NCBI GenBank assembly: GCA_028285755.1 | Contig: JANQOQ010000006.1 | Location: 186,001 to 250,000 of the forward strand | Direction: 5' to 3' | Length of the DNA: 64,000 nucleotides | Origin: Puniceicoccaceae bacterium | GTDB taxonomy: Bacteria > Verrucomicrobiota > Verrucomicrobiia > Opitutales > JAFGAQ01 | Part shown: positions 1-64,000 of the stretch, in pieces | Numbering within the stretch: the first letter of the stretch is position 1 | Layout of the letters: every line of letters begins with the position of its first letter | Translations under genes and position numbers: made by a program | Notes under the pieces: generated by a model | Seen by the model: only the letters and a program-made list of their open reading frames with translations | Databases searched by the model: none | What the model was told of the DNA's origin: nothing

Positions 1-1105
1 CGTTGTTGCCGAAGTAGTGAAGATTCCCACAGAGGATATCCATTTGACCGTCCCCATTGATATCGACCACTTCGACAAATCGCTGGAGCTGCACGGCATC
101 GCCCCGTTTTTCGATGATGATTTTCTCATAATCGAGAGAGTCAGCACTCTTTTTGCGAAAGAAGGCGATGCGATCATCCCGAATGGGGCAGACAAGGTCG
201 GTAAGGCCATCACCATCCAGATCCCCGGCAGCTACCTTAACTTTGTAGAAATATTCTTCGCTGGTATCAATAATATGCCGGGGCCAGACACTGCCTGCGA
301 GAGCTTCAGGTGTGTTTTCATACCACATGATGGCAATTTCATCCGTCGGTGTGTTGAAATCAGCATTATTGATGAGTATATCCTGGTCTCCGTCTTCATC
401 CAGGTCGAAAAAGCGGAATCCGTGGCCGCTCCAGAGTTTTGCATCTACTTCGTGGACGGTCCAGGAGTCGATATCGCGGGCATTTTTCCCGGGATTTTCG
501 ATCCAATGAATGCCCATGAGGCTGTCATTCTTTGGGTTTTGACGCCCCCCAACAAAAATATCGAGATCACCGTCCCCGTCGATATCTCGCACGTCGCTGT
601 AGTGAGGGTTACCGACATTATCGAGCGCTGCAAAGGTTTTAGAAAGCTTCCAATTTTCCGGATTTGCAATCTCTTTAGGCTCCGGGCCCCAGAGAATACG
701 TACGCGACTGGGGTCCTTGTGCTCAGAGCCTTCGACAGAGACAAGGTCGAGATTTCCGTCGCCATCGAAGTCGCCGACATTGGCATGTTCGTTTTGTTCC
801 GTCTGCAAGACTTCTACTTTTTGCCAATAGTCGTAGATGGCTTTATCATTGGTGCCGGGGTGCAGGAGTAAAGTGAGGCCAGTGAATACTCCAAACTCTT
901 GGATCACGAGATAATCAGTGTAGCCATCCTGATTAAAGTCAGCCGGGCCGAGTGAGTTATAACCACAGTAGCGGTGCACATCCGGCTTGGGGTCGATGTG
1001 GTGCATAATCCACTGGTCAGCACAGGCATGGGTGATAGCGACCGCACCTAGGGTAATCGCGGATAATAAGGTAACTTTGTTTTTGATCATATCGTTAGCG
1101 AACAT
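1..1105 (-). CDS. FG-GAP/VCBS repeat secreted protein (partial, runs off left edge)
   Basis: The minus strand is open from an ATG at 1105 (an alternative in-frame ATG lies at 1090) to the window edge, so the C-terminus is missing. The N-terminus reads as a signal peptide (MIKNKVTLLSAITLGAVAIT, then an Ala-Cys-Ala-Asp cleavage region). At least five calcium-loop-like FG-GAP/VCBS units follow, recognisable by GDFDGDGNLD, DIDGDGDLDI, DLDEDGDQDI, DLDGDGLTD and DINGDGQMDI. Such repeats build a seven-bladed beta-propeller on extracytoplasmic proteins. In this phylum they are common in sugar-locus proteins of unknown exact role. The gene starts only 8 nt after the hydratase stop and is probably the last member of the GntR-led minus-strand operon. 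A plus-strand frame at 17-871 is only its antisense shadow. Function beyond surface binding is not known. Confidence 0.85.
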   Translation of the reverse strand, partial: MFANDMIKNKVTLLSAITLGAVAITHACADQWIMHHIDPKPDVHRYCGYNSLGPADFNQDGYTDYLVIQEFGVFTGLTLLLHPGTNDKAIYDYWQKVEVLQTEQNEHANVGDFDGDGNLDLVSVEGSEHKDPSRVRILWGPEPKEIANPENWKLSKTFAALDNVGNPHYSDVRDIDGDGDLDIFVGGRQNPKNDSLMGIHWIENPGKNARDIDSWTVHEVDAKLWSGHGFRFFDLDEDGDQDILINNADFNTPTDEIAIMWYENTPEALAGSVWPRHIIDTSEEYFYKVKVAAGDLDGDGLTDLVCPIRDDRIAFFRKKSADSLDYEKIIIEKRGDAVQLQRFVEVVDINGDGQMDILCGNLHYFGNN

Positions 1106-1113
1106 GAGATTTA

Positions 1114-2007
1114 TTAGTTTACGTAAATAGTTATTATGCCTAAGGGGTCGCAGTCCCCCATGTAGATGCCTATGGCATCTGCGCCACTGGCCTTATACGG
1201 AGGTGCCACTTTGCCCGAGATGATTACATCCCCGGCTTTTAAAGGGTTGCCGCGCCGCGCATGCGCATTGGCGATACTCAGTAGCACATTCCAGGGGCTA
1301 CCCATTATATTCGTGGAATTTCCCTCATAAATCTTTTGTCCGTCTTTATGCATAGTGAGCGTGATTGCATCGAGATCGACTTCATGGGGTGAGACACCTT
1401 CGCCAATCACATAGTTACGGGCACCGGAACCATTGGCTACAAAATCGAAAATCATACGGGTTTGACCCTCACGAATGTCGTAGCGCTCGTCTGCTATATC
1501 AAAGGCTGCATGGACGGAGTTCACGTAGGGTTTCAGCTCTTCAACACTTGATATTGGCTCACGAATGTCCGACCGTATTTTAAAGGCAATCTCAGTCTCT
1601 ATATGGAATAGGAAAAAGTCCTTGATGTGGATCGTGCCGCCATCAGGGGCTTGGTATGAATTGTAGAGCGCACCGGTCACGGGGGCATCGAGATTGTATT
1701 CTTCGAGGGCGTCCGCAGTGGCAAAGGCTACCTTATAGCCAACCACCTCGCCTACCAAGGGTTCTAGTTTTTTGCTCAGTTCATGCTCGATCTTGTAGGC
1801 CTCTTCCAATGCAAAATGTCCAAAATTTGTGCTGAGCAGAGGTACGGCAGAGCCTGACTTTCTGCCTTCCAGCAGCGTATCGACCATAGCGTCCATCTGA
1901 TTTTCAGTGAGCGAATTTGTGGACTCAGCGAGCAGTATCGGAGAGATCAGGATCGCTGGCAAAATTCGATAGAAATTCAACAGTTTGTGTACATTCAATC
2001 GTTCCAT
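1114..2007 (-). CDS. 2-keto-4-pentenoate hydratase / fumarylacetoacetate hydrolase-family protein
   Basis: The 297-aa protein belongs to the FAH/MhpD hydratase family, which hydrates or hydrolyses 2-oxo acids at a divalent-metal site. Seen directly: the metal-ligand segment FHIETEIAFKI (two Glu), the AAFDIADER segment, and the C-terminal GDVIISGKVAPPYKA stretch typical of MhpD-like enzymes. MhpD-type enzymes are about 260 aa. The extra N-terminus here (residues about 8-27, LNFYRILPAILISPILLAES) is hydrophobic and looks like a signal peptide, which is odd for a normally cytoplasmic enzyme. It lies 27 nt after the racemase-like gene in the same direction, behind a GntR regulator, so it probably acts in catabolism of the same inducer. 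The substrate cannot be read from sequence. Confidence 0.8.
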   Translation of the reverse strand: MERLNVHKLLNFYRILPAILISPILLAESTNSLTENQMDAMVDTLLEGRKSGSAVPLLSTNFGHFALEEAYKIEHELSKKLEPLVGEVVGYKVAFATADALEEYNLDAPVTGALYNSYQAPDGGTIHIKDFFLFHIETEIAFKIRSDIREPISSVEELKPYVNSVHAAFDIADERYDIREGQTRMIFDFVANGSGARNYVIGEGVSPHEVDLDAITLTMHKDGQKIYEGNSTNIMGSPWNVLLSIANAHARRGNPLKAGDVIISGKVAPPYKASGADAIGIYMGDCDPLGIITIYVN

Positions 2008-2034
2008 GATAAGATTGCGGATATGTTCTGAAAA

Positions 2035-2706
2035 TCAGAGAGTATTCAGGACTTGGTTTACGTATTCGATGCCGAGGCGTGGACTGGTAAATACAGGGAG
2101 CGCAGTTTGATCCGAAATACCGGGAGCCAGCCGGGTCATCGATGCCTGCGCAAAGACCAAGGTATCTACTTGATCCTTGATAGATTCTGCTTGGGTCGTC
2201 ACCATGGAGTCGTGCAGGTCTTTTTCGCCTTTGATGAGTCGTTCAAATGCCCCCTCAACCAGCGCGGGAAGGATATGGATAGATTTATTGGTTGCTTGAG
2301 CTTTTTGCTGAAGCAAAGCTATCGTAGGATCGAGCGTCGTTTTTACCGTAGCCATGACTCCGATACGGCTACCTTTTTCTACAGCTGCCTGGGTCATCGC
2401 ATCGTCTATTTTGATGACGGGAATGCTCACGCGCTCACGAGCCACATCAATCGCAGGTCCGAGCGATGAACACAGCGAAAGAATTGCATCGGCACCCGTT
2501 TGTTCAGCAGCCTCTACATAGTGGCACATGCGGTCGATACAACTTTGCGGAACGTGACCGAGGCTCATTGTGTCAGACAAAAGTGAATCATCGACAATAT
2601 TGATGAGCCTTACCTCCGGCATGATTTCCTTAAAGAGATCCTGCATTAAGGTCTCTTTATTGATAAAGACCATACTGGTATGAATCAGGGCGAGTGTTTT
2701 GCTCAT
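2035..2706 (-). CDS. Asp/Glu/hydantoin racemase-superfamily protein
   Basis: The 223-aa protein matches the aspartate/glutamate racemase superfamily (two Rossmann-like lobes with one catalytic Cys each, as in glutamate and hydantoin racemases, maleate isomerase and arylmalonate decarboxylase). The first Cys is present at about residue 79 in ADAILSLCSSLGPA. In the second lobe the expected Cys segment reads DTLVFAQASMTRL, with no Cys, so a classical two-base racemase mechanism is doubtful. Single-Cys members such as decarboxylases are a precedent. The gene starts 21 nt after the GntR regulator stop and is followed closely by the FAH-family hydratase, so it is very likely co-transcribed with both. 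A role in small acid metabolism is inferred; the substrate is unknown. Confidence 0.8.
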   Translation of the reverse strand: MSKTLALIHTSMVFINKETLMQDLFKEIMPEVRLINIVDDSLLSDTMSLGHVPQSCIDRMCHYVEAAEQTGADAILSLCSSLGPAIDVARERVSIPVIKIDDAMTQAAVEKGSRIGVMATVKTTLDPTIALLQQKAQATNKSIHILPALVEGAFERLIKGEKDLHDSMVTTQAESIKDQVDTLVFAQASMTRLAPGISDQTALPVFTSPRLGIEYVNQVLNTL

Positions 2707-2727
2707 GGATCAGAGCCGTCGGCGGCT

Positions 2728-3426
2728 TTATAGTTGATCTAAATATTCGGCTAGCTTAGTCCGGCATGCGTCCATGTGTGTGGTAGCAAGGTGTGCTGCC
2801 TTCTCTTCATTACGCTGCTTAATAGCATCCACGATGGGCCAATGACGTTGCATGGCTTCGACTCTGTCCTCAAAAGTGCGGGATGAGTAGATCATAAACT
2901 CTCGAATATGAGGCTCAAACGCTTGAAGCATAAGGCTGAGGTAGGCGTTGTCGGCAATTTCAGCGATTTTAAGATGGAAGGAGTAATCTAGCTGGGCAAA
3001 CGCTTGGGGATCATGCAGTAAATTCTCGGGATAGCTGAGGATATCAGTCAGCTGAGCGATTTGTGCCTCGGTCGCTATACGGGTAGCGAGCACGGTTGTT
3101 TTACCCTCAATTGTCGAGCGGGCTTCGAAGAGATCCTGGTAACGTTTGAGGTCAGCGGTCGTCACGAGTGGTAAAAGTGTATTCTGAAGAGCACCTGGAT
3201 TGGGAGATTCGCAAATATAGGAGCCTTTGCCCTGGCGACTCTGAACAATCCCTAAAGCAGAGAGACGGGCCAATGCTTCGCGCAATGCAAGTCGGCTCAC
3301 TCCCAACTCTTGTTGGAGGATGCGTTCGCTGGGCAAAAAAGAGCCCGGAGGAAATTTTCCTGAACGAATCGTTTCCAGAAGATGGGTAACGATCGACTCA
3401 GGGGTGGATATAGTTTTGATCAACAT
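2728..3426 (-). CDS. GntR-family transcriptional regulator, FadR/FCD subfamily
   Basis: The 232-aa protein has an N-terminal winged-helix GntR domain (about residues 8-72: PGSFLPSERILQQELGVSRL, then LREALARLSALGIVQSRQGKG) and a C-terminal all-helical FCD ligand domain. The usual FCD metal ligands appear present: Asp and His in LDYSFHLKIA, His in QRHWPIVDAI, and His in TTHMDACR. FCD regulators commonly repress uronate, organic-acid or amino-acid genes and release DNA when they bind a carboxylate. A FadR-type operator (TTGTATGACCA, 3442-3452) lies just 16 nt before the start codon, which implies autoregulation. The same element recurs before the beta-helix lyase and a sulfatase. No clear Shine-Dalgarno sequence is visible. 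It leads the racemase-hydratase-FG-GAP genes. Confidence 0.92.
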   Translation of the reverse strand: MLIKTISTPESIVTHLLETIRSGKFPPGSFLPSERILQQELGVSRLALREALARLSALGIVQSRQGKGSYICESPNPGALQNTLLPLVTTADLKRYQDLFEARSTIEGKTTVLATRIATEAQIAQLTDILSYPENLLHDPQAFAQLDYSFHLKIAEIADNAYLSLMLQAFEPHIREFMIYSSRTFEDRVEAMQRHWPIVDAIKQRNEEKAAHLATTHMDACRTKLAEYLDQL

Positions 3427-3430
3427 AATT

Positions 3431-3456
3431 ACTTATTGCACTTGTATGACCAGTCG
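3431..3456. promoter_or_regulatory. Predicted GntR/FadR-type operator, copy 1 (autoregulatory)
   Basis: The core TTGTATGACCA (3442-3452) fits the FadR-family consensus TNGTNNNACNA. The 26-bp element matches the copies at 9312 and 14331 in 22 of 26 positions to the latter. An overlapping perfect dyad TGACC-AGTC-GGTCA lies at 3447-3460. It lies between the GntR start codon and the upstream receptor gene, where binding would block the regulator's own transcription. The role is inferred. Confidence 0.7.
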
Positions 3457-3507
3457 GTCAGTGCTGTCAAATAATTTAGATTAGCTTCAGGTCTCGATCT
3501 TTTGAAT

Positions 3508-3534
3508 AGCCGGCCAGCTTGCTGACCGGCTTTT
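3508..3534. terminator. Hairpin between TonB receptor and GntR genes
   Basis: A 10-bp stem (AGCCGGCCAG / CTGACCGGCT, one wobble pair) with a CTTG loop is followed by TTTTG on the plus strand. Both flanking genes run on the minus strand, where no T-run follows the stem. It may therefore slow or partly stop receptor transcripts, or only protect their 3' end, rather than act as a full intrinsic terminator. Confidence 0.4.
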
Positions 3535-3561
3535 GTTGATTAAGGGAGGTTGTAATCTGAT

Positions 3562-6500
3562 TTAGAAGCGAAAGGTATTTGTGATGAAGAGTGTTTGCTC
3601 AGGCGGTATGCGAACCACAGCCAAACGACCATCCGGATTCACAAACACGGGGATATCCTCAGATGTGCGAATCGCATTGCGTATATTGAGCTGTATACGC
3701 CAATCGATTTTATCGTCGAAGATTGGTCGCTCGTAGCTGAACCAGATGTCACCGTTGAGTTCATCATCCCCCAGAAACGGATTATCCACATCCGGGATCT
3801 GGTCATCGTTTTCATTGAGCAGGAAGGGATAGCCAACGGCGGCTTCATCTTGCCAGCGTAGCGCACCGCCTACTCCAAAGCCTTTGATGGGGCCTTCGAT
3901 AAAGTCATAGTTGGTGATCAGATTTACCCGCCACGTACGCTGCTCCTGAGATTTTCTACCGTCGTTGGCCACTGCCGAACGCAACGGAAAAATCGCGTTG
4001 CGTTCGTAACGCCAGAGAAACGTCGCTTCCTCTGTAACCGAAGGGGCGTCCAATATCGTATCAAGACCCGCAGCCACAATATTCTGCTCTACCTGCGAAA
4101 TGAAGTCTCGTAGGACAGGTGCCGTATTTGACTGCACTGTCTCCTGTTTGGCAATATTGAGTGCTACACTCCAATTTGGCTTGATGGAGCCCACGAGCTC
4201 GATCTCCATACCGTCCGAAACAAAATCAAAGGTGGATGTCAGATTATTAATCGGCGTTTCATCTGTCGTGCCATCGTCTCGTATCTGAGGGTTAATCAGG
4301 CTGCGGGTGGGCTCAGGCATTAAATTGCGGATGACCTGATACATTTCCTCATAAGAACCGGCAGCCACCTGACCCCCGGTTTCGGAGAATGGGATATCCG
4401 CTAACTCCGCATCCTTCCAGCGTTCCAGCCAGTTGCCTATCCATTGCCAGGATCCCCCGAGAGCTCCACCGGCAGATGTACGGTTATTGGTGTTGCTGGT
4501 TTCATACCAGTTCACACGTAGCGAGAGCCTGCGCTCCAGGAACTCCAGGGTAAACCCATACTCCGACGTCTCCCCACGCGGAGCATCCACACGCTGCCCC
4601 AGAATATTCTGGCTGAATCCTGCCGGCTGGAAACTCTCTGCCTCATAATAGTGCACGCTCATATCCATACCGAAAGGCAGCTCAAACAAATACTTTTCGG
4701 GGAAGAAACCCACGATACTCGTAGTAAGCGTTTCATCGGTCTCGTCTGCGCTCGGGCTATCCTGAAGTCGCAGAATACCGTTATTAAACGTGCCGTCGGG
4801 GTTCAAAAGAGGTTGATCCCCATCGAACGTACCGCTCTCTTCCAACCGCTCAAATGCTTTCTCCTGATCTTTACGCCAGGCCAGAATGGTTACGATATGA
4901 TCGTCGAGAAAAGTGCTTTTCAGCGCAAAAGCCTCAGAAGTGAGCTCACGACGACTAATATCCGCATTCAGCAACACCTCCCGCGCAATAAACTCGGCCG
5001 TTTTACGCTCTTTGGCCACATTATCCCAATACATCAGCGTGTGACGTTCTCCATTCGTGGGAAACGGGTTATTCACTACATCTGTGACCCTTAAGTCATT
5101 CGGATCGGTAATATTGCCAATATTAGGCCCGACATAGGTAATTGCCCGAAGCTGGCGATTAAAGCCATTGGCCTGTTGATTATTGAAAATACCGTTTGAG
5201 GTAACATCAATCTCGTCACTATCCCAGACAAAGCGGTGTTGAGTAGAGTCAAAATCAGTATCCCTCTGTTCGAAAAGTGCAGTCAGTGTATGGCGACCCA
5301 CCCATTGACCCAGTTTGTCACCAAGGAAATCGCGTGTATCCACATCAATAAAGGCGGTGGCACGCACAATCTCCTGGTCAAGCTTTTCATAAGCAGTTGT
5401 GTAGTTTTGAATGCGCACAACCGGGCGTCCCACGTTCGGATTTGCCAGATCGTTGGACTGGGTAAGCGCAATATCCAGGTGCAGGTCCTTATCACGACCG
5501 GAAGACAGCGGGAGGCGTGAAGTCAACTCTCGCTGCTGACGATTGTAACTAAGCTCAACCCCTGCTTTACCGTCCCAAAATGTTTGGTCGATCGCCAGTT
5601 GCTGCACATCAAAGCTGGTTTCTACTGTGTTTGAAGTGCCCTGCAAGAGTCGGTTATGATAATCAAATATATCGCGATTCTGAATCGTGTAGGCACTGAA
5701 ACCAGGCAGATTATCAATACGACTACCGGAAAACCGCACATCCTGGCGGAGCCTTCCGGAACTGCCAGGCCAGCGGATACGCCCCTGGATACCGGAGAGA
5801 TTTCCAAATGCGGGATCTGCAAAGCCGGCTGTCTGTGTGTTTCCACTTCCATAGATTAAGGGGATTTGTAGCCAATAGGGGGTACTGCCCTGAGAGTTGT
5901 CCCGGCCTTCACGCGTGATGGTATTGACATAGGTAGTGGGGATAAACTCGCCAACTACATTACTGCCGGGGGGGATATCCTCGGGAGCCAGCGAATCCGT
6001 GCCCAAATCGGTAATATCGATACCGGGAACTGCCAACAGGCGCGGGACATCCTCGTAGCCAATAAACCAGGGGCTAAAGGCATCTACTGGCGGGATCACA
6101 TCAGGAGGTATCGAGTCAATCTCGCCAAACTCGACGTGACCGCGTATAGATGTCTGCCCAAGAAACTTACTGTTAGCGTTTTCAAACAATACCCCTTCAA
6201 ACGCGGCATAAATGCGCTGATCTTCCTCCTCGGCAGGTTCCTGCTTATATTTGAGTTTATCGTATAGCCCTGCCACACGTACTGCCAGGCGATCATCAAT
6301 GATACCCCGATTCACATCAAAGGTGCCTCGGTAGCTGCCGCGGTGATCAAAGCGGAGTTTCACCTCATTGATCGTCTCATTCAGGATAGCTTGCTTGAGC
6401 GAATGATCAAGCACTCCTCCCGGCGACCCAACACCAAAAAGCACTGAGTTGGGTCCGCGGTTGAGCGTGACCCGACTGGTATTATATTGATCGAAGGGGA

Positions 6501-7374
6501 TGACCGTGGAAAAATAGTCGCGCGTGAGCTCCGCTCTGGTTAGTCCACGAATTCTTTGACCGTTCTGGGGATTGCGCCTTGGCTGATTTGAATCAAATCG
6601 TGAGTTTCCACCAACGACTCCGGCTGAGTAGTTGCCGAGCACACCACCGACTTCAGTGTTTGCGGTATAGGTTAAAAGTGCCTGAGCGTCAGTCGCGCCG
6701 GTGTCTTCCAGGAATTCATCGGTAAGTATGCTGATGGAAGAACCCAACTCACGCACATTGGTACGAATTCGGGTACCGGCGAGGGTACTCTGTGCTGTGT
6801 AACCAGTGTCTTCTGTCGCATCGACAATAAAAGGAGACATGTAAAAGATATCTTCTTCCACATCTTCCTGTGCAGTAGCGGTAACGGTTCCACCTGCAAT
6901 AAGCAGTGAACCAATACCGCGCATAACCTGTGATAACCATGGATTTCTGGGTTTGCTGATAGTTAACATTTCTTGAGTTTTTTCAGGGTTATTATTGCTA
7001 ACTGTCAGATCATTGGAGAGCTCCGGGTCTTCATCCATTTCAACGAGTTCGATCATCCATGTACCGGTTATTGGCTCTTGCCTTGCGGAGAGAGCCGTAC
7101 CTGCAAACATGGATTGGATGGCCTCAGGGATAGTCATCGTGCCTTCTATACCATTGAGCTGGATACCTTTAACGGCATCCACGGCATAGATGAGTGATAT
7201 GTCTACCTGACTAAGGAACTCTGTAAGTGCACTTTCTGCTGCTTGAGTTGAGATACTAAAAATATATTGGTTTAACATCTCCTCATCCCTTGTAGTATCG
7301 ACGCTATCAGATTTTGCGTTACAGACTACAAGTTGCGACAAAACTGCGAGCCTTAAGATTGTACAAATACGCAT
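3562..7374 (-). CDS. TonB-dependent outer-membrane receptor with N-terminal STN signalling domain (FecA-type)
   Basis: The protein (1270 aa from ATG 7374) imports a ligand across the outer membrane and signals its presence. The ATG gives a signal peptide (MRICTILRLAVLSQLVVC); a 24-aa longer frame starting at a TTG at 7446 has no signal character. An STN domain follows (about 37-112), then an unexpected second signal-like hydrophobic stretch (about 137-168, MRGIGSLLIAGGTVTATAQ), the plug (from about 180, SPFIVDATEDTGY, LAGTRIRTNVRELGSSISIL), and a long 22-strand-type barrel ending in FITNTFRF, the C-terminal Phe needed for BAM assembly. The ECF sigma and FecR genes lie just upstream in the same direction, which makes this a complete FecI-FecR-FecA type cell-surface signalling set. 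The ligand is unknown; the neighbouring lyase and sulfatases suggest a glycan fragment. Confidence 0.92.
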   Translation of the reverse strand: MRICTILRLAVLSQLVVCNAKSDSVDTTRDEEMLNQYIFSISTQAAESALTEFLSQVDISLIYAVDAVKGIQLNGIEGTMTIPEAIQSMFAGTALSARQEPITGTWMIELVEMDEDPELSNDLTVSNNNPEKTQEMLTISKPRNPWLSQVMRGIGSLLIAGGTVTATAQEDVEEDIFYMSPFIVDATEDTGYTAQSTLAGTRIRTNVRELGSSISILTDEFLEDTGATDAQALLTYTANTEVGGVLGNYSAGVVGGNSRFDSNQPRRNPQNGQRIRGLTRAELTRDYFSTVIPFDQYNTSRVTLNRGPNSVLFGVGSPGGVLDHSLKQAILNETINEVKLRFDHRGSYRGTFDVNRGIIDDRLAVRVAGLYDKLKYKQEPAEEEDQRIYAAFEGVLFENANSKFLGQTSIRGHVEFGEIDSIPPDVIPPVDAFSPWFIGYEDVPRLLAVPGIDITDLGTDSLAPEDIPPGSNVVGEFIPTTYVNTITREGRDNSQGSTPYWLQIPLIYGSGNTQTAGFADPAFGNLSGIQGRIRWPGSSGRLRQDVRFSGSRIDNLPGFSAYTIQNRDIFDYHNRLLQGTSNTVETSFDVQQLAIDQTFWDGKAGVELSYNRQQRELTSRLPLSSGRDKDLHLDIALTQSNDLANPNVGRPVVRIQNYTTAYEKLDQEIVRATAFIDVDTRDFLGDKLGQWVGRHTLTALFEQRDTDFDSTQHRFVWDSDEIDVTSNGIFNNQQANGFNRQLRAITYVGPNIGNITDPNDLRVTDVVNNPFPTNGERHTLMYWDNVAKERKTAEFIAREVLLNADISRRELTSEAFALKSTFLDDHIVTILAWRKDQEKAFERLEESGTFDGDQPLLNPDGTFNNGILRLQDSPSADETDETLTTSIVGFFPEKYLFELPFGMDMSVHYYEAESFQPAGFSQNILGQRVDAPRGETSEYGFTLEFLERRLSLRVNWYETSNTNNRTSAGGALGGSWQWIGNWLERWKDAELADIPFSETGGQVAAGSYEEMYQVIRNLMPEPTRSLINPQIRDDGTTDETPINNLTSTFDFVSDGMEIELVGSIKPNWSVALNIAKQETVQSNTAPVLRDFISQVEQNIVAAGLDTILDAPSVTEEATFLWRYERNAIFPLRSAVANDGRKSQEQRTWRVNLITNYDFIEGPIKGFGVGGALRWQDEAAVGYPFLLNENDDQIPDVDNPFLGDDELNGDIWFSYERPIFDDKIDWRIQLNIRNAIRTSEDIPVFVNPDGRLAVVRIPPEQTLFITNTFRF

Positions 7375-7630
7375 TTCGGGGGTGACTTCTAAGTAGTAGG
7401 TATGCCCGGAAAAGTAAAAAAATACTTTTTGACTTTGGGTATTCAATACAGGGTGAGTAGTGGAGCAGTTAATGATCTACAGTTATTTTCACCCGGTAAG
7501 TCCTTGCGTATTGAAAAACCTACTAAAAAAAAGTGTTTGTTTGTAGTTTAGCTAGGTCATGATGAGTTAATTAAAGAACCCAAAAACTGTAGTTTTTGAT
7601 AATTGGAATTTTGAGAATCCAAACGGTGAC

Positions 7631-8674
7631 TTAATCGGAGCTTAGATAAATCGTTAAATCATCTGTTTCTTTCCAAATGATTCCGTAAGCTTCATTCAAA
7701 ACTCTTAGAAAGCCATAAACATCGTCGCTGGGGAAGCGACCGGCGATGCGAAAATCGGCTACTTCCGTATCTTGTATAATGAGCTTGCGTCCTGTTTTTT
7801 GTTCGAAAGTAGCAGCTATATCTTTCAGATATCCACCCTCAAGCATCAGCAAAGAGCTGTGCCACTCCAAGTCTTCGATCATATTCGGTGCAGTTTCGGT
7901 CAATTCAAAATGAGTAGGTAGTAAATCTTGATTTAGGGAAACGCTTACGCTTTGCCCTTCATTGACCGGTCCTAATTCTGTAAGTGACAGGTTGCTATTG
8001 GAGTTTTCTGGCGCTTCACTTCGAAAGTTGTTGATAGCGTTCGTCTTATCATTGATAATCACTGTGCCCTCGGTAATCGTTACATTGATCGTCTCGGCAG
8101 ATTTCAGTATATTAAATGCAGTCCCAATTGCTCGAACCTCAACATTCCCTACTAGGACCTGGAAAGGCCTTTCTATATCTTTTTGAACCGTGAAATGAGC
8201 CTCTCCTTGTTCCAATTCAAGTTCCCTGCTTATCGAACTATATGAGATTACAAGTGAAGTATTCGTGTTTAGTCGAACAATGGAACCATCTTCCAATATA
8301 TGAGTGATTGGGGTTTCCAAAGAAGTAATACTATGAACCTTATCCTTCTTTGTATTCCAAATGAAAAAAAATAAACTGAAAGTGAGTAATACGGTAACAG
8401 CGATCGAGGGTAGGATTAGCCTGTAAATTCTGTGTTCGTGCTTTTGGGTGATAGAACAATCAAAAGAATCACTCTCTGCCAATACTTTTCGGGCATTTTC
8501 CAAAGGTAGCTGCCTTATAAGATTTTGGGCTTTTTCGAGTTCGACAATCTCTAGATAGAGTTTCGGTTCTTCAGCGATTCGGGCATCTAATGTAAGCTTT
8601 TCCTTGTTGCTCAGGCCTTTTGATCTTTTCACTACCCAATCGGCCGCTTCGTCCTCTAAATCATGAAATTTCAT
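7631..8674 (-). CDS. FecR-family anti-sigma factor / sigma regulator
   Basis: The 347-aa inner-membrane protein links the TonB receptor to the ECF sigma factor. The N-terminal cytoplasmic part (residues about 1-70, AADWVVKRSKGLSNKEKLTL) is the DUF4880-like sigma-binding region. One membrane segment follows (about 92-110, LILPSIAVTVLLTFSLFFFI). The periplasmic FecR beta domain comes next (GSIVRLNTNTSLVI, ELEQGEAHFTV, VRAIGTAFNI), then a C-terminal STN/DUF4974-like domain (LKDIAATFEQKTGRKLII, ending in LTIYL). It starts 2 nt after the sigma-factor stop, so the two are translationally linked. The receptor gene follows after about 256 nt. Family knowledge says the receptor's STN domain contacts this protein when ligand binds. 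Confidence 0.93.
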   Translation of the reverse strand: MKFHDLEDEAADWVVKRSKGLSNKEKLTLDARIAEEPKLYLEIVELEKAQNLIRQLPLENARKVLAESDSFDCSITQKHEHRIYRLILPSIAVTVLLTFSLFFFIWNTKKDKVHSITSLETPITHILEDGSIVRLNTNTSLVISYSSISRELELEQGEAHFTVQKDIERPFQVLVGNVEVRAIGTAFNILKSAETINVTITEGTVIINDKTNAINNFRSEAPENSNSNLSLTELGPVNEGQSVSVSLNQDLLPTHFELTETAPNMIEDLEWHSSLLMLEGGYLKDIAATFEQKTGRKLIIQDTEVADFRIAGRFPSDDVYGFLRVLNEAYGIIWKETDDLTIYLSSD

Positions 8675-8676
8675 AA

Positions 8677-9228
8677 TTACAATATGTTCTTATGAACAAA
8701 ATATTTGCGGCATTTTTTCAAACCGATTGCGAGTTGGGTTTGTATGGTATTAACTGATATTCCCAAACGCTTTGCGATTTCCTTCTGAGATAGTTTTTCA
8801 AAGTGAAAATAGATAAAAATACGTTGGCATCTTTTGGGTAATGTCCTGATTGCATCTTCCAAAATCTTGTGATCATCCAGTTGCGTTAGGGTATTTATGG
8901 GTGTAACTTCATTATTTAAGACGTCGAAATTGTCCATATCAGCCAAATAATCGGTTTTAGAATTGTACTTCTTACCAATTTCGTCCAATAGGAGATTGCA
9001 CGCTATTTTAAATAAAAGACCTCTGGGTGTAATTACAGTAGTCCTTCTTTTAACGGATATAATCCGTTTATAGCAATTTTGTATCACATCGTCGACTTCA
9101 ACCGTTTTGGGTAATCTCGTACATAAATACGCCCTGAGTTCACCCTCATAGATTTTAACTTCATCTTCAAACCATTTGGAGATGTGGTTATCCGCTTCTA
9201 TATCTAATTGGGCCTGATGATTCATCAT
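8677..9228 (-). CDS. ECF-family RNA polymerase sigma factor (FecI-like)
   Basis: The 183-aa protein has only the two ECF domains. Sigma-2 spans about residues 22-95 (YEGELRAYLCTRLPKTVEVDDVIQNCYKRI, then PRGLLFKIACNLLLDEI). Sigma-4 spans about 120-175, with LPKRCQRIFIYFHFEKLSQK and the helix-turn-helix EIAKRLGISVNTIQTQLAIG. ATG 9228 and ATG 9225 are adjacent candidate starts. It is the first gene of the sigma/anti-sigma/receptor series. Its upstream gap is shared with the divergent lyase gene and holds an operator-like element, so both transcriptional control by the GntR protein and post-translational control by FecR are likely. Confidence 0.93.
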   Translation of the reverse strand: MMNHQAQLDIEADNHISKWFEDEVKIYEGELRAYLCTRLPKTVEVDDVIQNCYKRIISVKRRTTVITPRGLLFKIACNLLLDEIGKKYNSKTDYLADMDNFDVLNNEVTPINTLTQLDDHKILEDAIRTLPKRCQRIFIYFHFEKLSQKEIAKRLGISVNTIQTQLAIGLKKCRKYFVHKNIL

Positions 9229-9311
9229 GGGTTTGAGGGTATTGAGTAAACGGGTATGTGATTTGGCTCAATGTTGAGTAATGCTTGGGTAGAATGGTAT
9301 TTAAATAAAGC

Positions 9312-9337
9312 ACTTATTATACTTGTAATACCAGTTG
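9312..9337. promoter_or_regulatory. Predicted GntR/FadR-type operator, copy 2 (sigma factor / lyase divergent gap)
   Basis: A 15-bp imperfect palindrome ACTTGTA-A-TACCAGT (9321-9335) contains TTGTAATACCA, a full match to TNGTNNNACNA. The 26-bp element differs from the copy at 14331 in one base, and similarity continues about 20 bp further right. It lies 84 nt from the sigma-factor start and about 120 nt before the lyase ATG, so it could control one or both. Nothing else was recognised in the 231-bp gap. Confidence 0.72.
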
Positions 9338-9459
9338 GATTCCTATATGTCAAATCCTATATTCACTCATATTTGTGAGAACTTTGCTATGCCTCCTTCT
9401 CATCAACTTTTCAGATCATATCTGGAAACTTCACCCTTAAATCATAACCCCCTATATAT

Positions 9460-11655
9460 ATGAAACAAATATATGCATACCTCCTGGTCGTAATCGGCCT
9501 GTCGTCGCTGTATGGTCAATATGGCGATATCCCCGCATCCCGCATGGCTCCCAGTGGCTGGCAAAATATCCAGTTCAACGACCCCGGCGGCTGGACCACT
9601 ATAAACGTCACCCAGAACGGTCTCCCCGCCAACGACAGCTCGATCGACGCCGGCCAGAAGCTCGAGGACATCGTCGCCAGCACCTCCGGCCGGCGCCGCA
9701 TCTACTTCCCCGCTGGCACCTACACCTTCAAGACCACCGCGACCCTCAACGTCAGCGGCGACATCTGGATCGACGGCGACGGCATGGATCAGACCGTCTT
9801 CAACCTGGACTTCCCCAAGTGGCAGAAGATAAACGGCATCGAGATTAAGGGGCCGTTCAATCCCCCCGGGGGAACTTCGAATGTCGACATCGTGGGCACT
9901 CCCAACCGAGGCGATAATCAGATCACCGTGACCAACGCCAGCCAGTTCCAGGTCGGCGACTACGTGAGAGTCAAGTACACCTACACCGCCAGCGACGGAG
10001 ACGAGGTTCCCGTTGGTCAGTTTGTCAAGGTCACCGCCAAGTCCGGCACGACTTTGACCGTGGACCTTAAGATGGGCGTGGACTTCGAACCCGGCGGCAC
10101 GGTGCGCGAGTACGACTTTGCTGACAACGTGCGGGTGACAGACCTCACCATCAGGCGCCTGCGCCTGGGCGACCGCAACGACGGCAACCTCAGGCTGGTC
10201 TACTGCCGCAACTTCGAGGTAAGAAACGTGGAGTCGATCAAGGCCACCACCCACGGCATCCTGGCCTTCGAGTGCCGCGATGGGATCATCACGGAGTGTG
10301 AGGTGCACGAACGTTGGGGCAACGAAGGGGGCTACGCCTACGGCATCACCGTCGGACAGCTTTCCACCCGTGTGCACGTCACCAACAACTATTGCTACAA
10401 TCTACGCCACCACATCGAGCTGGCTAACTCTCCCAACCACTGCGTGATCAGCTACAACAAGACAGACCCATTATATGCCTACAGTGATATTGGGGCGCAC
10501 CACGGAGACCAGTCACACAACAACCTCTTCGAAGGTAACGACGGCCGCCAGATCGTCATGGCCCTGGACGCACATGCAAAGGCCTGGTGGAATACTTTTT
10601 ACCGCAACAAGGCTGACGGGACGGTGGGCTCACAGAGCAGCCAGTTCGAGACGACGACCATCGTGGGTAACGAGACACCGGGCATCAGCTTCAGCGGGAG
10701 CAACAACTACAAGGGTGCCAACATTGTCAACGGAGTTTTCCAGGCTGATTCGCTCGCCGCAGGCAGTAATCTCCCGGCTTCCCTATATCTCTCTTCGCAG
10801 CCCAGCTACGTAGCATCCTGGCCACTCTTTGGCCCCGGTACCGGTGGAGGCGGTCAAACCGGAGGAACATTTGAAGCGGAAGACTTGCCCGTCTACGACA
10901 GTGCTCACCCCGAAGTAAAAGCTTCCGGAGCAATGAGCAATGGCTTTTACAGTTTTATCAGCGATTGTGTTGATAACGATTTTATTGAATACACAGTAAA
11001 TGTAGCGGGTGCAGGTCTGAAGAATCTAGAAATCAGAGCTTCAGTCGGGCCGGCTCGCGGGCAATGGCAACTCGTTCTAAATGGAGTCGATACGGGAGCT
11101 GTTTTCGATGCCTACAGCGCAAGTTGGGGGCAAACAACTGTAAATATGGGTGCCTTGAATTTCCTCAATGGCGATAACAAGATAGCATTCAGAATTGTAG
11201 GTAAAAACCCTGCCGCAACTTCACGCAACGTGGGATACGATTACTTCGCAATTGCAGGACAAAAATCTGAAGCGGAAAACTTGCCCGTCTACGACAGTGC
11301 TCACCCCGAAGTGAAAGCTTCCGGAGCAATGAGTAATGGCTTTTACAGTTTCATCTCTGATTGCGTAGATAATGACTTCATCGAGTATACGATCAACGTC
11401 GCAAACGCCGGATTGCAAAATCTGAAGATCAGAAGTTCTGTGGGACCTGCTCGAGGAAAATGGCAGTTGGTTGTAAATGGAGTCGATACCGGGGCCGTTT
11501 TCGATGCCTACAGTGCAAGTTGGGGGCAAACAACTGTGGACAGAGGATTGATTAATTTCGTCGCCGGGGACAACAAGATAGCATTCAGGATCGCAGGCAA
11601 GAATGCCAATGCAACATCACTCAACGTAGGATTCGATTACTTTTTGTTGGAGTAG
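9460..11655 (+). CDS. Secreted right-handed beta-helix (pectate-lyase-like) protein with two CBM-like domains
   Basis: The 731-aa protein starts with a signal peptide (MKQIYAYLLVVIGLSSLYG). Residues about 40-455 form a pectate-lyase-like parallel beta-helix (RRRIYFPAGTYTFKTTATLN, IWIDGDGMDQTVFNL, then His- and Asn-rich coils with HHIELANSPNHCVISYN). A Gly-rich linker (about 458-471) leads to two tandem CBM6/35-like modules of about 130 aa (472-603 and 604-731), each starting EAE(D/N)LPVYDSAHPEVKA. The fold fits a polysaccharide lyase or glycoside hydrolase acting outside the cell; the catalytic residues and exact family could not be assigned. The helix-coding part is much richer in GC (72% in the line at 9661) than the CBM part (42% in the line at 11161), which suggests a chimera. 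It is divergent from the FecIRA-type genes, with the operator between them. Confidence 0.85.
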   Translation: MKQIYAYLLVVIGLSSLYGQYGDIPASRMAPSGWQNIQFNDPGGWTTINVTQNGLPANDSSIDAGQKLEDIVASTSGRRRIYFPAGTYTFKTTATLNVSGDIWIDGDGMDQTVFNLDFPKWQKINGIEIKGPFNPPGGTSNVDIVGTPNRGDNQITVTNASQFQVGDYVRVKYTYTASDGDEVPVGQFVKVTAKSGTTLTVDLKMGVDFEPGGTVREYDFADNVRVTDLTIRRLRLGDRNDGNLRLVYCRNFEVRNVESIKATTHGILAFECRDGIITECEVHERWGNEGGYAYGITVGQLSTRVHVTNNYCYNLRHHIELANSPNHCVISYNKTDPLYAYSDIGAHHGDQSHNNLFEGNDGRQIVMALDAHAKAWWNTFYRNKADGTVGSQSSQFETTTIVGNETPGISFSGSNNYKGANIVNGVFQADSLAAGSNLPASLYLSSQPSYVASWPLFGPGTGGGGQTGGTFEAEDLPVYDSAHPEVKASGAMSNGFYSFISDCVDNDFIEYTVNVAGAGLKNLEIRASVGPARGQWQLVLNGVDTGAVFDAYSASWGQTTVNMGALNFLNGDNKIAFRIVGKNPAATSRNVGYDYFAIAGQKSEAENLPVYDSAHPEVKASGAMSNGFYSFISDCVDNDFIEYTINVANAGLQNLKIRSSVGPARGKWQLVVNGVDTGAVFDAYSASWGQTTVDRGLINFVAGDNKIAFRIAGKNANATSLNVGFDYFLLE
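10873..11652 (+). repeat. Tandem duplication of a CBM-coding module
   Basis: Two adjacent copies (10873-11265 and 11269-11652) encode about 130-aa modules that are roughly 84% identical by eye, with long identical DNA runs around CTACGACAGTGCTCACCCCG. Most differences are silent or conservative, which implies a fairly recent in-gene duplication. Two modules should raise binding avidity for the substrate. Confidence 0.9.
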
Positions 11656-11733
11656 TCGTATTTACGGAAATCCTGCTGAAATAACCTGTTTAAAGGTAAA
11701 TCCACACAGATTAGTATTCAGCAATTGAAAATT

Positions 11734-11772
11734 ATGAGAGGCGGTGTATCCCACATCGCCTCTCATTTTATA
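11734..11772 (+). terminator. Intrinsic terminator after the lyase gene
   Basis: The stem ATGAGAGGCG / CGCCTCTCAT (extended by a GTGT/ACAT pairing with one wobble) has an ATCCC loop and is followed by TTTTAT. It lies about 80 nt after the lyase stop and should end that transcript. Confidence 0.75.
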
Positions 11773-11787
11773 TGCAAAACCGTAGAG

Positions 11788-12077
11788 TGACTTGCTCCCC
11801 TAAAACCAGGCCGCGGGAGTGTTAGGATTTGCCTGGGTGGATTGGATCAAGCAGAAAGGAAATTCAACCATGACAGGCTAAGGAAAAAATACAAAGAATA
11901 GTAAATCATCTATGTGCGCAGGCAGGTAGAAGGTGGTCGTAAAATAGCGGAGGTATGCCGGGAGCTGGGGTTTTAGAGCAGAGCTAACATCGCCGGAAAC
12001 GGCAATATGGCAAACATGGGAGTGCTGGAACTCCATCGGCCCAAAAGGCTAGAGGATGAAAAGGCGAGCAATCTACT
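11788..12077 (+). mobile_element. IS3-family insertion-sequence remnant
   Basis: This part of the 422-bp gap between the lyase and sulfatase genes holds the decayed left end of an IS3-type element. TGACTTGCTCCCC at 11788 resembles the TG-starting terminal inverted repeat of the IS407 subgroup. About 80 nt later a broken orfA begins. The sequence stops at the sulfatase 3' end with no orfB and no right end, so the element is deleted on that side. It marks past rearrangement inside the locus. The inverted-repeat call is from memory of the family and less certain than the orfA call. Confidence 0.65.
11870..12077 (+). pseudogene. IS3-family transposase OrfA fragment
   Basis: The stretch starts ATG ACA GGC, shifts frame before about 11884, then reads KYKE, two stop codons where EQ is expected, IIYVRRQ and VEGGRKIAEVCRELGF. 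A further stop follows, then LEDEKASNLL. This matches the helix-turn-helix region and leucine-zipper start of IS3 OrfA (typical EGGRKVAEVCRELGIS and RLKQLEDENA). At least three in-frame stops and one frameshift make it non-functional. It ends at the stop codon of the convergent sulfatase. Confidence 0.75.
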
Positions 12078-13457
12078 TCACCACCTATGTTTAACTACAG
12101 GCGGAACTTTTAATGACCTAATCCAGTCTTTAAAAAGAGTGCGATGTTCGCTAAGTATGGATAAATACTGGGAATCTTCTGCAAGATTTTGCTTTTCTCC
12201 TGGGTCTTTGATCATATCGAACAGTTGCTCTACGGGGTCCTCATAGTAAGTTATGTATTTGTATCTTTGAGTCCTCAGCATTTGCCCTCGGTTCTCTTCA
12301 ATTTCAGAAGTTACAAATTCTCTTTCAAGAGACCTATTGTTAGACAATAAACAGCCTAAACTTTGCCCGGTCATATCGTTAGGCTGGACGATTCCTGCGA
12401 TATCACACATAGTAGGAAAAATATCGACTCCTGATACTAAATCTTGGTTGTTAACCAGTGCTTCCGGGTAGTGACCCGGCCAGCTGAAAATCAAGGGCAC
12501 TTTGGATGCTTCATCGTAGTGAAACGCTTTACGCACCATTTTATGGTGGCCCAGGCCTTCTCCGTGATCCGACGAAAACACAATCGCAGTGTTGTTTTTG
12601 TGAGCAGATGAATTCAGCGCATCCAATACGCGTTTTATTTCCGCATCGACCATTTCAACATGCCGGTAGTACGCCCATATGTAGTAACGCCAATCGTCGT
12701 CGCTCCATCCCGTATTGACGCCCTCCCATTCCAGACGCCTGAGTCTCACGAGTTCGGGCTCGTTTTCAGGAATCTCAAAATTGTCAGGCAGGGGAGGGAG
12801 CTCACCATGAATTTGGGTAAATGGTAAGTGGGTCTTTCCTTTGCGGTTAAAGCGAAGCCATTCGCAAATATCATGCGGCTGCATGTAGTTGATCGCCATG
12901 AGGAATGGCTTTTGGCCTGAGGAATAATTCTTAAAAAAAGCTTCTGCGGCAAATGTGTATGAACTATCCGATAATGCTCCGGGACCCCCATGGCCGCAAA
13001 ATGGCACTTCAAAACCGGGGACTCGCGAGGATACATAGGCCGGCACATGCCATTTCCCCATATATACTGTTTCGTAGTCTCCTTTTTCCCGAAACCACTC
13101 ACCCATGAATGGGATTCCATCCACTGGTCTCTCGCCGTTACCGGTAACACCTACTTCAGAGGGCATACGACCTGTATAAACTGCTGCTCTGCAGGGTCCG
13201 CAAACGGGACTTGGGCAATAGGACTGTTCAAAACTTACGCCCCTCTCAGCAATTTCATCCATCCCGGGAGTTTTCAAATAGGGGCACCCCAGCGCAGATA
13301 TGGTATCAATATGTTGCTGATCGGTAAAAATAAAGAGTATGTTCGGCTTTTTTTGAGTCTTACTCGTTACTATCGAAAAAAGTTGAGGGGAATATACGGA
13401 ACTCGTAGCAAGTCCTGTAGCCGTCTTTTGAACAAAGTCGCGTCGGGTTATTTTCAT
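12078..13457 (-). CDS. S1-family sulfatase, Tat-exported
   Basis: The 459-aa protein starts with a twin-arginine signal (MKITRRDFVQKTATGLATSS). The formylglycine site is CGPCR at residues 86-90 in PVCGPCRAAVYTG; Cys86 would be oxidised by a maturase not found in this window. The site fits CxPxR, but Cys replaces the usual Ser or Thr at the fourth position. Metal ligands are visible in IFTDQQH (Asp46) and SSDHGEGLGHHKM. The fold is that of arylsulfatase-type polysaccharide sulfatases, which remove sulfate esters from glycans in the periplasm. It starts 2 nt after the upstream unrecognised gene and is probably in its transcript. Its 3' end abuts the IS3 remnant. Confidence 0.93.
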   Translation of the reverse strand: MKITRRDFVQKTATGLATSSVYSPQLFSIVTSKTQKKPNILFIFTDQQHIDTISALGCPYLKTPGMDEIAERGVSFEQSYCPSPVCGPCRAAVYTGRMPSEVGVTGNGERPVDGIPFMGEWFREKGDYETVYMGKWHVPAYVSSRVPGFEVPFCGHGGPGALSDSSYTFAAEAFFKNYSSGQKPFLMAINYMQPHDICEWLRFNRKGKTHLPFTQIHGELPPLPDNFEIPENEPELVRLRRLEWEGVNTGWSDDDWRYYIWAYYRHVEMVDAEIKRVLDALNSSAHKNNTAIVFSSDHGEGLGHHKMVRKAFHYDEASKVPLIFSWPGHYPEALVNNQDLVSGVDIFPTMCDIAGIVQPNDMTGQSLGCLLSNNRSLEREFVTSEIEENRGQMLRTQRYKYITYYEDPVEQLFDMIKDPGEKQNLAEDSQYLSILSEHRTLFKDWIRSLKVPPVVKHRW

Positions 13458-13459
13458 AA

Positions 13460-14242
13460 TCAGCGATTTTTGAGTCGGTTAATGTGGTTCTGATAGTGAG
13501 CTTCAGGCTCATCGTGCAGCATCCAGATATTGAACGCATTGACTGCCAATAGAAGAACGCCACTTTCGGTCACCCAATATTCATAGGGTAAGTTTCCGAT
13601 GCCGAAATGTTGAAAATAAAGCAAGTTAACAGATTCGTCATACAGTGATATCTGCTCTTTCCCGGCGTAGTGCAGAGTTTGATTTTTTTTGAGCAATGAA
13701 AATTCCTGGAAGTAATCAAATTCGATGGAATCTCTTACATCTACGAGTGATCCTTGAAAGCTTGCGGGCAGCGAATAATCACTGAGCCAATGATTCGCAA
13801 TCTGAAATTGGTGATTCGCTCCATTCACTGTCTCACTTATGTATCCTTCCTGATAAAAACCTTGCTTAATGAGCGAATAGCGCGGTATCAGCTGATCCTC
13901 TGAATTAGTGAAATCACTCTTCATATACCATTGCACAGGAGTGCTGAATAGGTCATTTTTGCAGGTGATTTTAGCTTTGATATGATGCTCGTGATTCGCA
14001 ATTCCTGCACGTTTCAAGTCGATATCGAGTGTAATTGTATTACTCTTCGAATCCTCCTGAATACATTTAAAACTAAAAACACCCATTTCGTGATCAATTT
14101 CTTGGTAACCGTGCTGAGCGATCCAGAGATAAGATCGAGGTTTTTGGGGGTCACTTATTATAGGATCAATATGAGGTGCAGACCACGATTCTAACGATTG
14201 TAAGGATTTGAGGTCTAAAGGCTGATCCATTATAGTTCTCAT
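13460..14242 (-). CDS. Unrecognised protein co-transcribed with a sulfatase
   Basis: The 260-aa protein has no signal peptide, membrane segment or motif I can assign. It is rich in aromatic residues and alternating hydrophobic patterns (IEFDYFQEFSLLKKNQTLHY, YWVTESGVLLLAVNAFNIWM), which suggests a mostly beta fold. The C-terminus ends in a charged helix. It precedes the sulfatase by 2 nt on the minus strand. Its upstream gap is shared with the second sulfatase and holds the GntR-type operator, so it probably belongs to the same polysaccharide regulon. The ATG at 14242 and another four codons later (MRTIM) are both possible starts. No function is proposed. Confidence 0.7.
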   Translation of the reverse strand: MRTIMDQPLDLKSLQSLESWSAPHIDPIISDPQKPRSYLWIAQHGYQEIDHEMGVFSFKCIQEDSKSNTITLDIDLKRAGIANHEHHIKAKITCKNDLFSTPVQWYMKSDFTNSEDQLIPRYSLIKQGFYQEGYISETVNGANHQFQIANHWLSDYSLPASFQGSLVDVRDSIEFDYFQEFSLLKKNQTLHYAGKEQISLYDESVNLLYFQHFGIGNLPYEYWVTESGVLLLAVNAFNIWMLHDEPEAHYQNHINRLKNR

Positions 14243-14330
14243 TTCGGAAGATAATAGGGGAATAAATGATAATAAATATAACTCTAAAATTTCTCTATGG
14301 AACGAACACGTGGCAGATTGATAAAGCTAT

Positions 14331-14356
14331 ACTTATTGTACTTGTAATACCAGTTG
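14331..14356. promoter_or_regulatory. Predicted GntR/FadR-type operator, copy 3 (sulfatase divergent gap)
   Basis: The palindrome ACTTGTA-A-TACCAGT lies at 14340-14354 and includes TTGTAATACCA. The element ends 24 nt before the sulfatase ATG at 14380. A possible -10 box TATAAG (14363-14368) follows at once, so a bound repressor would cover the promoter. The 137-bp gap also serves the divergent unrecognised gene. Confidence 0.72.
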
Positions 14357-14379
14357 AATTTCTATAAGTCAAATGCTTA

Positions 14380-15747
14380 ATGAAATCATTTCTATCCTAT
14401 ATTTTACTAGGTTTGAGTTCGATCGCATATTCGATGCATCCCAATATGATTATTATTTTTACGGATGACCAAGGCTATGCAGATGTGGGCTTTCATGGCT
14501 CCACTGAAATTCCAACTCCTAACATCGATCGTATTGCTGATAATGGGGTCGTCTTCACGAATGGCTATGTTACCTTTCCTACTTGTGGACCTAGCAGAGC
14601 GGGCTTATTGACAGGTCGCTATCAAGGCAGATTTGGATTTAATTTTAATCCAACGACGAACCCAGCAATGCCCCATGCTGGTATTTCGCACAATGAAGAA
14701 ACAATTGCGGAAATCCTGGCAAAGGCAGATTACCACAGCATGATCATCGGCAAGTGGCACATGGGCAGTCACCCCAGCCAACATCCCCTGAATCGTGGTT
14801 TTAATGAGTTTTTCGGATTCCTTGCTGGGGGACTTCGCTATTTCCCGGAGGAGTTGATTCTGAATGACCTCTCTGAAGTAGAGAGGATGTGGCAGTGGTA
14901 TCAGGTTAAACTGATGCGAGATTTTGAGCAAGTGGAGTCCCGGGGATATTTAACCGATGTTTTAAGCAACGAAGCGGTTAAGTTTTTGGAAAGGCAGTCT
15001 CGCCAGCAAAAGCCCTTTTTTCTATATTTGGCTTACAATGCCCCTCACGGCCCCCTACAGGCGACAGAAAAATATTTAAAACGCTTCAGTCATATCGAAG
15101 ATGAGGACCGAAGAACTTATGCTGCTATGGTCAGTGCACTGGATGATGGAGTAGGCAGGCTGCTGGATACTCTGAATGCGATGAAACTACATGAAGGTAC
15201 TATCGTTGTCTTTCTATCAGATAACGGTGGGGCCCGCACAAATGCCTCTGATAATACTCCATTACGCGATTACAAAGGCACTTTGTTTGAAGGAGGCATA
15301 CGGGTACCATTTGCTATGCAATGGCCTGGAGTCATTGAAGCAGGAAGCGTATTTGAAGAGCCAGTAATCTCAATGGATATTCTGGCAACCATGGTTGGAT
15401 TAACAGAAGTTGACATTGCCGATAAGAGGCCGCTGGACGGTGTTAACCTATTGCCGTATCTCTCCGGTAAAAATAAAGGAAGTCCTCATGAAACGCTGTT
15501 CTGGAAAGATATACGCAATAGCGCCTGGGCCGTAAGAAAGGGAAATTTCAAAGTGGTTTTTGAGCCGGAAGATGCACCTGAACCTCTTTTGTTCGACTTA
15601 TCTGTAGATTTTTCTGAGAATAATGACTTAGCTTCGAAATATCCAGAGATAGTTAAATCATTTGCAGAAGCCTTTGAGCAGTGGAACCAAACTCAAGCTC
15701 CCAACGCATTTCCAGGTACCCGTCAAGACAGATGGTGGGAAAGATAA
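14380..15747 (+). CDS. S1-family sulfatase, secreted
   Basis: The 455-aa protein carries a Sec signal peptide (MKSFLSYILLGLSSIAYS). The formylglycine motif CGPSR is at residues 69-73 in PTCGPSRAGLLTGRYQGR, a canonical CxPSR site. The metal-binding start IIIFTDDQGYADVG and the later FLSDNGGARTNASDN segment (Asp and Asn ligands) are intact. It resembles the arylsulfatase A-like sulfatases common in marine polysaccharide loci. It is divergent from the other sulfatase pair, with the predicted operator directly upstream. The leader after a possible TATAAG box would be only a few nucleotides. The substrate glycan is inferred to be shared with the beta-helix enzyme. Confidence 0.94.
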   Translation: MKSFLSYILLGLSSIAYSMHPNMIIIFTDDQGYADVGFHGSTEIPTPNIDRIADNGVVFTNGYVTFPTCGPSRAGLLTGRYQGRFGFNFNPTTNPAMPHAGISHNEETIAEILAKADYHSMIIGKWHMGSHPSQHPLNRGFNEFFGFLAGGLRYFPEELILNDLSEVERMWQWYQVKLMRDFEQVESRGYLTDVLSNEAVKFLERQSRQQKPFFLYLAYNAPHGPLQATEKYLKRFSHIEDEDRRTYAAMVSALDDGVGRLLDTLNAMKLHEGTIVVFLSDNGGARTNASDNTPLRDYKGTLFEGGIRVPFAMQWPGVIEAGSVFEEPVISMDILATMVGLTEVDIADKRPLDGVNLLPYLSGKNKGSPHETLFWKDIRNSAWAVRKGNFKVVFEPEDAPEPLLFDLSVDFSENNDLASKYPEIVKSFAEAFEQWNQTQAPNAFPGTRQDRWWER

Positions 15748-16027
15748 GGGCAGCAAACTAAATCGTATTACCATTTAGCAGACATTATCCGATTCTGCTA
15801 CTAGCTAAATACGGATAATCTTGCTCAGTCGTTTTTCGACTCTTCTTTATAGATGTCTTCATTACCATATTAAGGAACAGGTCTCAATCATTTTGAGAGA
15901 TCATAGAAGGACCCAAGCCTGAATATATAATTTAAATATCCCAGGGCATTTCGAGATCACCTCAGAATGAGCATTGGCTCGGATGTTCTCAAAAAGTGTT
16001 ATCGGTTTGCTATTAGCACCGAAAAAC
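15748..16027. other. Non-coding gap between sulfatase and tRNA gene
   Basis: No gene was seen. It holds only weak inverted repeats, such as AGTCG-TTTTT-CGACT near 15826 and TCTCAA-TCAT-TTGAGA near 15882. Neither is followed by a good T-run, so no terminator is called. Confidence 0.5.
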
Positions 16028-16103
16028 TGGCCCGGGAGGGGGGAGTCGAACCCCCGACCTTCGGTTTAGAAGACCGCTGCTCTATCCACTGAGCTACTCC
16101 CGG
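16028..16103 (-). tRNA. tRNA-Arg (anticodon TCT)
   Basis: A full 76-nt cloverleaf reads on the minus strand: acceptor CCGGGAG / CTCCCGG, discriminator G and an encoded CCA, D-arm GCTC-AGTGGATA-GAGC, anticodon loop CTTCTAA giving UCU, five-base variable loop AGGTC, and T-arm GGGGG-TTCGACT-CCCCC. All stems pair except 27-43, which is G opposite A at the top of the anticodon stem. It reads AGA codons. The bases between the tRNA and the nucleoside hydrolase (16104-16229) show no other feature. Confidence 0.95.
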
Positions 16104-16229
16104 AAGTCGTTATTGGTTATTACTTTGTATCAGATGCACATCGCCTCTTTTGCAAACCAATTTTAGCGACAAACCCAAATACCAACTAGGTCTGTCTCCC
16201 TTTTGCAATACTATAACGGCAAACAGTCC

Positions 16230-17156
16230 TTAAAACTCGCTGACCACTTCTACGAAATCATCGATAATCGCCGCTCCATCGAGATCGCGGACAACCGTAA
16301 TCATTCTCGAGGTGTTATCCGGGGGAGTTTGCACCTCGATCATCTCCACGGTATCGGGATCCGTCATGGCTTGCAACGGGCCTAAATCCCAGATGGTGCG
16401 ATTCGGGTAGGAGCCATCCAGATGGTGCTTCCAACGCTCATAAATAAATTTGCCGGCATCCGTGCCGCTGAATGAATCCCGAACCACATGATAGTTGATC
16501 TGAAGTTGGATCGCGACATTGTTGGGCACCACGATCATTTCCAGCTCCGCAGCATCGAGCGCGACGTTTAGTGCATGGGGATCCATAATGCAGTTGAAGG
16601 TAGTCTTGTGCCAGATTTCCTTCTCAAAATCATAACGCATTCCCAGATAATAAAGCCGAATATTCGGTGCAATTTCCGGTGCAATCAAAAGCGCCGAAGC
16701 GACATTCGTAAGTGCTCCCAGCGCCAGCACGTTCAACTTGTTTTCAGGTGAAAAATCCTTCGAAGTTTCAATAATATTATAGGCAGCCGCACTGTGCTGG
16801 GCTACATCCTGACCCCAGTCATGGAGGCGGTCCCGGCTGCCGCGGGGCAGGGGGATGTCTTTCCGATCGTAGAGCGCCATGAGCCGGCGATTCACACGAT
16901 GACTTTGCTCCTGCGTATTTTCGACCGCCCAATGGCTGGCCTGCCACTGTGTGGAATTCAACGCGAGGATATCAAGTCTCGGATCAACAATGGCTCTTGC
17001 AAGCGCATACACATCATCCACTTCGTTTGCAGTATCCGCATCAATGATCACGGGAATTTTCTCGGCGACTGCTGATGCATGAATAATCAAAAATGCGACA
17101 AAGCACAACAGAGATTGCTTAACTGGATTTTTCGGGGCTTTAGCTAGGTAACTCAT
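16230..17156 (-). CDS. Inosine-uridine preferring nucleoside hydrolase-family protein, exported
   Basis: The protein is 308 aa from ATG 17156; a longer frame from a TTG at 17255 adds 33 residues without signal character. The N-terminus MSYLAKAPKNPVKQ, then LLCFVAFLIIHASAVA, is a signal peptide. The calcium-site signature reads IIDADTANEVDDVYAL (Asp39, Asp41, Asp47, Asp48), close to the family DTDxxxDD pattern. A second acidic site reads FNCIMDPHALNVALDAAE, as in the family. The enzyme would cleave the N-glycosidic bond of a nucleoside or a similar glycoside in the periplasm. Many polysaccharide loci carry such proteins with unproven substrates. It is divergent from the fucosidase operon across about 200 bp in which no operator was recognised. 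Confidence 0.88.
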   Translation of the reverse strand: MSYLAKAPKNPVKQSLLCFVAFLIIHASAVAEKIPVIIDADTANEVDDVYALARAIVDPRLDILALNSTQWQASHWAVENTQEQSHRVNRRLMALYDRKDIPLPRGSRDRLHDWGQDVAQHSAAAYNIIETSKDFSPENKLNVLALGALTNVASALLIAPEIAPNIRLYYLGMRYDFEKEIWHKTTFNCIMDPHALNVALDAAELEMIVVPNNVAIQLQINYHVVRDSFSGTDAGKFIYERWKHHLDGSYPNRTIWDLGPLQAMTDPDTVEMIEVQTPPDNTSRMITVVRDLDGAAIIDDFVEVVSEF

Positions 17157-17356
17157 TTTAAAGAAGATTAAAATTAAGGGTGTATAATTCAAGTTTTTGG
17201 ATATAAAACACCTGCCTGACAGATTCAAGACTCGATGATCTACAGGATAATCCAAGAAACTTTATCCCAATTAAAGCAGGTTAACTACATGGGATATCAA
17301 TATATTAGAGCAGTTTTAGGTTTTGGGCGTTGGTGACGATGAAATAGGCTATTTCC

Positions 17357-18883
17357 ATGCGTAAATTATCTACATATTCAATCGTTGCTCTGCTTACTCT
17401 ATTTTCTCTCACAAACACTTTAACTGCCGGGAAATATGAGGCCAATTGGGAATCCCTCGGCGAATACGAAATCCCCGAGTGGTTTACCGATGCCAAGCTG
17501 GGCATATTCATCCACTGGGGTGTATACAGCGTACCTGCTTACCGCTCCGAATGGTACCCCCGCATGATGTATCTCGACAAGAAGGTCTGGAGCGCACAGG
17601 GCAATATCCAAACCAAAGATGGCCGGGCACCCGATAAGCCCGTTACGCATGTCCATGAGCACCATGTCACTACCTATGGCCCCCTGGATGAATTTGGCTA
17701 CAAGAACTTTATCCCGATGTTCAAGGCTGAAAATTTCGACGCGGCAGAGTGGGTGAGCCTGTTCAAAAAAGCGGGCGCCAAATACGTCGTCCCCGTTGCC
17801 GAGCACCACGATGGCTTTGCCATGTATGATTCCAACATTACACGCTGGGACAGTGTAAACATGGGTCCCAAGCGCGACATTCTTGGCGAAATCAGCGAGG
17901 AAGCCAAAAAACAGGGCCTCTACCTTGGAGCTTCTTCCCACTTTGCCTTCAATTGGTCCTACTATAACAAGAAGCACGGCTGGGACACTGCTGACCCCAA
18001 ATACTCAGACCTCTACGGATGGAACAACAACCCCCTCGAATGGGTGGATGATGACTTCCTGGAGCTCTGGTGGGCGCGCACCAAGGATATCATAGACAAC
18101 TACGAGCCGGACATTCTGTGGTTTGACTTCTTCATCGATAAGCCCGAATTCGTCCCTTACCACCCAAAACTGGCAGCCTACTACTACAACAAAGGCGAAG
18201 AGTGGGGCAAGGAAGTCGTCCTGCAGACCAAGAATTTTCACGACTTCAAGTCTTATCCTGAAGGCACCCACGTATGGGACCTTGAGCGGGGCAAACTCAC
18301 CGATATATACGAATATACCTGGCAGACGGATACCTCCATCGGGGCAAATTCCTGGGGATACGTTACCAACTGGATTTCCAAGACGCCGAACCGCATCGTT
18401 GATAACCTGATCGATATCGTCAGTAAAAACGGGTGCCTGCTCCTCAACGTAGGCCCCAAGGCGGATGGCACCATCCCTGATGACCAAAAAGAAGTGCTTC
18501 TGGAGCTGGGCAAGTGGCTGGACGTTAATGGCGAGGCCATCTACGAAAGCCGCCCGTGGAAACGATTTGGGGAAGGCCCCACAGAACAGGCAGAAGGCCA
18601 CCATTCCGAAGCGCGCAATGCAGACCTCACCTCAAAGGACAAACGCTTTACAACCCGTGACGGCAATATCTACGCAATCATCATGGACTGGCCGGAAGAT
18701 GGAACCGTAAATATCCAGTCATTCGGCAAAGAATCCGGATACGTGGGCGAGATCGAATCCGTTGCACTGCTCGGTTACGATGAAGCGCTTTCCTGGGGGC
18801 AAACCGACTCTGCGCTGAGAGTCTCTCTGCCGAAGCAAAAACAGGGTGACTATGCGCACACGCTCGTCGTCCGGGAAAAATAG
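17357..18883 (+). CDS. Alpha-L-fucosidase, GH29
   Basis: The 508-aa secreted enzyme has a signal peptide (MRKLSTYSIVALLTLFSLTN, Thr-Ala-Gly region) and a GH29 TIM barrel. Fucose-binding motifs are complete: IHWGVYS (His53), VAEHHDGFAMYDS (His150 and His151 region), and the nucleophile segment PDILWFDFF with Asp257. The usual LLLNVGPKADGTIPDDQ stretch lies before the C-terminal beta domain (about 420-508). It would hydrolyse terminal alpha-L-fucosyl residues with retention. It is the first gene of a four-gene plus-strand run (fucosidase, fucosidase, sulfatase, oxidoreductase) with 24-nt and 4-nt gaps, which points to sulfated fucose-containing glycans. Local codon use is somewhat richer in GC than in the lipocalin-to-glycan genes downstream. 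Confidence 0.95.
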   Translation: MRKLSTYSIVALLTLFSLTNTLTAGKYEANWESLGEYEIPEWFTDAKLGIFIHWGVYSVPAYRSEWYPRMMYLDKKVWSAQGNIQTKDGRAPDKPVTHVHEHHVTTYGPLDEFGYKNFIPMFKAENFDAAEWVSLFKKAGAKYVVPVAEHHDGFAMYDSNITRWDSVNMGPKRDILGEISEEAKKQGLYLGASSHFAFNWSYYNKKHGWDTADPKYSDLYGWNNNPLEWVDDDFLELWWARTKDIIDNYEPDILWFDFFIDKPEFVPYHPKLAAYYYNKGEEWGKEVVLQTKNFHDFKSYPEGTHVWDLERGKLTDIYEYTWQTDTSIGANSWGYVTNWISKTPNRIVDNLIDIVSKNGCLLLNVGPKADGTIPDDQKEVLLELGKWLDVNGEAIYESRPWKRFGEGPTEQAEGHHSEARNADLTSKDKRFTTRDGNIYAIIMDWPEDGTVNIQSFGKESGYVGEIESVALLGYDEALSWGQTDSALRVSLPKQKQGDYAHTLVVREK

Positions 18884-18907
18884 GTTAAGCGCACAGAGAA
18901 GCTTATC

Positions 18908-20404
18908 ATGAAACCCTTCTGGCTGCACCTCAAAGTCATCCCACTTTTCTTAGCGGGGCTCACCCATGCGGATGAGCCCTACAAAGCGGATTGGGATTCC
19001 CTGAGAGCTTACACCTGCCCGGAATGGTTTCAGGATGCAAAGTTCGGCATCTACGCACACTGGGGGGTATACTCAGCCGCTCTTGGTAGTAGAAATACCG
19101 ACTGGTATGGCCGCAATATGTACGAAAAGGGTCACCCGAATCATGAGTTTCACACAAAGACCTATGGAGATGTCTCAGCGTTCGGCTATAAGGATTTGAT
19201 CCCGCTCTTCACCGCAGAAAAATTTGATGCCGAAGAGTGGGCGGACCTTTACGTGGAAGCCGGTGCCCGTTTTGCAGGGCCGGTTGCCGAGCATGCGGAT
19301 GGCTTCTCCATGTGGGACTCGAAGGTCAATCCCTGGAACAGTGTGGACATGGGCCCACGACGCAATGTCGTTGCAGAAATGGAAAAAGCCATACGCAAAC
19401 GCGGTCTCAAATACCTGACCAGTTTTCATCATCAGTGGCTCTGGGGTTGGTTCCCCACCTGGGATGAATCCACGGACGCCAGCGATCCGGAATACGCTTC
19501 GCTGTACGGTCCTAAATACCCGCCAACTGCACGAAGAATCGAAGTAGAGGGTAGGGGTGAGGCCAACATGTATGCGGACCCGCTGCCCAGTAACGCGTTT
19601 AACCAGGCCTGGCTGGAAAAAGTAAAGGAAGTCGTCAGTGAATACTCTCCGGATCTGCTTTGGTTTGATAACCGCATGCAGCTGTTGCCCGAGGAAATCC
19701 GCACCGAAATGGCCGCCTTCTATTACAATCATTCGCTCTCTCAGGGCATAGAACCGGTACTCACCTACAAGCGCCCGGACATGAAGCTGGGAACCGCCAC
19801 CATCGATCTCGAACGCGCCCGCATGCCCGATATTTACCCCGAGCCCTGGCTGACGGATACCTCAGTATCTCGCTCTTCCTGGTCCTATGCGACCGATCTG
19901 GAGTACTACACCACCAACCGCATCATCGATGACCTGGTGGATATCGTCAGCAAGAACGGCTGTATGCTGCTCAATATCGCACCGCATCCGGATGGCACTA
20001 TACCCGAAATCCAAAAAAGGAAGCTTCGGGAAATCGGTAAATGGCTGCGACTCAATGGCGAGGCCATCTATGGAAGCCGCCCCTGGTTAATCTACGGAGA
20101 AGGCTCCAGCGTAACGCCCACCGGGCACCTGGCCGACCTGAAATTCATCGGTTACAGCCCGGATGATATTCGCTTTACCACAAAGGGCGAACAGCTCTAT
20201 GCGATCGCGTTGGATTGGCCGGAAACCGGAGTGCTTGAAATAAACAGCCTCAGTGACTCTAAATATTCAACTGCGATCAGAGGCATTGAGCTCATCGGGC
20301 ATAAGGAGCCTCTCAACTGGGTTAAGACGGTAGACACACTCAAAGTGTATTTACCTGAGATCAAGCCCGGTAATCACGCATTTGTATTCAGAATTCTACG
20401 ATAG
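18908..20404 (+). CDS. Alpha-L-fucosidase-like protein, GH29, altered active-site motif
   Basis: The 498-aa secreted GH29 paralogue has a signal peptide ([20 protein letters not shown]). It keeps [10 protein letters not shown] (His51), the nucleophile segment [10 protein letters not shown] (Asp254) and [16 protein letters not shown]. The pair of His that binds fucose in the family (HHDGF) is here [11 protein letters not shown], so the second His is Ala130. That suggests altered sugar specificity, such as a substituted fucose or galactose, rather than loss of function, because the rest of the barrel is well kept. It lies 24 nt after the first fucosidase and 4 nt before a sulfatase, so the set may act in sequence on one glycan. 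Confidence 0.92.
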
Positions 20405-20408
20405 TGTT

Positions 20409-22016
20409 ATGAGATCGATTTCAATTCCCCTGTTCGCTCTGCTCCTGCTTGGTCAGTACTTATTTGCCGAAAAAACCTATAATATGCTCTTCATCATGAC
20501 GGATGATCACGCGGCAAGGGCAGTGGGTGCTTATGAGGGACGGCTCGCATCATTGAACCCAACGCCGGCGCTCGATAAACTGGCATCTCAGGGAATCCTT
20601 TTCTCAAATTGCTTCGTCGCAAACTCTATCTGCACACCCAGTCGTGCGAGCATGCTGACCGGTCAATATTCGCAAACCAATGGCGTACTCGATCTGGATG
20701 GTCGCCTGCCTCAGGATCGTCAGTATTTACCCAAGTTAATGAGAAAACTGGGATATGAGACTGCGCTCATCGGCAAATGGCACCTAAAAACGACGCCTGA
20801 TTTTGACTACTACAAGATCATGTATGAAGCCGGAGGGCAGGGCACTTACTTTGATCCCAAATTCATCGAAACCGGCACCCCCTACATTAGGGAGCGGAAC
20901 GACACCCCCGAAGCCTGGGTCCAGCACGAAGGTCACAGCTCGGATGTGATTACGGACTTAACCTTAGAGTGGCTTAAAGCCAAAAGGAACCCGGACAAAC
21001 CCTTCTTCCTGATGCATCATTACAAGGCACCGCATGATATGTTTGAACACGCGCCCCGATATGATGATTACCTGGCAGATGTGGAAATACCGGAACCGGC
21101 AAGCCTCTTTAAACAACCCGACTTCGGCTCCCCCGGAACGCTTGGACACAACAATGAGCTCTCACACTTCATTGGCACTTCCATTTCATCCAGGCACACT
21201 GTAAGAAACTACATCAACGAATACATCGGCACCGAGCCGCACGAACTCGAGGATACGGAAGCCACCCGTATTGCCTATCAGGAGTATCTGAAACGCTATT
21301 TGCGGTGCGTTAAGGGGGTCGATGATAATCTGGCACGGCTGTTTGCCTACCTGAAGGAAAGCGGACTTTGGGAAAATACGATCATCATCTACACTTCGGA
21401 TCAAGGCATGATGCTGGGTGAGCACGATTACATCGATAAACGCTGGATCTACGAACCCTCAATCCACATGCCCTTTATCGTGTATCACCCCGATCTTAAG
21501 GAGCCCGGCCTGAGAAATGATATGATGATCAGCAATGTCGATTTTGCTCCCACTTTGCTGGGACTCGCCGGCGCAGAGACACCCGATTATATGCAGGGGC
21601 GCGACTTTTCAGAATCTATTATAAAAGGCAAAGAATTAGCCGAATGGGATAACTCAGTGTACTATCGCTACTGGATGCATATGATCCACCACGATATACC
21701 CGCACATTTTGGCATACGCACCGAGCGCTACAAACTGATATTCTACTACGGTATCCATTACGATTTGACTCGGATGGGGGGCAGATCGACCTGGGGAACC
21801 GGCTCAAACCGTATTGTCCCGACTCCCGTTTCCTGGGAATTCTATGATTTGGAAAAGGATCCAGAAGAAGTCATCAATCAGTATCAGAACCCGAAATACT
21901 CAGAAATCATAACTGAGCTCAAAGAGCGCCTGAAAGCCAAACGGGAAGCACTGAATGAAACCGATGATGATTACCCGCACATTCAGGCAATCATCGATAT
22001 GTATTGGCATATTTAG
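20409..22016 (+). CDS. S1-family sulfatase, secreted
   Basis: The protein is 535 aa from ATG 20409; an upstream TTG at 20382 lies inside the fucosidase and precedes the signal peptide, so it was rejected. The signal peptide is MRSISIPLFALLLLGQYLFA. The formylglycine motif is CTPSR at residues 75-79 in NSICTPSRASMLTGQYSQTN. Metal ligands lie in IMTDDHAARAVG and in YTSDQGMMLGEHD. The length and the ending with a DLEKDPEEVINQY segment fit the large iduronate/heparan-like sulfatase group often seen beside fucosidases. It starts 4 nt after the second fucosidase stop and is very likely co-translated. It would remove sulfate from fucosyl or linked sugars. Confidence 0.94.
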   Translation: MRSISIPLFALLLLGQYLFAEKTYNMLFIMTDDHAARAVGAYEGRLASLNPTPALDKLASQGILFSNCFVANSICTPSRASMLTGQYSQTNGVLDLDGRLPQDRQYLPKLMRKLGYETALIGKWHLKTTPDFDYYKIMYEAGGQGTYFDPKFIETGTPYIRERNDTPEAWVQHEGHSSDVITDLTLEWLKAKRNPDKPFFLMHHYKAPHDMFEHAPRYDDYLADVEIPEPASLFKQPDFGSPGTLGHNNELSHFIGTSISSRHTVRNYINEYIGTEPHELEDTEATRIAYQEYLKRYLRCVKGVDDNLARLFAYLKESGLWENTIIIYTSDQGMMLGEHDYIDKRWIYEPSIHMPFIVYHPDLKEPGLRNDMMISNVDFAPTLLGLAGAETPDYMQGRDFSESIIKGKELAEWDNSVYYRYWMHMIHHDIPAHFGIRTERYKLIFYYGIHYDLTRMGGRSTWGTGSNRIVPTPVSWEFYDLEKDPEEVINQYQNPKYSEIITELKERLKAKREALNETDDDYPHIQAIIDMYWHI

Positions 22017-22132
22017 TGACATTGAACGGTTCGATATTTTCTTAGGACTAAAATTATTGTATTATATATTGGTGGAGCATCTAATGAACCGCGTCTCAGT
22101 TAAATAAGACTATCAATAAAGGAAAAACCCAA

Positions 22133-23512
22133 ATGAACCGAAGAGAATTTACAAAGAATATAGCCGCAGGCACCCTGGGTGCCGTTGCTATACCCCAATT
22201 CGCCATTGGCAGCAGTGGACCCTCTGCCAATAGCCGCATAAACGTAGCGCTTATTGGTTCGGGTAATATTGGCACTCAGGCATATCGGGGCACTTTGGGA
22301 GAAAACTGGGTAGCCATCTGTGACGCAGACGAAGGGCTAGGTCGAGAAGGCATGGCAAAACACGAAGCCTCGCAGAATACTCCATTTTTTACCGATTTTC
22401 GCAAGATGTTCGACAAAATGGCAGACCAGATCGATGCCGTCTGTGTATCGACCCCGGATCATACCCACTTTGCCGCTACTATGTGGGCGCTTGAACATGG
22501 CAAACATGTGATTACCCAAAAACCGCTCACACACACAATCGCCCAAAGCCGGGCACTTCGCAAAGCCGCTGAGGAGAAAGGAGTGGTCACCAACATGGCG
22601 AATCAGGGACACACCTATAACGGTATACGTCAGATCCGGGAATGGCTGGAGGCTGATCTCATCGGAGACGTATATGAGGTACATTCGGTTGAAGGAGGAC
22701 CCAACTGGGAAAGCAAGTATTTTCACAAACCCGAAGAATACCCGCTGAGCCCTGCTTATAAGCCATTCTATATTGACTGGCAAAGCTGGATCGGACCCGC
22801 AAAAGAAATCGTCTACAACCCGGCCTTGCACCCACTTACCTGGCGTAATTTCTGGGATTACGGCACCGGCATGCTGGGGGATTGGTTCTGCCACACCTGC
22901 GATGGCGCCGTCTGGACCCTCGATCTCTACGAACCGGAATATGTCGAGCTCATCACCAAGGGGGGCGATAACGGTGAAGCCATTATACCGGATCGATCCA
23001 TCGTGAAATGGCATTTCCCCGCACGCGGAAATAAGGCCCCCTGTGACCTTTATTGGTATGATGGAGGCATGCGCCCGGGGAATGAGCCCGTTGATAAATG
23101 GGGGTGGGGCAGATTACCCATTCGCGGCAGCTATTTCTATGGCGAGAAGAATACACTTTTCCTCGACGAACGCTCGAATAACCCCAAACTGATCAGCCGT
23201 GAGGATATGATTGATTTCCGCAACTCAGGATACCCGGCTGAAAAGTATCCACGGGTACCTCAGGATCTACAACAACCCTTTAAGGAATGGGTTGCAGCGA
23301 TTAAAGGGGACCAGGCGACTCCGGGATCCGAATTTGGTTATGCTTCTAAGCTTACTGAAGTTGCGCTGCTCGGGGTGCTTGCACAACGCTTCGGGGGTAG
23401 AATTGAGTGGGACGCCAGGAATATGAAGATTACCAATCGACCGGAGCTCAACCAATACCTGCAGGACAATCCACGCAAGGGTTGGGAAGTCGGAGCGAAA
23501 TACCTGGCATAG
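22133..23512 (+). CDS. Gfo/Idh/MocA-family oxidoreductase with Tat signal
   Basis: The 459-aa protein starts with a twin-arginine signal (MNRREFTKNIAAGTLGAVAI), then a Rossmann fold with INVALIGSGNIGTQAYRG (about 36-53). The catalytic-type motif usually EKP reads TQKPLTHT. The C-terminal beta-sheet domain holds WRNFWDYGTGMLGDWFCHTC, typical of the long, exported members in Planctomycetes and Verrucomicrobia. Members use NAD(P) to oxidise or reduce sugars; some act as glycosidases through a redox step (GH109-like). AAAGGAAAAACCC just before the ATG gives a ribosome site. It ends the fucosidase-sulfatase run after a 116-bp gap. The exact sugar is unknown. Confidence 0.9.
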   Translation: MNRREFTKNIAAGTLGAVAIPQFAIGSSGPSANSRINVALIGSGNIGTQAYRGTLGENWVAICDADEGLGREGMAKHEASQNTPFFTDFRKMFDKMADQIDAVCVSTPDHTHFAATMWALEHGKHVITQKPLTHTIAQSRALRKAAEEKGVVTNMANQGHTYNGIRQIREWLEADLIGDVYEVHSVEGGPNWESKYFHKPEEYPLSPAYKPFYIDWQSWIGPAKEIVYNPALHPLTWRNFWDYGTGMLGDWFCHTCDGAVWTLDLYEPEYVELITKGGDNGEAIIPDRSIVKWHFPARGNKAPCDLYWYDGGMRPGNEPVDKWGWGRLPIRGSYFYGEKNTLFLDERSNNPKLISREDMIDFRNSGYPAEKYPRVPQDLQQPFKEWVAAIKGDQATPGSEFGYASKLTEVALLGVLAQRFGGRIEWDARNMKITNRPELNQYLQDNPRKGWEVGAKYLA

Positions 23513-23569
23513 TTTCTCAATTTCTAGGGTTTACGTCCTCACAAATATATGATTATCCCTATTGGCTAA

Positions 23570-24208
23570 ATGCCCGGGGATAAATCTACACAGAGCACAC
23601 CATTGATTCTGGTTTTTTTAAAAAGCCCGGTCGTTGGCAGTGTTAAAACCCGTCTCGCCAAATCCATTGGCGCCGAAAAAGCAACTGAGGTCTACCGGGT
23701 TTTGGTTGAACGTCAGTTGCAGCAACTGCCCAATGATTGGAAGATACACATATACTTCACTCCTGAGGAAGATGAAACCTTCTTTAGAGAGTGGCTGGGC
23801 AATCAACACACTTATAAAAATCAGGCTACAGGAAACCTGGGCGATCGTTTAAAGGCCGCTTTTCAGGAGGGCTTTCGTGATGGTTTCTCACAGATCTTTG
23901 CGATTGGGGGTGATTGCCCGTACTTAACCAAGGATTACTTTCGGGAGGCACACAATAAGCTCAACCGGAACCACGCTGTCCTCGGGCCTGCGCAAGATGG
24001 CGGCTACTACCTTTTAGGGCTCACCCATATGGATCTCGACCCCCTATTTGATGATATACCCTGGGGTGGCCCCGAAGTCGCCATGATTACCCGTCAAAGG
24101 CTCCTTATGCAAGAGCACATCTATGAGGAATTGCCCATACTTGAAGACGTGGACGATCTCGAAAGTTGGCAGCGTGCTCAGGATTATCTGAATCAGTTGA
24201 GCAGTTGA
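23570..24208 (+). CDS. TIGR04282-family (DUF2064, CofC-like) nucleotidyl/glycosyl transferase
   Basis: The 212-aa protein matches the family first named rSAM/selenodomain-associated transferase 1 and now annotated as arsenosugar-biosynthesis glycosyltransferase TIGR04282. Seen: the start LVFLKSPVVGSVKTRLAKSI (basic nucleotide-binding loop), GNLGDRLKAAFQEGF, the metal-binding IGGDCPYLT, and the product-binding GPAQDGGYYLLGL and IPWGGPEV. The family shares the GT-A fold with CofC. Its reaction has not been shown biochemically, as far as I know. It is convergent with a kinase-like gene and overlaps it by 16 nt. The other family partner, TIGR04283, is fused to a gene 1.1 kb away. Confidence 0.9.
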   Translation: MPGDKSTQSTPLILVFLKSPVVGSVKTRLAKSIGAEKATEVYRVLVERQLQQLPNDWKIHIYFTPEEDETFFREWLGNQHTYKNQATGNLGDRLKAAFQEGFRDGFSQIFAIGGDCPYLTKDYFREAHNKLNRNHAVLGPAQDGGYYLLGLTHMDLDPLFDDIPWGGPEVAMITRQRLLMQEHIYEELPILEDVDDLESWQRAQDYLNQLSS

Positions 24209-25266
24209 GCATAGCTTTCGAGCGCCGGTTCCAAGCGATTCGCAACCAACTCCTTGGATATCTCCAGCAGAGGACCCTTTATCTCCATTCCATAGTTCAA
24301 AGGCAACTGAGCGACCCCAATCAAACGACGCATAATTTCTACACCCCAGAACCCACTGATTTTGTCCAGTTGCTTCGAACGTGTTTTCTCCAGAATCGCT
24401 TCAATCACACTGAGAGGCTGCCTGCTCAGCATCATATGAGCGCTCCAGACCGCCCAGTCAAATTCACTGTGCCCGCAATATGCAAATTCAGGATCTATGA
24501 CGTGCAAGCCCTGATTTGAGAGTAGCCAACTACCGGGGAAAAAGTCCCCCTGCAGCAGAGTTTTATCATTGGATAGATAAACGCTTCCCAGCTCATCCAC
24601 ACGACTTACGTACTCGGAATCGGCAATCAGGACATTCGCTGCTTCTTGCAATCCGGGAGTGATTGCGTCGAGATCAAACCCATTGCTCTCATTGAGAGGG
24701 AACCTGAAGATGTGCTCGTGATTGAGCTCACGCATTGCACGATTCTCGAGCTTCCGCATCTGATCATGATTGAGCTTTATTCCATGCAGATGTCGGAGGT
24801 ACTCGGACAGTTCATCAATATGCTCTAAACTCATCTTAGCACCGGCATAGAGACTCGTGAAATCATTGCTTTCGCCCAGATCTTCAAAAATGAGTGCATA
24901 TGCCTCAAAATTCGCATCGAGCGGTTTGGGCATTCTGGCTGCTATCTCATTGTAGTTGGCAACGATCTGGTAATAATTCGCCTCACTGATCGCCCTTTCG
25001 ATAGGTGCCTCGATCATCGGATACTTCTCCACCCACGGTCGGGACTGCTTTAATACATAGGAATCATCGCCCAGAAATACGCGAAATACTCCATTCATAT
25101 TCCCTTCACCTGCCTTCTCAATACGCGGATTCGATCCCGGATCGATTTCCAATCGATCGGTTATGTAGCTTATCGTTTCCTGAAATGAGCTGCTCGACAA
25201 ATAGGGTACATTCGGAAGGGCCGCTTGAAAACGGGTCTGAGCAGAACAGGTAATATCTTCGGTCAT
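24193..25266 (-). CDS. Phosphotransferase, 5-methylthioribose kinase-like
   Basis: The 357-aa protein has the small-molecule kinase fold (APH/choline kinase clan). It looks most like MtnK: a Gly-rich N-lobe EGNMNGVFRVF, then YVLKQSRPWVEKYP with downstream ERAISEANYYQ, the catalytic loop LLQGDFFPGSWLLS (usual HGDLHTGS, His replaced by Gln), and the metal site VIDPEFAYCGHSEFDWAVW. MtnK phosphorylates 5-methylthioribose at C1. The changed catalytic loop suggests another 5-substituted ribose or sugar. It is the last gene of a five-gene minus-strand run, 13 nt after the GT fusion gene, and overlaps the TIGR04282 gene tail to tail. General annotation as a phosphotransferase is safer than mtnK. Confidence 0.78.
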   Translation of the reverse strand: MTEDITCSAQTRFQAALPNVPYLSSSSFQETISYITDRLEIDPGSNPRIEKAGEGNMNGVFRVFLGDDSYVLKQSRPWVEKYPMIEAPIERAISEANYYQIVANYNEIAARMPKPLDANFEAYALIFEDLGESNDFTSLYAGAKMSLEHIDELSEYLRHLHGIKLNHDQMRKLENRAMRELNHEHIFRFPLNESNGFDLDAITPGLQEAANVLIADSEYVSRVDELGSVYLSNDKTLLQGDFFPGSWLLSNQGLHVIDPEFAYCGHSEFDWAVWSAHMMLSRQPLSVIEAILEKTRSKQLDKISGFWGVEIMRRLIGVAQLPLNYGMEIKGPLLEISKELVANRLEPALESYAQLLN

Positions 25267-25279
25267 CGTAGTTTAGGGT

Positions 25280-27298
25280 TTAAGGCCTCGGGCTGTAATA
25301 CTCTTTATAGAGCTTATGCGAAAATTTTTCAGCAAATCCGGGACTTACTAGCCTCGCCATACGGTAACGAACAACGAGTAGGATTACTTGCAAAAATCGC
25401 CTGAATTGAACGCCGCGACTCCATTTGTCCGATGAGGATACTACCTCGTCGCCTAGATAGAGAAATCTCCCTTGCTCTATAATGCGTAAACTCAGTTCCA
25501 CATCTTCCATGAGCGGTTGGGCTGGAAAGCGGGAAATAGGCAGCTTATATGTATCAAAAAATTGAGCTTGGTCTCCAAAGGCGACGCCTCCCAGCGTAGC
25601 TCGCATTTCATTGAGCATCTCCGCCTTGGTGATTAATATCGACTGCGCATCAAAACGTTGACCCAAGGCGCCCCCTACCAAATGAGGATCAGCCTGAAAT
25701 GCGTTTAAAATGGATGAGATGCCGCTGGCAGAAAGCTGACAATCCGCATGTAATATGAGCGCGTAGCGATGCTTACTTTGCGTTAAACCGGCATAAATCT
25801 GCTGGCCGCGCCCTTTATCAGAATGCACTACCTTCGCTCCGAACGACTCTGCAATACTCACGGTTTCATCATTGGAACCCGCGTCAGCGATGATCACTTC
25901 ACCGGGCTGTACCGTTGATTGTCTGATACTCTCAAGTGCCCTGGATAGGTATGCCCCAGCATTAAGAGTAGGAATGATGACGCTCAGGCCTTCGGTTCGC
26001 TCTGGGGTTGAGCGGGCTCTCTTGCGTTTGAATAGACCTCTTAACTCATAAACCCCTATGATCAGCAAGGGGAGCCACATGATCCAGATTTCAGTTTTAG
26101 TTAGACGCCAATAAGTCTCTTCTGCGTGGAGCCAGACACTAAAGTAAATGCCCTGCATCACACTAAAAAGCAGCCATGCAAGCGATGGGCGCAAAGCGAT
26201 AAACGGCAGCAACCAGCTCAAATACCAGAAGTGCACGATGGGGCTGAAAATAAGCAATGCTCCGCACACCCAAATCCAGTCAGACACCCAATCATCTTTC
26301 TTGGACAAGAAAAGCCGAACTGCATAGACGCTCAGAAAACCTGCTAAAACAAACAGGTTGACCAGCTCCCGGTTCCGTGTCCACCGGAAGAGAGGGTCAT
26401 GGACGATCCCATTGAAGCTGCTGCCTCCGCCAAATCCCAGCAAAGCGCTAATCAAGGCAGGCAAATCACCCAAATAGGGCAGGGCGATCAGCAGGGATGC
26501 TCCCGCAAATGCACACATCCCTTTAAAACCCGCTTTCTTAAACAAAAACGGTAGGCCAATCAGCGCTATAATCTTAAACTGAACGGCCATCGCCAGTAAA
26601 GCGCATGCCCATAGAAATCTTTTTTGATCAATCGCCAGAGCGGTAAGCAGCAAAAAGACTACGAGACCGATATCAAAATGGCCTTCAGCCGCAAAGGATG
26701 CCAGAATAACGGGATTAAACGCATAAAACCCTGCCCAGCGAATCGGCAGGCTTCGATTAATCAAAAGCTTAATGATCAATAAGATAGCAGCAATATCCAG
26801 CAGGATAAATATAAGCTTAAAGAAATATGCGTTAGGCCCTGCCACATAGATTACCGCAAAGAGATACTGGGAAAGAGGAGGGTAGGCCGTAAGTCGCTCT
26901 TTATGGTTCATCTGTTCCCAGAGATCGTTCTTGTAAGCGTCATAGTATTCACTCTCCGCCACATCCTGATAGGGGCTTACACCGTCTAAAATCAGGCGCC
27001 CTTCCCATAGGTAACGATAAATATCATCCGAAGGGGCCGCAAAAAACAGACCTACCCGCAATAATACCGAAATACCAATTATGGTTAAGATTTGCCCTCG
27101 AATCTTGCGAATGGCTGGCCAACTAAATACCAGACCAAACATAGCGATACCCAATAAAAAAAAGCAGAGTATACGTGCCTCGGCCGCAGCTGCATAGTGA
27201 TCGGTAACCTGGCCATAATAAGCCGCTGCACCCACAGCAAGGATAAGACTAAGGCCGAATACGATTCGCCTGAGTGCAGCTGTTGGCTGCCTGTTCAC
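25280..27298 (-). CDS. Fusion: GT-C-like membrane glycosyltransferase plus TIGR04283 family GT2 domain
   Basis: The 672-aa protein has two parts. Residues about 1-420 hold roughly 11 membrane segments with a periplasmic loop carrying DIYRYLWEGRLILDGVSPYQ, a GT87/mannosyltransferase-like GT-C signature. Residues about 440-672 form a complete TIGR04283 transferase: LSVIIPTLNAGAYLSRALES, IIADAGSNDETV, KGRGQQIYAGL, ALILHADCQL (DxD-like), FGDQAQFF, PLMEDVELSLRI. TIGR04283 proteins usually stand alone at about 230 aa, so the fusion is unusual. It shares a 4-nt ATGA overlap with the upstream GT2 gene, so coupling is tight. It probably makes and transfers a lipid-linked sugar; the acceptor is unknown. 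Confidence 0.87.
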   Translation of the reverse strand: MNRQPTAALRRIVFGLSLILAVGAAAYYGQVTDHYAAAAEARILCFFLLGIAMFGLVFSWPAIRKIRGQILTIIGISVLLRVGLFFAAPSDDIYRYLWEGRLILDGVSPYQDVAESEYYDAYKNDLWEQMNHKERLTAYPPLSQYLFAVIYVAGPNAYFFKLIFILLDIAAILLIIKLLINRSLPIRWAGFYAFNPVILASFAAEGHFDIGLVVFLLLTALAIDQKRFLWACALLAMAVQFKIIALIGLPFLFKKAGFKGMCAFAGASLLIALPYLGDLPALISALLGFGGGSSFNGIVHDPLFRWTRNRELVNLFVLAGFLSVYAVRLFLSKKDDWVSDWIWVCGALLIFSPIVHFWYLSWLLPFIALRPSLAWLLFSVMQGIYFSVWLHAEETYWRLTKTEIWIMWLPLLIIGVYELRGLFKRKRARSTPERTEGLSVIIPTLNAGAYLSRALESIRQSTVQPGEVIIADAGSNDETVSIAESFGAKVVHSDKGRGQQIYAGLTQSKHRYALILHADCQLSASGISSILNAFQADPHLVGGALGQRFDAQSILITKAEMLNEMRATLGGVAFGDQAQFFDTYKLPISRFPAQPLMEDVELSLRIIEQGRFLYLGDEVVSSSDKWSRGVQFRRFLQVILLVVRYRMARLVSPGFAEKFSHKLYKEYYSPRP

Positions 27299-28803
27299 GC
27301 CTTCAATCGTGTTTCCCGTAGACTGGCAATCCCAACTACGCTATATCCAATGGCGTAAATCACAATAAACGGCCCCAGCGCCAATCGTTCATTTACGAAC
27401 GCTACCCCGAGTGTAAAGAGACAGTACAGACCCAGGGCCACTTCGAGCCAGGGAAGGGCTGTCTTCCCCAGGCTGTAGGATTTGACGGATTGGCTGCCTC
27501 TTTTCGGTGTGCGTACGAAGCCCGATTGTTTGCCCATGAGGGCTTGCATCACCGCATTCGCGTTGGACAGGGATATCCCAAAGCCAAGCAGTATGAGCCC
27601 CGGAAGCCGGCTTAGTGTTGCACCAATACTCAGACTACCAATGGCATGCTGACTGAAAAGGTAAGTCATGCTCGGTCCAAGGGTTGCCAAACCTATCGGT
27701 ACCGCCGCTGCAATCCAAATCCAGGCAGGTAGTCTCGCCTCGGGTATCAATAACAGAGGGAGACACACAATTGCCAGTAAAGTCATTAATAGATGAAGCG
27801 CATAATGGGTCAGATGCACCCAGGACTGTATCTTTTTAAACAGAGGCACCTGCCCGCGAAAAATCGTCGGCATGAGTTTAAGCGCCGTTTGGATCGAACC
27901 CTTTGCCCAGCGAAATTGCTGGCTCTTAAAGGCCGTAAACGAATTCGGTAGCTCAGCCGGCACCACGACATCAAACAGGTAGTGGATTTTCCAGCCCTTG
28001 AGCTGCGAGCGGTAAGACAAATCCAGATCCTCTGTCAGCGTATCGCCTTCCCATCCGCCGGCACGTTCAATGGCCTCTCGTTTCCAGATACCGCAGGTTC
28101 CGTTAAAGTTCAGGAAAAGATCATTCCAGCAGCGCGCCGATTGCTCGATCCCAAAATGCCCGTCAATACCTACCGCAATTGAACGGGTCAGCCAACTCTC
28201 GTTCGCATTCAGATGCCCCCAGCGACACTGCACGAGCCCCACATCCGGCTGTGTTAATAAATGGGGCAGCGCCTTCCGAATAAAATTCGGCTCCGGGACA
28301 AAATCACTGTCAAATACCGCAAAGAACTCTCCATCGGTTTTCGTCATTCCCTCTTTGAGTGCCCCGGCCTTATAGCCGCTACGGTTATCCCTGCGGATAA
28401 CCTGGATATTTACTCCCTTTGACCTCAGTTCTGCAACCGTCTCATCGATGATCTGTACCGTCTCATCATTCGAGTCATCCAGCACCTGAATTTCATGTAA
28501 TTCCGTGGGATAATCAATATTAGCTGCAGCTCTGATGATACGCTCTGCTACATTGACTTCGTTATAGATAGGGAGCTGCGTAACCACTTTGGGCCATTGA
28601 AAATCCGGCTTTTCCATCTCAACCTGAAACGCGAGTTCGCGCTCATGGTCTGTCTGTTTAGCCTGCTTTCTCTTACGCAGAAAACCCGTGATCAGGACAT
28701 AATTATTGAGCCCATAGATCAATAGGGAGCAGCAAATTACTGCATAAATACCCCACAGGCTATAGATAACTATACTCGATGTATCTGACTCCAATAACAT
28801 CAT
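27295..28803 (-). CDS. Processive-type family 2 glycosyltransferase (cellulose synthase/CslA-like)
   Basis: The 502-aa membrane protein has an N-terminal membrane segment (about 8-35) and a GT2 domain (about 72-310) with VTQLPIYNEVNVAERII, QVLDDSNDET, the DxD-like FAVFDSDFVP, the acceptor TEDLDLSYRSQLKGW and the processivity motif QQFRWAKGS. Four or more C-terminal membrane segments follow (about 330-500). This layout is shared by BcsA-like enzymes and plant CslA/CslC. It uses a nucleotide sugar in the cytoplasm and extends or transfers to a lipid or polymer. It lies third in the minus-strand run, 45 nt after the flavoprotein gene, and overlaps the next start by 4 nt. The product sugar cannot be read. 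Confidence 0.9.
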   Translation of the reverse strand: MMLLESDTSSIVIYSLWGIYAVICCSLLIYGLNNYVLITGFLRKRKQAKQTDHERELAFQVEMEKPDFQWPKVVTQLPIYNEVNVAERIIRAAANIDYPTELHEIQVLDDSNDETVQIIDETVAELRSKGVNIQVIRRDNRSGYKAGALKEGMTKTDGEFFAVFDSDFVPEPNFIRKALPHLLTQPDVGLVQCRWGHLNANESWLTRSIAVGIDGHFGIEQSARCWNDLFLNFNGTCGIWKREAIERAGGWEGDTLTEDLDLSYRSQLKGWKIHYLFDVVVPAELPNSFTAFKSQQFRWAKGSIQTALKLMPTIFRGQVPLFKKIQSWVHLTHYALHLLMTLLAIVCLPLLLIPEARLPAWIWIAAAVPIGLATLGPSMTYLFSQHAIGSLSIGATLSRLPGLILLGFGISLSNANAVMQALMGKQSGFVRTPKRGSQSVKSYSLGKTALPWLEVALGLYCLFTLGVAFVNERLALGPFIVIYAIGYSVVGIASLRETRLKA

Positions 28804-28848
28804 CCCAACATAACTCCGCGCTTCAACTTACCCTCAAAGAATCTGAAA

Positions 28849-31152
28849 TCAACTCACTTTTTTAGCAGCCGTCTGCATGTAATCGTCCAACGGTGTATTT
28901 GCGAGCTCCGCTTCCTGCATTTGGACCGGTGAAGCCCATAGTCTGTCCAGCACAGGATTCCCCTTTTTATCGTAATGACCAAAATTCAAAACACCGGTTG
29001 GGCAGATTTGCACACAAGCCGAACAACGCACACACTCGGGATCTTCCATACCCAGGCCCTTATTCGCAAAGTTCATGATATCAATCCCCTGATGACAGAC
29101 CGAGGTGCAGGCATTGCAAGAAATGCACTTCTTCTTGTCCGCAAAAATACGAAATTTGCTGAAGCGCGCATAGATGTGCATGAGTGCTGCCAATGGACAC
29201 GCGAAACGACACCAGGCTCGCCCGGAAAAGTGAAAATAAACTCCGTAGCCGATTACCCCGGCAAGCCAGAGATCCACGACATACTTATAGTTGATGAGCG
29301 GGAACTGGGCGAGGGCATAATTGAAGGAGCTCTCAAAGGGCCCTCCGGCGGTCCATCCCAGGATACGCCAGGCCATTAATATCAAAGCGACCAGCAAGAT
29401 ATACTGGCCGACCATATTCACCTTGTTCCAGAACATCCCGTGCGGCATTTTGTGGCGATGCTTATCGCCCAGAGTCTCTGCCATAGCCCCACAGCTGCAG
29501 ATCCAACCACAATAGGCACCTTTACCCCAGCGATAAATAATCAATGGAATGATCACAAAGGTCTGGAGCGTACCCAAGACCAGCCAACCCCAAAGGGGCT
29601 GATCCGTGAAGAAATTAAACACAAATAGTGGCCAGGCGAGTATGAACCCAAATGCACGCCAGTATTGATCGGGCTCCGTGCCCGGCCCATTGGAGAGGAA
29701 GGTCATGCCAAACCACTCACCAATGCCTCCTGAGGTAAATACACCGTTTGCGCCCATCCAGGGAAAGACCACATAGGGCAAAAGGAATAACGGGATCACC
29801 TGGATCGCCGTAAGCGTAACCGTCTGCCGCGTCACATAAGGGGTTTTCCTCCGTTGAATCCGCTTGATCCCGAATACCAATATGACCACCGAGTAGGCGA
29901 ACGCATACCAGAAATCGGGCCGTGTTTTCGCAATATCACTGACAATTTGGACAAGCGAGCCCTCCTGCCCGAATCGGGGGAGATTGAATGGAAACCACCC
30001 CAGGTTCTGAAAGATTACCCATAGATTCGTATTCGGAATACCCAGAAGATTCGTATAGCCTTTCCAGTGGTAAATGAAGGTGAAAACAAGTATGGCAAAG
30101 GTGAAAGTCGCCCAGAATTTGAAGTTGCGGTCCCCAATGATGGAAATCCGGGAGCGACGAAAAAAGTCCAATGGTGGTTCCCGCCCGATAAGGATGAAGG
30201 TCTGATCATTTTGCAGCTCAATGTCACAGTTTTCATCATCGCAGAGCACTACCTTATCTTCTGCGATATCCTGCACATTGGTGCCCATGTAGAGCGTAAG
30301 TTTACCCGCCTCTGATAAGGCTTTGATGCGCTCCACATTTTCCGGCTTGGGTCGCTGAAAGTCGGGTTTACGGTAACTCAATGAGGTATTGGCACCGACT
30401 TCTGCCAGTGAAATTGCTGCTTCGAGTGCGGAATCTCCGCCTCCCACTACCAATACATTCTGCCCGGCATACTCCGTAGCATCGATCAAACGGTTGGATA
30501 CTTTACCCAGGTTCTCACCGGGCACATTCAATTTACGGAAATTACCCGTACGTCCGATGGCCACCACTACCCGTTGAGCCTTGATCGGCTCCGCACCTTT
30601 CTTTTTCAGCCTGAGCTCGAGGTAGTTCTTTACCGGAACGACCTCAGTCACTTCGGCCGTTTGGGGTTCGATTCCATGCTCAACCCGCTGTTGCTCAAGC
30701 TCTACCAGAAGGTCTTCCTTCACATCGGATTTGAAACGCATCTCCCCGGCAGGAGTCATGTCAGTTGGGTAGGTGTAAATCGGCTTCTTGCGGGGAAAAT
30801 TCTTAATCGTCGAAAATGACTCCTGTGACTCCAGAAGCACATAGGAGAGGCCTGCCTTCTTCGCCTCAATGGCGGCGGAAATCCCCGAAACACCCGCACC
30901 GATAATCGCAATATCCACACCTCCATCAATAGCTCCGGGCTTAAAATCACTTTCGTTACGGAAGGCATTGACCGCCTTCGCACCGGTATCTGCGGAGAAC
31001 TTCAGCAAAGGCACTCCGGTCAAGTCACCGACTATGCGGACTCCCTTTACATTACTGGAACCATCCGGGTTAACGACTGGATTCTTTTCGACTTGTCCCG
31101 ATGGCCACTGCGTATGCAGCCAGTGGGTATACTGATAGAGCAACTTGAACAT
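28849..31152 (-). CDS. FAD-dependent oxidoreductase fused to NapH/CcoG-like polyferredoxin
   Basis: The 767-aa fusion begins with a family-specific lead (YQYTHWLHTQWPSGQVEKNP, VVGDLTG-like VRIVGDLTGVPLLKFS). A thioredoxin-reductase-like two-Rossmann module follows, with FAD site IIGAGVSGISAA (about 83-94) and NAD(P) site VLVVGGGDSALEA (about 236-248). About six membrane segments come next, with NapH/CcoG cysteine motifs YCGWICSCG and WCRFACPLAAL. Two 4Fe-4S ferredoxin motifs close it (CISCNACTSVC and CVRCSACVQICP). It would pass electrons from NAD(P)H through flavin and iron-sulfur centres to or across the membrane. It is 35 nt after the DUF547 gene and 45 nt before the GT2 gene. The electron acceptor is unknown. 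Confidence 0.9.
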   Translation of the reverse strand: MFKLLYQYTHWLHTQWPSGQVEKNPVVNPDGSSNVKGVRIVGDLTGVPLLKFSADTGAKAVNAFRNESDFKPGAIDGGVDIAIIGAGVSGISAAIEAKKAGLSYVLLESQESFSTIKNFPRKKPIYTYPTDMTPAGEMRFKSDVKEDLLVELEQQRVEHGIEPQTAEVTEVVPVKNYLELRLKKKGAEPIKAQRVVVAIGRTGNFRKLNVPGENLGKVSNRLIDATEYAGQNVLVVGGGDSALEAAISLAEVGANTSLSYRKPDFQRPKPENVERIKALSEAGKLTLYMGTNVQDIAEDKVVLCDDENCDIELQNDQTFILIGREPPLDFFRRSRISIIGDRNFKFWATFTFAILVFTFIYHWKGYTNLLGIPNTNLWVIFQNLGWFPFNLPRFGQEGSLVQIVSDIAKTRPDFWYAFAYSVVILVFGIKRIQRRKTPYVTRQTVTLTAIQVIPLFLLPYVVFPWMGANGVFTSGGIGEWFGMTFLSNGPGTEPDQYWRAFGFILAWPLFVFNFFTDQPLWGWLVLGTLQTFVIIPLIIYRWGKGAYCGWICSCGAMAETLGDKHRHKMPHGMFWNKVNMVGQYILLVALILMAWRILGWTAGGPFESSFNYALAQFPLINYKYVVDLWLAGVIGYGVYFHFSGRAWCRFACPLAALMHIYARFSKFRIFADKKKCISCNACTSVCHQGIDIMNFANKGLGMEDPECVRCSACVQICPTGVLNFGHYDKKGNPVLDRLWASPVQMQEAELANTPLDDYMQTAAKKVS

Positions 31153-31187
31153 AACAACAACAATAACAACGCGAGTCTTTTAAAAGA

Positions 31188-31937
31188 TTATTTGGGCGCA
31201 TTCAACGCCCAATCATATTCCTGAAAGCTTACCTTCCATCGGGTTTTGAGTTTATCTTCCCGATATTGGTTTAAGTATTTGAGAGGGTTATTTCCGGGGA
31301 AGTCATCCGCATACCAGTCGAATAACGCACTCACCGAGTAACTCTTGGAGGATGAGCCCCGGATCACCGCTCGATCCGAATTTGCAAACAACCGGGTTTG
31401 TTCCTCAAGCTGTTCCTCCAGCTTGTCTGCGCTAAAAGGTTCCGCTCGCAGGGGAGGGCAGCTTTCGCTCGCGCAATTCACAGCAAAGTGAATGCGCGGG
31501 TCATCCCACTGGGTTAATAAAATATCCTTTTCCACATTATCCAGGGATAGCATTTTCCCCGCCAGGGATATGAAAGGCTCCTTAAATACACCAAAATCAG
31601 GTGCAATATCCGTCACACTCTTAACCGAGTAGTGCCGAAACACTATTTGGATCATGGCAGCATTGTAGGTATTAATATAGAGCGCCATCTGCTCATCACG
31701 GCTGAGGCCATCAATATCTACCTCGGCCAGAGCATTCACGTAAGTATCCAAAGCTGCCAGATCTTCCTTATTTTTATACCATTCTTCATAATTCACATAG
31801 TCTCCCTCTACATATTTTGACAGCAGATCCGCATAAAGCATTGTCGCATCTGAAAACGAAATATCCTCTTTTGCGTAGCCTTGCAAAGTCGCCCAAACCA
31901 GTCCCAGGATTAATAAAGTGGGTGAGAATATTTTCAT
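31188..31937 (-). CDS. DUF547 domain-containing secreted protein
   Basis: The 249-aa protein has a signal peptide (MKIFSPTLLILGLVWATLQG) and the DUF547 core: LYINTYNAAMIQIVFRHY, DPRIHFAVNCASESCPPL with its invariant HFAxNC-like and SCPxL segments, and a later SVSALFDWYADDF. The Cys-His arrangement recalls a papain or transglutaminase-like fold, but DUF547 function is not established. It is the first gene of the five-gene minus-strand run. DUF547 genes recur near arsenosugar-type clusters (from memory), which fits the TIGR04282 and TIGR04283 neighbours. Confidence 0.9.
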   Translation of the reverse strand: MKIFSPTLLILGLVWATLQGYAKEDISFSDATMLYADLLSKYVEGDYVNYEEWYKNKEDLAALDTYVNALAEVDIDGLSRDEQMALYINTYNAAMIQIVFRHYSVKSVTDIAPDFGVFKEPFISLAGKMLSLDNVEKDILLTQWDDPRIHFAVNCASESCPPLRAEPFSADKLEEQLEEQTRLFANSDRAVIRGSSSKSYSVSALFDWYADDFPGNNPLKYLNQYREDKLKTRWKVSFQEYDWALNAPK

Positions 31938-32092
31938 TACTATGTGATTTTTAAGTAGGTTGTTCGTTTGGCTTAATTAACTAACAAGACGACTCAAGGG
32001 GGTATGCGACTGCGTTTAAGTTGAATTCGCCCGTTCTCATGTAAGTTTTCGAGCACTCACTACGTCTTATTATCCGCAAGGAAATTTAAATC

Positions 32093-32680
32093 ATGAAAAC
32101 GGACGGAAACGCTACACGGGGATCAAATATCAAAACGGCCATAGGCATAATGTTTATGGGGCTTTCTGCTGTTTTTTGGGGAGGATGTCAGTCTATGTCA
32201 AAGATGGAACCAATACGCACGGAAAGCCAGGTCAATTTAGAACGTTTTATGGGAGACTGGTATGTGATCGCAGCCATTCCGATTTTCCTTGAGAAAAACG
32301 CATACAATGGCCTTGAACATTATGAGCTCGCCGAGGATGGCCGAATATTAACCACTTATACCTACAACAATAAGGGTTTTGACGGGGAGCTGAAGGAGCA
32401 TAATCCGGTCGGTTTTGTTAGAGATGATGGATCCAATGCAATCTGGGGCATGCAGTTTATCTGGCCGATCAAGGCTGAATATCGCATCGTATATCTGGAT
32501 GATGATTATACGGAAACTATCATTGGTCGCACCAAACGGGACTATGTGTGGATCATGGCACGCGAACCGATCATCAGCGATGAAAGCTACCGTAAGCTGG
32601 TGGGTATCGTAGAAGAAGAGGGCTACGATATCAGCAAATTGCGCAAAGTTCCCCAGCAACCACTCGCAGAACGCAGCTAG
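32093..32680 (+). CDS. Lipocalin (Blc-like outer-membrane lipoprotein)
   Basis: The 195-aa protein is a bacterial lipocalin of the Blc type, a small lipid-binding beta-barrel. Seen: the GxW-bearing segment ERFMGDWYVIAAIP, a hydrophobic lead with a Cys at residue 32 (AVFWGGCQSM) that may be a lipobox although Trp at -3 is unusual, YRIVYLDDDYTETIIGRTKR, and VWIMAREPIISDESY. AAGGAAA before the ATG is a ribosome site. Blc lipocalins store or move lysophospholipids or fatty acids in stationary phase. The stop codon overlaps the convergent DUF1501 gene by 4 nt (CTAG). The gap before it (31938-32092) shows nothing else. Confidence 0.92.
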   Translation: MKTDGNATRGSNIKTAIGIMFMGLSAVFWGGCQSMSKMEPIRTESQVNLERFMGDWYVIAAIPIFLEKNAYNGLEHYELAEDGRILTTYTYNNKGFDGELKEHNPVGFVRDDGSNAIWGMQFIWPIKAEYRIVYLDDDYTETIIGRTKRDYVWIMAREPIISDESYRKLVGIVEEEGYDISKLRKVPQQPLAERS

Positions 32681-34191
32681 GCCAGTACATCCTTTACCAC
32701 GTGACCATGCACATTGGTCAGACGTCTCTCAATGCCATTATGGTAATAGGAGAGCCGCTCATGATCCAAACCCAATAAGTGCAAGATAGTTGCATTGAAA
32801 TCGTAGATCGTTGTTTTACCTTCAGCGACATCAAAACCGAATTCATCACTCTGGCCATAGGCGAATCCCGGCTTCACCCCTGCACCCATCATAAAGCTCG
32901 TGAATGCATTGGGATTATGATCCCGACCGGTGCTATTTGCCTGCAGGAACGGCATACGCCCGAATTCCGTGCACCATACAACCAGCGTGCGATCCAGTAA
33001 GCCACGGCGTTTTAAATCAGTCAGCAGAGCGGCTGTAGGCTGGTCCATGATATCGGCTTGTTTGCCATGAGTCTCCAGAATGCGATCGTGTGAATCCCAG
33101 TTGCGGTTACCATTACCTCCTGCAGCATCGGAACCATTGAAAAGCTGCACACAGCGCACTCCCTTCTCAATAAGACGTCGCGCCAGTATGCAGTTACGTG
33201 CATAGTCTGACTTCACCGCGTTATTACTGTCTACACCATACTCCTTCAGAATAAACTCAGGCTCATTGCGCACTTCAGTAATCTCAGGGATGGACATCTG
33301 CATTTTACCCGCAAGCTCGTAGCTAGCGATGCGTGCAGCCAGCTCACTGTCGCCCGGATACTTTTCGAGGTGCTTATCGTTGAGTTTGCGCAGTAAATCG
33401 ATGGTCTGTTGCTGGCTTTTACCCTTAAATGTATCGGGAGTCATCAAATTGGCGGGAGGAGCTGATGCACTGAAATCCGTTCCCTGGAATGCTGCCGGCA
33501 GGAAGCCGTTACCCCAATTGTTTTTACCGGAGCGGGGTTTACCCCGGGGATCATTAATCGCCACATAAGCAGGCAATTCCTGATTTTCCGTACCAAGAGC
33601 GTAAGTGATCCACGCGCCAATCGACGGGAAACCCTGAAACGTGAAGCCTGTAGACATGAAGTTCTCTGCAGTCGGGTGGGCACTCGTATCACTGCTAAGC
33701 GCATGAAAAAAGCAGAAATCATCTACAAGGTTGCCCAAATTTGGAACCAGGTCGGAAACCATTTTTCCGGATTCACCCCTCGGCTTAAAATCCCAGAAAG
33801 GTTTGGCAATATTACCCGAGGGGCCCTCAAAAGTCACGGCAGGCAAACCGGGTGGTTTATCTCCATGGTATTTATACAGTTCCGGTTTATAATCAAAGGT
33901 ATCCAGATGGCTGACAGCCCCGGCACAGAATATGATCAATATCTGGTCTGCAGCTCCTGCAAAATGGGGTTGCCGCGATGCATAAGGGTTATTCGCATCG
34001 ATATCCGGGCGTATGGGAGTTTTCTCACTGGAAAGGCCTGCAATCTCGGCAGCCATCAATCCGTCTTTAGCCAACAAATCTACAAGAGAGAGCCCACCTG
34101 CCATACTCACCATCTCGCCGAGAAACTTCCTGCGATCCAGAAACTGCTTACCAAAGGGGCTGATATTGGATGGGTCTTTAGATTCGCTCAT
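32677..34191 (-). CDS. DUF1501 domain-containing protein
   Basis: The protein is 504 aa from ATG 34191. A 20-residue longer frame starts at a TTG inside the upstream gene, so it was rejected. A Tat-like lead (LDRRKFLGEMVSMAGGLSLV) comes first. The DUF1501 (sulfatase/phosphatase clan) core includes AVSHLDTFDYKPELYKYHG, FKPRGESGKMVSDLVPNLG, the WDSHD metal-type site and VVWCTEFGRMPF with GRDHNPNAF. It pairs with the DUF1549/DUF1553 cytochrome gene just upstream (13-nt gap), an arrangement found repeatedly in Planctomycetes and Verrucomicrobia and of unproven function. It is periplasmic by signal. Confidence 0.94.
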   Translation of the reverse strand: MSESKDPSNISPFGKQFLDRRKFLGEMVSMAGGLSLVDLLAKDGLMAAEIAGLSSEKTPIRPDIDANNPYASRQPHFAGAADQILIIFCAGAVSHLDTFDYKPELYKYHGDKPPGLPAVTFEGPSGNIAKPFWDFKPRGESGKMVSDLVPNLGNLVDDFCFFHALSSDTSAHPTAENFMSTGFTFQGFPSIGAWITYALGTENQELPAYVAINDPRGKPRSGKNNWGNGFLPAAFQGTDFSASAPPANLMTPDTFKGKSQQQTIDLLRKLNDKHLEKYPGDSELAARIASYELAGKMQMSIPEITEVRNEPEFILKEYGVDSNNAVKSDYARNCILARRLIEKGVRCVQLFNGSDAAGGNGNRNWDSHDRILETHGKQADIMDQPTAALLTDLKRRGLLDRTLVVWCTEFGRMPFLQANSTGRDHNPNAFTSFMMGAGVKPGFAYGQSDEFGFDVAEGKTTIYDFNATILHLLGLDHERLSYYHNGIERRLTNVHGHVVKDVLA

Positions 34192-34204
34192 ATTCAATAA
34201 TGGG

Positions 34205-37200
34205 TTATTGCAGGTATAAAAATTCGTTCGAGTTATACAGAGCCCGTGCAAGTGAGCGCAGATCTTCGGGCGTATTCAGAGATTCAGTAAGATCACGCTC
34301 TGCGGATGTCAGATGACGGCCCAAAATACGCTTAAAGATAATATCCTGAGGTAAAGCCTGACTCGCTTCCGCCTCGTTCATTGCGAGCTCGACTACTTTA
34401 TCCGTTTGGATCTGGATCAGGTCTCCATTGAGCAGGTTAAAGGCTTGCAGCGGGGTGGTGGAGCGAGGGCGCTTATCCCGGATCTGACCACAGTCGGGAA
34501 AGTCGAAGGCAGTAAACATGCGATCGTCCACGCCCCGCATACGCTCCTGGTAGAGCATGCGCCGCCAGGTATGTGCTCCTGCGTTGTCCTCAATCAACCA
34601 TTGCTCATAGTCCGCCTTGACATTGTGAATGCGATAGCTGGGCCCACCGATATCCAATTGCAAAGTGCCGGCAGATTTCAAGATACCATCGCGGATCGCC
34701 TCAGCATCCAGCCAACGGGGCGGGAAGCGCCAGAGGAGCCGGCTGCTGCCATCGATTTGTAAACTGCTCTCATCAGGCACACTGGCCTGCTGAAAAGCCC
34801 TGCTCGTCACAATCAGACGCAAGATGTGCTTTACAGACCAACCGTTCTCGCGGAATTCAGAAGCCAGCCAATCCAGCAACTCCGGATGAGTAGGCTTGCC
34901 CCCTGCATAACCAAAATCACTGGGAGTTTCCACTATACCCGTTCCAAACACATGATACCACAGACGATTCACCATCACACGCGCGGTAAGTGGATTCTGC
35001 TCGCTTGTGAGCCATTGAGTGAGTGCAAGTCGCCGTTCAGGGCCGGGAGAGTTCAGCTCCAGCTCAAGATTGCCTCCAATGACCGACAGCGCCGCAGGCA
35101 CAAGCTCATCCCGCGGGTTCGCAGGGCTTCCCCGGAAAAGAAGGTGGGTCTTTTGCGGCTTTGAAAAACGACCGGCAAAAATGGGCTGGGGACCCTCATC
35201 ATCATAACGCGCAGCCAGGGCATTAATGCGGGTTAACCCCTGCACATATTCCTCAGGACCGGGCTCGTCCTGTGGATTCTTACCCGTGCTCGCAAGGACC
35301 GTATGCCACTGCCCCAGGGAATCGCGGATCTCAATCTGGTAAGGCCCTTTGGGCAATGCGGAGCGGTTGCTGTTTAAGAAATCCGTACCATAGTGATGGA
35401 AGCGGCTCGTGCATAGCTCCACACGTGAAATGCTTCGAGGCTCGGAAAACTCTATTTCCACCCAGGGTTTACCAATACTATCACCTTTTCTGTGCCTCCA
35501 GCCAAAGAATGCATCTTTTTGCCCATCGATTATGAAATCCACCGGCTTGGAAAGGCTCTCTTCCGTTTTTGAACTTCGGGCGATTGTGCCCAGGCTGGCA
35601 GCGGCAAAATTAACGGCCGAATTCGCACTCGCAAAGGCTTCGAGCTCACCGATATACATAATCGGGTTCTCGAAGGAGACACGGATCGCCGAGGTTTCAA
35701 CCGTTTCGAAATGAGCTTTGATGTGGTCAGGCCAGCGCTCTTCCCAGTAGCCGTATTTTCTGAGCTTTTCACGCTCATAATTGATTTCGCGCATCAGGTT
35801 TCTACCTGCAATGGAGCGGGGGTGATTGGGCGAGAGTTTGGGCTTACGATGATCGTATTCCATATCCTGGAACAGTGCGATCATCGAGTAATAGTCCTTG
35901 ATGCTAATGGGATCAAATTTGTGATTATGACATCGGGCGCAACTCATGGTCATACCCATGATGGATGAGCCGACGGTCTGCAGCGTCTCGTCCATGCGAT
36001 CATAGCGGGCTTGCTTTATCGCCAGGGTTTCCTGACCCACCGTCTCTCCGGGAACATGTGGTCCGGCCACCAGGAAACCGGTTGCCGCATCGGCTCCGAG
36101 CATATCTCCGGCAATCTGCTCGGCTATAAACTGATCGTAGGGCTTATCCTCATTAAAGGCGTTAATGACATAGTCGCGATAGGGCCATGCGTTTTTGCGA
36201 TAATAATTACTCTCGGATCCATTGGATTCCGCCCAGCGAATCGCATCCAGCCAATGCTGTGCCCAGCGCTCACCAAAGTGTGGAGAATCCAGGAGCGTAT
36301 TAACCAACGTTGAATAGGCGTTTTCCGCATCCTGCTGCCAGGCCTGCTCAAAGGCGTCAACTTCCTTAGGGGAGGGGAGCAAGCCCGTGAGTGTTAGACT
36401 CGCCCGACGAATGAGCACATGTGGCTCAGTTACATCACTGAACTTCAAACCAGCTTCCTCAAGTTTGGTTTCCAAAAAAGCATCTATCGGGTTTGAACTA
36501 CTAACCATTTCAGGAATGTTGGGTTTCACTACGGGTTGCATCGACCAGAGTTCCGTGGTTATCGGCTCTTCCTCAACGCCAGCTATCATTTCCGTGCCGA
36601 GATTGAGGTCCTGTATCCAATTTTTGATCACATCGACCTGGTCGGCACTCAATGCATCCCCACGTGGTGGCATGCGCTGATCCTCATCCTCATGGGTAAT
36701 CAAGTCCACCAGGTGACTACTATCGGCCGCACCCGGTATGATCGCAGCGAGTCCTGTTTCGCCGCCTTTAAAGACATTATGCACGGTATCCAGTCGCAGG
36801 CCGGATTTCTGCTCCTCATCACCGTGGCATTCAATGCAACGAGCCTCAAAGATTGGCAGAACCTCCGAGTGAAAACGCTCCGTAATTTCAGAAGAATCCG
36901 CAAGTGCTGTCTGCAAACCGCTTAAGTCTTCGCCCTCATCCGCAGAATTCCAGAATGCATACTCGGTCAGGAATCCCTTGCCATGCGTCAATTCACCCCC
37001 ATGGTGAGCTCCGAGTGTCATGCAGAGAGTCGCTACGATTAAGGTAGCCTGATAACCCCTTGATCGCAGCCATGCCATGCGCTCGGGTAAACTTAATAGT
37101 GTGCGGGCCGCCACCAGAACAATACCAAAGATGATTCCCAACCACTTATGAAGCGCCACCCGCTCGTCACTGTAACCGGCTTCTCCCTGTAGAGCAAAAC

Positions 37201-37396
37201 CGGTAATGATCGTTACAACTGTAAATGCGATACAAACATTGAAGAGCCAGACCTTAATACGGTAGGTTACCGAATTTCGCTCAGAGAATAGCTCAAAAAA
37301 TTCGAGCAGAAGAATCGCGAATATCAAACCAATCGGTAAATGCAGCAACAACGGGTGAAATCTACCAATAAAATTGATGAACTGTTCCAGAATCAT
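34205..37396 (-). CDS. PSD1-type cytochrome c / DUF1549-DUF1553 membrane protein
   Basis: The 1063-aa protein combines several modules. About four N-terminal membrane segments (about 10-150, FHPLLLHLPIGLIFAILLLE) are DUF2231-like. A planctomycete-type cytochrome c module has heme motif CIECHG and the distal Met region QRMPPRGDALSADQ. DUF1549 follows, with RWAQHWLDAIRWAESNG and a second heme-type motif CARCHNHKFDPI. An insert of about 200 aa with a beta-sandwich look precedes DUF1553, which includes NPLTARVMVNRLWYHVFGTG and ends near RSLARALYNSNEFLYLQ. Such proteins are thought to work with the DUF1501 partner in redox-linked polymer turnover; the reaction is unknown. A 158-bp gap separates it from the divergent SprA gene. 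Confidence 0.93.
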   Translation of the reverse strand: MILEQFINFIGRFHPLLLHLPIGLIFAILLLEFFELFSERNSVTYRIKVWLFNVCIAFTVVTIITGFALQGEAGYSDERVALHKWLGIIFGIVLVAARTLLSLPERMAWLRSRGYQATLIVATLCMTLGAHHGGELTHGKGFLTEYAFWNSADEGEDLSGLQTALADSSEITERFHSEVLPIFEARCIECHGDEEQKSGLRLDTVHNVFKGGETGLAAIIPGAADSSHLVDLITHEDEDQRMPPRGDALSADQVDVIKNWIQDLNLGTEMIAGVEEEPITTELWSMQPVVKPNIPEMVSSSNPIDAFLETKLEEAGLKFSDVTEPHVLIRRASLTLTGLLPSPKEVDAFEQAWQQDAENAYSTLVNTLLDSPHFGERWAQHWLDAIRWAESNGSESNYYRKNAWPYRDYVINAFNEDKPYDQFIAEQIAGDMLGADAATGFLVAGPHVPGETVGQETLAIKQARYDRMDETLQTVGSSIMGMTMSCARCHNHKFDPISIKDYYSMIALFQDMEYDHRKPKLSPNHPRSIAGRNLMREINYEREKLRKYGYWEERWPDHIKAHFETVETSAIRVSFENPIMYIGELEAFASANSAVNFAAASLGTIARSSKTEESLSKPVDFIIDGQKDAFFGWRHRKGDSIGKPWVEIEFSEPRSISRVELCTSRFHHYGTDFLNSNRSALPKGPYQIEIRDSLGQWHTVLASTGKNPQDEPGPEEYVQGLTRINALAARYDDEGPQPIFAGRFSKPQKTHLLFRGSPANPRDELVPAALSVIGGNLELELNSPGPERRLALTQWLTSEQNPLTARVMVNRLWYHVFGTGIVETPSDFGYAGGKPTHPELLDWLASEFRENGWSVKHILRLIVTSRAFQQASVPDESSLQIDGSSRLLWRFPPRWLDAEAIRDGILKSAGTLQLDIGGPSYRIHNVKADYEQWLIEDNAGAHTWRRMLYQERMRGVDDRMFTAFDFPDCGQIRDKRPRSTTPLQAFNLLNGDLIQIQTDKVVELAMNEAEASQALPQDIIFKRILGRHLTSAERDLTESLNTPEDLRSLARALYNSNEFLYLQ

Positions 37397-37554
37397 GGGG
37401 TATAGACGCTATCATTTAGACAACGACAATAGCAAAATTAGTTAAATTTTACTGTAACATCAAGAAAACTAATGCCTGATCTCAGCTTTGACTTAAGCCG
37501 AAATGGGATGAGTCGATAATATTTTGTAAAATAATGTGATTTCTAGAGCGGATA

Positions 37555-38229
37555 ATGGAAGTATCAGATACTGCATTTGTTCCAGTGTTTTTACCTAATA
37601 AACAGTTAGAAGAGCCTGACCGTGTACCGGATTCAGACAAGGTGGTGCTTAAAGCAACCGGTCTCAATGAAAGAGCCAATACTCCGACGATCACAGAATC
37701 GTCACTTCCAATCGCATTCAGCGGCGATATTCGTCAATACACTGCATCTCAGCCTTTGCAGGATGGAGAAGAAGGTGAGGAATCTTCTCTGACCGACGAT
37801 CAGCTCACACCCGAAGAGGAAGAGCAGGTGGCAAAGTTGAAGCAACGGGATGCTGAAGTGCGTGCACACGAGCAGGCACACCTTGCAGCAGCCGGCTCGC
37901 TGGCGACCGGGGGCATCCAATATCAGTATCAGACCGGACCCGATGGGAAACAATACGCTATCGGAGGCAGCGTTCAGCTCGACACTTCTGAAGAAAAATC
38001 TCCTGAAGCGACCATTCAAAAGGCTCAGCAGATCCGGAGAGCCGCCCTTGCCCCGGCAGATCCTTCACCCCAGGATGTGAAAGTTGCTTCCCAGGCACTG
38101 CAAATGGAAGCGGAAGCGCGCCGCGAAATAACGGAACAGTCGCAGGAAGTCGAAGACGATAAGGAGAATTTACCAGAGGATGTCGTTACAGATATTCAGG
38201 GATTAACCGGGCAATCCAGCTCAGTCTGA
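37555..38229 (+). CDS. SprA-related putative metalloprotease (CJM1_0395-type)
   Basis: The 224-aa protein matches the SprA-related family of putative metalloproteases. Its core runs from the coiled region EEEEQVAKLKQRDAEVRAHE through HEQAH (residues 105-109, an HExxH zinc motif) to LAAAGSLATGGIQYQYQTGP, YAIGGSVQLDTS and QKAQQIRRAALAPADPSPQD. The N-terminal about 75 aa are low complexity and acidic. No signal peptide is visible. Family function is not established. It is divergent from the cytochrome gene and overlaps the convergent membrane-protein gene by 9 nt. Confidence 0.88.
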   Translation: MEVSDTAFVPVFLPNKQLEEPDRVPDSDKVVLKATGLNERANTPTITESSLPIAFSGDIRQYTASQPLQDGEEGEESSLTDDQLTPEEEEQVAKLKQRDAEVRAHEQAHLAAAGSLATGGIQYQYQTGPDGKQYAIGGSVQLDTSEEKSPEATIQKAQQIRRAALAPADPSPQDVKVASQALQMEAEARREITEQSQEVEDDKENLPEDVVTDIQGLTGQSSSV

Positions 38230-40398
38230 AGTATCAGCACCCAGTAGCCAGCGCGGCATCCAGATAGCCATCAACATTAAAAGTGCACTCGCAATAATAC
38301 CCATTAAGGCGATGAAATCCCATACGGGCTCATTGATGAGCCATTCGTTTTTGTAGTTTGTTACCAGAGGTGGCAGTATCCATGTGAGATAAATGAACCC
38401 TAAATTGAAACTTAATAATATACGGGTAACGATCGCACTCGCCTGAGCCCCCAGCCACACCAGCCAGACTATCGATAGTAGCAGCATCAGATAGTTGCCT
38501 TGATGGAGTATCGTATGCCCGGGGATAAAGATCATCAGCACCCACAGAACCAATGAGCCCAGAATTATGATCGGGAAAGCCCATAAGAGCTTTGCCGGAG
38601 CTTTCAGTAGCACTATGGGCAAGAGTATGAAGAATGCCAGGTAGGGCACCAGCGACTGAAAAAAATGCAGGAACATTCCACTTCGCAGAAGCAAGAACTC
38701 ATGAAAGTATTGGAGTGGAAAAAGAAAACCATAGCTGATCGACCAGTTTCCCCAAAGTGTCTGGATGTTTGCCCATTTGCCCGCGAACCACTCCTGCAGA
38801 GTGAGCCCACTGTATTGCCCGGTTAATAAGCTGACAAAAGACTCCTCAGTCGGCGGGGGATGTCCCGCAATATGCCATTTGAGCAATCGGTCCCCGGGCG
38901 GATCAATCCCCTTCTGATAAATGAGCCATAAGGCATATAAGGCGATAACCGGCACAATCACGCGAAGCCATTGCCGAATCGGTGGCAACTTTCCCAACAA
39001 CAGAGCGAGGCCAAAAATCACGGGCAATACGATAATACTCCCCCCATGCGAGAGCACTGCAAAAACGACCGATAGACCGAGAAGATAGGAGCGCAGTTCT
39101 GGATTTTTAGGCTTCGGCGCCCAGAGACAATACAGCGTAACCATAGTGAAGGCCGCAGCAATGAGTTTGGGCCATACATAAAAGCTATTCATTAGAAATA
39201 CCGACGAGCAGGCCATTGCAATGACTACCCATAGAGCATGTCTTGCGGATTGCCCGAGGCCGCGTATCAATACATAAACCATAGGGAGAACCAATGCTTG
39301 CAGCAGGACTGAAACCGCATGATACGCAATCAAAGGATCGAATGCCCAGAGCCGGCTCGGCAATACCAAAGCGGCCTGCAGGGGAGGGCGATCGCTGCTG
39401 AGCCAGTCCATGAAAAAGGGCCTGAGTGGTTCAGAGTGGTAAAACTTACTCGCAAAGAGATACGGCAGATAGTTATCGCCGGGTAGGGGATTGCTCAGAT
39501 AGCGTGCCTGCGAAGCCTCAAGCCCGTAGCTCCAACCGCCATTTAGGAAACCGGCAGACAGACTAAAGAGCGCTGCGAATAACCAAAGTAGCAGAGGCAT
39601 TCGGATGTCCGCTTGTTTAAAGTATCCATAGATCGATTCCCTGCCTTGCCAGCAGATAGCAAGACTTAATCCATAGACCAGGATTACTAAAAATAGGCCC
39701 GCGATGCTGCTTATAAGGAATACAAAGAAAGTGAGGTATAGAACAACTAAAGAACCGAACACAGCAGCAATCCAGTGCTCTGCCGAGTGTCCGTCGATAT
39801 TGTATTTTGGTTTTAACAACAGCATTATCGCCAGACCGGGTATTAAGAGCTGCAGCATGCCGAACACTACCGAATAGCCATAATTGGCCATATCGCTAAA
39901 GCTTGAACTTGGCTTTATTTTAAAATTATCCGGCAGCGGATCAGAGATGCGAAGGATATGGTCTTCTGTAATGGTCACCTGAGAACTCACCCGGAATTTT
40001 GCAGATTTTGACCGCCACTCTTTGGGTAAATTCCAGCTTAAAAGCTCCCATTTCTGATCCGTAAGCGGAGGGTTGAAGCGAATCTCAAGAACTTGATTTT
40101 CATCGAGAGTATCGACCAGCTCAAACCGATAGTTGTTTTGGTAAATACTATACTGGGCCAACAGCGCAAAGGAATCTCCCAGGGTTAAATCGCCGGACTC
40201 GTACAGCACATCGCCCGCAGTGTTAGCTTTCGCAAAATCAGTATTCAGCTCGTAGAAAATCAGCTCCTTGAGTATATCTAAATCTACATCATAACGATCA
40301 CTCAGATCGACTGGAGTTGCTACAGGCTGCATCGCATCCTGAGCGGATACACCGAGCGCCACGAATGCTAACAGCATCATAAAGCCTGCGAGTCTCAT
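38221..40398 (-). CDS. Large GT-C-like membrane protein with periplasmic N-terminal domain
   Basis: The protein is 725 aa from ATG 40398, with ribosome site GGAGGG 7 nt before it; the longest frame adds 28 residues inside the upstream gene. It starts with a signal peptide (MRLAGFMMLLAFVALGVSA), then about 170 aa of periplasmic beta-rich sequence (VLEIRFNPPLTDQKWELLSW), and then about 12-13 membrane segments to the end. The loop LSSDRPPLQAALVLPSR, with GDNYLPYLFASKFYHSEPLR before it, resembles the acidic loop of GT-C glycosyltransferases. Its start overlaps the partner stop by 4 nt (ATGA). It probably transfers a lipid-linked sugar outside the inner membrane; the substrate is unknown. Confidence 0.78.
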   Translation of the reverse strand: MRLAGFMMLLAFVALGVSAQDAMQPVATPVDLSDRYDVDLDILKELIFYELNTDFAKANTAGDVLYESGDLTLGDSFALLAQYSIYQNNYRFELVDTLDENQVLEIRFNPPLTDQKWELLSWNLPKEWRSKSAKFRVSSQVTITEDHILRISDPLPDNFKIKPSSSFSDMANYGYSVVFGMLQLLIPGLAIMLLLKPKYNIDGHSAEHWIAAVFGSLVVLYLTFFVFLISSIAGLFLVILVYGLSLAICWQGRESIYGYFKQADIRMPLLLWLFAALFSLSAGFLNGGWSYGLEASQARYLSNPLPGDNYLPYLFASKFYHSEPLRPFFMDWLSSDRPPLQAALVLPSRLWAFDPLIAYHAVSVLLQALVLPMVYVLIRGLGQSARHALWVVIAMACSSVFLMNSFYVWPKLIAAAFTMVTLYCLWAPKPKNPELRSYLLGLSVVFAVLSHGGSIIVLPVIFGLALLLGKLPPIRQWLRVIVPVIALYALWLIYQKGIDPPGDRLLKWHIAGHPPPTEESFVSLLTGQYSGLTLQEWFAGKWANIQTLWGNWSISYGFLFPLQYFHEFLLLRSGMFLHFFQSLVPYLAFFILLPIVLLKAPAKLLWAFPIIILGSLVLWVLMIFIPGHTILHQGNYLMLLLSIVWLVWLGAQASAIVTRILLSFNLGFIYLTWILPPLVTNYKNEWLINEPVWDFIALMGIIASALLMLMAIWMPRWLLGADTSD

Positions 40399-41024
40399 TG
40401 AGAAACCCTCCTTTCGATAAGCTGCATTCCAAACGTCAGAAAAATACTCATGATGATAAAGATCATAGAAACAACCCACCATTGAAGTTGCCCGATATAG
40501 GCTAGCTGCTCCTCAAAATGCTGAGACGCTTTAAAAGTGATGGATGGGTCCTGGCTATTGGGCTGCACACCAATTTTCATAGCATTCTGCCCATATGCGA
40601 CCGAATCCAACTCCCTCGAAGAACCATACCCCTGAAGCGGGAAATCTATTCTGCCCCAAAACAAATAGGGCCTGAGCTGAATGGATTCGATTTCAACTTC
40701 AACCATCGTATCACCCGTACTCACTGCAGGATCAAAGCGCAGCATCTCGAAGCGGGAACCTTTAACCGGGTAAATGAGGTTATGCCACTCATTCAGCACT
40801 TCGATCCGGTTATGAATCGAGAAGCAATGTACAATTTCTCCATCTTGAGAAATATAGAGATCGGTAATTACAGGCTCAGAGGCACGCGCTTTTATGAGTA
40901 TCCAGGCATCAAAATTCAGTTGGGCAAACGTCAAAGCTCCTGCAGCAATCAAATTTAAGAATATCCATTTAATCAGTTTGCCGGAAGATGCGCGGTAGCG
41001 ACTTTTTTCCATTGAAGATATCAT
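40395..41024 (-). CDS. Membrane-anchored partner of the GT-C-like protein, beta-sandwich domain
   Basis: The protein is 209 aa from ATG 41024 (AGAAGAG ribosome site); ATG 41012 and GTG 41045 are alternatives. Residues about 20-40 (IFLNLIAAGALTFAQLNF) and about 185-205 (WVVSMIFIIMSIFLTFG) are membrane segments that enclose one periplasmic domain. That domain contains MLRFDPAVSTGDTMVEVEIE, which resembles the RxDP...G...I.I.L module seen in large bacterial polysaccharide transferases. The ATGA overlap with the next gene points to a complex. No enzyme activity is suggested. Upstream it is nearly back-to-back with the HxH protein gene (23-nt gap). Confidence 0.7.
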   Translation of the reverse strand: MISSMEKSRYRASSGKLIKWIFLNLIAAGALTFAQLNFDAWILIKARASEPVITDLYISQDGEIVHCFSIHNRIEVLNEWHNLIYPVKGSRFEMLRFDPAVSTGDTMVEVEIESIQLRPYLFWGRIDFPLQGYGSSRELDSVAYGQNAMKIGVQPNSQDPSITFKASQHFEEQLAYIGQLQWWVVSMIFIIMSIFLTFGMQLIERRVSQ

Positions 41025-41047
41025 AAGGCTCTTCTTAGCTGACACTT

Positions 41048-41845
41048 ATGCCTGGAGTTTATATCGATTGCCACACTCATTTATATAAGCAATTCCCGAT
41101 AGCAAAATTTTTCGAAATTGCCGAGGCCAATTTCATTGAGCAGTCAAAGCAATCTTCTCCTGCAATATTTGGTATATTTTTGTTTTCTATACCTAAGATC
41201 GGCCTCGAATTACCCAGCTCGGATGATTACAGAGCACTTGAAAACGAGCTTCTTTGGGAACGCCAACCCTGCGACGAAGTAGGGGCATACTGTTTTAAGA
41301 CGACCCAAAACAACCTGTTTTTCGTTTTGGAGGGCATTCAACATGCAAGCAGGGAGAAGCTTGAGGTCCTACAGCTCGGAGGAACCCTTAAACCTCAACA
41401 GACGGCCTTACCCTTTCAAACGCTCTTAAGTGCGACGATTTCTGACGAAGAAGCCCTGTGTTCAGTGCCATGGGCTTTTGGCAAATGGGCTGGCAATCGA
41501 GGTATCCTGGTCAAAAATGCCCTGCAAGCACATAAAGAACTCCAACGGTTTTTTCTGGGAGATAATTCAGGCAGAGCACCGTTTATCAACAAGTCAGAGA
41601 TTCTGGATACATTTGAAGCATTCAGAGGATTCAACCTTACCGGGAGCGATCCTCTGCCATTCGCGAATGAGATGCAACGTGTTGGGAAATCTGGAATCAG
41701 GTTCAACGTATCCGACTTTGTTCCAGAACATCCATTGCAATCAATCAGAACAACTTTGCTTTCCGGAAAAGTAGATTCCTACATTCAGTTAAAACCAAGC
41801 CTAAGTTTTCTGATGCATCAAATGCGCTTGCACATAGGTATTTAG
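41048..41845 (+). CDS. Amidohydrolase/PHP-like protein of unknown function
   Basis: The 265-aa protein opens with MPGVYIDCHTHLYKQFPIAK, where the HTH of DCHTHL gives the HxH metal motif at the first strand of TIM-barrel hydrolases. The later parts do not show the other ligands clearly: FFVLEGIQHAS may supply a Glu and a His. The C-terminal SFLMHQMRLHIGI ends abruptly, so the barrel may be incomplete (full members are usually 280 aa or longer). It is divergent from the membrane pair and 85 nt before the epimerase gene, so it may start the glycan cluster. A hydrolase or esterase role is only a guess from the motif. Confidence 0.65.
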   Translation: MPGVYIDCHTHLYKQFPIAKFFEIAEANFIEQSKQSSPAIFGIFLFSIPKIGLELPSSDDYRALENELLWERQPCDEVGAYCFKTTQNNLFFVLEGIQHASREKLEVLQLGGTLKPQQTALPFQTLLSATISDEEALCSVPWAFGKWAGNRGILVKNALQAHKELQRFFLGDNSGRAPFINKSEILDTFEAFRGFNLTGSDPLPFANEMQRVGKSGIRFNVSDFVPEHPLQSIRTTLLSGKVDSYIQLKPSLSFLMHQMRLHIGI

Positions 41846-41930
41846 GGAATCTTGTAAGGTATTTCCGCATCATTGGCATAGGAAACCATTTTGCATTTGC
41901 GTTGAGCACTATTACGGTAAAAAAGAAGGT

Positions 41931-42908
41931 ATGAAAGTATTGATTACAGGCGGTGCCGGCTTCATCGGCTCGCACTTGGCTGAAGAGTATTTGAAGGCGG
42001 GTCACAGTGTTTTTGTGATCGATAACCTGTCGACAAGCACGGTTGAAAACATCCGGCACTTAAAAGAGAGCAGTGAGCATTCCGGCCGTTTTCACTTCTA
42101 CGAAGACACTATATTCAATACTGAGAAGTTGCTCGATTTAGTAGGTATCTGTGACGTGGTTTATCACTTGGCTGCTGCTGTGGGTGTGCAATACATATTG
42201 GACAACCCACTCTCTTCGCTAAAAACCAATATCGAGGGCACAGAGAAGATACTGTCCTTGTGTAACCGATTTCAAAAAAAGGTTCTAATCGCCTCCACAT
42301 CAGAGGTTTATGGAAACCAAACTCATGCCCCTTTAAAAGAAACCGACGGCTGTACCTACGGTCCATCTACGAAAGCCCGCTGGAGTTATGCAGCGTCCAA
42401 GCTTTTGGACGAATTTATGGCTCTGGGTTACTACCGATCCAAAGGGTTGCCGGTAGTTATCGTACGCTTTTTTAATACGGTAGGGCCCAAGCAGACCGGC
42501 CGTTACGGCATGGTGATCCCCCGCTTTGTTAAACAAGCACTCTCAGGAGAACCCATCACAGTGTATGGAGATGGTCAGCAAAGCCGCACATTCACCCATG
42601 TGAATGACGCAGTCACTGCGATCATGAAACTCATGGACAATACAGAAGCTGAAGGCGAAATTGTGAACATCGGTGGAGTAGAGGAGGTATCCATCCTGCA
42701 ACTGGCAGAAAAAGTCATAGAAAAGACAAATAGTAATTCAAAAATAGAGCTAATCCCTTACCAAGAAGCCTATTCCGAAGATTTTGAAGATATGCTCAGG
42801 CGCGTTCCCAGCACGGATAAATTAAACGCGTTGACGGGTTACCGGCCCACTCAAAACCTGGATGCCATATTGCAGGATGTAGTCGATTATTTCAGGTCAA
42901 AGGGCTAA
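41931..42908 (+). CDS. NAD-dependent epimerase/dehydratase (UDP-sugar, GalE/UXS-like SDR)
   Basis: The 325-aa extended SDR has the NAD motif ITGGAGFIGSHLAEEYLKAG (residues 5-24) and DNLSTST. The catalytic set is Ser/Thr in ASTSEVYGN, and Tyr-Lys in SYAASKLLDE (YxxxK). Substrate-site segments include RFFNTVGPKQTGRYGMVIPR and TVYGDGQQSRTFTHVNDAV. It acts on a nucleotide-linked sugar (epimerase, or decarboxylase as in UDP-xylose synthase); which one cannot be decided. AAGAAGG before the ATG is a good ribosome site. It opens a close-packed run of seven genes (41931-48958) for a surface glycan. Confidence 0.92.
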   Translation: MKVLITGGAGFIGSHLAEEYLKAGHSVFVIDNLSTSTVENIRHLKESSEHSGRFHFYEDTIFNTEKLLDLVGICDVVYHLAAAVGVQYILDNPLSSLKTNIEGTEKILSLCNRFQKKVLIASTSEVYGNQTHAPLKETDGCTYGPSTKARWSYAASKLLDEFMALGYYRSKGLPVVIVRFFNTVGPKQTGRYGMVIPRFVKQALSGEPITVYGDGQQSRTFTHVNDAVTAIMKLMDNTEAEGEIVNIGGVEEVSILQLAEKVIEKTNSNSKIELIPYQEAYSEDFEDMLRRVPSTDKLNALTGYRPTQNLDAILQDVVDYFRSKG

Positions 42909-42916
42909 TTGAGAAG

Positions 42917-44467
42917 GTGAAGCGGGATCTAGAGGCATTGGAGAATACCTCCTATGATGTGCTGATCGTAGGTGGCGGAATATACGGCGCCAGTATATTC
43001 TATAAGCTATGCAAGGCGGGCTACAAAACAGCACTCATAGATCGGGGAGATTTCGCATCGGGCACCTCTTCCAATAGCCTCAAAATTTTGCATGGTGGCC
43101 TGAGATATCTGCAAAACCTTGATATCTACAAGATGCGGGCCTCAATCGAATCCCGAAGAGAGATATTACGCTATGCGCCTCAGCTTGTAGAACCCTTGCG
43201 CTGCGTCATACCCACTTACGGCTACGGAACCTACAGTAACGAAGTCACACGCAGTGCGCTGTTCCTGAACGATTTGCTGAGTTCTGATAAGAACCAATTG
43301 GTCAGCCCTGCAAATCATTTGGGTAACGGCCAGGTGTGGAAAAAGGAACACTGGAAGATGGAATCGGGTGAGCTTTATCGCAAGCACCACCGGGGTGCGA
43401 TGATCTGGGATGATGCTATACTGCGTGATACTGAACGACTCGTCATCCAACTAATACTCGATGGTTGCAGTCATGGCGGTAGTGCCGGAAATTACCTTGA
43501 ACTGGAATCGGTGGAACCCGGAGAGCTAGGCACCCATCGTGCCCATATTTACAATCGTCTGGATCATACCTCCTTGCAGATTCATAGCCGTGTGGTGATA
43601 AACACTGCGGGCACTGCCATACTCAATCGTATTGAAGCGGATAATGAGAGAAAACTTTTACCCAGATATTGGGCGAAGGGTATAAACCTGATTACGCATT
43701 GCGATTATCCTTATGAGTTTGCTATCGGACTCAACCAAAATTCGCTCGTCCAAAACCTCAAAGAAGCCCGGAAAAAGCGATTCTACTTTTTTGTGCCCTG
43801 GCATGGGAAACTCATGATAGGCACTGAGTATCACTTGTTCGACATAAATGAGGGTTCACCTGAAATCAGTGAGGCCGAGGTCGACGCATTTCTGGAAAGT
43901 ATTCGAGAAGTATATCCAGAACTCAATGTTTCACGGGGCTGTATCGAATATGTGCACAAGGGCATTTTACCCATCAACGACAACAAGTATCTAAGGGATA
44001 CATCGAAGCTGCCTCTGTTGACCCGGGATTTAATTATCGATCATCAAAAAAAGGGAGGCAAAAAGGGGATATTCAGTGTTTGTGGTGTGAAATACACGAC
44101 TGCATTCTATGTCGCCAATAAAATGCTCAAAACCATTCAATCTGCCCATGAACCTTCGGCAGGAGCCTCTGGCAACCAGTCCATGGATTTAAACCGTGCC
44201 AAGCCCCTGGATCTGGATAATCTGACAAGCGAACACATTGAACACCTAATCACGCATGAAATGGCTATGAGCCTATCCGATATACTGCTCCGGAGATTAA
44301 ACGTCAGCGCCCGGGGCAAAATTGATGAAAAATGGGTAGAAATGGCTGCGAATGCACTTACTAAATATTATTCGTGGGACACCCAAACCCGTGAATTACG
44401 CATTCAGGAGTTCTGGGATGAGTGTAAAAGCCATCACTACAAACAAAGGGTCGAAGTGCCATCATGA
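42917..44467 (+). CDS. Glycerol-3-phosphate dehydrogenase-like FAD oxidoreductase (GlpD family)
   Basis: The 516-aa protein begins at a GTG 8 nt after the epimerase stop; a TTG at 42938 is an alternative. The FAD motif VLIVGGGIYGASIFYKLCKA (about 15-34) and IDRGDFASGTSSNSLKILHG are typical of GlpD, as are GGLRYLQNLDIYKM, the PTYGYGTY and HRGAMIWDDAIL region, GKLMIGTEYHLFD, and the C-terminal GVKYTTAFYVA. GlpD oxidises glycerol-3-phosphate (or a similar hydroxy acid) with FAD. The position inside a glycan-assembly run, with an ATGA overlap to the next methyltransferase, suggests a role in making or removing a sugar- or glycerol-derived group. It may not act in central metabolism. Confidence 0.85.
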   Translation: MKRDLEALENTSYDVLIVGGGIYGASIFYKLCKAGYKTALIDRGDFASGTSSNSLKILHGGLRYLQNLDIYKMRASIESRREILRYAPQLVEPLRCVIPTYGYGTYSNEVTRSALFLNDLLSSDKNQLVSPANHLGNGQVWKKEHWKMESGELYRKHHRGAMIWDDAILRDTERLVIQLILDGCSHGGSAGNYLELESVEPGELGTHRAHIYNRLDHTSLQIHSRVVINTAGTAILNRIEADNERKLLPRYWAKGINLITHCDYPYEFAIGLNQNSLVQNLKEARKKRFYFFVPWHGKLMIGTEYHLFDINEGSPEISEAEVDAFLESIREVYPELNVSRGCIEYVHKGILPINDNKYLRDTSKLPLLTRDLIIDHQKKGGKKGIFSVCGVKYTTAFYVANKMLKTIQSAHEPSAGASGNQSMDLNRAKPLDLDNLTSEHIEHLITHEMAMSLSDILLRRLNVSARGKIDEKWVEMAANALTKYYSWDTQTRELRIQEFWDECKSHHYKQRVEVPS

Positions 44468-45177
44468 GCCAAGTTTCTGCAAATCAACCAGATATTGAAA
44501 GTGCTTCTGAGCAATATGCCCGCCGTTTCAGCGGTACCGTTGGCAAATACCTTCTCGAACGTCAGGAGCAGCTGGTAATGAGCAGCATTGAAGGGAAGGG
44601 GCTTAAGATCCTGGAAGTAGGGGGCGGACATGCTCAGCTCACCCCGGCAATCATTGAAAATGGTCATACGCTCACAGTCCTCGCCAGCCATGAATGCTGT
44701 GCCAACAGGCTCAAGCCTTATCAGGATTCGCTTGAATTTCAAGTAGGCAAGCTAACGCAAATACCTTATGAGGATGAATCGTTCGATTATGTAATAGGCA
44801 TGCGTTTAATGGCCCATTTGGAGGATGGAGATGCATTGATTCGGGAGTGTTGCCGGGTTGCATCTCGAGGGGTCATACTCGACTATTCGGATAAACGCAG
44901 CCTTAACTGCCTATCCAATCTGCTGTTTACATTCAAAAAGGGCTTTGAGAAAGACACTCGGAAGTTTCACCTGCAAAACCGGAAGTTTTTTAGGCAAGCA
45001 TTCACTCAAAACGGATATGCGGACGTGGGATTCAAAACTCAATTTTTTTTACCTTTAGTTTTGCACCGCGCCTTAAAATGTGTGCCCGTGTCGCGGGTTA
45101 TGGAGAGTATCTGCGCAATACTGGGGATGCGATATTTGTTTGGATCTCCGGTTATTGTGAGTGCTGTGCGCAGTTAG
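44464..45177 (+). CDS. Class I SAM-dependent methyltransferase
   Basis: The 237-aa protein overlaps the GlpD-like gene by 4 nt. The SAM-binding motif I is LKILEVGGGHAQLTPAII (about 42-59). Motif II/post-I and IV are IPYEDESFDYVIGMRLMAHL, followed by DALIRECCRVASRGVILDYS. The C-terminal part (KGFEKDTRKFHLQNRKFFRQ and after) is basic and may hold the acceptor site. Such enzymes in sugar clusters methylate a hydroxyl or an amine of a sugar or lipid. The acceptor is not known. Confidence 0.88.
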   Translation: MSQVSANQPDIESASEQYARRFSGTVGKYLLERQEQLVMSSIEGKGLKILEVGGGHAQLTPAIIENGHTLTVLASHECCANRLKPYQDSLEFQVGKLTQIPYEDESFDYVIGMRLMAHLEDGDALIRECCRVASRGVILDYSDKRSLNCLSNLLFTFKKGFEKDTRKFHLQNRKFFRQAFTQNGYADVGFKTQFFLPLVLHRALKCVPVSRVMESICAILGMRYLFGSPVIVSAVRS

Positions 45178-45183
45178 CAATCT

Positions 45184-46356
45184 ATGAAAATTCTGATCAT
45201 AGCTCCGCATCCGTTTTATAAGACCCGCGGCACGCCCATTGCGGTTAAGTTACTGGCTGAAAATCTATCCAAATTGGGGCATCAAGTTACCATTTTCACA
45301 TTTCACGAAGGGGAACCGATCAAAAACGATGCAATCCCAATACGCAGAATCCGCAAACCGCTGGGAGTAAGCAATGTGCCACCCGGGCCATCGATTAAGA
45401 AGCTCATTTGTGACGCCATTTTGCTCCCGTCGCTGATCATCCATTTGCGTAATCAGCGCTATGATATCGTGCATGCGGTGGAAGAGGGTGGGTTCATGGC
45501 ATGGGTACTTAAAATCTTTTATGGCATCCCATACGTGTATGATATGGACTCCTACATGTCTGAGCAGATTTTTGATAAATACCCACTGTTCAGGGCTTTA
45601 TCGACTCCTGTTCAATGGTTTGAGAATCAAATGATAAAAAACAGCGTCGGCGCTTTGGCGGTTTGCCAATCCCTTGCAGAAAAAGTGATCGCTGCCCAAA
45701 ACAAGCTGCGAGTGGACTTACTGCAGGATGTCAGCCTGTTTGAGCTCATACCTGGGAAGCCTATTGAACTGCCGAAACCCGAAACTCCTCAAACGAAAAC
45801 CCTGATGTATGTGGGAAACCTGGAGTATTATCAGGGGATCGATCTATTGTTGGAAAGTTACTCCAAGATTGCCAAGCAAAGGCCAGGTGCCCCAAGCCGT
45901 CTAATCATCGTGGGAGGGGATGATAAATCGGTATCCCTCTATAAGCAAAAGGCCTCCGATCTTGGTATTTCCGAACACACATATTTCCTGGGACCCAAAA
46001 GTGTAGAGTTTCTCGAATCATTACTGACACAGGCCGACATTCTGGTATCTCCCCGCATTCAGGGAGAGAACACACCCATGAAAATCTACTCCTATCTGGA
46101 TGCGGGTAATGCGATTCTCGCAACGCGTATGCGAACCCATACCCAGGTTTTAAACGATGAAAATGCTTGCCTCGTCGAAGCAAATACAGATGCCATGACA
46201 GAAGGAATTACCCGATTACTGAGAGATACTGATTACCGGGATGAACTAGGCAAATCGGCCAAAGAAACACTCGAAACCCATTACTCACTTGATTGCTATC
46301 AGGACAAACTCAAAGAATTTTATAAATATGTGGAAGCTCAATTAAGGAGCGATTGA
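45184..46356 (+). CDS. Glycosyltransferase family 4
   Basis: The 390-aa GT-B enzyme has an N-lobe start MKILIIAPHPFYKTRGTPIA (residues 1-20) and a C-lobe with LMYVGNLEYYQGIDLLLESY, RLIIVGGDDKS, YFLGPKSVEFLESLLTQADI and the donor-site segment QGENTPMKIYSYLDAGNAIL, where the family has its ExxPxxxxEA-like motif. It uses a nucleotide sugar with retention. It follows the methyltransferase by 6 nt and overlaps the next frame's TTG region, whose real ATG is 6 nt after its stop. It builds the repeat unit of a surface glycan or glycolipid; the sugar is unknown. Confidence 0.92.
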   Translation: MKILIIAPHPFYKTRGTPIAVKLLAENLSKLGHQVTIFTFHEGEPIKNDAIPIRRIRKPLGVSNVPPGPSIKKLICDAILLPSLIIHLRNQRYDIVHAVEEGGFMAWVLKIFYGIPYVYDMDSYMSEQIFDKYPLFRALSTPVQWFENQMIKNSVGALAVCQSLAEKVIAAQNKLRVDLLQDVSLFELIPGKPIELPKPETPQTKTLMYVGNLEYYQGIDLLLESYSKIAKQRPGAPSRLIIVGGDDKSVSLYKQKASDLGISEHTYFLGPKSVEFLESLLTQADILVSPRIQGENTPMKIYSYLDAGNAILATRMRTHTQVLNDENACLVEANTDAMTEGITRLLRDTDYRDELGKSAKETLETHYSLDCYQDKLKEFYKYVEAQLRSD

Positions 46357-46361
46357 TTTGT

Positions 46362-47342
46362 ATGAAAGCACTGGTTACAGGAGCTACAGGCTTCACGGGA
46401 AGTCGGCTGGTTGAGAAACTACTGGAAGTCGGGCATACAGTGCGCGTTCTGGTGCGGGATCGCAAGCGGCTCAAGTCTTCACTCATCCATAAAGTCGAAG
46501 TTTTTGAAGGTGATATTCGCGACAAAGCGTACGTCATGGAAGCTGTCCGGGGAATGGACGTAATCTTCAATCTCGCAGCTTATTACCGCAGCTCAGATAC
46601 TCAAAAGAAAATTTACTACGATATCCATGTAGAGGGGACCCGACACTTACTGGATGCAGCACTCAAACATAAAGCCGCCCGCATCGTCCATTGCAGCACC
46701 GTAGGGGTTTACGGCGATGTTGGAAATACGGAAGCTGATGAACGCCAGCCTTTCGCACCGGGTGACATCTATCAGACGACCAAGCTTTATGGCGAAATGC
46801 TGGTTACCGAATACCATAAAAACAAGGGCCTGCCGACAACCATTATCCGACCCACTGCCATTTATGGGCCTGGAGACGAGCGCTTGCTTAAACTCTTTAA
46901 GATTGCCAGCCGAAGACCTACCTTTCTTCTGGGGGATGGCAAAATCTACTACCATATGATCTACGTAGACGACCTCGTAAATGCATTCATCCTCGCAGCG
47001 GAGTCAGAACAAGCCGTCGGTAAAGCTTTCATTGTGGGAGGTGATGAGTGCCTGCAGCTCAATGAACTCATCGATATTATTGGCCCCAAATTGGGCAACC
47101 AACCCAAGAGAGTGCACCTGCCGGCATACCCATTCCAGCTCTTGGGCAGTGCCTGCGAAAAAGTGTTTGGCTTTTTCAAATTGAAGCCCCCGCTATACCG
47201 CAGACGAGTCGATTTCTTTACTAAAAGTCGCCGGTTTAATACCCAAAAAGTTAAAAATGTGCTTGGATACTCGACCCAAGTGAGTCTTGATGAAGGGCTT
47301 GGGATCACAGCTAAGTGGTATCAAGAGAACAAGCTCATCTGA
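46362..47342 (+). CDS. NAD-dependent epimerase/SDR (sugar or isoprenoid 3-beta-HSD-like)
   Basis: The protein is 326 aa from ATG 46362 (AAGGAG ribosome site); a TTG 9 nt upstream was rejected. The NAD motif VTGATGFTGSRLVEKLLEVG is at residues 4-23. The catalytic segment is HCSTVGVYGDVG, and the YxxxK reads IYQTTKLYGE. Later parts include RPTAIYGPGDERLLKLFKIA and VDDLVNAFILAAE. The tail (about 255-300) is long and basic, as in hopanoid- and dihydroflavonol-reductase-like SDRs. It may oxidise or epimerise a lipid- or nucleotide-linked sugar. It is next to the first SDR in function but not closely similar to it. Confidence 0.88.
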   Translation: MKALVTGATGFTGSRLVEKLLEVGHTVRVLVRDRKRLKSSLIHKVEVFEGDIRDKAYVMEAVRGMDVIFNLAAYYRSSDTQKKIYYDIHVEGTRHLLDAALKHKAARIVHCSTVGVYGDVGNTEADERQPFAPGDIYQTTKLYGEMLVTEYHKNKGLPTTIIRPTAIYGPGDERLLKLFKIASRRPTFLLGDGKIYYHMIYVDDLVNAFILAAESEQAVGKAFIVGGDECLQLNELIDIIGPKLGNQPKRVHLPAYPFQLLGSACEKVFGFFKLKPPLYRRRVDFFTKSRRFNTQKVKNVLGYSTQVSLDEGLGITAKWYQENKLI

Positions 47343-47344
47343 AA

Positions 47345-48205
47345 ATGCTGAACAATTCTTCCAATAAACCGGGATTTATTAAATTACTGCGAGCACTCTC
47401 GTGGATTATACCTGGCAACTATTTAAAAACCTTTATATATCTTAATTGCATTCACAACGTACGAAAAACCCTGCGAAACAGCCTGCTGAGCTTTTATCGC
47501 ATGGAGCATATTTATGATGTCATCAAAGAATTTAAAGCAGGCTACAAAGGAGATTTCAGCATATTGGAATTTGGAGTAGCCGACGGTTATACCTTCACCA
47601 AAATGCTATATGCCACCAAATACCTTAAGATGGATGAGCGTATCACCGTCCACGGCTTTGACAGTTTTGAAGGAATGCCAGGCACGGATGACAAACGTGA
47701 TGGGGACCTTATTGCTAATGACGGTTGGGTAGAGGGGCAGTTTAAGACGGACTTTGAAAAGCTCCAGGATTATTGTAAAAAGCACTACAGAAACTTCGTA
47801 TTTCAAAAGGGTTACTTTGAGGACTCGATCACTGATACTGTGCTCGACCAACTTCGTCCTAGCCCTCCCATCCTGATCTGGATTGATTGCGATTACTACA
47901 CCTCTGCAAAAACAGTATTTGAGAGAATCCTCCCGATTATCCCCAGCGGTTGCGTAATCTACTTTGATGAACCTGAATTTAACTACGGGAGCCGCTTCAC
48001 TGGGGAATCCCGTATCATCCACGAAATCAACACAGGCCAATTCGGAGAGGGTATAGAACTGGTAATTGACCCTTCACTGTCGATCATGTCTAAACGGATT
48101 TACCGATTTATCAACACGAATGCAGAGCTTCAATATGACCGCATCGAGAAACTGAACTCCGCTGATGAGCTGCATCGTCGTACCAACGATTCACCCTTTC
48201 CCTAA
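47345..48205 (+). CDS. TylF/MycF-family O-methyltransferase
   Basis: The protein is 286 aa from ATG 47345, 2 nt after the previous stop; a GTG frame 30 nt upstream lies inside the SDR gene. It has the TylF/macrocin O-methyltransferase pattern: ILEFGVADGYTFTKMLYA (SAM loop), TVHGFDSFEGMPGT, FQKGYFEDSI, then the metal-binding ILIWIDCDYYTSAKTVFERI and GCVIYFDEPEF. The family methylates sugar hydroxyls with Mg or Mn. It would add an O-methyl cap to a sugar of the glycan built by this cluster, inferred from context. Confidence 0.88.
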   Translation: MLNNSSNKPGFIKLLRALSWIIPGNYLKTFIYLNCIHNVRKTLRNSLLSFYRMEHIYDVIKEFKAGYKGDFSILEFGVADGYTFTKMLYATKYLKMDERITVHGFDSFEGMPGTDDKRDGDLIANDGWVEGQFKTDFEKLQDYCKKHYRNFVFQKGYFEDSITDTVLDQLRPSPPILIWIDCDYYTSAKTVFERILPIIPSGCVIYFDEPEFNYGSRFTGESRIIHEINTGQFGEGIELVIDPSLSIMSKRIYRFINTNAELQYDRIEKLNSADELHRRTNDSPFP

Positions 48206-48217
48206 ACCGAGCAACCC

Positions 48218-48958
48218 ATGAACACATACAAAGTAGGGGAGAGTATTGACCGCAAGCGAAGCCCACTTTCACAATACAAGGAGTTGATGGTAGGGACTTC
48301 GGGCTGGTTCTACTTCATCTACTTTGAACTCGTTATTACCCTATTTTCAGGAATACCTGGACTTTTGGGGCTGTTTTTAAGGCGCATCGCTTACAGACCC
48401 TTGTTCAAAAAGATGGGAAGAGGGGTCATCATCGGTAAACACATCGTACTTCGCCATCCTCACAAAATTTCCGTCGCAGATGGCAGCTTTATTGACGATC
48501 ATGTAATGCTGGATGCCAAGGGCGAAGCGAATGATGGCATACAGCTTGAGGAGGCAGTATTTATAGGTAGAAATTCGATACTTAGCTGCAAAAACGGAAA
48601 CATTATTCTAAAGGCACGATCAAATATAGGCTTTAATTGCGAGCTATTTGCATCTCAAACCATGATCGTGGGTGAAGATACACTCATTGCCGCTTACAGT
48701 TATCTTCTAGCTGGTGGCACTTATCAGACTCATCTTAAGGCCATACCGGTCTCAAAATTTCCAGATTATGAGAGCGATCAGAACCTGACAATCGGTAGGG
48801 GCGTTTGGATCGGAGCGCACTGTGTAATTCTTGCAGGTTCAAATATCGAAGACGATGTGATTATCGCTGCTGGTTCTATTTTGAACAAAAAGGCGAAGAC
48901 GAAGTCTATTTATGCTGGTACACCGGCTAAACTGATATCGCCCCGCGAAGAGGCTTAG
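48218..48958 (+). CDS. Left-handed beta-helix acyltransferase (hexapeptide repeat)
   Basis: The 246-aa protein starts with an amphipathic membrane-associated region (about 30-60, FYFIYFELVITLFSGIPGLL). Hexapeptide repeats follow from about residue 70: MGRGVIIGKHIVLRHPHKIS, VADGSFIDDHVMLDAKGE, IGRNSILSCKNGNIILKA, and the C-terminal IGRGVWIGAHCVILAGSNIE with VIIAAGSILNKKA and YAGTPAKLI. This is the acetyltransferase type that modifies sugars with acetyl-CoA or a similar donor. It ends the seven-gene run; a 125-bp gap follows before the secreted protein. An O-acetyl on the glycan fits the nearby SGNH esterase. Confidence 0.9.
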   Translation: MNTYKVGESIDRKRSPLSQYKELMVGTSGWFYFIYFELVITLFSGIPGLLGLFLRRIAYRPLFKKMGRGVIIGKHIVLRHPHKISVADGSFIDDHVMLDAKGEANDGIQLEEAVFIGRNSILSCKNGNIILKARSNIGFNCELFASQTMIVGEDTLIAAYSYLLAGGTYQTHLKAIPVSKFPDYESDQNLTIGRGVWIGAHCVILAGSNIEDDVIIAAGSILNKKAKTKSIYAGTPAKLISPREEA

Positions 48959-49083
48959 TCTCAGTATTTAACCCACATAATTAAGATTTTAATGTAAAAA
49001 ATAAGGTTGATTTTCAAAATTCAATTCTTGAATAATTAGCTTGTTATAACATTTGGATTACTAGGAAATTGGAGAAAAGGAAT

Positions 49084-50550
49084 ATGAAGCATCTCATAGC
49101 GCTGATTACAGCAGGAGTGATCTCTTGCTTAACCATTCAAGCCCAGGATACTGGACTTGAGGTATTACCGGAGGGTTTCCCGACAGGTGACCTAACGTAT
49201 GATCCGGAAACCGGAATATACACATCACCCACATTTGGAACATTCACCATAATCACGGACGCAACTCAAACGACTAAGGTCAACCATACAATATTGGGGC
49301 CGTTTATCTGGAACTACAATGCAGAAATCCAGCAAGTCATTCTTACGACGGACTGGTGGGGACCATTAATCACATACGTTCCCGGTGAGGAACCAACAGG
49401 AATACTTCCATTCCCCTATGTGCTGAGTATTTACCAGGGTGCTACTTACTTTGTGGAAGTCACAGGCACTCAACCTTTCTCATTCTATAATCATACCCAG
49501 GCACGCGATGAGAATGGTCTGCTGGTATTTGATGAAAATGGAAACCCGGTCGACGTAGGCTGGCAGGGAGCGATTGGTCGTCCCCTTACCGATGCAGAAG
49601 GTTACTACAACGATACCCAATCCCGCTTTTTGCAAATGCAGCAAACTTCGCAGGCTGTAGAAAACGCTAAAAATTCACTGCAGGAAGTACCCGTAACCAC
49701 CACAGTAAACTTAGATGCTTACTACAATGAGCTAATACGGGTCTTCAACGTATTCTTGGATTTCCATGAGTTGTTTGTATTTAATTATAATCGATGTGGT
49801 GCGGCACCCGGAGTACTCAACGCCTTAGGCGCACCTCAGGAGGATATTGATGCTGCATTGGCCTGGACCGCAATGCTGCCTGATCTCGCTGAGATGGAGC
49901 AAATATTCAATGACACTCAAAACTGTGTCAACAATGCGACGAATATCCTTGCGGCAAAGAAAGCTGAGCAAGAAGTATTGATTGCAAATCAGCCGGCTCC
50001 TACACCCCCGTCTAATCCTGTGGTACCTGTTAATCCGGGAACACCTGTTAATCCGGGAACACCGATCGTTCCGATCGATGGGGATGATGCGATCGCAGTA
50101 TCCAGCATTGATATTGCTGGAGGGCACATGGCATCCAATGCATTCAGCTGGCCGATCACAGCAAGATTCAATAGCATCTCTTTTGGGGGTGGTTTCTACA
50201 CAGTAAGTGCTGATGGTCTCGAAAACTGGCCTTTTGCAACCTACTCATGGTGGGCACCTCATACAGACCCGGGTGTAAATGCAATTCTCTGGATACTAAT
50301 ACCTCAGGGCAACGGCCGTTACTGGGCAATGTCAGTAGAATGGTATGCAAGCTGGCGTGGAAGTCAGACTTATCACTCCACAAACTTGTATACAATCCAG
50401 CAATTGCTTGGATTCCCCTGGCAACCCACACCGGGCCAGGATTATGGTTGGGTAATGATGCACTCCTCATCCTCATTTGCAGGAAGCATTGATAATGGGG
50501 TGTTCTCACAACAGCGTTCGAATATCATTATTGGAACTTTCCAACCCTAA
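49084..50550 (+). CDS. Unrecognised secreted protein with Pro-Asn-Gly linker
   Basis: The protein is 488 aa from ATG 49084 (ribosome site GGAGAAAAGG); a longer TTG frame was rejected. The signal peptide is MKHLIALITAGVISCLTIQA. The N-terminal half (about 20-290) has a beta-rich region (TSPTFGTFTIITDATQTTKV, GPFIWNYNAEIQQVIL) and a helical segment with two Cys (CGAAPGV and QNCVNNAT). A linker of tandem PVNPGT units (about 312-330) leads to a C-terminal domain rich in Trp and Tyr (YSWWAPHTDPGV, YWAMSVEWYASWRGSQTY, GQDYGWVMMHSSSS). That composition suggests glycan binding. No family was recognised. It is followed by a strong terminator. Confidence 0.78.
   Translation: MKHLIALITAGVISCLTIQAQDTGLEVLPEGFPTGDLTYDPETGIYTSPTFGTFTIITDATQTTKVNHTILGPFIWNYNAEIQQVILTTDWWGPLITYVPGEEPTGILPFPYVLSIYQGATYFVEVTGTQPFSFYNHTQARDENGLLVFDENGNPVDVGWQGAIGRPLTDAEGYYNDTQSRFLQMQQTSQAVENAKNSLQEVPVTTTVNLDAYYNELIRVFNVFLDFHELFVFNYNRCGAAPGVLNALGAPQEDIDAALAWTAMLPDLAEMEQIFNDTQNCVNNATNILAAKKAEQEVLIANQPAPTPPSNPVVPVNPGTPVNPGTPIVPIDGDDAIAVSSIDIAGGHMASNAFSWPITARFNSISFGGGFYTVSADGLENWPFATYSWWAPHTDPGVNAILWILIPQGNGRYWAMSVEWYASWRGSQTYHSTNLYTIQQLLGFPWQPTPGQDYGWVMMHSSSSFAGSIDNGVFSQQRSNIIIGTFQP
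50029..50063 (+). repeat. Two 18-bp tandem units in the linker of the secreted protein
   Basis: Two adjacent copies of GTTAATCCGGGAACACC (50029-50046 and 50047-50063) encode VNPGTP twice. They form a flexible Pro-Gly linker. Confidence 0.85.
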
Positions 50551-50573
50551 GCTGTATTTTATTTAACCACACC

Positions 50574-50604
50574 AAGGCGCTTGATTCATTCAAGCGCCTT
50601 TTTT
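50574..50604 (+). terminator. Intrinsic terminator after the secreted-protein gene
   Basis: A perfect 11-bp stem AAGGCGCTTGA / TCAAGCGCCTT with a TTCAT loop is followed by a run of Ts ending at 50604. It is 24 nt after the stop codon and isolates this gene from the deacetylase that starts at 50646. Confidence 0.93.
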
Positions 50605-50645
50605 GTTGCCTTATTCCAAGTTGCTTCAAAGCGTTTCATTAAACG

Positions 50646-51785
50646 ATGCCAATCATCCAAAAGATAACAAAGGCGGGAAAAGAGCTACCCATCGAACTGG
50701 CTCGATACTTACGCAGGCAATATCCCGCATTCGTTACGCGAAATCTGGCAGAGCTGCCAACTAATGATGTGCCGGTATTTATGTTTCATACCGTTGAAGG
50801 AGATGCATTTGAGAGCCAACTCGCATACCTTAAACATAATGGCTATCACACACTCGATGCGGATGAATTGTACCGTTTTTTACAGGGGCAACGAACGCTC
50901 GACAAACCATCCGTTGCACTCACTTTTGACGACGGAGATGTAAGCTGGCACCAGGTCGCTCAGCCTTTGCTCGAAAAATATGATTATCGGGCCATTGGGT
51001 TTATAGCACCTCATTACGTTGCAGAAGATACTCCCAAGACTCAGGGAAAAGCCTGGATGTCCTGGAGCCAGATCAACGAGCTCCATCGCTCCGGTCATTG
51101 GGATATTCAATCGCATACCCACTATCACGATCATATCTTCACAGGATCCCAATTAGTAGATATACATGATCCGTCTAGAGTGGCCAATCCCCTGGGCCTG
51201 GATACTCCCTGGATCTACCAAGAGGGTGGTGAATATAGTAACGAATTACCCAAAGGTCATCCGATATACGCATACTCATCTCGCTTTGAATCAAAACCTA
51301 TGTATTTGCCAAATGCATCTTTCCTAGACGATTGCATACAAAAGGCCAATAGTACTGCAGCAACATCCTCCAACTCCAGAGACTTTAAAAAAACACTCAA
51401 ACTATTTCACAATCAGCAAGTTAAGCTTCATAAAGCCGGTCGCTATGAGACTCAGGAAGAGCAGCATCAGCGTATACTACTCAATTTAAGAACTGCTAAG
51501 GAGACATTGGAGAATCAGTTAGGCCATGAAGTACAACACCTCTGCTACCCCTGGGGAATCGGCTCAGATCTAAGTGTCCAAATTAGTAAGGAAGCGGGAT
51601 ACATATCCAATTACTGGGGCTCAGTGAGAGGCAGAAATCAAAATAAGACCGGAGATTCTCCGTACCATATTTGTCGTTTAAAGGATGACTATTTACTGAG
51701 ACTTCCGGGCGAGGGCAGGAAGAGTCTGTTGGATATTTTTAAGGCTAAGGCAAAAAGACGATCCCAAACCTTAGATATCTATTGA
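50646..51785 (+). CDS. Polysaccharide deacetylase-family protein (NodB-like)
   Basis: The 379-aa protein has the NodB homology domain. Motif 1 is VALTFDDGDVSWHQ (Asp-Asp, catalytic base and metal). Motif 2 is WDIQSHTHYHDHI (HxxxH-type metal ligands). A later motif is HEVQHLCYPWGIGS. No signal peptide is visible, so it may act in the cytoplasm or at the membrane on a lipid-linked sugar. An insertion (about 185-280) separates the motifs. It would remove an N-acetyl or O-acetyl group. It is followed after 32 nt by a GT2 gene, then a methyltransferase and a flippase-like gene, all in one direction. Confidence 0.9.
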   Translation: MPIIQKITKAGKELPIELARYLRRQYPAFVTRNLAELPTNDVPVFMFHTVEGDAFESQLAYLKHNGYHTLDADELYRFLQGQRTLDKPSVALTFDDGDVSWHQVAQPLLEKYDYRAIGFIAPHYVAEDTPKTQGKAWMSWSQINELHRSGHWDIQSHTHYHDHIFTGSQLVDIHDPSRVANPLGLDTPWIYQEGGEYSNELPKGHPIYAYSSRFESKPMYLPNASFLDDCIQKANSTAATSSNSRDFKKTLKLFHNQQVKLHKAGRYETQEEQHQRILLNLRTAKETLENQLGHEVQHLCYPWGIGSDLSVQISKEAGYISNYWGSVRGRNQNKTGDSPYHICRLKDDYLLRLPGEGRKSLLDIFKAKAKRRSQTLDIY

Positions 51786-51817
51786 TTTGCGCAAGCAGCT
51801 AGCTCAATGATGTTGAT

Positions 51818-52843
51818 ATGGAATTAGTTACCATCGGAGTCGTTAACTATAACGGCATGGCACACTTGGCAGATACTTTGCGTGCATTGGAGGCTTTGGA
51901 CTATCCAAACATGCGTATTCTAGTAGCAGATAATGCATCGACGGATGGTAGTCGAGAACATGTGCTCAAGCATTTCCCGCAAATTAGAGTGATTGAGTTA
52001 AACCAAAACCTCGGACTGCCTGGAGCACGCAACGCTTTATTGGAAGCTGCTGAAAGTGAATATGTCCTCATACTGGATAACGATATCGAAATGGAATCTG
52101 ATTCCCTACGCAAATTGATCGAAGTCATGGAATCGAACCCCCAAATTGCTGCGGCGCATCCTGAAATCTGCGATCCCAACGACGCAAACGTCCATCGTTA
52201 TAATGGGGGCAGCATTCATTATTTATGCACCCTCATTGCAAGAGAAGCCCCTCAGACGCAAGAGGCCCGACCAAATTATGAAATCTTCGATGTTGTATCC
52301 GGCGGAACTTTAATCATGCGAAAATCCGTCGCTGAAAAAGTGGGAAACTTTGACGCTGATTATTTCTTCAATTGGGAGGATGGAGATTTCACCTCCCGAT
52401 TAACGCTTGCCGGCTATCTTTGCGTGAATGTCCCGGCAGCGAGAGTCCACCACAAGGGTAAAGCCCGTGGTAAATCCAAAGTATTCTACCAGATCCGCAA
52501 TCGCTGGTACTTCATAGCTAAGTTGTACTCCTGGAAAACGATCCTACTCATATCCCCGGCATTAATCGTCTTTGAGTTAAGTATGCTCTTATTCATGCTA
52601 TTTAAGGGGGCCTTTGTCGACTACGTCAGAGGAAGTTTCGCTGCACTCAAAGACTTTGGCACACTAATGCAAAAACGCCGCCGCTTCAAAACCCTAAAAA
52701 ATAAGCGTGATCGGGAATGGCTTAAAAAAGGAGATATGTTTGTCCCCGATTCTTTAGTGAAACCCGGCTTGCTGCAGTCTTTTGCTCAACTTTACTATAA
52801 GCTACTGAATGGATATTGGTCATTGGTAAAACCTTTATTGTAA
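51818..52843 (+). CDS. Family 2 glycosyltransferase (rhamnosyl/WbbL-like)
   Basis: The 341-aa enzyme has a GT-A domain: LVTIGVVNYNGMAHLADTLR (residues 3-22), ILVADNASTDGSREHV, LNQNLGLPGARNALL, the DxD region VLILDNDIEMES, and FNWEDGDFTSRLTLAGYL (catalytic-base region). A C-terminal hydrophobic stretch (about 245-268, ILLISPALIVFELSMLLFML) suggests membrane attachment, as in WbbL/RfbN-like rhamnosyltransferases. It adds a sugar to the growing glycan, possibly next to the deacetylated residue. Confidence 0.9.
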   Translation: MELVTIGVVNYNGMAHLADTLRALEALDYPNMRILVADNASTDGSREHVLKHFPQIRVIELNQNLGLPGARNALLEAAESEYVLILDNDIEMESDSLRKLIEVMESNPQIAAAHPEICDPNDANVHRYNGGSIHYLCTLIAREAPQTQEARPNYEIFDVVSGGTLIMRKSVAEKVGNFDADYFFNWEDGDFTSRLTLAGYLCVNVPAARVHHKGKARGKSKVFYQIRNRWYFIAKLYSWKTILLISPALIVFELSMLLFMLFKGAFVDYVRGSFAALKDFGTLMQKRRRFKTLKNKRDREWLKKGDMFVPDSLVKPGLLQSFAQLYYKLLNGYWSLVKPLL

Positions 52844-52880
52844 GAATTCATTCGACACAGGCGTCAGCGTCCCGAACATA

Positions 52881-53522
52881 TTGAGTGCTGTGAATATCCA
52901 GGAAAGACTCAAAAAAATTGCCCGAAAACAGAGATGGTTGATACGTTATTATTTTAATCGTAAATACTCGGAAAATGATCCGTATTTTCTTACCACCTCA
53001 GACTTTGAGCGAAATAAGATGGAGCATGTGGTACGAGTCCTTAAAGAATATAGTCCCAAAGATACTATGATGGAAGTAGGCTGTGGGGAGGGGATACTCG
53101 CAAACCTGATCGCGGGGGACATTGGCCAATATGAAGGGTTTGATATATCCCAAAAGGCAATCACACGGGCCATTGAGCGGAACAAGAATCATGCGAATGT
53201 GAGTTTTCAAGTTCGGGACTTCTATAAAATGAGCCTCCCTGAAAAGCACTATGATGTCATGATATTCTCAGAGGTGCTGTTTTATTTTTCATTGGAAGAG
53301 CTCCAGCCCATTCCTGGTAAAATATTCGAGGCATTAAAACCAAATGCCTACTTGGTATTAGTTCACTGTAGGGCTACCGGGGATGATGAATCCGGCAATA
53401 TGATTAAGGATTATGGGGCTAAAACCATTCATGATCTTTTTGTTCATTTTCGCGAATTTGAGCTCATGCAGGATGAATGGGATGAGAATTACCGCATTAC
53501 AGTACTAAAACGCGCTGAATAA
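52881..53522 (+). CDS. Class I SAM-dependent methyltransferase (NodS-like)
   Basis: The 213-aa protein begins with a TTG (52881) or the GTG at 52890; no early ATG exists. The SAM loop MMEVGCGEGILANLIAG (about 60-76) is followed by GFDISQKAITRAIER, FSEVLFYFSLEEL and LKPNAYLVLVHCRATGDD. The pattern resembles NodS, which N-methylates deacetylated chitin oligosaccharides. Here a NodB-like deacetylase and a GT2 lie just upstream, which makes N-methylation of a deacetylated amino sugar a reasonable guess. It is 37 nt after the GT2 gene and 4 nt before the flippase-like gene. Confidence 0.82.
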   Translation: MSAVNIQERLKKIARKQRWLIRYYFNRKYSENDPYFLTTSDFERNKMEHVVRVLKEYSPKDTMMEVGCGEGILANLIAGDIGQYEGFDISQKAITRAIERNKNHANVSFQVRDFYKMSLPEKHYDVMIFSEVLFYFSLEELQPIPGKIFEALKPNAYLVLVHCRATGDDESGNMIKDYGAKTIHDLFVHFREFELMQDEWDENYRITVLKRAE

Positions 53523-53526
53523 TCTT

Positions 53527-54516
53527 ATGCCTGCTTCCCGTTCAGTTTTCACATGGGGTAATCTACTTAAGACCGTGGTAAGCCTCGGAGTCATCTATTG
53601 GCTCTATTTGAATGTGGATTGGGAAACGTTTGGAGATACTTTTCAAAACATAGATTACTACTACTTGGGCATATCCATCGCGTTCTTCCTCGTTAACCAG
53701 ATTATCATCGCCTGGAAGTTAAAGCGCATCATCTCAATTGTAGACAGTAATATCCACGCATTGGATATCTTGCGTGCTAATTTCATCGGCAGCTTTTTAG
53801 GAATTATCAGCCCATCCAGTTTGGGGGTAGATGTAGTGCGTGGCTATTATCTCTACCGTTCGGGTGCCGAGAAGGAAGTAGTCATCAGCTCCATGTTGCT
53901 GGATCGTATGCTGGGTATGATCACAGTTATTATTGCGGGTGGGGTGAGCTTGTTCTTTATTGAGAGAGTGCAGGAATATCCTTGGCTGATCTACAGTTAT
54001 GCCTTGATGCTATTGTTAATTGTCGCCTTTGCGTTCTCGCTCAATCTTCGCTTACTCAGCACCGTTGAAAGTGGTGTAACGCGATTGCCATTCAAATGGC
54101 TTGTAAGCCGATTGCTTGAGCTGCTTCAAGCCTACAAGCTTTTTGCCGAAAAGCGTTTTCTACTCTTATTCCCCTTGATACTCTCTGTAGGCGTGATTAT
54201 CCTTCGTATTGTCTCGATATACTACATTACGTTGGCATTGGGGGAGACCATCTTTTGGGGCTATTATTTTTTGATTATACCTACATTAATCATTGCGGTT
54301 ATGCTGCCTATCGCCGTAGCGGGGATCGGTATACGTGAAGGCACCTTAACTGCAATGCTGATGCTTTTTGGAATGACCCAAAACTACGCGGTCGCTACCA
54401 GCCTGGTAATGAGTATAACCATCACACTCACCGTAGTGGTGCTGGGCATAATATTTCTAATGATTAGCCCTAAAAACCTTAGAACCCAACTTAAGGATTC
54501 AAAAGGCCAGGATTAA
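53527..54516 (+). CDS. Lysylphosphatidylglycerol synthase TM / AglD-like flippase-domain protein
   Basis: The 329-aa integral membrane protein (UPF0104/LPG synthase transmembrane family) has about eight membrane segments: residues about 12-30, 42-62 and 85-105, then several to about 315. Family signatures include NFIGSFLGIISPSSLGVDVV with RGYYLYR, VVISSMLLDRMLGMI, and MLPIAVAGIGIREGTLTAML. Members are found with glycolipid or surface-glycan genes and are proposed to flip or support lipid-linked products; the reaction is not proven. Its stop overlaps the convergent esterase gene by 4 nt. Confidence 0.9.
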   Translation: MPASRSVFTWGNLLKTVVSLGVIYWLYLNVDWETFGDTFQNIDYYYLGISIAFFLVNQIIIAWKLKRIISIVDSNIHALDILRANFIGSFLGIISPSSLGVDVVRGYYLYRSGAEKEVVISSMLLDRMLGMITVIIAGGVSLFFIERVQEYPWLIYSYALMLLLIVAFAFSLNLRLLSTVESGVTRLPFKWLVSRLLELLQAYKLFAEKRFLLLFPLILSVGVIILRIVSIYYITLALGETIFWGYYFLIIPTLIIAVMLPIAVAGIGIREGTLTAMLMLFGMTQNYAVATSLVMSITITLTVVVLGIIFLMISPKNLRTQLKDSKGQD

Positions 54517-56057
54517 TTATTTTGGACTGCCTGGGCAGCTACAAAATTCTCCTGACAGGTTATCAGTGATTGGTCAGCAATAGGCATCAGGTCATTGTAA
54601 AAACGCTCAACCCATTCCAATCCATCTGCAAAAGGCACGATATTTTCACCGTCCTCTATCGCTATGATCACGTCGGGAATAAGGCTTCGCAGTTCCTCAG
54701 CCAACCATAGGATCAGGTTTCTATGATATTCTGCCTTGCGCATAGCATACACCACCTTGCCAAAGTCACTGGTATTCAGTGCCATTGTGGACTCCACTGC
54801 AGCGATCTGAGTTTGCAAAGTTGCGGCCTCACCCAGGTTGTAGAAATTCAAGGATGTCTGTGGAAAAAGCTCCTCAGAGGTAACGAAGGTTTCGGTCTCA
54901 TAATCATACAACAACCAAGTACCTCCAAATGCCCCCGCATCAAATGCTACAAAATTATCAGTTTCAGGATCTGTTACGATAAACACGCCATTCGGCAGAT
55001 TCGCCTCAATCAGCCCTTCACTGGTTTTGAACGTCCCCAAGTAAGCGCTGTTAATCACGATATTGCCAAACCCGTCTACTTCAAACTGAACAGGCCCCAG
55101 GAGCTCGTGCTCGATAATTGGGAACGCACTGTCGTTGTAGTTACCAAAGAGATCCGATTGCTTCCAACCGGGACCATAGCCCTCTTCATTACTCAGGTCG
55201 CGCTGTGTGTTTTCCTCAAGATATTCCTGAAGGTCAACATAAGCCAAATTCCGGTAAGCTTGCGAGTAGCGACGTCCAAACTCTTTTTGAGAAGCAGAAT
55301 CGTAATGCACCTGATCGGAAAGCACAGTCATTCCATCATTTTCAATAAATGCGGAAGGTGGATTTTCTGCCATTACCTTTCGGGTAGCCGCATCCACTTT
55401 GTTTCGGTTGTTTAGCTCAATCAGAAAAGCTGGATCATTTCCTTGATGCAGGGTATCGGAAAGCTCGCCCGATATAAAGGGAAGCGCAGGATTGCCAAAC
55501 TGAAGTCGAAAGTTTGTTACTACTGACTCAAAATCTCCCTCATATTTCTCAGCTCGCCAAAACACGGATGCATCATTTTCACCTTGGTGCCAAAGAATTC
55601 CCTTAAGTGAGCCTTGCGTCTCTGCACGAACTCCGAATTGCACAGCTCCACGATATAAATCACCAATAGCTCCTGGACGGTTAACAACCCAACGATCCAA
55701 ATCAGTACCTCCACGAGCCAACGGGATTAAACCTACGTAAATGCTGCCATCATTAAGGACCAAGTCCTTTGCAAAACTTAATCCAGGGCCAACCCCAATA
55801 GTGCTTTCGGGCTCGATGTGCAGGGGATCTACAGCGGGCACCCAAACGATATTACCGTCATCATCTTCGGTATACCGAAATACCCGGGGGTGGGACACCA
55901 TATCGAGATTGGTGGTAGCTTCATTACCCGTCATGTTTGACTGACCGGCCAGAATAAATATGTGAAATTTATCCTTATCCGTTGTAGGCGGTTCAGTCTG
56001 GGCAAAATTCAGTCCAGATATCGTTAACAGGCAAACCGTAGCGAGCAATAACTTCAT
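54513..56057 (-). CDS. SGNH/sialate-O-acetylesterase-like carbohydrate esterase with unknown C-terminal domain
   Basis: The 514-aa secreted protein has a signal peptide (MKLLLATVCLLTISGLNFAQ). Its SASA/CE6-like SGNH domain (about 30-275) has FHIFILAGQSNMTGNEATTN (catalytic Ser in GQSNM), LIPLARGGTDLD (Gly block), GILWHQGENDASVFW (Asn/Asp block) and LSDQVHYDSASQKEFGRRYS (catalytic His). It would remove acetyl esters from sugars. Residues about 280-514 form a second part with beta-rich segments (GNIVINSAYLGTFKTSEGL, GTWLLYDYETETFV) and a helical end that I do not recognise. It lies 133 nt after the GT-C gene set on the same strand and faces the flippase-like gene. Confidence 0.88.
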   Translation of the reverse strand: MKLLLATVCLLTISGLNFAQTEPPTTDKDKFHIFILAGQSNMTGNEATTNLDMVSHPRVFRYTEDDDGNIVWVPAVDPLHIEPESTIGVGPGLSFAKDLVLNDGSIYVGLIPLARGGTDLDRWVVNRPGAIGDLYRGAVQFGVRAETQGSLKGILWHQGENDASVFWRAEKYEGDFESVVTNFRLQFGNPALPFISGELSDTLHQGNDPAFLIELNNRNKVDAATRKVMAENPPSAFIENDGMTVLSDQVHYDSASQKEFGRRYSQAYRNLAYVDLQEYLEENTQRDLSNEEGYGPGWKQSDLFGNYNDSAFPIIEHELLGPVQFEVDGFGNIVINSAYLGTFKTSEGLIEANLPNGVFIVTDPETDNFVAFDAGAFGGTWLLYDYETETFVTSEELFPQTSLNFYNLGEAATLQTQIAAVESTMALNTSDFGKVVYAMRKAEYHRNLILWLAEELRSLIPDVIIAIEDGENIVPFADGLEWVERFYNDLMPIADQSLITCQENFVAAQAVQNN

Positions 56058-56190
56058 CGTATTCTAATTAAAGTAGAATTCTAAAAATAAAAATAGGGTT
56101 AGTGTAAATAGTATATTCCAGAATTTTGGCTCTGGATTTAACACTTTGTGCATTTTAGACAAAAAATAGCTCAAAAATGCTCAATCTATG

Positions 56191-57315
56191 TTATTGGGTG
56201 CGCATTAACCCCCAAAAGGCTATTAGGATTATTAACGCAATCCACGAAAGGGTAAAAAGTAGATCTCCAACCAGCTTTGAAAAGAAAGATTGAATTAACC
56301 CTTGGGTGCTACGGGAATAAATACGCAGATCATTAAGCCCTTCTGGATTAATGGGGAATCGTGCAAGCACGCCGAGTGGTTGATGCTCATTGTTTTTTGA
56401 TAGTGAGAATTCGTACATTCTATTTAGATCATACGGCAAATCCAGACGCAATTGATTGACCTCAAACGCGTTTCCATTTTCGCGCACATCCAAAACATCA
56501 TAATAGTTCAGGTTGTAGTAGCCCCCCGTAACCATACCCGGTATTATTGCAACAAACTTGTAGGCTTCATTAAATCCATGGGATTCACTCGCCCAAAACC
56601 CTTCAAGGTAAGCATATTCACGGGCAGGCAGTGAATCTGTTATTAATGGTTTTAAGCCAAACTCCAAGAAACCCGGTTGGTGATTTTCCAGCTTGCTCAG
56701 ATCTATGACTAAATACGGATCCCCCCCATACATCTGCAGAAACCCGTCTTTGTAGACCAGATCATTAACTTCTTGAATCGGACTATCGTCGGGTAATTTT
56801 GGCTGCAACGACGACATGATAATTTGAGCCTGAGCCACATCGATTTCAACTGTAGGTTTTTCCAATGCTCGACCCACCTTCAATTGGAAGTAGTTGGTAA
56901 AACCTGTAGGTAGATCCAATCTAATTTGGGTGTTTTGCTCGATGGTTTCTGCAAAAAACGCTACATCACCCAGATTAACATTAAAGAAAACCTGATCTTT
57001 ATTATTCAGATCAATCAATAATCTCCGGTCCTCCGAAAATCCATGATGATTATTTGCCCAGAACAATTCCAGAGGCTTCAGGATCGTGGTCTCAAGGCGG
57101 TCAGCCACCTGGAAATAAATGATCAGCTCTACAGCATTATCAGTACTAAAGACGATGTAAGGATCATTACCATTGGCACGGTAATAGCCATTTTCATTTA
57201 CCAGATCGTTCGTATGGCTGATCGTAAAGGCATCCACATTATCCTCGAAACTCGCTTGGCCTACTAAAGCAAAGATGGGCAATAACAGGATAAGTAAGCT
57301 ATATAACTTACGCAT
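56191..57315 (-). CDS. Unrecognised secreted protein with two internal repeats and a C-terminal membrane anchor
   Basis: The protein is 374 aa from ATG 57315, which overlaps the upstream GT-C stop by 8 nt; a longer frame begins inside that gene. The signal peptide is MRKLYSLLILLLPIFALVGQ. Two related segments follow (about 36-149 and 184-306): NDLVNENGYYRANGNDPYIV matches NDLVYKDGFLQMYGGDPYLV; FWANNHHGFSED matches FWASESHGFNEA; QIRLDLPTGFTNYFQLKVG matches QLRLDLPYDLNRMYEFSLS. One membrane segment (about 350-370, LFTLSWIALIILIAFWGLM) ends it. Each repeat looks like a beta-sandwich of the RxDP type found beside polysaccharide transferases. It is probably a periplasmic partner of the GT-C protein. 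Confidence 0.78.
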   Translation of the reverse strand: MRKLYSLLILLLPIFALVGQASFEDNVDAFTISHTNDLVNENGYYRANGNDPYIVFSTDNAVELIIYFQVADRLETTILKPLELFWANNHHGFSEDRRLLIDLNNKDQVFFNVNLGDVAFFAETIEQNTQIRLDLPTGFTNYFQLKVGRALEKPTVEIDVAQAQIIMSSLQPKLPDDSPIQEVNDLVYKDGFLQMYGGDPYLVIDLSKLENHQPGFLEFGLKPLITDSLPAREYAYLEGFWASESHGFNEAYKFVAIIPGMVTGGYYNLNYYDVLDVRENGNAFEVNQLRLDLPYDLNRMYEFSLSKNNEHQPLGVLARFPINPEGLNDLRIYSRSTQGLIQSFFSKLVGDLLFTLSWIALIILIAFWGLMRTQ

Positions 57316-58627
57316 GCTGCACCTCCTCACGCGCTCGCAACAGCTGAATGCCGACAAACATAAAAGCAGCAAACATCACACTGCGGAATATCGCATTCAC
57401 GTGGCCGAGTTCAAGGGTTGTGTAATAGGGCAATAGCTGCTCCAGCAATACGGGTATATTTGGTAAGTTTACTGCATCCAGACTGATTGGAGCAGCAAGC
57501 CACGCAGAGAAAACGCCCAAATCTGTACCCACAATCCAAAAAGCCACCCATGCCAAAAAGAACCCGATGGCTGCCAATCGCATATGTTTCGCATAGGGCA
57601 GGGCCAGAACTACAAAGGGCAGCAACCATGCGACATAATGTACCGAATGAATGGCAAACATGAAGAAACTCACAAAAAACAGGCCAACCGCTTTCAGCAG
57701 CTTTAGCCATTCCACATCCTGACTAATGATCAGGTAGTAAGCCAGAAGAACATAGATCACAATGATGGGGTAATACCACCCGACGTTAAAAGCGATAATT
57801 TGGTGCACCTGATCATAGCCTGTAATCACTTGGATCGCATTATCAAACAGGCTTCTGAAGCCTAACAATTTGGGCACGATGTTGGTAATCATGCCCATAA
57901 AGAACAGGAACATCCCCACACTGATTGCTCGGGCCTTCCAACTAAATCGCGGATGGGTAAATATCCCGATCAAAAGCAGAGGCAAGACCAGCAAAAAGGC
58001 TTCCCGACCCCACATACAGCAACCAAACATCAGGCTCGCGAGTAATACGCGATCCTGCTTATACATGTAAAACCCGGCAATTAGAAAGAAGAGCGATATG
58101 GATTCATAACGCCCGAAGATATAAAACGCAAAAAGCGTAACCGGATTAAAAAGCCAGAACGCAACCGGAATGAGGGATCGACTCGTGTCTGCGGTAAATC
58201 GATAAATCAGTATAGCCGCAGCCAAGTCGAATAAGAGATAACCTAACTTCAGCAAAAATAGGGTGCGAAAGATCGTATCATGGCTAACGAACGCAAAGAA
58301 ATCCTGATGACTGGATACTGTGTAGTTAATATCATCGATGTAAAACATCGAGTCTGCCTCGGTTAAGAGAGGGCTAACCAGCCAGTAATTAACCGCCTCA
58401 ACCACCTGAATGACAAACCCACTGCCGGGGTATAAGTTCGCATGCTCCACCTGCAAATGTATGCGCCGTTGCTCCGAATAAAAATCCATGTGACAGAAGA
58501 ACGGCATTACCAGAAACCGAAGCAGCAGACCCAGCAATAGTATTTTGGCAAAGCGAGGATTATCCAATTTCAGAAACTCTCCGGTCTGCCTGAGCCATTG
58601 ATTTATTCTGCCTAGAATGTGTGACAT
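57308..58627 (-). CDS. GT-C-like multi-pass membrane glycosyltransferase
   Basis: The 439-aa protein has about 10-11 membrane segments. The N-terminus LRFLVMPFFCHMDFYSEQRR holds the acidic first loop (HxDxYSE) expected of GT-C/GT87-type enzymes after the first membrane segment. WLFNPVTLFAFYIFGRYESI and HSVHYVAWLLPFVVLALPYA are typical of the mannosyltransferase-like group. It would transfer a sugar from a polyprenyl-phosphate donor on the outer face of the inner membrane. It begins 3 nt after the dnaE stop and overlaps the next gene by 8 nt, so the glycan genes seem to have been attached to a dnaE transcript. Confidence 0.85.
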   Translation of the reverse strand: MSHILGRINQWLRQTGEFLKLDNPRFAKILLLGLLLRFLVMPFFCHMDFYSEQRRIHLQVEHANLYPGSGFVIQVVEAVNYWLVSPLLTEADSMFYIDDINYTVSSHQDFFAFVSHDTIFRTLFLLKLGYLLFDLAAAILIYRFTADTSRSLIPVAFWLFNPVTLFAFYIFGRYESISLFFLIAGFYMYKQDRVLLASLMFGCCMWGREAFLLVLPLLLIGIFTHPRFSWKARAISVGMFLFFMGMITNIVPKLLGFRSLFDNAIQVITGYDQVHQIIAFNVGWYYPIIVIYVLLAYYLIISQDVEWLKLLKAVGLFFVSFFMFAIHSVHYVAWLLPFVVLALPYAKHMRLAAIGFFLAWVAFWIVGTDLGVFSAWLAAPISLDAVNLPNIPVLLEQLLPYYTTLELGHVNAIFRSVMFAAFMFVGIQLLRAREEVQHA

Positions 58628-58630
58628 ATC

Positions 58631-61600
58631 TTAATCAGCTCGTTTCGTATAGCGATGTTTCTGTTCGAAACCGGGAACCTCCGCAGCTTCAAAATGAATA
58701 GCCTCAACCGCATCATACTCATTTACTCGCACTAACCATTCCTGTCCTAATGTGACGGTCAACGACGACGCGATATCCGCAAAGACCACCGTATCCTCGT
58801 CGATTCTGAAACCCAGAGAGACAGTCGTCTCGCCGTAAGCGTTTTCCATCTCCGATCTCACCTGCATCAGACTCTCTTCGATTTCCTTGCGGTTATCAAA
58901 TACGATAAACGCACGCCTAACGGATTTGCTCAGTGTATTCTCTACATTTAAAACCTCCTGCGCATTGAGCCGAATATCCTCATTGCGATTCATAACCGTT
59001 CCCTGAACGGTTACGATCTGATTGTTTTGTACGAGATGACCATATTTTTCAAAAGCATCTGCAAACATCGATACTGAGAAGTGTTCATCCTTCGTACTCA
59101 ACTGGAACATCGCCCATTTGCGATTGTCTTTCTTGGAAACCTTGTAAGCGACGTTGGAAACTACACCCATTATACGGAATGGATCGCGATCCGGCACTTC
59201 GCTGAGTGAGTCCAGCGTAACATTCGTTAGGGTTGTAGGCAGACTGCCAAATTGATCGAGCGGATGACCCGTCAAATAAAACCCCAGCAGCTCTTTCTCG
59301 TAGAGTAGGCGGGTTTCATCATCGAGCTCATCATCCACCGCTTCAGCATTCGAATGTCCGTTGATATTCAGCCACTGGTCGCTGTCACTCTCCACTTCGA
59401 GCATATCAAAAAGGGAACTTTGGCCTGCCTGACGATCCCGCTGCAAATCAGCAATCTGGCTCATGATCATTTCCAGGTTATCCAACAGGTTGAGCCGGCT
59501 TTCATTGAGTGAATCAAAGGCACCGGTTTTGATCAGATGCTCGAGCACTCGCTTATTGACAGCCTTGGTATCGATACGACTGGCAAAATCCTGAAAATCC
59601 TTGAATGGTCCATTTTCTTCGCGCTCAGCGATTATGCTCTCAGCCGCAGCGTCACCCACGCCCTTGATGGCTGCAAGCCCGAAGCGGATCAAACCCTTTT
59701 CGCGCCCTTCATAATAAACCGGGGTAAAGCTATTGCGCGATTCATTGATATCCGGGCCAAGCACCGAAATTCCCAGGCTGCTACACTCATCAATAAAGTG
59801 GGATACCTTATCCGCATTCCCAAGATCATTGGAAAGCAAGGCCGCCATGAATTCCACCGGGTAATTTGCCTTCAGGTAGGCCGTCCGATAGCTAAGCATC
59901 GCATACGCAGCAGAGTGGGATTTATTAAAACCGTATGCAGCAAACTTCTCCAAGATTTCAAAGATCTTCACGGCATCATCTTTGCTCATGCCATGTTTTG
60001 CTTTGGCCCCTTTTACAAATACTTCTTTTTGGGCGGCCATCACTTCAGGCTTCTTCTTACCCATTGCACGGCGAAGTATATCCGCATCACCCAGAGTGTA
60101 GCCTGAAATGATCTGTGCTGACTGCATGACCTGCTCCTGATAAACCAGCACCCCGTAGGTCTCAGTCACCAATTCCTCAAGCAAAGGGTGGGGGACGTGT
60201 ATCGTCTCCGGATTCTTCTTACCCTCAATAAACTGGGGTATGAACTGCATCGGCCCCGGCCGATACAGGGCGATCAACGCGATAATCTCCTCAAAACTGC
60301 TGAGTGCGATCTGGCGGCAGAGGGTCTGCATACCACCGGACTCCAGCTGAAAGACCCCCGTAGTATGCCCGCTGTTGAGCAAGTCAAAGGTGGTCTTATC
60401 CTCGAGGGTTACTTTTTCGATGTCGAAATTATCAAGCCCCTGGGTCTGCTGCACGTTGTCCTGTGCGTCCGAGATTACCGTAAGGGTCTTTAAACCCAGG
60501 AAGTCCATCTTAAGAAGGCCCAGGTCCTCCACCGGTCCTTTGGCATACTGGGTAGTCAGGTCACCTTCCTGCAAGGTCACGGGCACGAGGTTGGTAATCG
60601 GCTGGTCGCCGATGATGATCCCGCATGCATGTTTACCGGTATTGCGCACCATCCCCTCAATCACTTTGCCATGCTCAATGATGCGATCCGCAACCGGGTT
60701 TTCCTTAATCTGGTTTTGCAGCTCTTTACTTTTCGTTACTGCATCATCCAGCGAGATATTGAGCTCATCGGGCACCATCTTTGCCAGGGTATCCGCCTCA
60801 GCGTAGGGCACTTCATTCACTCGGGCAAGATCCCGCACGATCATCTTCGCCCCGAATGTGCCGTAAGTGATGATATTGGCGACACTCTCAGCACCGTATT
60901 TTTCACGCACATAATTTACTACATCATCGCGTCGGCGCATGCAGAAATCGATATCGAAATCAGGAGGGGATACACGCTCGAGATTGAGCATTCGTTCAAA
61001 AAGCAGGCCGAAACGCAGCGGATCAATATCAGTAACCTTCAGCACATACGCCACGATACAACCGGCACCGGAACCACGACCCGGACCCACCGGTATGCCG
61101 CGTGTACGTGCCCAATAGATGAAATCCCATACGATCAAAAAGTAATCCACGAACCCGGTACCGGTAATGATAGCCAGCTCGTAGTCCAGCTTATCGCAAA
61201 GCTTTTGCGCAAAGTCTTCCTCCTGATTTTCCGTTGGCTCGAAAGCTGAAGGATTATCGTAATCGACCCCGTAGCGGTCGTTCAGACCGCGCTTGCAGAG
61301 CTCCAGAAGCAGCTTTCCATTCGCCCGAAAGGCTTCACGTTCCTCAGCTGTCAATTGAAACGAAGCTTCTTCTCCACGCTGGGTATTGAGCTTATTCTTC
61401 TCCCGTTCAAAGACATCCAGTATGCGGTCAAAGGACTTAATATCCGGATTAAATTCAATGTTTTCAGTCTGCTCAAAAACCGGGTAATGGTTCTGCCCAA
61501 ATTCAATTTGCAGGTCCGTGCGCTCTGCCAGTGCGAGGGTATTATCAATGGATTCAGGAACTTCTCCGAAAATCTCGAGCATCTCCTCCCGGGATTTTAC

Positions 61601-62413
61601 ATAGAATTCGTTGCTCGGATACTTTAATCGATTCTCATCGCTTATCAGTCGCCCTGTCTGGATACACAGCAAGGCATCATGGGGCAGGTGATCGTTCTTC
61701 ATAACGTAGTGCACGTCATTCGCCGCGACTACCGGAAGATCAAAATCCTTTGCAAGCCTCAGCAGCTCGGGGATAATGCGCTGCTGGAAATTTAGCCCGT
61801 GATTCTGGATTTCGATGTAGTAATTCTCCTTGCCAAAAATATCGATAAATTGAGCCGTCGCTTTACAGGCATTCTCGTAGTCGTTGTAAATCAGATACTG
61901 CGAAGCCACGCCATTCACGCAGCCACTGAGCCCAATCAACCCTTTGGAATATTGAGCAAGTGTCTCCACATCCACACGGGGACGATAGTATACACCCTCG
62001 GTATGGGCTTTGCTCACAAGACGTGATAGATTTTGGTAGCCCTCGAAATCCTGGGCAAGGATCGTCTTATGGTGAATCTGATTTTTAGGGAAATCCGAAG
62101 GCTGCAGCTGATAGTCTTCGGGTAAATCGCCGATATCATCTGTGCGTTTACTCTCACGCTTCGGGCGATCTGTCATCTTATGATCATACACCAGATAAAT
62201 CTCGCAGCCGATGATCGGCTTGATCCCACGTTTTGTAGCAGCCGTGTAGAAATCCATGGCACCAAAGAGATTACCATGGTCCGTCATTGCAACAGCCGGC
62301 ATTTCCAGCTCGAGGCAGCGATCCATCAAGCGGTCGATACGGCAGCAACCGTCCAGTAGACTGTAATCGGTGTGTAAGTGTAGATGAACAAATGAGTCCT
62401 TTTTTGCGGCCAT
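58631..62413 (-). CDS. dnaE: DNA polymerase III alpha subunit
   Basis: The 1260-aa protein is the replicative polymerase of the DnaE class. The N-terminal PHP domain (about 8-280) keeps [29 protein letters not shown] and AANDVHYVM. The polymerase core includes [16 protein letters not shown] (about 440) and the catalytic aspartates in [20 protein letters not shown], then [26 protein letters not shown] and [20 protein letters not shown]. The tau/beta-binding C-terminal part holds the OB fold ([20 protein letters not shown]). DnaE1-type length is about 1150-1250 aa. It starts 42 nt after an alpha/beta hydrolase gene. ATG 62413 begins [13 protein letters not shown], a normal start. Confidence 0.97.
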
Positions 62414-62455
62414 ATTCTGCTTAAAGAAGTAGACTGTGCATTCAAAGAGGGTGGG

Positions 62456-63337
62456 TCAAGAACCCTCTTCAATCCCATCTATTTCATGCATCTCAAAAAT
62501 CGCATCTTTTATTATTCGCGGGCGACTCCACGGGATAAAATGATTCAGTTGCGGATACATTTGCTTTTGGACTTCTGCATTGATCAGCTGCTTCTCCAGA
62601 AAATCAGCGTTGCCGGGGGGCACCAACTCGTCCAGCTCGCCCTGCAGGATAATACTCGGTACGCGAATCCTGGGATAGTGGGGGATCAATCGCTCCAGCT
62701 CAGCCTTTAGCGGCAGTATCTCTTCATTAGAGGCACGCCAAGATTTGGGGATCAACCACTTGATCGGGATCCATTGCGCAGGGATCTGAAACCATTTGGT
62801 TTTTTCCAGCTCAGGATCCATGGAGCCCGCCACAAATACCAACCCTTTAATTCGCTCCGGATAATCCAGAGCCATCTGCGCAATCACCGGTCCACCCAGA
62901 GAATGCCCGACCAGAATGATTTGCTGACCCTCGGGGATCCTGGTGAATATGTGCCCAATGATCCGTGATTGTTCCTCCAGCGAAGGTTCTGCCTTCCCCA
63001 TATCCGAAAATCCAAAACCGGGGCGATCCACGGATATTATACGGAAAGTCTCCTGAATTTCATTATCCTTAAAAAATCCTAAAAAGTTATCCCATGAACC
63101 GGGCGAACCATGTATAAAAACCAAGGGCGGCTTATCTGCTTGCCCGGTATCCACATAGCTGAAATTACGACCACTCTCATCTTTTAGAGGGTGAAATGAC
63201 AAAGGGTAGTCAGCCCCGAGCTCTGCACGGGCCTGCTCTTCATCCATCGCGTGAAACAGCATAATACAACCATTTAATAGGCCGCAAATCAGCAATAAGG
63301 GCAACAATGTGACAATTTTTTTCACGATTCTCGGCAT
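62456..63337 (-). CDS. Alpha/beta hydrolase, probable lipoprotein
   Basis: The 293-aa protein starts with a lipoprotein-like lead (VTLLPLLLICGLLNGCIMLF, Cys24 in LLNGC). The alpha/beta fold includes PPLVFIHGSPGSWDNFLGFF (oxyanion HGSPG), SVDRPGFGFSDMG, the nucleophile elbow VGHSLGGPVIAQMAL (Ser about 146), the Asp in LQGELDELVPP and the catalytic His in LNHFIPWSRP. The catalytic triad is therefore complete. The substrate is not known; epoxide hydrolase, esterase and haloalkane-type dehalogenase are all possible. It is the upstream neighbour of dnaE and divergent from rpsU, with a 72-bp gap. Confidence 0.9.
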   Translation of the reverse strand: MPRIVKKIVTLLPLLLICGLLNGCIMLFHAMDEEQARAELGADYPLSFHPLKDESGRNFSYVDTGQADKPPLVFIHGSPGSWDNFLGFFKDNEIQETFRIISVDRPGFGFSDMGKAEPSLEEQSRIIGHIFTRIPEGQQIILVGHSLGGPVIAQMALDYPERIKGLVFVAGSMDPELEKTKWFQIPAQWIPIKWLIPKSWRASNEEILPLKAELERLIPHYPRIRVPSIILQGELDELVPPGNADFLEKQLINAEVQKQMYPQLNHFIPWSRPRIIKDAIFEMHEIDGIEEGS

Positions 63338-63409
63338 TTTCCTGAGACGAAATGGAATTCACCCTTGACGGTGGACGAATTTCCGGTTTTATCAATTCTT
63401 TTCAATATT

Positions 63410-63610
63410 ATGTCAATCGAAGTAAAGATCAGAAAAGGAGAACCTGTAGAAAGGGCACTACGTCGCCTCAAGAAACGTCTTGATCGCGAAGGTGTGATTC
63501 GTGATGTGCGCGCAAAGCGTTATTTTGAAAAGCCATGCGAAGTAAAACGCCGCAAAAATAAAGCAGCGAAGTTTAACAACTATCTCCGTCTGAAGCGAGA
63601 AAGCTACTGA
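63410..63610 (+). CDS. rpsU: 30S ribosomal protein S21
   Basis: The 66-aa protein (MSIEVKIRKGEPVERALRRL, then KRLDREGVIRDVRAKRYFEK and a basic tail) is S21, the small-subunit protein near the anti-Shine-Dalgarno helix. ATG 63410 gives the usual length; a frame 15 codons longer has no S21 homology. The last 38 bp overlap the end of the convergent mutY gene, and its terminator lies inside mutY. The overlap means that transcription of one gene runs into the other. Confidence 0.96.
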   Translation: MSIEVKIRKGEPVERALRRLKKRLDREGVIRDVRAKRYFEKPCEVKRRKNKAAKFNNYLRLKRESY

Positions 63611-64000
63611 TCCATTTCCGGTGAGGACCGGATAACAATACCTTATCCAATTTCTTAAGCGGAACCCACTGGTGTTCCGCTTTTTTTGTGCCATTTAGCC
63701 ATGCATCATCAGTCGATTTGTAGATAATCTCCGTAATCCGTTCATTACCGATACCCCGTTTTTTGGTGGAGTAGGGGTTTTCATTCGATGGTAATCCATC
63801 CAACTCCGGGAGTTCCCAAATATCATCCAGACGCCTCCCGTTTGAAGATTTTGCTAATAATAATTTGCCTTTCTCAATAGCGTATAGGCGATGGATTGTC
63901 CGTTCGGTATATTTCGTTTTCTTAAATAATGGGATCTCTGATTCAATGCCCTGAATGCGGGCTTTGCAGGTTTTTTCCCAGGGGCACAGCAGACAAAGCG
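63573..64000 (-). CDS. mutY: A/G-specific adenine glycosylase C-terminal part (partial, runs off right edge)
   Basis: The minus frame is open from the window edge to the stop at 63573, about 142 codons. It starts within LCLLCPWEKTCKARIQG, the end of the MutY 4Fe-4S cluster loop (Cys-x2-Cys-x5-Cys). A linker and the NUDIX-like 8-oxoguanine recognition domain follow: TIHRLYAIEKGKLLLAKSSN, GRRLDDIWELPELDG and KAEHQWVPLKKLDKVLLSGP near the end. MutY removes adenine paired with 8-oxoguanine. The catalytic N-terminal helix-hairpin-helix part lies outside the window. The final 38 bp overlap rpsU, and the rpsU terminator hairpin is translated as the KAEHQWVP stretch. Confidence 0.9.
   Translation of the reverse strand, partial: LCLLCPWEKTCKARIQGIESEIPLFKKTKYTERTIHRLYAIEKGKLLLAKSSNGRRLDDIWELPELDGLPSNENPYSTKKRGIGNERITEIIYKSTDDAWLNGTKKAEHQWVPLKKLDKVLLSGPHRKWISSFLASDGDSC
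63657..63687 (+). terminator. Intrinsic terminator of rpsU, inside mutY
   Basis: A 9-bp stem AAGCGGAAC / GTTCCGCTT with loop CCACTGGT is followed by seven Ts on the plus strand. It lies 46 nt after the rpsU stop. On the minus strand no T-run follows, so mutY transcripts would pass through. Confidence 0.92.

What the first reader, a model, noticed from the sequence alone, without database searches (positions are those of the whole stretch)
9460..11655. Chimeric lyase: GC-rich beta-helix joined to AT-rich duplicated binding modules
The catalytic-type region (9540-10450) is strikingly GC-rich (43 of 60 in the line at 9661), while the two CBM modules are near the local average (25 of 60 in the line at 11161). 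The composition change coincides with a Gly-rich linker at about 10831-10872. This looks like an acquired catalytic domain fused to a local module that later duplicated.
Basis: seen in the sequence. Interest (0 to 1): 0.6.

Follow-up and report, generated by a model that had tools for sequence, protein, structure and literature searches.

The report
Mosaic lyase gene with foreign core
A marine-type Verrucomicrobial bacterium carries a secreted sugar-polymer-cutting enzyme whose catalytic core has a foreign DNA composition, spliced between a host-type signal peptide and a pair of host-type sugar-binding modules; it is an unusually clear example of enzyme evolution by swapping domains, not a new kind of system.

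Summary
ORF 9460-11655 (731 aa) encodes a signal peptide, a right-handed beta-helix, a Gly-rich linker and two tandem beta-sandwich modules (83% aa identical). Third-position GC (GC3) is 0.83 in codons 37-424, 0.56 before and 0.47 after. Among 293 sampled host genes (mean 0.51) this core is the most extreme stretch; ribosomal-protein genes are 0.38-0.59, so expression bias is an unlikely cause. The break is codon 424 (415-435, nt 10705-10765), about 100 nt before the linker, not at it.

The genome holds a second copy (L002, 87% aa in the helix) with a similar GC step but unrelated modules, and two diverged paralogues (44%) without it. The only other close relatives in roughly 800 sampled genomes are genes of one Pelagicoccus MAG; they too are GC-rich for their host. 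The window copy and L002 are 88-96% identical (DNA) at both domain ends and about 78% in the middle: a recombination mosaic.

Best reading: a GC-rich helix core from an unsampled donor recombined into a host-type modular gene. The fold and a Y...RH motif resemble phage K1-capsule lyases; activity is untested. "Later duplicated" is not shown: every paralogue carries its own pair.

The parts
9431..9516 (+). 5' edge of the shared cassette: about 29 nt of leader plus the signal-peptide codons 1-19 (MKQIYAYLLVVIGLSSLYG)
   Evidence: DNA similarity to L002 starts here and not further upstream; 92% over about 100 nt; the Pelagicoccus signal peptide differs
9517..9567 (+). N-cap of the helix domain, codons 20-36, host-like composition (GC3 0.53)
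   Evidence: closest to L002 in 996/1000 resamplings; left composition break at codon 36, interval 35-58
9568..10731 (+). GC-rich foreign core of the right-handed beta-helix, codons 37-424, GC3 0.83
   Evidence: model pLDDT 89.4, pTM 0.92; fold matches
10732..10830 (+). C-terminal tail of the helix domain, host-like composition (GC3 0.56)
   Evidence: right break codon 424, interval 415-435; closest to L002 in 989/1000 resamplings
10831..10872 (+). Gly-rich linker; DNA similarity to L002 ends within it
10873..11268 (+). binding module 1 (CBM35-like beta-sandwich by sequence), GC3 0.41
11269..11652 (+). binding module 2, 83% aa and 77% nt identical to module 1, GC3 0.52
   Evidence: phmmer to 7ehg MiXBM E 8e-9
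3562..9228 (-). divergent neighbours: TonB-receptor-like protein (3562-7446), FecR anti-sigma protein (7631-8674), sigma-70 region 4 protein, ECF-type (8677-9228)
   Evidence: Pfam FecR and Sigma70_r4; receptor by DNA similarity to the L012 receptor, whose Pfam Plug hit is; no Pfam hit of its own at 1e-6
12078..22016 (.). polysaccharide-degradation genes downstream: sulfatases (12078, 14380, 20382) and two alpha-L-fucosidases (17357, 18908)
   Evidence: Pfam

Best explanation
The gene encodes a secreted polysaccharide-degrading enzyme (beta-helix plus two binding modules) beside genes for a sulfated, fucose-containing polysaccharide. Its coding sequence is a recombination mosaic: codons 37-424, nearly the whole beta-helix core, come from a GC-rich lineage (third-position GC about 0.9) not represented in the collections searched, and lie between host-type ends (leader, signal peptide and N-cap; helix tail, linker and the tandem modules). 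The ends shared with paralogue L002 suggest that the exchange used homology at the conserved edges of the helix domain. Shown: a composition step with two borders, relationships that change along the gene, unrelated modules on close relatives of the same core. Inferred: horizontal origin, direction and mechanism, and the catalytic chemistry (most likely beta-elimination on a uronate-containing polymer, with Tyr294 and the Arg316/His317 pair at the active site).
For: Composition: first of 1578 segments of the sampled host genes; codon-usage log-odds towards the Pelagicoccus-locus genes +0.25 per codon in the core and -0.17 to -0.34 elsewhere in the ORF (host genes -0.21, sd 0.07; that donor reference set contains the helix genes themselves). 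Ribosomal-protein genes GC3 0.38-0.59. Diverged paralogues of the same architecture show no step (L003 0.51, L004 0.48 throughout), so the fold does not force high GC3. Mosaic: informative sites where the window copy agrees with L002 against L012 are 19% inside nt 105-1098 of the ORF and 65% outside, 0/100 permutations reach this; synonymous sites only, Fisher p 3e-5; the closest pair changes along the gene. DNA similarity between window and L002 is confined to the cassette. Distribution: relatives over 80% only in this genome and one Pelagicoccus MAG. Same core with different modules.
Against: The presumed donor is unsampled: the Pelagicoccus MAG has background GC3 of only 0.68 (sd 0.10), while its two helix genes are at 0.88, so it is a recipient or a relative, not a demonstrated source. 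Tree support for short segments is uneven (FastTree supports 0.09-0.98), and p-distances can be biased by shared composition. The segment borders used in the site tests were chosen with knowledge of the data. Window and L002 are only about 78% identical in the middle, so the events are not recent. Lyase activity and substrate are untested.
Confidence: 0.75

Rival explanations
1. The whole gene, helix plus modules, is native and old; the GC-rich core arose in place by GC-biased gene conversion among copies of this helix subfamily.
For: Only the multi-copy, mutually similar subfamily (window, L002, L012, L013) is GC-rich, and it is GC-rich in two hosts relative to each background.
Against: The parts most homogenised between the two copies in this genome (the ends, 88-96% DNA identity) are the GC-poor ones, while the GC-rich middle is the most diverged (about 78%), opposite to the expectation for conversion within this genome.
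Confidence: 0.12
2. Direct transfer within the order, with a Pelagicoccus-like bacterium as the donor of the core.
For: Only close relatives found; 85% aa identity to the window copy and 92% to L002.
Against: The helix genes are above the Pelagicoccus background too (0.88 against 0.68); synonymous-codon identity in the core is only about 0.7; absent at this similarity from 56 relatives of that MAG.
Confidence: 0.1
3. Local codon selection (expression or mRNA structure) keeps this region GC-rich in a vertically inherited gene.
For: The GC-rich block coincides with the enzyme core of a probably inducible secreted protein.
Against: Ribosomal-protein genes of this genome are 0.38-0.59; L003 and L004 have no step; relationships change along the gene.
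Confidence: 0.03

Closest known systems
Klebsiella phage K1-capsule lyases (7w1c/7w1d, 9k4a), right-handed beta-helix depolymerases
   Same: Best structural match (7w1c Z 29.8, rmsd 3.4 over 345 residues; tied within 1 Z with 8ja4 and 7chu), best profile match (9k4a E 4e-19), weak K1-lyase Rider Pfam hit, and a conserved YG...RH motif: Tyr294 to Arg316/His317 has the 22/23 spacing of Tyr311 to Arg333/His334 in the K1 lyase (PMC8822698).
   Different: About 13-14% identity; no tailspike parts; secreted cellular enzyme with binding modules; spacing of the later His and Arg differs and was not matched residue by residue.
BT3328 family hyaluronic acid endo-lyase (NCBIfam NF058554)
   Same: Weak profile similarity in 10 of 16 family members, best 6e-9.
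   Different: Far below the curated cut-off (24 against 1100 bits).
Fucoidan lyase FdlA (Flavobacterium sp. SA-0082)
   Same: A beta-helix lyase acting on a fucose- and uronate-containing polymer (PMC9410043); the fucosidases and sulfatases next to the window gene suggest a comparable substrate.
   Different: No sequence or structural relation was shown here.
MiXBM (7ehg) and Pfam CBM_35
   Same: phmmer E 8e-9 to MiXBM for module 2; CBM_35 at 22.9 bits for the full protein.
   Different: Below the CBM_35 gathering score of 28; ligand unknown. That MiXBM is a xanthan-binding module is from memory.
Modular carbohydrate-active enzymes that exchange catalytic and binding modules (general knowledge)
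   Same: One catalytic core with different C-terminal modules in different genes.
   Different: Here the exchange borders lie just inside the edges of the catalytic domain and carry a strong composition signature.

Membership tests
[quoted passage not shown]
   Model pLDDT 89.4, pTM 0.92; many beta-helix enzymes at Z 23-30 over about 260-360 residues
K1-capsule-lyase-like | sequence relation to a K1-specific depolymerase by profile | tested here: met
   9k4a E 4.4e-19, profile positions 94-302
K1-capsule-lyase-like | catalytic Tyr, His and Arg (Tyr311, His373, Arg397 in K1 lyase) | tested here: inconclusive
   Tyr294 nearly invariant and Arg316/His317 invariant with the spacing of Tyr311/Arg333/His334; His348 nearly invariant and Arg382 invariant but at different spacing (PMC8822698)
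polysaccharide lyase | beta-elimination activity on a uronate polymer | not testable with these tools
   needs an enzyme assay
BT3328 family hyaluronic acid endo-lyase | NCBIfam equivalog cut-off | tested here: not met
   24.4 bits against 1100
CBM35 (Pfam CBM_35) | gathering score | tested here: not met
   22.9 against 28 for the whole protein, 17.3 for module 2 alone
horizontally acquired domain | composition unlike the host | tested here: met
horizontally acquired domain | patchy distribution and conflicting relationships along the gene | tested here: met
horizontally acquired domain | identified donor lineage with matching composition | tested here: inconclusive
   the only close relative, a Pelagicoccus MAG, has background GC3 0.68 against 0.88 for its helix genes

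The most novel reading that the evidence does not exclude
The helix core is a roaming catalytic cassette: conserved edge sequences (leader/signal-peptide side and helix-tail/Gly-linker side) serve as recombination sites, so that the same core is repeatedly moved between modular enzyme genes within a genome and between bacterial families, pairing with different binding modules.
Probability: 0.25. Interest if true: 0.6.

Novelty: new member of a known kind. Interest (0 to 1): 0.4.

Why it matters
It is a readable intermediate in the modular evolution of an enzyme: borders of a foreign catalytic core can be placed within tens of bases, a second copy with different borders and different modules sits in the same genome, and diverged paralogues serve as internal controls. 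It suggests that domain exchange need not happen at the flexible linker. It also points to an uncharacterised capsule-lyase-like enzyme subfamily in Verrucomicrobiota next to fucosidases and sulfatases.

Tried and rejected
Plasmids and annotated phages: no match to the helix by tblastn. Viral contigs: none. Expression-driven codon bias: disfavoured by the ribosomal-protein genes. Fold-imposed GC: rejected by L003/L004. Module copies elsewhere in the genome: only 25-32% relatives. Pelagicoccus as simple donor: weakened by its own background GC3. An iqtree bootstrap run timed out and was replaced by FastTree and resampled distances. FdlA was not among the structures listed; that does not exclude a relation.

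Full report
What is there. The ORF at 9460-11655 encodes a signal peptide, a beta-helix domain (about aa 20-457), a Gly-rich linker (458-471) and two tandem modules (472-603, 604-731). The helix was modelled from a 16-sequence alignment at pLDDT 89.4 and pTM 0.92. The best structural relatives are Klebsiella K1-capsule lyases, an alginate epimerase/lyase, a Geobacillus-virus protein and AlgE epimerases, tied within about 2 Z units, and the profile's best sequence match is a K1-specific depolymerase. Pfam gives only sub-threshold Beta_helix, CBM_35 and K1-lyase Rider hits. The word 'lyase' is therefore plausible but unproven. Invariant or nearly invariant residues include Tyr294, Arg316, His317, His348 and Arg382. 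The first three keep the spacing of Tyr311, Arg333 and His334 of the K1 lyase, of which Tyr311 is catalytic (PMC8822698).

Composition. GC3 per segment is 0.56 (codons 1-36), 0.94 (37-123), 0.80 (124-424) and 0.47 (425-731). The sampled host genes (293 genes, 129,606 codons) average 0.51 with sd 0.057, and no other 388-codon stretch outside this family exceeds 0.71. The right border is codon 424, interval 415-435, and the left border codon 36, interval 35-58. Both borders lie within the edges of the helix domain; the linker is about 100 nt further on. Ribosomal-protein genes have GC3 0.38-0.59, so the step is not how this host writes highly expressed genes.

Paralogues in the same genome. L002 (contig C5) is 87% identical in the helix and also has a GC step (codons 182-418 0.81, then 0.52), but its modules are CBM6-type and unrelated. 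L003 and L004 (44% identical) have flat GC3 of 0.51 and 0.48 and their own module pairs. DNA similarity between the window gene and L002 starts about 29 nt before the start codon and stops in the linker; both flanks are unrelated.

Mosaic structure. Window against L002 DNA identity is 92-96% at the signal peptide and N-cap, about 73-85% through the core and about 88-90% at the helix tail. Comparison with the Pelagicoccus gene L012 as a third sequence gives similar borders: agreement of window and L002 is 19% of informative sites within ORF nt 105-1098 and 65% outside (0/100 permutations), and the contrast survives on synonymous sites alone, signal peptide left out (28/133 inside codons 37-370 against 31/59 outside, p 3e-5). 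The closest pair is window+L002 at codons 20-36 and 425-465 (996 and 989 of 1000), window+L012 at 37-100 (752) and L002+L012 at 101-180 and 181-304 (923 and 977). This is what recombination between related cassettes leaves behind; which copy received what cannot be read from three sequences.

Relatives elsewhere. Close relatives of the helix (over 80%) were found only in one MAG, Pelagicoccus sp. IP29b_bin.57; the prefix matches a sample code of the coral-skeleton study of Isopora palifera (PMC9868349). It carries two or more copies: L012 with a ricin-type module, L013 with a CBM6/35-type pair that resembles the pair on L003 of the present genome (64-70%), and an N-terminal fragment at a contig end (L039). 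None was found in four same-family genomes, in 372 genomes of the order (one of them, G719, gives the same coordinates and scores as this MAG and is taken to be it), in 387 of the phylum or in 56 relatives of the MAG; more distant homologues (23-40%) are scattered. The MAG's own background GC3 is 0.68, sd 0.10, so its helix genes (0.88) are unusual there as well. I infer a third, GC-rich source.

The modules. The two window modules are 83% identical in protein and 77% in DNA, with identity ranging from 0.96 to 0.62 along the module, as patchy gene conversion would leave. In nearly every paralogue the two modules of a pair resemble each other more than any other module (L016 is the exception), so pairs either arose repeatedly or are homogenised. 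The order 'fusion, then duplication' is not established. Composition says the pair is host-like; no close copy exists elsewhere in this genome, so 'local' rests on composition alone.

Setting and function. Upstream and divergent lie an ECF-type sigma factor, a FecR protein and a TonB-receptor-like protein; downstream are three sulfatases and two alpha-L-fucosidases. The L004 gene likewise sits beside a sigma-factor-like gene and a FecR gene, and the L012 gene near a TonB receptor. The likely role is initial extracellular cutting of an acidic, fucose-containing, sulfated polysaccharide, with the module pair holding the enzyme to its substrate. This step is inference.

Judgement. It is a clear instance of a known process.

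Noticed in passing
L071 6079-8121 (G000 contig C2): Another gene with an unusually GC-rich 388-codon stretch (GC3 0.71), the highest outside this family in the sample; not identified.
   Followed up: no
window 17357-18883 and 18908-20404: Two adjacent alpha-L-fucosidase genes with GC3 of 0.64 and 0.62, above the genome mean, next to sulfatases.
   Followed up: partly
L002/L055, L013/L095 and L004/L070: FAD-dependent oxidoreductases (PF12831) recur near helix-enzyme genes in both genomes.
   Followed up: partly
L013 codons 1-121: In the Pelagicoccus copy GC3 drops from 0.99 to 0.84 at about the same aligned position (near window codon 425) as in the window gene.
   Followed up: partly
L005 and L016: Two further proteins of this genome (a BNR-repeat protein and another secreted protein) also end in a pair of related binding modules.
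   Followed up: partly

Follow-up and report, generated by a model that had tools for sequence, protein, structure and literature searches.

Two published operons join a glycosyltransferase, a deacetylase and a flippase in the synthesis of amino-sugar lipids. According to the two reports, GpgSDF of Pseudomonas aeruginosa is one predicted operon for a glycosyltransferase, a deacetylase predicted to be cytosolic and an AglD2/YbhN-type flippase, with the amino-sugar membrane lipid GlcN-PG as its product (PMC12713373), and HexSDF of Clostridioides difficile encodes a glycosyltransferase, a polysaccharide deacetylase and an MprF-like flippase that yield an aminohexosyl lipid (PMC10128005). By the same accounts, the GpgD and HexD products form even without the flippase gene, and flipping is proven in neither system (PMC12713373, PMC10128005). 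In the nodulation system of rhizobia, NodS is described as acting after mono-deacetylation (PMC5080398).

Within the window, by which we mean the whole stretch of 64,000 nucleotides analysed, four genes follow one another on the plus strand from 50646 to 54516. They encode a CE4-type, PgaB/IcaB-like polysaccharide deacetylase (DAC, 50646-51785, 379 aa), a family 2 glycosyltransferase (GT2, 51818-52843, 341 aa), a class I SAM-dependent NodS-like methyltransferase (52881-53522, 213 aa, TTG start) and a flippase-like PF03706/TIGR00374 membrane protein (FLP, 53527-54516, 329 aa). The gaps between them are 32, 37 and 4 nt, and all four Pfam matches lie above the gathering scores. A second genus of the family (G046, locus L005) keeps the order, with identities of 45% for DAC, 54% for GT2, 57% for the methyltransferase and 55% for FLP. 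Because it recurs in this second genus, we consider that the four genes form a unit; the run of same-strand genes with small gaps in the initial annotation is real and more than chance, and the family matches bear out its putative steps of deacetylation, glycosylation, methylation and flipping. A terminator-like hairpin on the plus strand just 5' of DAC (50574-50600, 11 pairs and a T run) suggests that the set has its own transcript, apart from the upstream gene.

We found that DAC matches PF01522 at 64.7 bits (gathering score 23.1) and that its metal-site residues, D95/D96, H157 and H161, are present in the alignment, together with the motifs TFDDG, HTHYH and CYPWG. With the family score and the metal-binding D, H and H all in place, DAC belongs to the CE4 deacetylases. 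The closest named NCBIfam models were PgaB (92 bits) and IcaB (60 bits), both below their equivalog cut-offs of 321.9 and 248.35 bits, and the closest solved structures were also PgaB/IcaB poly-GlcNAc deacetylases. PgaB and IcaB are exported enzymes. DAC differs from them in having no hydrophobic, signal-like segment at its N-terminus and in carrying a long insert of about 95 residues, which is conserved in G046. Since its N-terminus is not hydrophobic, DAC is predicted to be cytosolic. A scan of genome contigs with DAC returned only a distant Geodermatophilus locus, and the deacetylase neighbourhoods of Fusobacterium (L052) and Leptospira (L053) held no NodS-like gene; the methyltransferase next to the Leptospira enzyme gave no match with the NodS-like profile. 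Single-sequence structure predictions of DAC (mean pLDDT 34.5) and of the window methyltransferase (42.0) were too poor for use.

GT2 matches PF00535 at 94.6 bits and has one strong C-terminal hydrophobic segment (residues 242-260). Its sequence appears closer to single-transfer enzymes than to the processive NodC type, and it scored 23 bits against the NodC model of NCBIfam, for which the cut-off is 550. FLP matches PF03706 at 127.5 bits and is the sole PF03706 protein found in the window's genome. Elsewhere in the phylum, such proteins lie mostly away from deacetylases, which adjoin them in 2 of the 89 loci scanned around FLP relatives (a survey of all but the lowest-scoring matches, in which 2 of the 89 loci showed no flippase by a small custom profile). 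In one further family of the phylum (G211, locus L092), deacetylase, GT2 and flippase stand together without a NodS-like gene.

The methyltransferase was placed by several comparisons. In Pfam its best match was the generic Methyltransf_31 (62.7 bits), with NodS (PF05401) second at 58.1 bits, and among 44 NCBIfam models NodS (NF041650) was the best named one at 62.0 bits; since this score falls below the cut-off of 300, we call the enzyme NodS-like and not NodS. Its identity to Rhizobium tropici NodS (L014) is 25.5%, and its two best sequence matches among solved structures are N-methyltransferases (5wp5 and NodS 3ofj). We also used a NodS-like profile built without the window pair, that is, the window and G046 enzymes. 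This profile gave 145.5 bits for the window methyltransferase and 134.8 bits for its partner, with 10 control methyltransferases at 66.7 or below, and by this measure the enzyme is a member of the NodS-like clade. In the tree the pair lies within that clade (86/81), apart from the PIG-L-linked enzymes (92/86); it makes up a third lineage next to those of NodS and of the trifunctional fusions, and tentatively groups with these two (81/78). The resemblance to NodS noted earlier holds, as the NCBIfam ranking, the structure matches and the leave-out profile refute a match to generic methyltransferases only.

NodS-like genes are paired with deacetylases across the family. In 15 of 17 genera, with one match per genus taken from the best 40 of 137 records, a PIG-L or CE4 deacetylase is fused to the NodS-like gene or lies at most 5 kb away, compared with 0 of 10 control methyltransferase loci, which came from a phylum other than that of the test loci (Fisher p 8e-6). 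Nonomuraea (no deacetylase found) and the Cupriavidus NodS (nodB outside the 10-kb stretch) were counted as misses. A locus with a PIG-L gene (L050, G040) was excluded from the controls because its methyltransferase is itself NodS-like, and a plasmid search with the second methyltransferase of the window, MT237 (44464-45177, plus strand, not NodS-like), gave 6 records and was excluded as a neighbourhood control.

Some NodS-like enzymes are themselves fusions of GT2, methyltransferase and deacetylase. In three proteins annotated as trifunctional GT/methyltransferase/deacetylase (L010, L011 and L012) and a fourth of the same layout (L015), the C-terminal part matches DAC and the middle part the window methyltransferase, and GT2 matches the N-terminal part in three of the four. 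These trifunctional proteins (Gloeothece, Rhizobium, Sulfitobacter) have the same three activities as the window set, with related methyltransferase and deacetylase domains, but they are single fused proteins in the order GT2-MT-CE4, and no flippase gene is annotated alongside; ABC transporter genes lie nearby. In a literature coverage that takes in a minority of subscription journals, the name of the trifunctional protein did not occur among the matches listed, no article was found that combines an N-methyl sugar, an exopolysaccharide and a deacetylase, and the abstracts of the articles listed held nothing on topic for an N-methylated aminosugar glycolipid with a flippase.

With these data we tentatively propose, at somewhat less than an even chance, that this set serves the synthesis and export of a glycan, either lipid-linked or anchored in the membrane, with an N-methyl amino sugar. 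GT2 would place an N-acetyl-hexosamine onto a lipid acceptor at the inner face of the membrane, where cytosolic DAC would then free the amine and the NodS-like enzyme would methylate it with SAM; FLP would finally flip the product outward. We infer the reactions, the acceptor, the sugar, the order of the steps and the side to which FLP moves the product. For these genes, the most economical product is probably an N-methylated amino-sugar lipid or glycan, and in this respect the product suggested by the initial annotation (such a lipid or a surface glycan) stands. By analogy, GpgSDF and HexSDF appear to be better working models than the Nod factor, with a methyltransferase added here. The window set has their arrangement of adjacent glycosyltransferase, deacetylase and MprF/AglD-type flippase, although the likeness is one of layout only because GT2, GpgS (GT4) and HexS come from separate glycosyltransferase families. 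In the published annotation, GpgD is a COG3233 protein (PMC12713373), HexS is a monogalactosyldiacylglycerol synthase (PMC10128005) and neither operon has a methyltransferase.

The label of a Nod-factor-like tailoring set proved too strong. A NodS-like gene does adjoin a deacetylase and a GT2 here, and the R. tropici locus, where NodS occurs with NodB, NodC and NodA, likewise has a NodS-like methyltransferase and a deacetylase in one operon, with N-methylation modelled after deacetylation as we propose for the window. However, the window set has other deacetylase and GT2 subfamilies and a flippase in place of NodI and its permease. NodA gave no match in G000 (97% complete) or G046, with both nodulation plasmids detected as positive control, and the best NodC match reached 49.9 bits against the cut-off of 550. 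Compared with NodB by profile and alignment, DAC proved to be of PgaB/IcaB type, those models matching it best, and lacks the region of NodB motifs 4/5. As these searches showed no NodA, no NodC over its cut-off and no NodB-type enzyme, we rejected true lipo-chitooligosaccharide synthesis, whose probability we consider close to nil. A route like that of the Arn pathway, the model for polyprenyl-phosphate amino-sugar assembly, is more conceivable but still very improbable. In it, the CE4 enzyme would deacylate an amino sugar built on polyprenyl phosphate, and after flipping a GT-C (PMT-type) protein, such as the PMT-family protein at 38221-40482 of the window, would transfer the sugar to an acceptor on the outer side; in L092 the flippase has a PMT-like neighbour, and in L106 a relative of the window protein stands next to a flippase. 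Against this, large multi-pass proteins are not commoner near FLP relatives than at other loci (22/87 versus 5/24), counts that give the proposed link to GT-C transferases no support, none is encoded on the 11-kb G046 contig, and the NCBIfam matches listed include neither an ArnC nor an ArnD model.

It is unlikely, though less so, that the NodS-like enzyme caps the sugar by O-methylating a hydroxyl while the deacetylase merely exposes a free amine. The slight lead of Methyltransf_31 over NodS in Pfam would agree with this, as would MMAR_2193, which is called NodS-like and is reported to O-methylate polyketides (PMC8730385). Yet the closest structural matches by sequence are N-methyltransferases, and the clade's association with deacetylases, seen in 15 of 17 genera, agrees with an amine substrate. 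The strongest rival, which we still hold to be somewhat improbable, is that the set is one arm of a locus from 41.0 to 54.5 kb and decorates a surface-polysaccharide repeat unit or a complex glycolipid built by a GT4, an HpnA-like SDR, MT237 and an acyltransferase, so that the product, though perhaps still N-methylated, would be no simple glycolipid. The initial annotation did not include this adjoining, longer conserved locus, whose genes between 41.0 and 50.5 kb (SDR, methyltransferase, GT4 and acyltransferase) have counterparts close to related flippases elsewhere in the phylum. All on the plus strand, and given here with the FLP-relative loci of their homologues, they include up265 (41048-41845, 265 aa, no Pfam match; homologues in L099, L100 and L169), MT237 (homologues in L085, L087, L088, L100 and L169), the GT4 glycosyltransferase (45184-46356; L100, L107, L117, L119 and L169), the HpnA-like NAD-dependent SDR (46353-47342), a hexapeptide-repeat acyltransferase (48218-48958; homologues in 14 of the 89 FLP-relative loci) and a predicted secreted protein (49069-50550), a relative of which lies near FLP in G003 (L106). 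Homologues of up265, the GT4 (30%) and the N-terminal part of the secreted protein (32% over 270 aa) stand beside the set in G046, the SDR has a homologue adjoining DAC in L092 (36%) and one fused to MT237 next to GT2, CE4 and flippase genes in L087 (45%), and L100 holds HexAT, HpnA, FLP, up265, GT4 and MT237 in one run. Opposed to this are the hairpin between the set and the upstream genes, the opposite orientation of the flanking genes in G046 and the lack of recognised Wzy/Wzx-type polymer genes in the scanned portion of the window genes.

Returning to the N-methyl amino-sugar reading, comparison with G211 raises a wider idea, possible but on balance doubtful: this lineage may have added a NodS-type N-methyltransferase to a deacetylase-GT2-flippase pathway, so that the outer leaflet would gain a lipid whose amine is secondary (N-methyl), and NodS may be one branch of a wide group of deacetylase-coupled amino-sugar N-methyltransferases, to which the trifunctional fusions and PIG-L-linked enzymes would also belong. 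If so, the published amino-glycolipid cassettes GpgSDF and HexSDF would gain a methylation step, and the substrates of NodS-like methyltransferases would, as a general rule, be amines that a partner deacetylase has exposed. It would also give the trifunctional fusion proteins a function and offer a hint at the origin of NodS.

Four plus-strand genes at 50646-54516, with intergenic gaps of 32, 37 and 4 nt, encode a polysaccharide deacetylase (CE4; Pfam PF01522), a GT2 glycosyltransferase (PF00535), a class I methyltransferase matched by both Methyltransf_31 and NodS (PF05401), and a flippase with a PF03706 membrane domain, the sole PF03706 protein found in the window genome. A hairpin resembling a terminator, with a T run (50574-50600), lies between the preceding gene and the set, and the gene 3' of the set is convergent and overlaps it by four bases. 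G046, a genome from another genus of the family, has deacetylase, GT2, methyltransferase and flippase in identical order (45, 54, 57 and 55% identity, respectively), followed by a second GT2, with the flanking genes in opposite orientation. This bears out the initial annotation's view of the four genes as one set, and we conclude that they are one unit.

Among 177 genomes of the order, the deacetylase (E ≤1e-20) was found in just two, the window genome and G046, and the methyltransferase (E ≤1e-10) in just three, these two and G040, whose copy has 33% identity and adjoins a PIG-L deacetylase gene. In a sample of 387 genomes of the phylum, where G046 is absent from the matches listed, no genome other than the window genome and G040 gave a match to the methyltransferase (E ≤1e-12). 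As a member of the four-gene set, it occurs in 2 of 5 genomes of the family.

The best named models for the deacetylase were PgaB (92 bits; cut-off 321.9) and IcaB (60 bits; cut-off 248.35), and PgaB-type enzymes are its nearest solved relatives. The enzyme carries the motifs TFDDG, HTHYH and CYPWG, retained in G046 as TFDDG, HTxxH and CYPxG, and has no hydrophobic N-terminus. Alignment revealed that it lacks the NodB stretch bearing motifs 4 and 5, and that a segment of ~95 residues is common to the window and G046 enzymes and absent from the other aligned enzymes. A second CE4 deacetylase of the same genome, outside the window (G000:C15:763363-764453), adjoins a GT2 that matches NodC weakly, possibly an exopolysaccharide locus.

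For the methyltransferase, NodS ranked first among 44 NCBIfam models (62 bits; cut-off 300), and the best solved-structure matches were phosphomethylethanolamine N-methyltransferase 2, with 53 bits over two domains, followed by NodS with 45.5. A profile built from 14 NodS-like proteins, with the window and G046 proteins excluded, scored these two at 145.5 and 134.8 bits, compared with 39-67 bits for the ten methyltransferases used as controls, nine of them the best non-NodS-like matches of the 387-genome search; the proposed resemblance to NodS thus held. In a tree, all 23 NodS-like rows formed one group (86/81), within which one cluster (81/78, drawn open) took in the window and G046 proteins, NodS, the trifunctional enzymes and a single Nonomuraea protein, and a separate one (92/86) the PIG-L-linked methyltransferases plus a Rubrobacter one; deep placing is uncertain because several control branches are long. 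The description of the set as Nod-factor-like did not survive: NodA was not found in a test that detected its positive controls, and no NodC was over cut-off, so Nod-factor synthesis was rejected.

In a plasmid collection, 137 records match the window methyltransferase. Taking the best match per genus among the 40 records listed (17 genera), we found that the NodS-like methyltransferase is fused to, or lies ≤5 kb from, a deacetylase of PIG-L or CE4 type in 15 of 17, the misses being Nonomuraea and the Cupriavidus NodS, whose nodB is outside the stretch examined. None of ten control methyltransferase loci had such a deacetylase (Fisher p 8e-6); the comparison is unmatched, as only the control loci belong to the window's phylum. 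Three plasmid proteins, from Gloeothece, R. leguminosarum and Sulfitobacter, are annotated as trifunctional glycosyltransferase/class I SAM-dependent methyltransferase/polysaccharide deacetylase. These and a 970-aa Mesorhizobium protein match the window methyltransferase in their middle part and the window deacetylase in their C-terminal part; a weak match to the window GT2 (40-52 bits) occupies the N-terminal part of all except the R. leguminosarum protein. These fusions provide independent support that the three activities work together. With a further one at L016 3405-6407, these four proteins (L010 7961-11437, L011 8405-11407, L012 8393-11473 and L015 6498-9410) make five GT2/NodS-like/CE4 fusions from cyanobacteria and alphaproteobacteria, most of them close to genes for ABC transporters and glycosyltransferases; our literature searches found no paper on them. 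A run of acyl-CoA-dehydrogenase-like, PIG-L deacetylase and NodS-like genes also recurs in several phyla (loci L013, L019, L020, L021, L023, L025 and L028), often with a glycosyltransferase.

The stretch preceding the set (41.0-50.5 kb) likewise contains genes whose relatives lie close to the flippase in other genomes. In G046, homologues of up265 (41048-41845), the glycosyltransferase GT4 (45184-46356) and the predicted secreted protein (49069-50550) adjoin the set. Across 89 loci around flippase relatives, HpnA-like SDRs (46353-47342 in the window; E 1e-8) occur at 30, ten of them >170 bits, homologues of the hexapeptide-repeat acyltransferase (48218-48958) at 14, MT237 homologues (44464-45177) at 5, a CE4 deacetylase at 2 and PIG-L at 0. 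Locus L100 has a single run of acyltransferase, HpnA, an 861-aa protein, flippase, up265, GT4 and MT237, with overlapping ends around the flippase. Locus L092 (genome G211) brings together HpnA, a deacetylase (37% identity over 364 of the window enzyme's 379 residues), GT2 and flippase; L087 (G296) has GT2, flippase, an MT237-HpnA fusion and a NodB-like CE4 that differs from the window type and whose N-terminus, by eye, resembles an export signal. A NodS-like gene is absent from both loci. Taken together, these loci suggest that the deacetylase-GT2 pair was added to an older flippase locus, and that the NodS-like gene joined it later.

The L087 fusion (6872-8767) hints that MT237 and the HpnA-like SDR act in sequence. 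Inside the glycan locus, 42917-44467 encodes a glycerol-3-phosphate-dehydrogenase-like FAD protein (144 bits; cut-off 360) with relatives at L107 and L174. A proline-rich repeat (PVNPGTPVNPGTPIVP) is present in the predicted secreted protein at 49069-50550, and in G046 the N-terminal part of this protein is found again adjoining the set, ahead of FG-GAP and UnbV_ASPIC domains. Elsewhere in the window, two sulfatases cluster with two alpha-L-fucosidases (14380-22016), which suggests breakdown of a sulfated fucose-rich polysaccharide.

Two published operons make amino-sugar membrane lipids: gpgSDF, which converts GlcNAc-PG to GlcN-PG (PMC12713373), and hexSDF, which makes HNHDRG (PMC10128005). 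Both resemble the set in having the same operon layout. In rhizobia, N-methylation follows mono-deacetylation (PMC5080398). MMAR_2193, called NodS-like, is reported to be an O-methyltransferase (PMC8730385), which counts against N-methylation. Combining the gpgSDF/hexSDF layout with the rhizobial order, we propose that the set would attach a putative N-acetylhexosamine to a presumed lipid acceptor, that the lipid-linked sugar would then be deacetylated in the cytosol and its freed amine N-methylated, and that the product would finally be flipped. We read the set as a cassette of the amino-glycolipid type that has gained a NodS-like methyltransferase.
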